Source of the DNA: Deltaproteobacteria bacterium | GTDB lineage: Bacteria; Desulfobacterota; Desulfobaccia; Desulfobaccales; 0-14-0-80-60-11 | Assembly (NCBI GenBank): GCA_023381945.1 | Contig: JAMCQY010000281.1 | Span: forward strand, 1 to 18,503 | Length of the DNA stretch: 18,503 bases | Direction of reading: 5' to 3' | Part shown: positions 1-18,503 of the stretch, piece by piece | Position numbering within the stretch: position 1 is the first letter of the stretch | Layout: every line of letters starts with the position of its first letter | Notes under the pieces: generated by a model | Told to the model about the DNA's origin: nothing | Database searches by the model: none | The model's input: the letters and a program-made list of their open reading frames with translations, nothing else | Position numbers and translations under genes: made by a program

Positions 1-281
1 TCAATCTTTCTCCTCAGCATGCGCCCCTTCGGACCGGCACTTTTTTCAACGGCGTCCACCCTGAAGATAGGGAAAAAGTGGCGCGGGCCTTTGGCCAGGC
101 CCTGGTCGGCGAGCAGCCTTACCGGATTGAACATCGCATTCTCCGGCCCGACGGTTCAGTCCGCCTCGTGCAAGGAGAAGCCGAGGTTAAGTTTGATCGG
201 CATGGCAGACCGGTTAGCATGTTCGGGACCCTCCGGGATATTACCGATTTTCGTCAGTCAGGCAAAGTTTCCCAGAAATAA
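1..281 (+). CDS. PAS-domain signalling protein, C-terminal fragment (5' end outside window)
   Basis: The frame is open from the left edge to the TAA at 279-281, giving about 92 residues of a longer protein. The visible part matches the second half of a PAS_3/PAC-type sensor domain: FFNGVHPEDREKV (helix and the HPEDR element), then RILRPDGSVRLV, then FDRHGRPVSMFGTLRDITD, which is the classic closing strand and the usual exit into a coiled-coil linker. The protein ends only about ten residues after the DIT motif, so no kinase, GGDEF or methyl-accepting domain follows on this side. Any output domain must lie upstream, or this is a sensor-only or truncated protein. The ligand cannot be deduced. 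An internal GTG at 78 is in frame but starts inside the fold and is not a likely start. Confidence 0.75.
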   Translation, partial: NLSPQHAPLRTGTFFNGVHPEDREKVARAFGQALVGEQPYRIEHRILRPDGSVRLVQGEAEVKFDRHGRPVSMFGTLRDITDFRQSGKVSQK

Positions 282-317
282 ATAAAAGAATTGTGAGAGG
301 GACTGGTTATTTCTTAG

Positions 318-572
318 ATGATCACTGAAATTCGGCTACAGGTGAAGGGCATGAAGCAACAAGGGGGCTTCACCTGAGCCGGTTGCCCTGACGCCGTGCG
401 CGCCGAACTGCTCCATCTGGCCGGCATGCTGGAGGTGAAGTATCACCCCGACCGGGACTTTTTCACGCTACGCTATGAATCCGTCCTGGTGACTACGCAA
501 AACATATACGCCGCAGTGGTCGCAGCCGGTAGAAAAATGGGGCGGGAGTATTTTCCTGAAGTCATTTCCTAA
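318..572 (+). CDS. Candidate selenoprotein: HMA-fold (MerP/CopZ-like) metal-binding protein with in-frame TGA
   Basis: Read through the TGA at 375-377, this is an 84-residue protein ending at TAA 570-572. An in-frame TAG lies directly before the ATG. The translation follows the heavy-metal-associated beta-alpha-beta-beta-alpha-beta pattern: strand EIRLQVKGM, the metal loop, helix DAVRAELLHLAGM, strands EVKYHPDRD and FTLRYES, helix TTQNIYAAVVAAG. In HMA proteins the loop is GMxCxxC; here it is GGFT-(UGA)-AGCPDAV, so the stop replaces the first Cys and the second Cys is kept, giving UxxC. Reading frame and fold continue uninterrupted on both sides. Downstream RNA can fold as GAGC 376-379 with GCUC 410-413 and GGUU 381-384 with AACU 406-409, with a small CGC/GCG cap around loop CGU (395-397), resembling the size and position of a bacterial SECIS. 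Oddities: five extra residues (KQQGG) before the motif and no well-spaced Shine-Dalgarno. The alternative is a pseudogene or sequencing error (TGC or TGT to TGA). Confidence 0.6.
375..413 (+). promoter_or_regulatory. Possible bacterial SECIS-like hairpin after in-frame TGA
   Basis: The segment starts at the in-frame TGA (375-377). GAGC (376-379) can pair with GCTC (410-413) and GGTT (381-384) with AACT (406-409, including one G-U), leaving C380 bulged. An inner CGC (392-394)/GCG (398-400) closes a CGT loop about 17 nt past the TGA. Bacterial SECIS elements are hairpins inside the coding region just after UGA with a G/U-containing apical loop at about this distance. I paired this by eye and calculated no energy; the central part is poorly paired, so support is modest. 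Confidence 0.35.
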
Positions 573-583
573 AAAAGTCGGCA

Positions 584-615
584 GGGGAGGGGGCCGAGAT
601 TGAGCCCCCCGCCCC
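584..615 (-). terminator. GC-rich hairpin between convergent genes, probable terminator of the aldo/keto reductase
   Basis: GGGG (584-587) pairs with CCCC (612-615) and GGGGGC (589-594) with GCCCCC (604-609), with a 9-nt loop. Read on the minus strand, the hairpin is followed after a few bases by a run of six T (571-576 complement), as in an intrinsic terminator for the minus-strand gene ending at 643. On the plus strand there is no T run, although the hairpin sits 12 nt after the HMA gene and could help end that transcript too. Confidence 0.55.
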
Positions 616-642
616 GAGACCGGCTAATCTTTCGGCATCCGC

Positions 643-1650
643 TTATCCCAACCACTGGGGATTTCTGGCGGTGCCGTCAAAATGCTCCGAGGTTTTGTAG
701 AGTTCATACCGTCCGGCCTTGGCTGCCGCGGCGGTTTTGGCCAGGATTGCCGCCACTTCCTGCTCGCTTAACGGCCGAAATGTACGGGCCGCGTTTAGCG
801 CCTGCTCCAAGATCGGGATGGAATCGCAGCCGGTGATCACCACCGCCACCGGCAGGTTCATGGCGTAGTGGAGACATTCCATGGGCGTGACCGTCTTGCT
901 CCGCAGGATGTACGGGGAGCCCATGGATTTCATCGCCAGCGGCGCGATTCCGTGTTTCACCAACTCGGGCAAAACCTTCTTTTGAAAGCTGTGATAGTGG
1001 GCGTCCATGACATTCAACGGCAGCTGCACGGCGACCGGGGTGAAGTTGTGGGCCAGGCAGGTTTCCAGCATCTTCAGGTGGATTTCCGGGCTCTTGTGCC
1101 CGGTGAACCCGAGGTAGCGGATTTTGCCGGCTTTTTGTGCGGCTTCCGCGGCCTCCATGGCGCCATTGGGGCCGAAGATCCGGGCCGGATCCGACATGCG
1201 GATTATTTCATGGAATTGCATCAAATCGATGGTGTCCGTCTGCAGGCGCTTCAGGCACTCATCAATCTGCCGGGCCGCCGCCTCTTTGGTACGGCCGTCG
1301 ATCTTGGTCATCAGGAAAACCTTCTGGCGGTAGCCGTCCCTTAAGGCCTTACCCATCCTGATCTCGCTTTGGCCGCCGTTATAATCCCAACAGTTATCCA
1401 TGAAATTTATGCCGTTATCGATGGCGGTGCGGGTAATGCGGATGCTCTCCTGCTCATCTGACTGCATGCCCATGTGCCAACCGCCCAATCCAACAAGGGA
1501 GACTTTTTCCCCCGTTTTTCCCAACTGGCGGTAAGGCATCTGACCTTTCGGCGCCGCCGCCCAGGCATAGGGCGGTAGGCCGGGGACGCGGCTTACTGCA
1601 ACTGCCAGCCCCAGCCCTGTAAACCGCTTGATAAACTCCCGACGCTCCAT
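643..1650 (-). CDS. Aldo/keto reductase with twin-arginine signal
   Basis: 335-residue aldo/keto reductase of the NAD(P)H-dependent TIM-barrel superfamily. The N-terminus MERREFIKRF followed by a hydrophobic stretch GLGLAVAV and AWAAA is a twin-arginine (Tat) export signal, so the folded protein is probably exported or membrane-anchored. The catalytic tetrad of the family is intact: D85 and Y90 (MDNCWDYNG), K116 (MTKIDG) and H147 (MQFHEI). The later segments VQLPLNVMDAH, GIAPLAMKSMG and VVITGCDS correspond to cofactor-side strands. The ATG at 1648-1650 is chosen because AGGAGG precedes it by four bases; an upstream in-frame TTG at 1663-1665 would overlap that site. The gene stands alone between a divergent CO-dehydrogenase cluster and the convergent HMA gene. 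The substrate is unknown. A nicotinamide-dependent enzyme outside the cytoplasm is biochemically odd, although Tat-signal members of this family are common in annotation. Confidence 0.9.
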   Translation of the reverse strand: MERREFIKRFTGLGLAVAVSRVPGLPPYAWAAAPKGQMPYRQLGKTGEKVSLVGLGGWHMGMQSDEQESIRITRTAIDNGINFMDNCWDYNGGQSEIRMGKALRDGYRQKVFLMTKIDGRTKEAAARQIDECLKRLQTDTIDLMQFHEIIRMSDPARIFGPNGAMEAAEAAQKAGKIRYLGFTGHKSPEIHLKMLETCLAHNFTPVAVQLPLNVMDAHYHSFQKKVLPELVKHGIAPLAMKSMGSPYILRSKTVTPMECLHYAMNLPVAVVITGCDSIPILEQALNAARTFRPLSEQEVAAILAKTAAAAKAGRYELYKTSEHFDGTARNPQWLG

Positions 1651-2019
1651 TTTTCCTCCTTCCAAGAAGAATTGATGGCGTACTCGCAGCAGTAACAGGG
1701 AAGGGAATAATTGGCGGGAAAGCTATGGGCGTTAGCGGACCATCTGTTTAATAAAATTAGGGCTCTTAGGCTGTTGTCAAGAGCCAGGGGGGACTGGGCA
1801 GGCCAAGCAAAGATTTCTTATTTGTCTCTATAACGTCGTTAATCCAAAACCAGTTTGAACCATCGAATGAAAAATTCATCTCAAAGTTTTTGTCTCCGTC
1901 TCGATCTTCTATTTTCCTTCTCCGTCCAGTTCTTCAGCTTCTTGACAGCTCTCCGCCAAACGCGGTAAGGTAAAGTTATTCAGACTTGCAGAATCACGAT
2001 TTCTTAGAGGATCAGGCAC
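1651..2019. promoter_or_regulatory. Divergent intergenic region between the reductase and cooS
   Basis: This 369-bp non-coding stretch separates two divergent genes. Toward cooS, TTGACA (1942-1947) with TAAGGT (1966-1971) at an 18-bp spacing is a possible sigma-70 promoter, and AGAGGA (2006-2011) is the Shine-Dalgarno for the ATG at 2020. Toward the reductase, the minus strand carries TTGACA (1780-1775) and TAATTT (1759-1754) with a 15-bp spacer, a weaker match. I saw no clear palindrome of the kind bound by the CO sensor CooA, and no RNA gene. Confidence 0.4.
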
Positions 2020-3915
2020 ATGGAAAAGAGTAAGGACGCGGCTTCCAGAGCCATGTTAAAAGCGGCGGAGCGCGGGGATTTAAGCACCATTTGGGACCGC
2101 TTTGCGGCCCAGACCCCGCAATGCGGCTTCGGCGAGTTAGGTACCTGTTGCCGCAACTGTCTTCAGGGACCCTGCCGTATTGACCCCTTCGGGGAGGGGG
2201 CTACAACGGGAGCCTGCGGCGCCTCGGCCGACACCATCGTCGCCCGCAACCTGGCGCGGGCTATTGCCGCCGGCACCGCCTCCCATTCCGGCCATGCCAA
2301 ACACCTGGCCCATACTTTGCTCAAATCCGCCACCGGCCGGGCTCCGGATTATCCCATCAAAGACGACGCCAAGCTCAAGGCGGTGGCCGGGCGTCTGGGC
2401 TTGGTTACCGAAGGCAAAACCACCACGGAAATTGCCAAGCTGGTGGCCGAAGCCGCGTTGGCCGACTTTTCCGAGAAGGAGTCCCCGGTGGCTTGGGCCG
2501 CCACCAACGTCACCCAAGGGCGGGTCGAGACCTTCCTCAAATTTGGCGTGGTGCCCACCGGCATCGACGCCGCGGTTTCGGAAGTCATGCACCGCACCCA
2601 TTACGGGGTGGACGCCGACCCGGTCAACCTCCTGCTGGGCGGAGTCAAGTGCGCCCTGGCGGATTTCGCCGGCTGCGCCATGGGCACCGATTTGGCCGAC
2701 GTCCTCTTCGGAACGCCCCAGCCGGTGGTCAGCCAGGCCAATTTAGGGGTGCTGAAGGCTGATGCCGTCAATATCGGCCTGCACGGCCACAGCCCCATCC
2801 TCTCTGACCTGATCGCCCAGGTGGCCCACGATCTGGACGCCGAAGCCAGGGCCGCGGGCGCAGCAGGAGGCATCAACCTGGTGGGCATCTGCTGCACCGG
2901 CAACGAGGTGCTTATGCGCCACGGCATCCCGTCGGCCACCCATTCGGTCTCCCAGGAACTGGCCATCGTCACCGGCGCCCTGGACGCCATGGTGGTGGAT
3001 TACCAGTGCATCATGCCTTCCCTGGCCCGACTGGCGGAATGCTTCCATACGAAGCTGATCACCACCATGCCCATCGCCAAGATCCCCGGCGCCGCCCACA
3101 TCGAATTCAGCGAAGAACGAGCCGGCCAGGCGGCCCGGGAGATTATCCGGCTGGGCATCGAAGCCTACAAGAAACGGGACCCCAAAAAGGTCAATATCCC
3201 CGACCAGCAGACGGAAGCCATGGCCGGGTTCTCCACCGAGGCCATTGTCGGGGCGCTCGCCCTCTTAAATAAGGAGGACCCTCTCAAACCGCTGATCGAC
3301 AATATCGTCGCCGGCAACATCTTGGGGGTGTGCCTGTTCGCCGGGTGCAATAATGTCCGGGTGCCCCAGGATGAGAATTTCCTGACCATGGCCAAGGCCC
3401 TGGCCCGTGAGAACGTGCTGATTCTGGCCACCGGCTGCGGGGCCGGGGCCTTTGCCCGCCACGGACTGCTGACCTCCGCGGCTACTAATGAATACGCCGG
3501 CGACGGCCTGAAGGCGGTGCTCACCGCCATCGGCCAGGCCGTGGGCCTGGCCGGACCCCTGCCGCTGGTGCTGCATATGGGTTCGTGCGTGGACAATACC
3601 CGGGCGGCCCAGGTGGCGGTGGCCGTGGCCAACAAGCTGGGCGTGGATCTGGACAAGCTCCCGGTGGTGGCCAGCGCCCCGGAGGCCACCACTGAAAAGG
3701 CTATCGCCATCGGCACCTGGGCGGTGGCTGCGGGTCTCCCCACTCACGTGGGGGTCGTCCCGCCGGTGCTGGGCAGCCCCCTGGTGGCGCAAGTGTTGAC
3801 CCAGGACGTCAAGGGCCTGTTCGGCGGCTATTTTATCGTCGATACCAACCCGGAAACCTCGGCCCAGAAGCTCATTGAGGCCATCCGGGAGAGAAGGGCA
3901 GGGCTGGGGCTATGA
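2020..3915 (+). CDS. cooS: Anaerobic Ni-Fe carbon monoxide dehydrogenase catalytic subunit
   Basis: 631 residues, the usual length of monofunctional CooS. It catalyses CO + H2O = CO2 + 2 e- + 2 H+ in the cytoplasm as a homodimer. All metal sites are visible: C35 and C43 for the inter-subunit D-cluster; C44, C47, C52 and C66 for the B-cluster [4Fe-4S]; and for the Ni-Fe C-cluster the HGH motif (255-257), C292 (CCTGNE), C330 (VDYQC), C443 (FAGCNN), C473 (ATGCGAG) and C523 (MGSCVDN). K560 (TTEKA) fits the catalytic lysine and H89 the proton-relay histidine region. Spacing between the C-cluster cysteines matches characterised enzymes, so it should be active. AGAGGA precedes the ATG by eight bases. 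The stop overlaps the cooF start (ATGA), showing translational coupling. No nickel-insertion gene cooC and no acetyl-CoA synthase gene lies in this window. Confidence 0.97.
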   Translation: MEKSKDAASRAMLKAAERGDLSTIWDRFAAQTPQCGFGELGTCCRNCLQGPCRIDPFGEGATTGACGASADTIVARNLARAIAAGTASHSGHAKHLAHTLLKSATGRAPDYPIKDDAKLKAVAGRLGLVTEGKTTTEIAKLVAEAALADFSEKESPVAWAATNVTQGRVETFLKFGVVPTGIDAAVSEVMHRTHYGVDADPVNLLLGGVKCALADFAGCAMGTDLADVLFGTPQPVVSQANLGVLKADAVNIGLHGHSPILSDLIAQVAHDLDAEARAAGAAGGINLVGICCTGNEVLMRHGIPSATHSVSQELAIVTGALDAMVVDYQCIMPSLARLAECFHTKLITTMPIAKIPGAAHIEFSEERAGQAAREIIRLGIEAYKKRDPKKVNIPDQQTEAMAGFSTEAIVGALALLNKEDPLKPLIDNIVAGNILGVCLFAGCNNVRVPQDENFLTMAKALARENVLILATGCGAGAFARHGLLTSAATNEYAGDGLKAVLTAIGQAVGLAGPLPLVLHMGSCVDNTRAAQVAVAVANKLGVDLDKLPVVASAPEATTEKAIAIGTWAVAAGLPTHVGVVPPVLGSPLVAQVLTQDVKGLFGGYFIVDTNPETSAQKLIEAIRERRAGLGL

Positions 3916-4403
3916 AAGAGATCTTCGTCCGCCTGGACCGCTGCCAGGGCTGCCGCAGTTGCCAATTGGCTTGCGCCGTAGCCCATTCCCAATCCAAGAA
4001 CCTGTTCGGGGCGGTTGCTGAGAGCCCACCCCCGGGCTACCGCATCTATATCGAGCGGGGTGATGGCGTCAACGTGCCCCTCACCTGCCGCCACTGCGAC
4101 CCGGCCCCCTGCCTGGAGGCCTGCATCGCCGGCGCTCTCTATCGCGATGAGCACGGCCTGGTGCGCCGCCGCAAAGACAATTGCGTAGGCTGCTGGACCT
4201 GCATGATGGTCTGCCCTTATGGCGTGGTGAGCCGGGCCAAAGACCGCAAGATCGCGGTGAAATGCGACCGCTGCCATAAACTGGACATACCCGCCTGCGT
4301 CCAGGCCTGCCCCACCAAGGCCTTGGTGTTCGCCGAGGCCGGGAGTTTTGGGGCGGAAATCCGGAAAAATGTGGCCGGGATAATCACTGGTGGAAAGGGA
4401 TAA
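3912..4403 (+). CDS. cooF: CooF-type polyferredoxin, electron-transfer partner of CO dehydrogenase
   Basis: 163-residue iron-sulfur protein with sixteen cysteines in four groups, enough for four [4Fe-4S] clusters: C11/14/17/21, C59/62/67/71, C91/94/97/101 and C118/121/129/133. The layout, including CRHCDPAPCLEAC and CDRCHKLDIPACVQAC, is that of the CooF/HycB/DmsB ferredoxin family. It has no signal peptide, so it is cytoplasmic and would take electrons from the B/D clusters of CooS. The ATG overlaps the cooS stop by four bases, which strongly supports a shared mRNA and a shared complex. The likely downstream acceptor is the flavoprotein encoded next. No hydrogenase (Ech/Coo type) genes are present here, so H2 evolution cannot be claimed from this locus. 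Confidence 0.95.
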   Translation: MKEIFVRLDRCQGCRSCQLACAVAHSQSKNLFGAVAESPPPGYRIYIERGDGVNVPLTCRHCDPAPCLEACIAGALYRDEHGLVRRRKDNCVGCWTCMMVCPYGVVSRAKDRKIAVKCDRCHKLDIPACVQACPTKALVFAEAGSFGAEIRKNVAGIITGGKG

Positions 4404-4521
4404 AAGGGTAAAGCAAAAGGAAAATGGGCGAACGGGAAAGGGAATAGGAATAGTTTGCGGCTTGTCTTTACGCCTTTGCGTCTTTGCGTGAAATATCTTT
4501 TCCTCTCTAAAAGGAAAGTCT
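4404..4521. repeat. Purine-rich spacer with a short TTTGCGT tandem repeat
   Basis: After the cooF stop, about 50 bases are nearly all purine (roughly 4404-4453). Then follows a tandem TTTGCGT element (cctttgcgtctttgcgtg, about 4472-4489) of the kind often seen as a degenerate repeat between bacterial genes. AAGGAAAG shortly before the ATG at 4522 provides the ribosome-binding site of the next gene. No terminator hairpin is evident, so read-through from cooSF to the oxidoreductase is plausible. Confidence 0.35.
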
Positions 4522-5760
4522 ATGCGTTACGTTATCATCGGTAACGGCGCCGCGGGCAATGCTGCCGCGGCGGCTATCCGGAAGCAAGACCCAGGCGGCG
4601 AGGTGCTGATCTTCAGCGATGAGCCGGCGCCGGCCTATTACCGGCCTCTGATTGTCAATCTTATTGAGGATATCCATAAGGATATCTTTGTCCCGCAAGA
4701 ACTGAACATGAAAGCCGCCACCGGGCAAACGGTGATGGCCCTTGATGCCGGCGCTAAACGGCTCACCTTCCTGGATGGGGCAACCTGCACTTATGACCGG
4801 CTGCTGCTGGCCACCGGCGCCTCGGCCATTATCCCCGACCTCCCCGGTTTGCAAGGCCATGGGACCTTTGTCTTGCGCACCTTGGCTGACGCTGAGACCC
4901 TGGCCCAAGCCGCGGGAGAGGCCAAGGAGGCCCTGGTCATCGGCGCCGGCCGCGTCGGGTTGAAGGCGGCGATGGCCCTGCGTCAGCGCAATCTTTCCGT
5001 GACCATCGTGGAGCAGGGGCCGGGCCCGGCCCCCATGCAGTTCGACCAGGAGGCCGGCGGCATATTGTCTGAGGCCCTGGCCGCCCAAGGTTTTAATCTG
5101 CTCTTCGGCCAAACGGTGGCCGAAGTGCAGCGGGCCGGTGACCGGCTCATCGGTGCAATCCTGGCGGATGGCCGGAAACTTCCAGCGCAAGTGATCGTGG
5201 CCGCGGTGGGGGTGCGTCCCAAGGTGGAGTTGGCCCAAGCGGCCGGCCTAACGGTTAAGCAGGGAATTGTGGTGGACCGGCACCTGCGCACCAGTGCCCC
5301 GGAAATCTACGCCGCCGGCGACGTGGCCGAGACCACCGACCTGGTTACCGGACACTCCCTGGTGAGCGGCCTCTGGACCAATGCGGTGGAGATGGGCCGC
5401 ATCGCCGGCCGTAATATGGCCGGGGGCCATCAGGAATACCAAGGGGCCTGGGGGGTACTGAACGCCCTGGAGGTGGCCGGCATCCCCACCGTGGCCGTGG
5501 GCCTCACCACCCCGCCGCTGGACGCCGGCTACCAGGTCCTGCGCCGCCGCCGGGGGAATAACTACCGCAAGCTGGTCTGTAAGGATGGAATCCTGGTGGG
5601 CGCCCTCCTGTTGGGCGCCCTTGACGGCGCCGGGGTCTATGCCGGCCTCATCCGGAGCCGCACCCGGATCAATGATCTGGCGGCGGCCCTGGACCAACCA
5701 CGGCGGGGTCTGGCCTCCCGGCTCGCCGCGATTATTAACCAAAGGCAGTTAAACATGTAG
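4522..5760 (+). CDS. CO-dehydrogenase-associated FAD-dependent NAD(P) oxidoreductase
   Basis: 412-residue flavoprotein of the pyridine nucleotide-disulfide oxidoreductase (Pyr_redox_2) superfamily, of the NADH oxidase/rubredoxin reductase-like group. It has an N-terminal FAD Rossmann motif GNGAAG (7-12), ATGAS (97-101), a second Rossmann motif GAGRVG (141-146) for NAD(P)H, and the FAD ribityl-contact motif YAAGDVAE (263-270). No redox-active CxxC disulfide is seen, arguing against a thioredoxin- or lipoamide-reductase role. Linked cooS-cooF-flavoprotein sets are known in CO-using anaerobes, where this protein is thought to move electrons from CooF to NAD(P)+. That role is inferred here from position. 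A 118-bp gap separates it from cooF, so it may be cotranscribed or have its own promoter. The exact acceptor (NAD+, NADP+ or O2/peroxide detoxification) is not determined by the sequence. Confidence 0.85.
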   Translation: MRYVIIGNGAAGNAAAAAIRKQDPGGEVLIFSDEPAPAYYRPLIVNLIEDIHKDIFVPQELNMKAATGQTVMALDAGAKRLTFLDGATCTYDRLLLATGASAIIPDLPGLQGHGTFVLRTLADAETLAQAAGEAKEALVIGAGRVGLKAAMALRQRNLSVTIVEQGPGPAPMQFDQEAGGILSEALAAQGFNLLFGQTVAEVQRAGDRLIGAILADGRKLPAQVIVAAVGVRPKVELAQAAGLTVKQGIVVDRHLRTSAPEIYAAGDVAETTDLVTGHSLVSGLWTNAVEMGRIAGRNMAGGHQEYQGAWGVLNALEVAGIPTVAVGLTTPPLDAGYQVLRRRRGNNYRKLVCKDGILVGALLLGALDGAGVYAGLIRSRTRINDLAAALDQPRRGLASRLAAIINQRQLNM

Positions 5761-5761
5761 C

Positions 5762-5810
5762 CGCAGGCTTAGCCTGCGCTCAATGGTATAGGGCATAGCA
5801 ATCTATGCCC
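5762..5810. repeat. Pair of small perfect inverted repeats, REP-like
   Basis: Two hairpins follow the oxidoreductase stop directly: CGCAGGC (5762-5768) with GCCTGCG (5772-5778) around TTA, and GGGCATAG (5791-5798) with CTATGCCC (5803-5810) around CAAT. Both resemble the short palindromic intergenic elements scattered in many bacterial genomes, and either could act as a transcript end-stabiliser. No T run follows, so they are not typical terminators. Confidence 0.5.
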
Positions 5811-5853
5811 CTACAAAAGTCTTGGAAATTTTTTGCAATCGCAATAAAAAGAA

Positions 5854-5878
5854 GGCGGCCAGGATCATCCGAGCCGCC
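5854..5878 (-). terminator. Intrinsic terminator of the minus-strand FAD oxidoreductase
   Basis: GGCGGC (5854-5859) pairs with GCCGCC (5873-5878), and an inner GGA/TCC extends the stem. On the minus strand the hairpin is followed immediately by a T-rich tail (TTCTTTTTATT). It lies about 50 nt beyond the stop of the minus-strand gene, the expected position. On the plus strand no T run follows. Confidence 0.7.
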
Positions 5879-5926
5879 CCTTGGTTGAAATTATACCTTC
5901 ATTAAGTTAATCAAACCGGCTGACAG

Positions 5927-7342
5927 TCAATCCCCGGCGCGTTTTTCTTCAATATACTCACCTTCGGCATTTACCGACCAGGGGTCGACATTCTCCCCCA
6001 GCATGGCTCGCGCCGCCAGTATGCCGGTTAGCATGGAGTGATCCATATTATTGTAGCGAAACTGCCCATACCTGCCGATGCAGTAAAGATTGGAGAATTG
6101 GGCCAGCCAGTCTTTGATCAGGCCCAGGTGTTTTTCGTAGCCGTCTTCATACATGGGGTAAGCCTTGGCATAACGGACCACGAAACCATCGAGAAAGTCT
6201 TCCTGATTATAGAACTTCAAGTGGGACTGGTCTTGCCGGGCGATGTTAATGAGTTCCGAATCTGCTGAGTTCCAAAGGGCATCCCCTTCGAAACAGAAGT
6301 ATTCGAAGCCGGCGGAACTGGTCCCGGCGCGAGGCACCATGGCCGGACTCCAATTCTCGTAAAGCTGTAAACGGCCGGCCGTGACTTCCGGACTATGAAG
6401 ATAGATCCAGTTATCCGGCAGGGTGGTTTTCGTCTTAAACAGCAGATTAACCGTGATGATGGAGCGGTATCTCAAGTTCCGGGCCGCCGTAAGCACCGCT
6501 TCCGGCGGCCGGGGAGACATCCTGAGGACCAATTCGCTGATGGGCATACTGGAAAAACAGTGCGAGCACGATGTCAGTTGATCATGGCCCCTACCGCGGG
6601 TGAGCACTTCCGTTACCTTACCCTGAGTATGCCGGACCTCGACCACCTCCTGATCCCGGCGGATTTCTCCCCCGTTGCTGCTTAGGCGCCGGCACATGTC
6701 TTCGTACATCTGGCCGGGCCCCAGGCGGGGATAATGAAAGCTGTCGATGAGGCTGGCAACCTTGCCGCGGTTTTGTAACCCCATGGCGTTTATCAAGGCC
6801 CGGCCCAGGGAGAGATTGCGGATCCGCTGGGCCGCCCAATCAGCACTGAGCGTGGTGCAGGAAATACCCCAGACCTTCTCCGTGTAAGTTTTAAAGAAAA
6901 TGTTGAACAGGATTTTGCCAAATCGGTTGGAGACCCAGTCAGCAAAACTCACTTCGGGTTTGACCGGAAAAGCCCGGGCTTTCAGATAACTCAATACGAT
7001 TTTGCTGGATACCAAAGGTCCCAGCCCGCTTAAAGCGTTGCCGACCCGCAGCGGGTAGTAGAAAAATTTGCCCCGGTAATAGATGCGAGACAACCGTTGG
7101 CGTACCAAAAAATCGGCGGGCAGAGTCTGTTCCCACAGGGCCTGGATTTCCTTATTCTTCGTAAAGAACCGGTGTCCGCCGATATCACAGCGGAACCCCT
7201 TGTATTTCACCGTCTTGCAAAGCCCGCCCATCTGCTGGTCTTTTTCTAACAGCAGGCAGGGAAGCCGGCGTTCCGCCAAAGCGTGAGCCGCGGAGATACC
7301 CGCCGGTCCGCCGCCGATGATCACGGGTCTCAGATCGGACAT
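5927..7342 (-). CDS. FAD-dependent amine-oxidase / UDP-galactopyranose-mutase-like oxidoreductase
   Basis: 471-residue FAD enzyme. The dinucleotide motif IIGGGPAGISAA (8-19) with E33 at the end of strand 2, the GGLCKT loop (39-44) and GGHRFF (55-60) place it with the NAD(P)-binding amine oxidase family that includes protoporphyrinogen oxidase, phytoene desaturase and UDP-galactopyranose mutase. The C-terminal IGRYGQFRYNNMDHSM with TGILAARAML matches the FAD-binding closing segment of mutase-like members. It is longer than classical bacterial UDP-galactopyranose mutase (about 370-390 residues), so that reaction is not assured; related proteins often sit in polysaccharide gene clusters, but here no glycosyltransferase is adjacent. 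The ATG at 7340-7342 is chosen because GGAG lies eight bases before it; the GTG two codons upstream would be too close. It is monocistronic, with its own terminator. Confidence 0.75.
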   Translation of the reverse strand: MSDLRPVIIGGGPAGISAAHALAERRLPCLLLEKDQQMGGLCKTVKYKGFRCDIGGHRFFTKNKEIQALWEQTLPADFLVRQRLSRIYYRGKFFYYPLRVGNALSGLGPLVSSKIVLSYLKARAFPVKPEVSFADWVSNRFGKILFNIFFKTYTEKVWGISCTTLSADWAAQRIRNLSLGRALINAMGLQNRGKVASLIDSFHYPRLGPGQMYEDMCRRLSSNGGEIRRDQEVVEVRHTQGKVTEVLTRGRGHDQLTSCSHCFSSMPISELVLRMSPRPPEAVLTAARNLRYRSIITVNLLFKTKTTLPDNWIYLHSPEVTAGRLQLYENWSPAMVPRAGTSSAGFEYFCFEGDALWNSADSELINIARQDQSHLKFYNQEDFLDGFVVRYAKAYPMYEDGYEKHLGLIKDWLAQFSNLYCIGRYGQFRYNNMDHSMLTGILAARAMLGENVDPWSVNAEGEYIEEKRAGD

Positions 7343-8031
7343 GCACACTTCTCCATAGTCACCGGACTAACTGATTCCCACTAGCGGCTAGATTTCAAAA
7401 TTCTATCTGGAGATTTGCTCAATATTCATCTTCTGCGCCACTATCCAAGTCGATTACTTTTTTACAATGTTATCACAAAATATTCCAATCCTTAATTTAA
7501 CCGCAGCGGGATTTTTTCAGGAAAGGCGGCCGGTGAAGGTCCCTGATAATATCGGGACGGATTAATTGCCGGTAAGAATCAAAGATAAAAGTTTACTAAA
7601 CAATCAAGCTCAATTTAGTGGACATATTCAAAGCCTAAAAAAAACGAGATAATCGAAGCCATTCACCTTTGGAACGTAACTGGATGATATTTCCGGCCTA
7701 AACAACAACGGTCGGTCTGAACTTGGCCCGGTCAGGGGCGTTTCTTGGATTGGAATTTTTTCTCTTGGGACCTTTACCTATTAATAAATTCAGGGTTCTC
7801 GAAGGTGAAAATCAGGACAACCCTGATTTACCTTCCCATCCAGATAACCCATATTAGCCTCACAAGCATAAGATAGCCCCATGGAACCAAAAATTCGAGA
7901 AGGGAGGATAGGGTCAAATATTAAACAAAAGAAAAGCCACGGCAAGGACAGAAGTTAGGCTGATCACCCTTAAAAGAAAAAGAAGATTTAAACAATCGGA
8001 GCCCACTTAAAAATACTTGCAAGGGGATATA
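7343..8031. other. Long non-coding region upstream of the Flp pilin genes
   Basis: Almost 690 bases without a convincing reading frame on either strand and visibly richer in A/T than its surroundings. It contains a dyad at 7539-7558 (GTCCC...GGGAC with an inner GAT/ATC), a much stronger one at 7801-7835, and the Shine-Dalgarno AAGGGG (8021-8026) of the first pilin. I found no good sigma-70 or sigma-54 promoter by eye, no tRNA and no recognised riboswitch. It serves both as promoter region for the divergent minus-strand gene and as long leader or regulatory region for the pilus operon. Confidence 0.5.
7801..7835. promoter_or_regulatory. Strong 14-bp inverted repeat upstream of the pilin genes
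   Basis: GAAGGT (7801-7806) pairs with ACCTTC (7830-7835), and AAATCAGG (7809-7816) with CCTGATTT (7822-7829), around loop ACAAC; only GA (7807-7808) is unpaired. This is the longest perfect pairing in the region and lies about 200 bp before the first pilin ATG. It could be an operator, an RNA hairpin in a long pilin leader, or an end point for the upstream transcript. No T run follows on the plus strand. Confidence 0.5.
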
Positions 8032-8208
8032 ATGAACGCTCTGAGAAATTTCGTAAAAGACGAATCCGGCGCCAGCGCGGTGGAATATGGTCTGTTGGTT
8101 GCTCTGATCGCCGTGGTCATTATGGGTGCCGTTACCACACTCGGTACGACTATCAAAGGCATGTTTGAAAATGTGACCACCCAGATCAATAGCGCCACTG
8201 CTAGCTAA
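8032..8208 (+). CDS. flp: Flp-type (type IVb) prepilin, copy 1
   Basis: 58 residues, the usual size of Flp major pilins. A 13-residue leader MNALRNFVKDESG is cut by prepilin peptidase after the Gly; the mature protein starts ASAVEYG, with the Glu and Tyr at +5/+6 that define the Flp family, then a continuous hydrophobic helix (LLVALIAVVIMGAV). It would be inserted in the inner membrane, trimmed by TadV and polymerised by TadA/B/C. AAGGGG precedes the ATG; an in-frame TTG at 8017 would lengthen the leader without support. It is nearly identical to the copy at 8349, differing in only four residues near the C-terminus (E/T, T/N, A/G and one further position at most), so one arose from the other by recent duplication. 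Confidence 0.93.
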   Translation: MNALRNFVKDESGASAVEYGLLVALIAVVIMGAVTTLGTTIKGMFENVTTQINSATAS

Positions 8209-8224
8209 GCCGGCCTGGCCCTTT

Positions 8225-8239
8225 GAGGCTAACCGCCTC
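8225..8239 (+). other. Small hairpin after pilin copy 1
   Basis: GAGGC (8225-8229) pairs with GCCTC (8235-8239) around TAACC, 17 nt past the pilin stop. The same stem with loop TGACC recurs after the second pilin at 8542-8556. Retention in both copies suggests a role in processing or stabilising abundant pilin mRNA, though a recent duplication alone could explain it. Confidence 0.4.
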
Positions 8240-8269
8240 CCTGAAATTAAAGGGAACATAGTCTTGAAT

Positions 8270-8305
8270 ATGCTGTTAGGTTCTTTTAAGGATGAAGCCG
8301 GTTGA
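8270..8305 (+). pseudogene. Truncated remnant of a second-type Flp prepilin (leader only)
   Basis: ATG 8270 opens a frame reading MLLGSFKDEAG and then TGA. It closely matches the first eleven residues of the pilin at 8583 (MLVGFFKDETG), and the bases before it (TTGAATATGCTG) match too. The remnant ends exactly at the Gly where prepilin peptidase would cut, so only the leader peptide is left. What follows aligns instead with the leader region of pilin copy 1 (CTTAAAAATAC), marking the joint of a tandem duplication. If translated it would yield a lone 11-residue peptide; it is probably non-functional. Confidence 0.7.
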
Positions 8306-8348
8306 AAAATCAATCAGAACTCGCCTTAAAAATACGTAGGAGGAAATG

Positions 8349-8525
8349 ATGAACGCTCTGAGAAATTTCGTAAAAGACGAATCCGGTGCCAGCGCGGTGG
8401 AATATGGTCTGTTGGTTGCTCTGATTGCCGTGGTCATTATGGGTGCCGTTACCACATTGGGTACGACTATCAAAGGCATGTTTACCAATGTGACCAACCA
8501 GATCAATAGTGCCACTGGCAGTTAA
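8349..8525 (+). CDS. flp: Flp-type (type IVb) prepilin, copy 2
   Basis: 58 residues with the same leader, cleavage site (ESG before ASAVEYG) and hydrophobic helix as copy 1. It differs only toward the C-terminus (MFTNVTNQINSATGS against MFENVTTQINSATAS). The DNA is almost identical across the first 45 codons, with a few synonymous changes such as GGT/GGC and ATT/ATC. It has a better ribosome site than copy 1: AGGAGG at 8338-8343, five bases before the ATG at 8349 (an overlapping ATG at 8346 is less likely). The surface-exposed C-terminal part is where the two copies have begun to diverge, as would be expected if the fibre exterior is under varied selection. Confidence 0.93.
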   Translation: MNALRNFVKDESGASAVEYGLLVALIAVVIMGAVTTLGTTIKGMFTNVTNQINSATGS

Positions 8526-8541
8526 TCCAGCCGGGCCCTTT

Positions 8542-8556
8542 GAGGCTGACCGCCTC
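8542..8556 (+). other. Small hairpin after pilin copy 2
   Basis: GAGGC (8542-8546) pairs with GCCTC (8552-8556) around TGACC, the second occurrence of the stem found at 8225-8239. The flanking bases (CCCTTTGAGGCT and CCGCCTCC) are also shared between the two copies. Confidence 0.4.
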
Positions 8557-8582
8557 CAAGAAATTAGGGAAAACCCTTGAAT

Positions 8583-8753
8583 ATGCTGGTAGGTTTTTTC
8601 AAGGATGAAACCGGCGCCGGCGTTTTGGAGTATGCCTTTCTGATATCCCTGATTGCCGTGGTCGTCATGTGGGCAATCTCGGGTTTGAGTATCACTGTGT
8701 CAACCATGTATAACAACATTGCCAATACGATAACATCCACCACGGGTTCCTGA
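8583..8753 (+). CDS. Divergent Flp-type prepilin or minor pilin
   Basis: 56 residues: leader MLVGFFKDETG, predicted cut after the Gly, mature start AGVLEYAFLISL with the Glu-Tyr pair at +5/+6, then a hydrophobic stretch and a polar tail rich in Thr, Ser and Asn. The Flp signature is intact, but the sequence is clearly different from the two main pilins, including a Trp in the helix (VVMWAI). A minor or adaptor pilin, or an alternative major subunit, is possible. There is no strong Shine-Dalgarno immediately before the ATG; GGGAAAACC lies upstream, so translation may be weaker than for the other two. A truncated relative of this gene lies at 8270-8305. Confidence 0.88.
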   Translation: MLVGFFKDETGAGVLEYAFLISLIAVVVMWAISGLSITVSTMYNNIANTITSTTGS

Positions 8754-8790
8754 CCCTGGTACTGGCAGTTACAAGAGGGGGGCGAACGCC

Positions 8791-8874
8791 ATGGAAACCT
8801 CGCTACTGTTGCAGTTGCTGGCGGTTACGGTCTTAATCGGCATGGCCTCCCACTACATTAAAAGACTCGTATGA
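8791..8874 (+). CDS. Possible 27-residue single-helix membrane peptide
   Basis: ATG 8791 to TGA 8872-8874, beginning METSLLLQLLAVTV and ending HYIKRLV. Purine-rich GAGGGGGG lies about 7-12 bases before the ATG, a usable ribosome site. The composition is one hydrophobic helix with a basic C-terminus, typical of small inner-membrane proteins. There is no Flp cleavage motif, so it is not a pilin. It lies between the pilins and the prepilin peptidase gene. I do not recognise a family, and short chance frames of this kind are common. Confidence 0.35.
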   Translation: METSLLLQLLAVTVLIGMASHYIKRLV

Positions 8875-8911
8875 ATTCAGGGAGAAATCCCTGGATGGGA
8901 AAGAATTACCG

Positions 8912-8953
8912 GGGATGGGAGCGAAGATATTTGGAAAATCATCGCTCCCACCC
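8912..8953 (+). other. Long hairpin between pilin genes and tadV
   Basis: GGG (8912-8914) and TGGGAGCGA (8916-8924) pair with TCGCTCCCACCC (8942-8953), with A8915 bulged and a 17-nt loop. Twelve GC-rich pairs make this a very stable RNA structure. No T run follows; instead there is a TTGCAATT direct repeat and then the ribosome site AAGGAG of tadV. It is well placed to separate highly expressed pilin mRNA from the less abundant assembly-gene mRNA by partial termination, processing or protection of the 3' end. Confidence 0.5.
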
Positions 8954-8984
8954 TGCAATTGTTGCAATTATAAGGAGATCATAG

Positions 8985-9515
8985 TTGCAAGCTTATTGGC
9001 CCGCGGCCCAGACTTGGGTCGCCTCTCATGAGAACCTGATCTTCCCTCTACTGATAGCGGTCTGGATCTCATGGAGCGATTTGAGGACCAGGAAAATTCC
9101 CAATTACCTCACCCTGGGCGCTGCCCTGGCTGGTCTGCTTTACAATCTGGCCGTCTCCGGGCTGAGTGGTGTAACCTCCGGTCTCCTGGGTTTGTTTCTG
9201 GGTTTCGGGTTTTTGATTCTGCCATATATCTTGGGGGGGATGGGGGCTGGCGACGTCAAGGCCCTGGCAGCCCTGGGAGCCTGGCTGGGGCCGTTCGGCA
9301 CCCTGTGCCTCTTTATCTATATGGCCGTCGCCGGAGGGCTCATGGCCCTGGGAGTCCTGCTCTGGAAAGGGCTTCTTTGGCAAAACTTCCTTAATGTGAT
9401 CCTCTGCCGGGATAAATTATCGGCTTTATTGCCAGCTCAGAAAACCCCGGGTATTCCTTATGGGGTGGCTATGGCCCTTGGCATGTTTGCCTTATTAATG
9501 ATCGGGGGTATCTGA
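8985..9515 (+). CDS. tadV: TadV/CpaA-type prepilin peptidase
   Basis: 176-residue multi-pass membrane aspartic protease of the A24 family, the short version lacking the N-terminal methyltransferase domain, as in TadV/CpaA. The two catalytic aspartates are visible: D32 in WSDLRTRKIPN and D90 in the GMGAGDVK motif. The C-terminus carries the typical GIPYGVAMALG. It should cut the Flp prepilins after their leader Gly. The start is TTG at 8985: AAGGAG lies seven bases upstream, and the N-terminus so obtained fits a periplasmic lead-in followed by the first helix. Confidence 0.93.
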   Translation: MQAYWPAAQTWVASHENLIFPLLIAVWISWSDLRTRKIPNYLTLGAALAGLLYNLAVSGLSGVTSGLLGLFLGFGFLILPYILGGMGAGDVKALAALGAWLGPFGTLCLFIYMAVAGGLMALGVLLWKGLLWQNFLNVILCRDKLSALLPAQKTPGIPYGVAMALGMFALLMIGGI

Positions 9516-9594
9516 AGGATGTGTCTGGGAAGGATTAACTGGTCCAACTTTACTACCCGGTTTGAATAACCTGACCGTTACGGTCTAAACCACC

Positions 9595-10431
9595 ATGGAT
9601 TTTAGAGTGAGAGTTATGCTGAACCTACCCAAAGGAGTTTCTTATATCTTTATTGCGGTGGTGGCAGGTCTTCTGGCAACCATTGGTATCCGCAGCTACG
9701 TCGCCCGTAAGACTTATGTTGCTCCCATAGCCACCGGCCAAGTGGTTGTGGCCACTGCCGAAGTTTCTCCGGGCAATGCCCTGAACGGCGCCGCTCTTAA
9801 GGTGGCGACCTGGCCCAAAGAGCTGATCCCGCCACAGGCTGCTTCCGCTTTGAATCAGGTGGATGGCCGGGTGGTCATAAGCCCCATCTCCAGCGGGGAG
9901 CCTATCTTGTTAAGCAAGCTGGCCCCGGTGGGCACCGCCGCCGGCTTGAGCAGTTTGATGGAAGAGAACAAGCGGGCTTTTACGATCCGGGTCGATGATG
10001 TTTCGGGAGTGGCCGGCTTTCTTCATCCCGGGGACAAAGTGGACGTCCTGGCGGATGTGAAGGTAAAAGGCCTTGATGAGAACTTCTCTAAAACCATCTT
10101 GCAAAACATCAAAGTCTTGAGCACCGGTCAGATCTGGGAACAAAAGGGAGCCGACGCCAAACCGACGGTGGTGAATACCGTCACCTTGGAATTGAACCCT
10201 CATCAATCCGAGGTCATGAATCTCGCCAGCAATGAAGGGAAGATTCGCCTGGTCCTCCGAGGCCGCCGCAATGACACCATTGTGGAGACCGAAGGGGTGG
10301 CCATGTCGACCCTTTTTGGCGTTGCCAAAAAAGAAGACCCCACGCCTGTTGCGGCTGAGAAAGAGGTGAAAAAAGAGGAGCGCACTGTGGAGGTGATCAA
10401 AGGCATGGAGCGTTCCAAAAACAATCTCTAG
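9595..10431 (+). CDS. cpaB: Flp pilus assembly protein CpaB/RcpC
   Basis: 278 residues: one N-terminal membrane helix (about 17-34), a SAF domain (about 44-110, VAPIATGQVVVATAEVSPG and DGRVVISPISSGEPIL), then the RcpC/CpaB domain (about 125-240, AFTIRVDDVSGVAGFLHPGDKVDVL through LRGRRNDT), and a charged Lys/Glu-rich tail. It is a periplasmic Tad component that works with the outer-membrane secretin. The start is uncertain: the ATG at 9595 has no Shine-Dalgarno and is preceded by a small hairpin (GACCG/CGGTC, 9573-9585), whereas the in-frame ATG at 9616 has GAGTGAGAG just before it. Downstream, where Tad loci normally carry the secretin gene rcpA/cpaC, there is only a 272-bp gap. Confidence 0.9.
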   Translation: MDFRVRVMLNLPKGVSYIFIAVVAGLLATIGIRSYVARKTYVAPIATGQVVVATAEVSPGNALNGAALKVATWPKELIPPQAASALNQVDGRVVISPISSGEPILLSKLAPVGTAAGLSSLMEENKRAFTIRVDDVSGVAGFLHPGDKVDVLADVKVKGLDENFSKTILQNIKVLSTGQIWEQKGADAKPTVVNTVTLELNPHQSEVMNLASNEGKIRLVLRGRRNDTIVETEGVAMSTLFGVAKKEDPTPVAAEKEVKKEERTVEVIKGMERSKNNL

Positions 10432-10703
10432 AAGCAACGCCTCACAAAGAACCGCCGGCCGCACTCAGTTAAATCAGGATCACGGAACGGCGTAATCGGA
10501 GATGGCGTTCTCGGTGCGATTCAATTAACTCAGAGGTTTGAGCGGACTATAGGCTTGAAAACGGCAGAACACTTCTGGTATTTTGCAATTACGGCCCTGT
10601 CCCTGCCGATAGCTTGGAGCATTGGGTCTAAGGGCCCCAAAAAAAATTCCGACCGATCTGCGTTATTTGATTAACCTGGTAGAGTCCGCCAAGGGAGTGA
10701 AAG
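10432..10703. other. Gap at the usual secretin position in the Tad locus
   Basis: 272 bases between cpaB and tadZ without a recognisable remnant of rcpA/cpaC. It contains a small frame at 10555-10674 and ends with AGGGAG, the ribosome site for tadZ. No terminator hairpin was seen. Confidence 0.4.
10555..10674 (+). CDS. Possible 39-residue hydrophobic micro-protein (TTG start)
   Basis: TTG 10555 to TAA 10672-10674 gives MKTAEHFWYF, then a hydrophobic stretch AITALSLPIAW, then a basic tail SKGPKKNSDR. This has the outline of a one-helix membrane protein. There is no convincing Shine-Dalgarno, the start is non-ATG, and I recognise no family, so it may be a chance frame. Confidence 0.22.
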   Translation: MKTAEHFWYFAITALSLPIAWSIGSKGPKKNSDRSALFD

Positions 10704-11897
10704 GTGCAGTCTGAAAACTTGACCATTTCAGTACTGTTCGGGACTGGCGTCCAACGGCCAGAGATCCAAAAGGTTTTGGAAAGCCTCCCCCAACTGAAAT
10801 TGGTGGAACAGACATGCGATCCCAAGAATTACTGCAGCCGGCACCAGGGAAGTTGGCCGGATTTGGTCCTGGTGGAGATGGATGGGGAAAATACCATTCC
10901 AGCCTGGTTAGAAAAACTCCCTCAAGACCTGCCGAAGACCCCGGTGTTGCTCTGTTCTCATAACCGTGAACCGGAGTTTCTGATCAGAGCCATGCAGGTG
11001 GGGATCAGAGAATTCCTGCCGCTTCCGATGAACCTCGTCGATTTGGAAGCCGCGGTACGCCGGGTCTGGTTGTCCCGAAGGCGCTTCCATTCCGAGGAAA
11101 AAGCCGAAGGGCAGGTGGTCGTGGTCACCGGACACAAAGGCGGTTCGGGAAGCACCACGGTGGCGGTTAATCTGGCCGTGGCCCTGTCGGAAGTGACTAC
11201 GAGCAACCTGGCTCTGGTGGATTTGGGCAGGCCCTTTCCAGACGTGGGAAATTTTCTGGATGTGGACCCAAATTATACCGTCCTCGATTTAGCCCAGAAC
11301 TTGGCCGACCTGGATCATTCTTTCTTGCAGCGGATCATGCAACCTTATGGAAATAACCTCTTCATTTTGCATGGCATTCAGGATTTCCGCGAACAAGAGA
11401 GTATCGAACTGGAGGCCGTAAACAAGATCTTCAAGCTACTGCGCAGCCTTTACCGATATATCATCGTTGATCTGAGCCACTGGCTGGACGAGTTCTTCCT
11501 GCAAGTGGTCATGGAAGCAGACTTAGTGCTGATGCTCACCGGACTCACTGTCCCGGATCTGCGCAATCTGAAGAGGATGTGGCCATCGTTGTTGGAATGG
11601 TACCCCGAGAGGCGAAAAATCAAACTGGTGGTCAACCGGTTTGACCGCGCCAACGGCTTGCAGTTGAAGGATTTGGAACAGCTGCTCCAACAGAATGTCT
11701 TTGCTACCCTGTCTAGTGATTATTTCACCATGATGGAAACACTGAACCGGGGTACGCCTCTGGGCCTCACGGCGCCGCGCGGCAAGCTCTGGAAGGGCCT
11801 GAAATCCCTGGCTGAACAAGTAAAACGGGAACTGCCGGGCGATGCCGAAGAACTGGCCCTGGATGTTTCAGCCAAGCGCAGGTTTTGGTTTTTTTAA
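10704..11897 (+). CDS. tadZ: Tad pilus localisation ATPase-like protein TadZ/CpaE
   Basis: 397 residues. The N-terminal ~125 residues form a receiver-like domain without a normal phospho-acceptor (the expected Asp position reads VEMD, with E58); the C-terminal part is a ParA/MinD-type P-loop domain. The P-loop is GHKGGSGSTT (143-152): the signature lysine of the deviant Walker A motif is present, but the lysine before the Thr pair is Ser, a change often seen in TadZ/CpaE proteins. Family members mark the cell pole and recruit the rest of the Tad machine. GTG at 10704 follows AGGGAG with good spacing. The tadA ribosome site overlaps its stop, so they are co-translated. Confidence 0.9.
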   Translation: MQSENLTISVLFGTGVQRPEIQKVLESLPQLKLVEQTCDPKNYCSRHQGSWPDLVLVEMDGENTIPAWLEKLPQDLPKTPVLLCSHNREPEFLIRAMQVGIREFLPLPMNLVDLEAAVRRVWLSRRRFHSEEKAEGQVVVVTGHKGGSGSTTVAVNLAVALSEVTTSNLALVDLGRPFPDVGNFLDVDPNYTVLDLAQNLADLDHSFLQRIMQPYGNNLFILHGIQDFREQESIELEAVNKIFKLLRSLYRYIIVDLSHWLDEFFLQVVMEADLVLMLTGLTVPDLRNLKRMWPSLLEWYPERRKIKLVVNRFDRANGLQLKDLEQLLQQNVFATLSSDYFTMMETLNRGTPLGLTAPRGKLWKGLKSLAEQVKRELPGDAEELALDVSAKRRFWFF

Positions 11898-11911
11898 GGG
11901 AGTGAACTTCT

Positions 11912-13339
11912 GTGAGTTGGATGGGTTATAAGAAAGATAAGAAAGGGATAAGTCTGGTTAAACCGCCGGGCCCAGGAAGGCCTGCGGTCAAGCCGCCGTC
12001 GGTTCAAGAACCCGCTGAACCGAAGGTGGTGCAAGTTCCCAGGAAGGACGCAGCTCGGGAAGCCAAACTTTACGAAGTCAAGCAAAAGATCCACCATGTG
12101 CTGCTGGAACGGTTGGACCTGAGCGCCCTGGAGGAATTGGACGAGCAGGTGCGCGCCCGGGAGATCCGGCAAGCCCTGGGGATGCTCCTCTCGGAAGAAG
12201 AAGAGCCCCTTAACATGGGGGAGAAGAACCGCCTGGCCCGGGAACTGGAATTTGAAATCCTGGGTCTGGGTCCCCTGGAGCCCCTCTTGGAGGATCCCAC
12301 CATCTCAGATATTTTGGTCAACCGCCATGATCAGGTTTACGTTGAACGGCGGGGCGTCCTGGAACAAGCGGATATTAGGTTTCAGGACAATGACCATCTG
12401 CTCAAAATTATTAATAAGATCGTCAGCAATGTCGGGCGCCGCGTCGACGAATCTGTGCCCATGGTGGACGCCCGTCTCCCTGACGGCTCCCGGGTCAACG
12501 CCATTATTCCTCCCCTGGCTCTGGACGGGCCCATGCTCTGTATTCGGCGGTTCTCCGTCTCCCGGCCCTCGCTGGAGGATTTGATCGAGAAAGGCAGCCT
12601 CACCGCCCAGATCGGCGAGGTTCTGAAGGCCATCGCGGTGGCAAAGTTGAATGTCATCATCTCCGGCGGCACCGGTTCCGGCAAGACCACCATGCTCAAC
12701 ATCCTCTCCGGGTTTATTCCCTCCCGGGAACGCATTATCACCATTGAGGACTCCGCCGAACTCCAACTGCAACAAGAGCACGTCTGCCGCCTGGAAACCC
12801 GGCCGGCCAACGTCGAGGGGAGAGGAGAAATTACCGCCCGGGACCTGGTGAAGAACTGCCTGCGGATGCGGCCGGACCGGGTGGTCGTCGGCGAGGTGCG
12901 CGGCGCCGAGGTTATTGACATGCTCCAAGCCATGAATACCGGCCATGAGGGCTCCATGACCACCATCCACGCCAACACCGCCCGGGACGCAATGCTGCGG
13001 CTGGAAACCATGATTTCTCTTTCGGGCATCACCATCCAGGAGAAGGCCATGCGCCAGATGATCTCCTCCTCAGTTAATGTGGTCATTCAATTGGTCCGCC
13101 ACAGCGACGGCGGCCGCCGCATGATCTCCCTCTCCGAGATAACCGGCATGGAAAGCGGCGTCATCAGCATGCAGGATATTTTCGTCTTCGAGCGTCACGG
13201 CATGAATGAACAGGGCATGATTATGGGACGCTTTGTGGCTACCGGGGTTCGTCCCAGGTTCGCAGAGCGCTGCCGCCTATTCGGGGCGCCACTCTTAGAT
13301 GGGATCTTCAACCCCCCACCCCGCCCCATCGGCGGCTAA
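11912..13339 (+). CDS. tadA: Tad secretion/assembly ATPase TadA (CpaF)
   Basis: 475-residue type II/IV secretion ATPase of the TadA/CpaF group. After a basic, Pro-rich linker (1-50) comes an N-terminal helical domain, then the RecA core: Walker A GGTGSGKT (252-259), Asp box ITIEDS (276-281), Walker B RVVVGEVRG (323-331) and His box GHEGSMTTIHAN (344-355). All catalytic motifs are intact. It is a cytoplasmic hexamer that powers Flp polymerisation through TadB/TadC. GTG at 11912 is used, with AAGGGAG nine bases upstream; an ATG three codons on is a less likely start. The short Pro-rich C-terminus (FNPPPRPIGG) is unremarkable. Confidence 0.95.
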   Translation: MSWMGYKKDKKGISLVKPPGPGRPAVKPPSVQEPAEPKVVQVPRKDAAREAKLYEVKQKIHHVLLERLDLSALEELDEQVRAREIRQALGMLLSEEEEPLNMGEKNRLARELEFEILGLGPLEPLLEDPTISDILVNRHDQVYVERRGVLEQADIRFQDNDHLLKIINKIVSNVGRRVDESVPMVDARLPDGSRVNAIIPPLALDGPMLCIRRFSVSRPSLEDLIEKGSLTAQIGEVLKAIAVAKLNVIISGGTGSGKTTMLNILSGFIPSRERIITIEDSAELQLQQEHVCRLETRPANVEGRGEITARDLVKNCLRMRPDRVVVGEVRGAEVIDMLQAMNTGHEGSMTTIHANTARDAMLRLETMISLSGITIQEKAMRQMISSSVNVVIQLVRHSDGGRRMISLSEITGMESGVISMQDIFVFERHGMNEQGMIMGRFVATGVRPRFAERCRLFGAPLLDGIFNPPPRPIGG

Positions 13340-13369
13340 GGGCCAACGACCTGCCTAAGGAGAAGCAAA

Positions 13370-14371
13370 ATGGCGCAAAAAAGCCTGTTTAGTATGGGCG
13401 GTCTGGATTTTATGTTGGTCATAGGACTTGTCGGAGCTTTTGTGGGGGTTTGCTTTCTGGTCACTTACATCAATTTATCAGTAGTCGAACCCTACCGCCA
13501 GAGGCGGCTGATCCAAAAGCGGCTCAGGAGCAATAAGAGGGAACAGGAGTTCCGAGCCCAAATTTTCAAAGCGTATCAGGACACGCGCCATAGCCCGGTT
13601 TTAACCATTTTGAATAAATTGACCGGCTGGGGCAAGGTTGAAAACCTGCAGCGCCTGCTCCTCCAGGCCGATATCTATCTGTCTCCGGGCGTCTTTGTTT
13701 GCGCCATCGGCATCCTGGGTTGTCTGGGTTTTATTATCGGATTGCAGATAGGCGGATTATGGTCCTGGGGTTCGGGGGCCTTCATGGGGTTCCTGCCCAT
13801 CTTCATCTTACGCTGGAAAAAGAAGCGCAAGACGGCGAAGTTTGAGAAACAGATGCCGGAAGCCATGGAACTCCTGGCCCGGTCGTTGCGGGCCGGGCAT
13901 ACATTGCAGTCGACTCTCGAGTTGGTGTCCAATGAAATTCCCGCGCCTCTTGGTAAGGAGATGCGCGTCACTTATGAGGAGCAGCGCCTGGGGCTGAGTG
14001 TTTCCCAGGCCCTGCGGCGCATGTCGGACCGGGTGGCCAGCCAGGATCTGCGCTACTTCGTGACCGCGGTCTTGATCCAGGCTGAGACTGGCGGCAATCT
14101 CGCGGAAATTTTGGAAAATATCGGCACCCTTATCCGGGATCGGCTGAAACTGAAAGGCAAGATTGTGGCCCTGACGGCAGAAGGCCGTTTTTCAGCCTTG
14201 GTCTTGATCGGCCTGCCTATCCTTACCTTCCTGGTCCTTTATTTGATCAACCGGGAATATATCATGGTGCTTCTGACGGACCCCATAGGCACCAAGATTT
14301 TGACCGCCGGCATCTGCCTGGTCATCTTAGGAGCCTTGATAATGAAAAAAATGATCGCTATCAAGGTTTGA
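13370..14371 (+). CDS. tadB: Tad inner-membrane platform protein TadB
   Basis: 333 residues of the T2SSF (GspF-like) family. There is a helix at about 13-36, two helices at 105-148, a cytoplasmic T2SSF domain (about 160-270, KQMPEAMELLARSLRAGHTLQSTL and ETGGNLAEIL), and two C-terminal helices (about 272-293 and 307-328). TAAGGAG precedes the ATG by about seven bases. It pairs with TadC, encoded 10 bp downstream, to form the platform that couples TadA to pilin assembly. Confidence 0.93.
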   Translation: MAQKSLFSMGGLDFMLVIGLVGAFVGVCFLVTYINLSVVEPYRQRRLIQKRLRSNKREQEFRAQIFKAYQDTRHSPVLTILNKLTGWGKVENLQRLLLQADIYLSPGVFVCAIGILGCLGFIIGLQIGGLWSWGSGAFMGFLPIFILRWKKKRKTAKFEKQMPEAMELLARSLRAGHTLQSTLELVSNEIPAPLGKEMRVTYEEQRLGLSVSQALRRMSDRVASQDLRYFVTAVLIQAETGGNLAEILENIGTLIRDRLKLKGKIVALTAEGRFSALVLIGLPILTFLVLYLINREYIMVLLTDPIGTKILTAGICLVILGALIMKKMIAIKV

Positions 14372-14381
14372 GGAGAAGTCA

Positions 14382-15323
14382 ATGGTAGGCCTAGACTTGC
14401 TCATCTGGATAGGCACATTTCTAGCCGGGACCTGTCTGGTTTATGGCGTCATGCACTATGTCGGCAGCCGGCGGCTGCTTAAAAACCGGTTCAGAAGAGC
14501 AACGGAAAAGGCGATGCCCCTTTATCAGGGCGGCGGCAACGACACCCCGATGAAACGTTTCCTCGAATGGGTCTCATCTTTCGGCAAATTTGGCATGAAG
14601 GATAAAGAAGGGGCCACGAAGCTCAGGTTTGCCTTGCTGCAAGCCGGTTTTCGGCATCCCCAAAGCACTGCCATCTTTTATGGCCTTCAGGCCCTGACGG
14701 GCTTTTTTCTGCCCTTGCCGTATTTGCTGCTCAACCTCATGAATGGCACGATGGCCGCCGGCAGCCTGGCGATTACCTTCCTGCTGGCGGGGGGAGGATT
14801 TTATCTGCCCCAATACATTCTGAAGTTCATGACTTCCCGGCGCCAGGACCGGATCGATAAGGCTCTGCCCGACGTCTTGGACCTGCTCATCGTCTTGCTG
14901 GAAGCCGGGCTTTCCTTGCAATCGACGCTCAACCGGGTGTCAGACGAGGTGCGCCCCATTTCCATGGAACTCTACCATGAATTGCATCTCACCAACGCTG
15001 AACTGCGCACCGGGATTACCCGGGAAACCGCCCTAAAGAATATGGGGGAGCGTACCGGGGTGCAAAGCGTCAAATCCCTGGTCGGCATGATGATCCAATC
15101 GGAAAAGATGGGCACCAGCATGTCCCAGGCATTACGCATTCATTCCAACTTTCTCCGGGTGCAACGAGCCCAGAAGGCTGAGGCGATAGCCGCCAAATTG
15201 CCCGTGAAAATCATGTTCCCCATGATGGCTTTTATTTTTCCGGCGATCTTCATCGTGGTCTTAGGACCGGCTGCTATTAATTTGCTGCGCAGTTCTTTTT
15301 TCGCGGTGGCCGGAGGCCACTAA
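14382..15323 (+). CDS. tadC: Tad inner-membrane platform protein TadC
   Basis: 313 residues, the second GspF-like platform protein. There is an N-terminal helix (about 4-26), a central hydrophobic pair (about 95-147), a T2SSF domain (about 155-265, DKALPDVLDLLIVLLEAGLS and SEKMGTSMSQALR) and a C-terminal helix pair (275-303). GAGGAG precedes the ATG. It is the last Tad gene in the cluster: tadD, tadE/F and tadG, which often follow, are absent, and a hairpin follows at about 15408. Confidence 0.93.
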   Translation: MVGLDLLIWIGTFLAGTCLVYGVMHYVGSRRLLKNRFRRATEKAMPLYQGGGNDTPMKRFLEWVSSFGKFGMKDKEGATKLRFALLQAGFRHPQSTAIFYGLQALTGFFLPLPYLLLNLMNGTMAAGSLAITFLLAGGGFYLPQYILKFMTSRRQDRIDKALPDVLDLLIVLLEAGLSLQSTLNRVSDEVRPISMELYHELHLTNAELRTGITRETALKNMGERTGVQSVKSLVGMMIQSEKMGTSMSQALRIHSNFLRVQRAQKAEAIAAKLPVKIMFPMMAFIFPAIFIVVLGPAAINLLRSSFFAVAGGH

Positions 15324-15406
15324 GGCTGGGTCTTAGCCGCGGTTCGAGGCCAGCCCCGTTTCGGCCATCCCACCGGGTAATCAGATCGAGTAAATTCAAC
15401 ATCTTC

Positions 15407-15435
15407 AGGGGCCCTGAATTTTAGGGGCCTTTCTT
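15407..15435 (+). terminator. Probable terminator after tadC
   Basis: GGCCC (15410-15414) pairs with GGGCC (15425-15429), extended by G-U pairs on both sides, and is followed by TTTCTT. It overlaps a perfect CAGGG/CCCTG dyad (15406-15416). The element lies about 85 bp past the tadC stop and just ahead of the next gene, which may therefore be a separate transcription unit. Confidence 0.5.
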
Positions 15436-15448
15436 ATCAGGAAGTCGC

Positions 15449-16918
15449 ATGCCGACCAGAATTCTGCTTGCCGATGAACACCAGGTAGTTCGTCAAGAGC
15501 TTCACTCCCTGCTGGATAAGGAAACGGACTTCCAGGTATTGGCCGAAGCTGACAGCGGCGAAGAGGTGGTGCGGCTGGCCAGGGAAGCCAAGCCGGATGT
15601 GGTTATCCTGGATCTGAGCCTGGCCGGCTTGAAAGGATTTCATTTGGTGCATCAGGTAGTGGCCGCCGCCCCCTCGGCCAAGGTGATCGGTCTCTCCATG
15701 TACGGCGATCGCAAATTCGTGGTGGAGGTCCTCATGGCCGGAGCCTACGCCTACGTCCTCAAAGATTATGCCCTTGGGGAGCTGGCCGCGGCCATCCGGG
15801 CGGTCCAGGATCATAAAACTTATATCAGCCAAGGTCTTTCCAACTTAATCACGCAGGATTACCTCGAAATTTTGCGGAATAGCGAAGGCCGCTTCCGGAC
15901 GCTTTTTGAAGTCAGCACTGTAGGTATTGCCCTATTGGATCGTGAATGCCGGATAATAGAATGTAACTCCGCTCTACAAGAATTACTTGGTTATAGCCAG
16001 GAGGAATTGACTGACCAGGAGTTTAGCCGCTTTTGTCCGCCGGACGAGGCGGCCAGGTACAAAGAATTGTTTCAGCGGTTGCTGGAGGGGAACACCAAGT
16101 CTTTCCACCTCGAAAAGCATTATAAGCGCAAGGATGGGCGTTCATTCTGGGGCTGCTTGACAGTTTCACTATTCCGGGACATTGGCAACGAGGGCCAGTT
16201 TGCCGTGGGTTGGCTTACGGATATCAGCGACCGGAAACAGACGGAAACCAGGATCCGCGACTATCAGGAAAAGCTGCGTGCTGTGGCCCTGGAACTCTCA
16301 CTCACCGAAGAGCGGGAGCGGCGGCGCCTGGCCACCGATTTCCACGACCAGGTGGGTCAGTTTCTGGCCCTCGCCCAAATCAAGTTGGGGGCTATGCGGG
16401 AATCTGCCTCCGCCCGCTTGGCCAACCCCGTTGATGAAGTCCTTCGGCTCATTGACCAGGCCATCCATTACACCCGGTCCATGACCTTTGAACTTAGTCC
16501 GCCCATCCTGTACGATCTGGGGTTCGAAGCCGCGGTGGAATGGCTGGGGGAACTGGTCCAGGAACAATACGGCATTCGCCTCAAGGTGGCGGCAGATCGA
16601 ACCCCCAAACCCCTGGACGATGAAATTCGGGTCCTCCTCTTTCAATTGGTGCGGGAATTATTAGTGAATGTGGTAAAACGCAATAAGCCCAACAATGTTG
16701 CGGTCCTCATTAACCGCGACGGCAATAATATGTGGGTCAAGATCGAAAATGACGGCGTTGAATTGAACCTGGCCGCCGAATCGTTTTCGCCATCTCCTGA
16801 CGGACTCGGGCTCTTCAGTATCCGGGAGCGCTTAAAATATTTGGGAGGACGCCTGGATGTGGAGGTGGCGCCGGATCAAGCGTCTATGTTGACTATGGTG
16901 GTGCCCCTAAAGTATTAA
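15449..16918 (+). CDS. Receiver-PAS-histidine kinase hybrid (HisKA_3/NarX type) with altered ATP-binding box
   Basis: 489 residues. The order is: a receiver domain of NarL type (1-120; acidic D9/E10, phospho-acceptor D55, S83, K105) but no HTH; a PAS domain (about 148-262, ending GWLTDISDRKQ); a HisKA_3 dimerisation helix with phospho-acceptor H299 in RRRLATDFHDQVGQ; and a HATPase_c domain (N-box VRELLVNVVKRNK with N407; G2 box GLGLFSIRERL at 452-462). The G1 box reads NDGVE (434-438) where D-x-G-x-G is expected, so both the adenine-contact Asp and the last Gly are changed. No membrane helices are seen, so it is cytoplasmic. The receiver in front of the kinase suggests regulation by an upstream phospho-donor. 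Its response-regulator partner is not in the window. Location after tadC hints at pilus control, but this is inference. Confidence 0.88.
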   Translation: MPTRILLADEHQVVRQELHSLLDKETDFQVLAEADSGEEVVRLAREAKPDVVILDLSLAGLKGFHLVHQVVAAAPSAKVIGLSMYGDRKFVVEVLMAGAYAYVLKDYALGELAAAIRAVQDHKTYISQGLSNLITQDYLEILRNSEGRFRTLFEVSTVGIALLDRECRIIECNSALQELLGYSQEELTDQEFSRFCPPDEAARYKELFQRLLEGNTKSFHLEKHYKRKDGRSFWGCLTVSLFRDIGNEGQFAVGWLTDISDRKQTETRIRDYQEKLRAVALELSLTEERERRRLATDFHDQVGQFLALAQIKLGAMRESASARLANPVDEVLRLIDQAIHYTRSMTFELSPPILYDLGFEAAVEWLGELVQEQYGIRLKVAADRTPKPLDDEIRVLLFQLVRELLVNVVKRNKPNNVAVLINRDGNNMWVKIENDGVELNLAAESFSPSPDGLGLFSIRERLKYLGGRLDVEVAPDQASMLTMVVPLKY

Positions 16919-17001
16919 TTACCCCGCCGCGGCGTCCGGGAGCCTAGTTGCGCTGCCCTGATTTGAGTGCCGTTCTTCGACTAAACCCTATCCTGCACTG
17001 C

Positions 17002-17029
17002 CGCCCCCTATTTCCTGGACAAGGGGGCG
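17002..17029 (+). terminator. Terminator-like hairpin after the hybrid kinase
   Basis: CGCCCCCT (17002-17009) pairs perfectly with AGGGGGCG (17022-17029) around a 12-nt loop, about 85 bp past the kinase stop. The bases after it (CTTCTC) are only mildly U-rich. It separates the kinase from hpnJ. Confidence 0.55.
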
Positions 17030-17133
17030 CTTCTCAGATAAAATCCGGCTAACAGACTGCCCCACAGGCTGACCTTCCCATGGCCCGCGCCAGGGTGTCT
17101 AGATAGAGTCTTGGACTCACTTAAGAGGCAACC

Positions 17134-18503
17134 ATGAAACGTACTTTATTACTTAACCCGCCATCCTTTCAGGATTTTGACGGCGGCGCCGGCTCGCGCT
17201 ATCAGGCTACTCGCGAAGTCACCTCATTTTGGTATCCCACCTGGCTCTGTTACCCCGCCGGCCTCATCCCGGAGTCACGGGTAGTGGACGCCCCGCCCGA
17301 GAACTTAACGGTGGCCCAAGTGGCGGACCTGGCCAGCGATTTCGAGCTGGCCGTGCTCTTTACCACCAGTCCCTCTTTCCATCACGACTTGGAGACGGTC
17401 AGCCGGCTGAAAGAAAAGAATTCCCAATTGCTGGTGGGCCTGGTCGGTCCGCAGGTGTCCATTCTGGCCCAGGAATCCCTGGCAGCCGGCCCCCAGGTGG
17501 ATTTCGTGGCCCGCCGGGAATTTGATTACGCCATCTCCGAAATCGCCCAGGGACGCCCCTGGAAAGAGATTTTGGGGATCAGCTACCGGGAAGGCGGCCG
17601 CATTCATCATAACCCTGACCGGCCCTATATCGAAGATCTGGACGCCTTGCCCATGGTCACCGAAATCTACCATCGGGACCTGAAGATCGGCAACTACCAT
17701 ATCCCATATCTGCGCGACCCCTACGTCTCCTTTTATACCGGGCGGGGTTGCCCGGGCCATTGCGTGTACTGCCTCTGGCCCCAGACCTTCACCGGCCGGC
17801 GCTTCCGAGTCCGGAGCGTGGCCAACGTGGTGGCGGAAGTGCGCCGCAGTTTGGAACTCTTCCCTGAGGCCGCCGAAATCTTCTTCGACGACGACACCTT
17901 CACCGCCGACGGCGCGCGGGCCCGCCAGTTGGGCCGGGAATTTCGCGGCTTAAAGTTCGTTTGGTCCACCACCGCCCGGGCCAACACCTCGTATGAAACC
18001 CTTAAAGCCATGAAGGAAGGCGGGCTGCGGCTGCTGGTGGTGGGCTTCGAAACCGGCGACCCCCAGGTCTTGAAAAATATCCGTAAGGGGGTCACCCTGG
18101 ACCTGGGCCGCCGTATGGTCAAGTGGTGCAAGGAACTGGGCATCCAGGTGCACGGCACCTTTATGGTGGGCCTGCCGGGTGAAACTCAGCAGAGCCTCGA
18201 AGCCTCCATGCGGTTTGCCTGCGAGTTGGATCCGGATACCATTCAGGTGTCCCTGGCCACGCCTTATCCGGGCACTGAGTTTTACGACTTTTGCCGGGAG
18301 CAGGGCTATATGCAGGACGACGCCCTGGTGCACGGCCAGACCGGTTATCAGCAATGCGTGATCGATTATCCCGGATTGGCCGCGGCCGAAATCTTCGCGG
18401 CAGTGCCCAAGTTCTACCGGCGCTTCTATTTCCGCCCCAGCTATATGGCCAAGGCGGCCATGGTGATGATCCGGGACCCGCGGGAGCGCAAGAGGCTGCT
18501 CCA
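17134..18503 (+). CDS. hpnJ: Hopanoid-associated radical SAM protein HpnJ (3' end outside window)
   Basis: About 456 residues are visible and the frame is open at the right edge; family members are only slightly longer. The opening LLNPPSFQDFDGGAGSRYQ and SFWYPTWLCYPA are characteristic of HpnJ. A B12-binding-like domain (about 1-150) is followed by the radical SAM core with the CxxxCxxC cluster motif at C206, C210 and C213 (GCPGHCVYC), FFDDDTF, GFETGDPQVL and FMVGLPGET. In studied bacteria HpnJ acts late in composite hopanoid synthesis, converting a glucosaminyl bacteriohopanetetrol into the cyclitol ether form, after HpnI and HpnK. AAGAGG precedes the ATG. No other hpn gene lies to its left, so partners, if any, would be to the right. 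Confidence 0.92.
   Translation, partial: MKRTLLLNPPSFQDFDGGAGSRYQATREVTSFWYPTWLCYPAGLIPESRVVDAPPENLTVAQVADLASDFELAVLFTTSPSFHHDLETVSRLKEKNSQLLVGLVGPQVSILAQESLAAGPQVDFVARREFDYAISEIAQGRPWKEILGISYREGGRIHHNPDRPYIEDLDALPMVTEIYHRDLKIGNYHIPYLRDPYVSFYTGRGCPGHCVYCLWPQTFTGRRFRVRSVANVVAEVRRSLELFPEAAEIFFDDDTFTADGARARQLGREFRGLKFVWSTTARANTSYETLKAMKEGGLRLLVVGFETGDPQVLKNIRKGVTLDLGRRMVKWCKELGIQVHGTFMVGLPGETQQSLEASMRFACELDPDTIQVSLATPYPGTEFYDFCREQGYMQDDALVHGQTGYQQCVIDYPGLAAAEIFAAVPKFYRRFYFRPSYMAKAAMVMIRDPRERKRLL

Follow-up and report, generated by a model that had tools for sequence, protein, structure and literature searches.

Whether a reading frame interrupted by a single TGA is a broken gene or encodes a selenoprotein is the question raised by a short gene in the window, the whole 18,503-nucleotide stretch of DNA analysed here. 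Read through the TGA, the frame at 318–569 translates as MITEIRLQVKGMKQQGGFT-U-AGCPDAVR...FPEVIS, with the TGA at 375–377 its sole internal stop and a TAA at 570–572 as terminator (Table 1). The original prediction placed this TGA exactly at the first Cys of a CxxC metal site, with the second Cys kept, and this is borne out by the frame, by Cys23 (TGC) and by comparison of a family profile with PDB sequences, in which residues 20 and 23 align with the first and second Cys of GMTCxxC in the solved CopA and ATP7B domains. The metal loop of the window protein is UxxC, with TGA replacing the first ligand. It is very probable that 318–572 encodes a real selenoprotein, a reading favoured by a conserved TGA, the lack of any Cys form among the copies seen, the selenocysteine (Sec) machinery of relatives, constraint on synonymous sites and a confidently predicted HMA fold.

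Table 1. Features of the proposed selenoprotein gene (positions in the window).
Feature	Position	Strand	Basis
Read-through gene, very probable HMA-fold selenoprotein, 84 residues plus TAA stop (570–572)	318..572	+	Translation with TGA as U; 23 relatives; AlphaFold, Foldseek
TGA, proposed selenocysteine codon, residue 20, first metal ligand	375..377	+	Same column TGA in 23 of 23 relatives
TGC, Cys23, second metal ligand; TGA in two G087 copies	384..386	+	Translation, alignment
KQQGG, extra loop residues ahead of the metal motif	354..368	+	Alignment A2; model loop between strand 2–10 and helix 23–32
58-residue database piece P0002, start GTG 396, downstream of TGA	396..572	+	Protein database entry
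Proposed SECIS hairpin: stem 389–394 with 400–405, one A-C mismatch, one U-G pair, loop 395–399	389..405	+	Frozen synonymous bases 392, 401, 404

Relatives' genomes were reached through the CO dehydrogenase of the window and searched in six-frame translations that continued through stop codons. In 395 genomes sampled from G002's phylum, a search with the read-through protein recovered 15 close relatives, spread over 14 genomes. Thirteen of these copies have a single TGA and two, both from G087, have two; eight weak matches without a TGA had E values of 1.4e-5 and above, seven of them in frames of 249–925 codons and one in a frame of 82. A family profile from alignment A2, which like the fold prediction was built on 16 of the 24 rows, was applied to at most 13 candidates per genome and returned the same 15 copies, each with TGA and each scoring at least 101.9 bits; after a clear gap came eight matches at 36.3 bits or less, none with TGA. 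The class of G365 added to these, with the gene in 19 of 29 genomes (20 copies, one TGA each). The total is 23 copies in 21 genomes, spanning that one class and two genomes outside it, and all 23 TGAs lie in the window's column. Homologues with either Cys or U at residue 20 had been proposed as a check on the prediction: TGA occupies the first-ligand column in 23 of the 23 copies and Cys in none, and the relatives are otherwise intact. The motif around the TGA is GGF-[T/V]-U-x-[G/A]-[C/U]-P-D (with V for the second G of GGF in one member, and D for the first G in one); 21 of the 23 copies have UxxC, while the two from G087 carry a second TGA and read UxGU.

Other searches gave little. A contig scan of genomes with the window protein as query found no relatives, and a scan of viral contigs with CooS found none. 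The window protein had only weak matches in two of 10 anchor genomes and in three of 55 genomes of G001's class, one of which (L082) was judged a stray match after inspection of its sequence.

In protein databases the gene is present mainly in pieces, as gene finders usually cut it short at the TGA. When 5.8 billion proteins were searched with a profile, 142 matched at E <= 1e-3; of the 120 matches listed, 109 begin downstream of the TGA, including the window's own 58-residue piece, which on our reading is a mis-call. The other 11 span the site and all have W there, as a gene call with TGA as Trp would yield, none has C, and in four of them the second ligand site is W as well, which parallels the UxGU copies of G087. 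Many of the fragments among the matches listed are named copper chaperone CopZ, and two bear the source names Desulfobaccales and Desulfobacterales, a hint at lineage only. In one relative, P0049, the N-terminus is extended by a hydrophobic, lipoprotein-like segment and both ligand sites are W; this is perhaps an exported UxGU form.

Purifying selection acts on both flanks of the TGA. Across 22 of the 24 rows, using pairs with usable dS, median NG86 dN/dS was 0.19 upstream (13 codons, 116 pairs) and 0.37 downstream (60 codons, 174 pairs); between the window and its nearest relative, L087, dN and dS were 0.14 and 1.43 before the TGA, and 0.19 and 0.87 after it. Since all 23 relatives, from 21 genomes, share the column and selection operates on either side, the TGA at the Cys site is beyond chance.

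The original prediction also held that the HMA fold continues past the TGA, and structural modelling agrees with it. An AlphaFold model from 16 sequences, with Cys standing in for Sec, reached a pLDDT of 92.7 and a pTM of 0.82, and its top Foldseek match was MerP (1osd, E 2.9e-6, TM 0.79), followed by copper domains. Together with the profile, this predicts the beta-alpha-beta-beta-alpha-beta HMA fold, with both ligands in the first loop and the KQQGG insert in the loop from strand 1 to the metal motif. The insert had been said to set the protein apart from ordinary MerP and CopZ, and rightly so, as neither has it. The window scores below the gathering score of PF00403 (HMA) (13.9 against 24.8 bits), and all 16 family members match that family at E <= 1 (best 1.8e-7).

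Sec-containing HMA or MerP-like proteins are already in print. Known Sec proteins in the portions of PMC13188914 and PMC9312934 drawn on here include the UxxU protein of NF041115, a UxxC cation ATPase, a putative mercuric transport selenoprotein and a Sec-type arsenite methyltransferase, and a table of the Global Ocean Sampling survey (PMC2398784) reports an HMA-fold MerP selenoprotein, counted there as two sequences and likened here by description, the motif being absent from the table passage. Among the closest known families is NF041115 (UxxU_metal_bind), likewise HMA-like with Sec in the metal loop and, as in the G087 copies, two TGAs. All 16 members match it weakly (best E 1.9e-7), but against a cut-off of 95 the window scores 18.8 bits, and none of 14 genomes had any match over the cut-off; the present family also differs in its xQQGGF loop and its predominant UxxC. 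MerP (1osd, 1afi) shares the fold and the position of both ligands but has CxxC, no loop insert and 19% identity. CopZ (NF033795) is the window's best NCBIfam match at 24.5 bits, far under the cut-off of 91, and has Cys and no insert, while MerTP (NF033556) is matched at 22.8 bits, below its cut-off of 180. NF045683, the MerT/CopZ fusion-like heavy metal transport selenoprotein, is according to NCBIfam a Sec protein with a CopZ-like part, but it is matched by one of the 16 members (E 0.037) and the present family has no MerT part. The claim of a new selenoprotein therefore holds for the subfamily and not for the kind: Sec-containing HMA proteins being known, the present group is an unnamed, apparently Sec-only subfamily, of which the titles and abstracts of the open-licence PMC papers searched hold no description.

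A bacterial selenoprotein gene would need a SECIS element close to its UGA, and the bases that follow the TGA are constrained in a manner that favours one. Counting the T of TGA as base 1, the proposed hairpin occupies bases 15–31, with its loop at 21–25. In the 20 of 24 rows used for the synonymous-site test (L167 and the diverged L099, L100 and L108 being left out), Asp at +5 is GAC in 20 of 20 cases against 36 of 67 elsewhere in the same genes, Arg at +8 is CGC in 18 of 18 (29 of 97 elsewhere) and Ala at +9 is GCC in 18 of 19 (66 of 135 elsewhere). For each, none of 2000 simulations was as low, in a simulation that ignores relatedness; among the 28 synonymous columns tested the next lowest was Leu at +18 (P 0.007). 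The frozen third bases, 18, 27 and 30, are all paired within the proposed hairpin, as a SECIS hairpin would need.

The original prediction spoke of a Cys-position TGA followed at once by a hairpin-capable segment; the TGA site stands, but the stability of the segment is ordinary. Over the 42 nt from the TGA there was no extra stability relative to synonymous shuffles (mean z -0.27, n=23; L167 was left out of this test and of the TGA-column count, its TGA being confirmed in place separately). Nor was pair covariation beyond shuffles found in this region, which hardly varies; RNAalifold chose a different 3-bp stem rather than the proposed hairpin, and Rfam gave no match in the window at gathering score. 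The bSECIS model, as set out in the portion of PMC13188914 used here, calls for a 3–9 nt loop, a 4–16 bp upper stem, a G in the first two loop positions and 16–37 nt spacing. The window hairpin fits it in loop length, early-loop G and a 17-nt spacing, but its upper stem, 3 bp, a mismatch and then 2 bp, is shorter than the model requires.

The machinery for decoding is present in the relatives. SelB was over cut-off in all 14 gene-carrying genomes tested first, compared with two of 14 named genomes as control, and tRNA-Sec in 13 of 14, compared with five of 14, with ARAGORN in agreement. Within G365's class SelB was over cut-off in 28 of 29 genomes, including all 10 that lack the gene, and being near-universal there its co-occurrence with the gene does not discriminate. 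The one genome in the class without SelB, G442, carries the gene, as does G399, which has no tRNA-Sec over cut-off; both may be incomplete drafts.

Against this background two other readings of the TGA can be weighed. Were it a true stop, the locus could be a pseudogene or the result of a sequencing error, or it could encode a shorter protein starting after the TGA, as most of the database entries listed have it, and the folding energies lend a SECIS element no support. Yet every copy has the TGA and no other stop, the codons upstream are under purifying selection too, a start beyond the TGA would drop the first strand of the predicted fold, and the codon directly after the window's TGA is GCC, not a start codon; this reading is very improbable. 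Reassignment of TGA to Trp would account for the W in the 11 site-spanning proteins among the matches listed, but TGA terminates other genes of the window (2020–3915, 5927–7348 and 13370–14371) and several relatives' copies of the read-through gene itself, HMA domains have a Cys ligand in this column, and the tRNA with a tca anticodon in relatives' genomes is tRNA-Sec, leaving this the most improbable explanation of all. The pseudogene, downstream-start and Trp readings were accordingly rejected, given the TGA in 23 of 23 copies, the selection upstream of it and the TGAs that end other genes, in favour of a selenoprotein.

What such a protein might bind is suggested by its gene neighbourhoods. 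In 24 stretches (the window and 23 copies), recurrent neighbours are an ArsM-type methyltransferase, CcdA, thioredoxin and Acr3, and further an ArsE-type thioredoxin, lipoamide dehydrogenase and an ArsP-type permease, each cluster being named from one representative. Some neighbouring ORFs are antisense artefacts, one of which, in L199, masks an arsM seen in the genome-wide ArsM search. That search gave 13 matches over cut-off in 12 of 21 genomes, and seven of these are encoded on the gene's own strand at a distance of ~60 to 2,200 bases (G444, G443, G442, G447, G445, G287 and G446); arsM is thus within 3 kb on the same strand in seven of 23 copies, where random placement, which ignores relatedness, would give 0.024. 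Five of 20 Acr3 matches share the gene's strand and lie up to ~5.3 kb away; one of the five, in G399, has no ArsM nearby and brings arsenic-gene linkage to eight of 23 copies. In a tree of the 24 rows, few forks of which are well supported, all eight fall within one 11-row branch (support 94/90), which also holds the window, G365 (on a 6.3-kb contig) and G327 (adjoining an ArsE-type thioredoxin gene). Further ArsM copies, in G446, G365, G087, G287, G067 and others, have one in-frame TGA, matching the known Sec-type arsenite methyltransferase. In G087 (L151:1486-2050, C122), the gene of the UxGU member adjoins that of a MerP-like protein which has the motif UPAU and begins with what resembles a signal peptide; each of the two genes has two in-frame TGAs.

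The original prediction was of a soft-metal chaperone or trap for Hg, Cu, Ag or similar. A soft-metal role would follow from the fold, but the relatives' neighbourhoods favour arsenic, which is the leading predicted ligand at only just short of an even chance. That the protein instead binds Cu(I), Hg(II) or another soft metal, with its arsenic neighbours incidental, is quite possible, if somewhat below even chances: fold and profile matches are to MerP, CopZ and copper ATPase domains, the UPAU protein beside a G087 copy is MerP-like, and no ars genes were seen beside the window's copy, or beside 15 of the 23 relatives in the stretches viewed, a point that weighs on the arsenic account together with the kinship of the eight linked copies. 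Against it, the linkage to arsM, and to acr3 in an eighth copy, is far above random placement, and among the representatives scanned none of the recurrent neighbours could be recognised as a mer or copper export gene. It is unlikely that the Sec-Cys pair forms a thiol-selenol redox centre and not a metal site; genes for CcdA/DsbD, thioredoxin and ArsE-type thioredoxin recur near several copies, and the literature gives UxxC as a motif of several redox selenoproteins, but the predicted fold is HMA and not thioredoxin.

The account that emerges is of a small selenoprotein of the HMA (MerP/CopZ) fold, made from 318–572, in which UGA codon 20 would be read as selenocysteine by tRNA-Sec and SelB, aided by the proposed hairpin, which spans nt 15–31 counted from the first base of the UGA. 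On the metal loop, Sec20 and Cys23 would pair as selenolate and thiolate and hold a soft metal or metalloid, for which As(III) or methylated As(III) is the best guess from the relatives' gene neighbourhoods, and the cargo might be passed to ArsM or to efflux of the Acr3/ArsP type. The computations themselves show the conserved TGA, the selection on both its flanks, the predicted fold, the relatives' Sec machinery and the arsenic-gene linkage of eight of the 23 copies; Sec insertion, the role of the hairpin, the metal and the partner are what we infer, and with them a role as chaperone for arsenic or a soft metalloid. Taken whole, from Sec20/Cys23 and SelB/hairpin decoding to As(III)-type cargo for ArsM or Acr3/ArsP, the account is likely. 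A more tentative idea, and on balance a doubtful one, is that the subfamily has no Cys form and acts alongside ArsM and Acr3/ArsP as a dedicated selenolate-thiolate chaperone, with As(III) or methylated As(III) as its cargo.

If the subfamily is indeed Sec-only, it would point to a hidden class of such proteins, since methods based on Cys homologues may miss them. By the account of deep-Sep in the part of PMC12013277 consulted, selenoproteins lacking Cys homologues may be misidentified by that method, for which the present family therefore offers a concrete test case. If arsenic is bound, selenium use would be tied to arsenic detoxification through a chaperone, and U/C and C/C metal sites could be compared on a small and well-studied fold.

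In the rest of the window, the surroundings of the gene comprise an aldo-keto reductase-like gene, a PAS-like fragment recognised by eye, and a CO dehydrogenase cluster (2020–5760) of CooS (TIGR01702, 732.8 bits), a CooF-like ferredoxin and an FAD oxidoreductase. Genes of Flp/Tad pilus type, recognised by eye, occupy 8017–15323, with apparent tandem pilin genes near 8017–8208 and 8285–8480, judged from near-identical antisense ORFs. At 15449–16918 a single protein combines an N-terminal receiver, a PAS domain and a histidine kinase, an unusual domain order.
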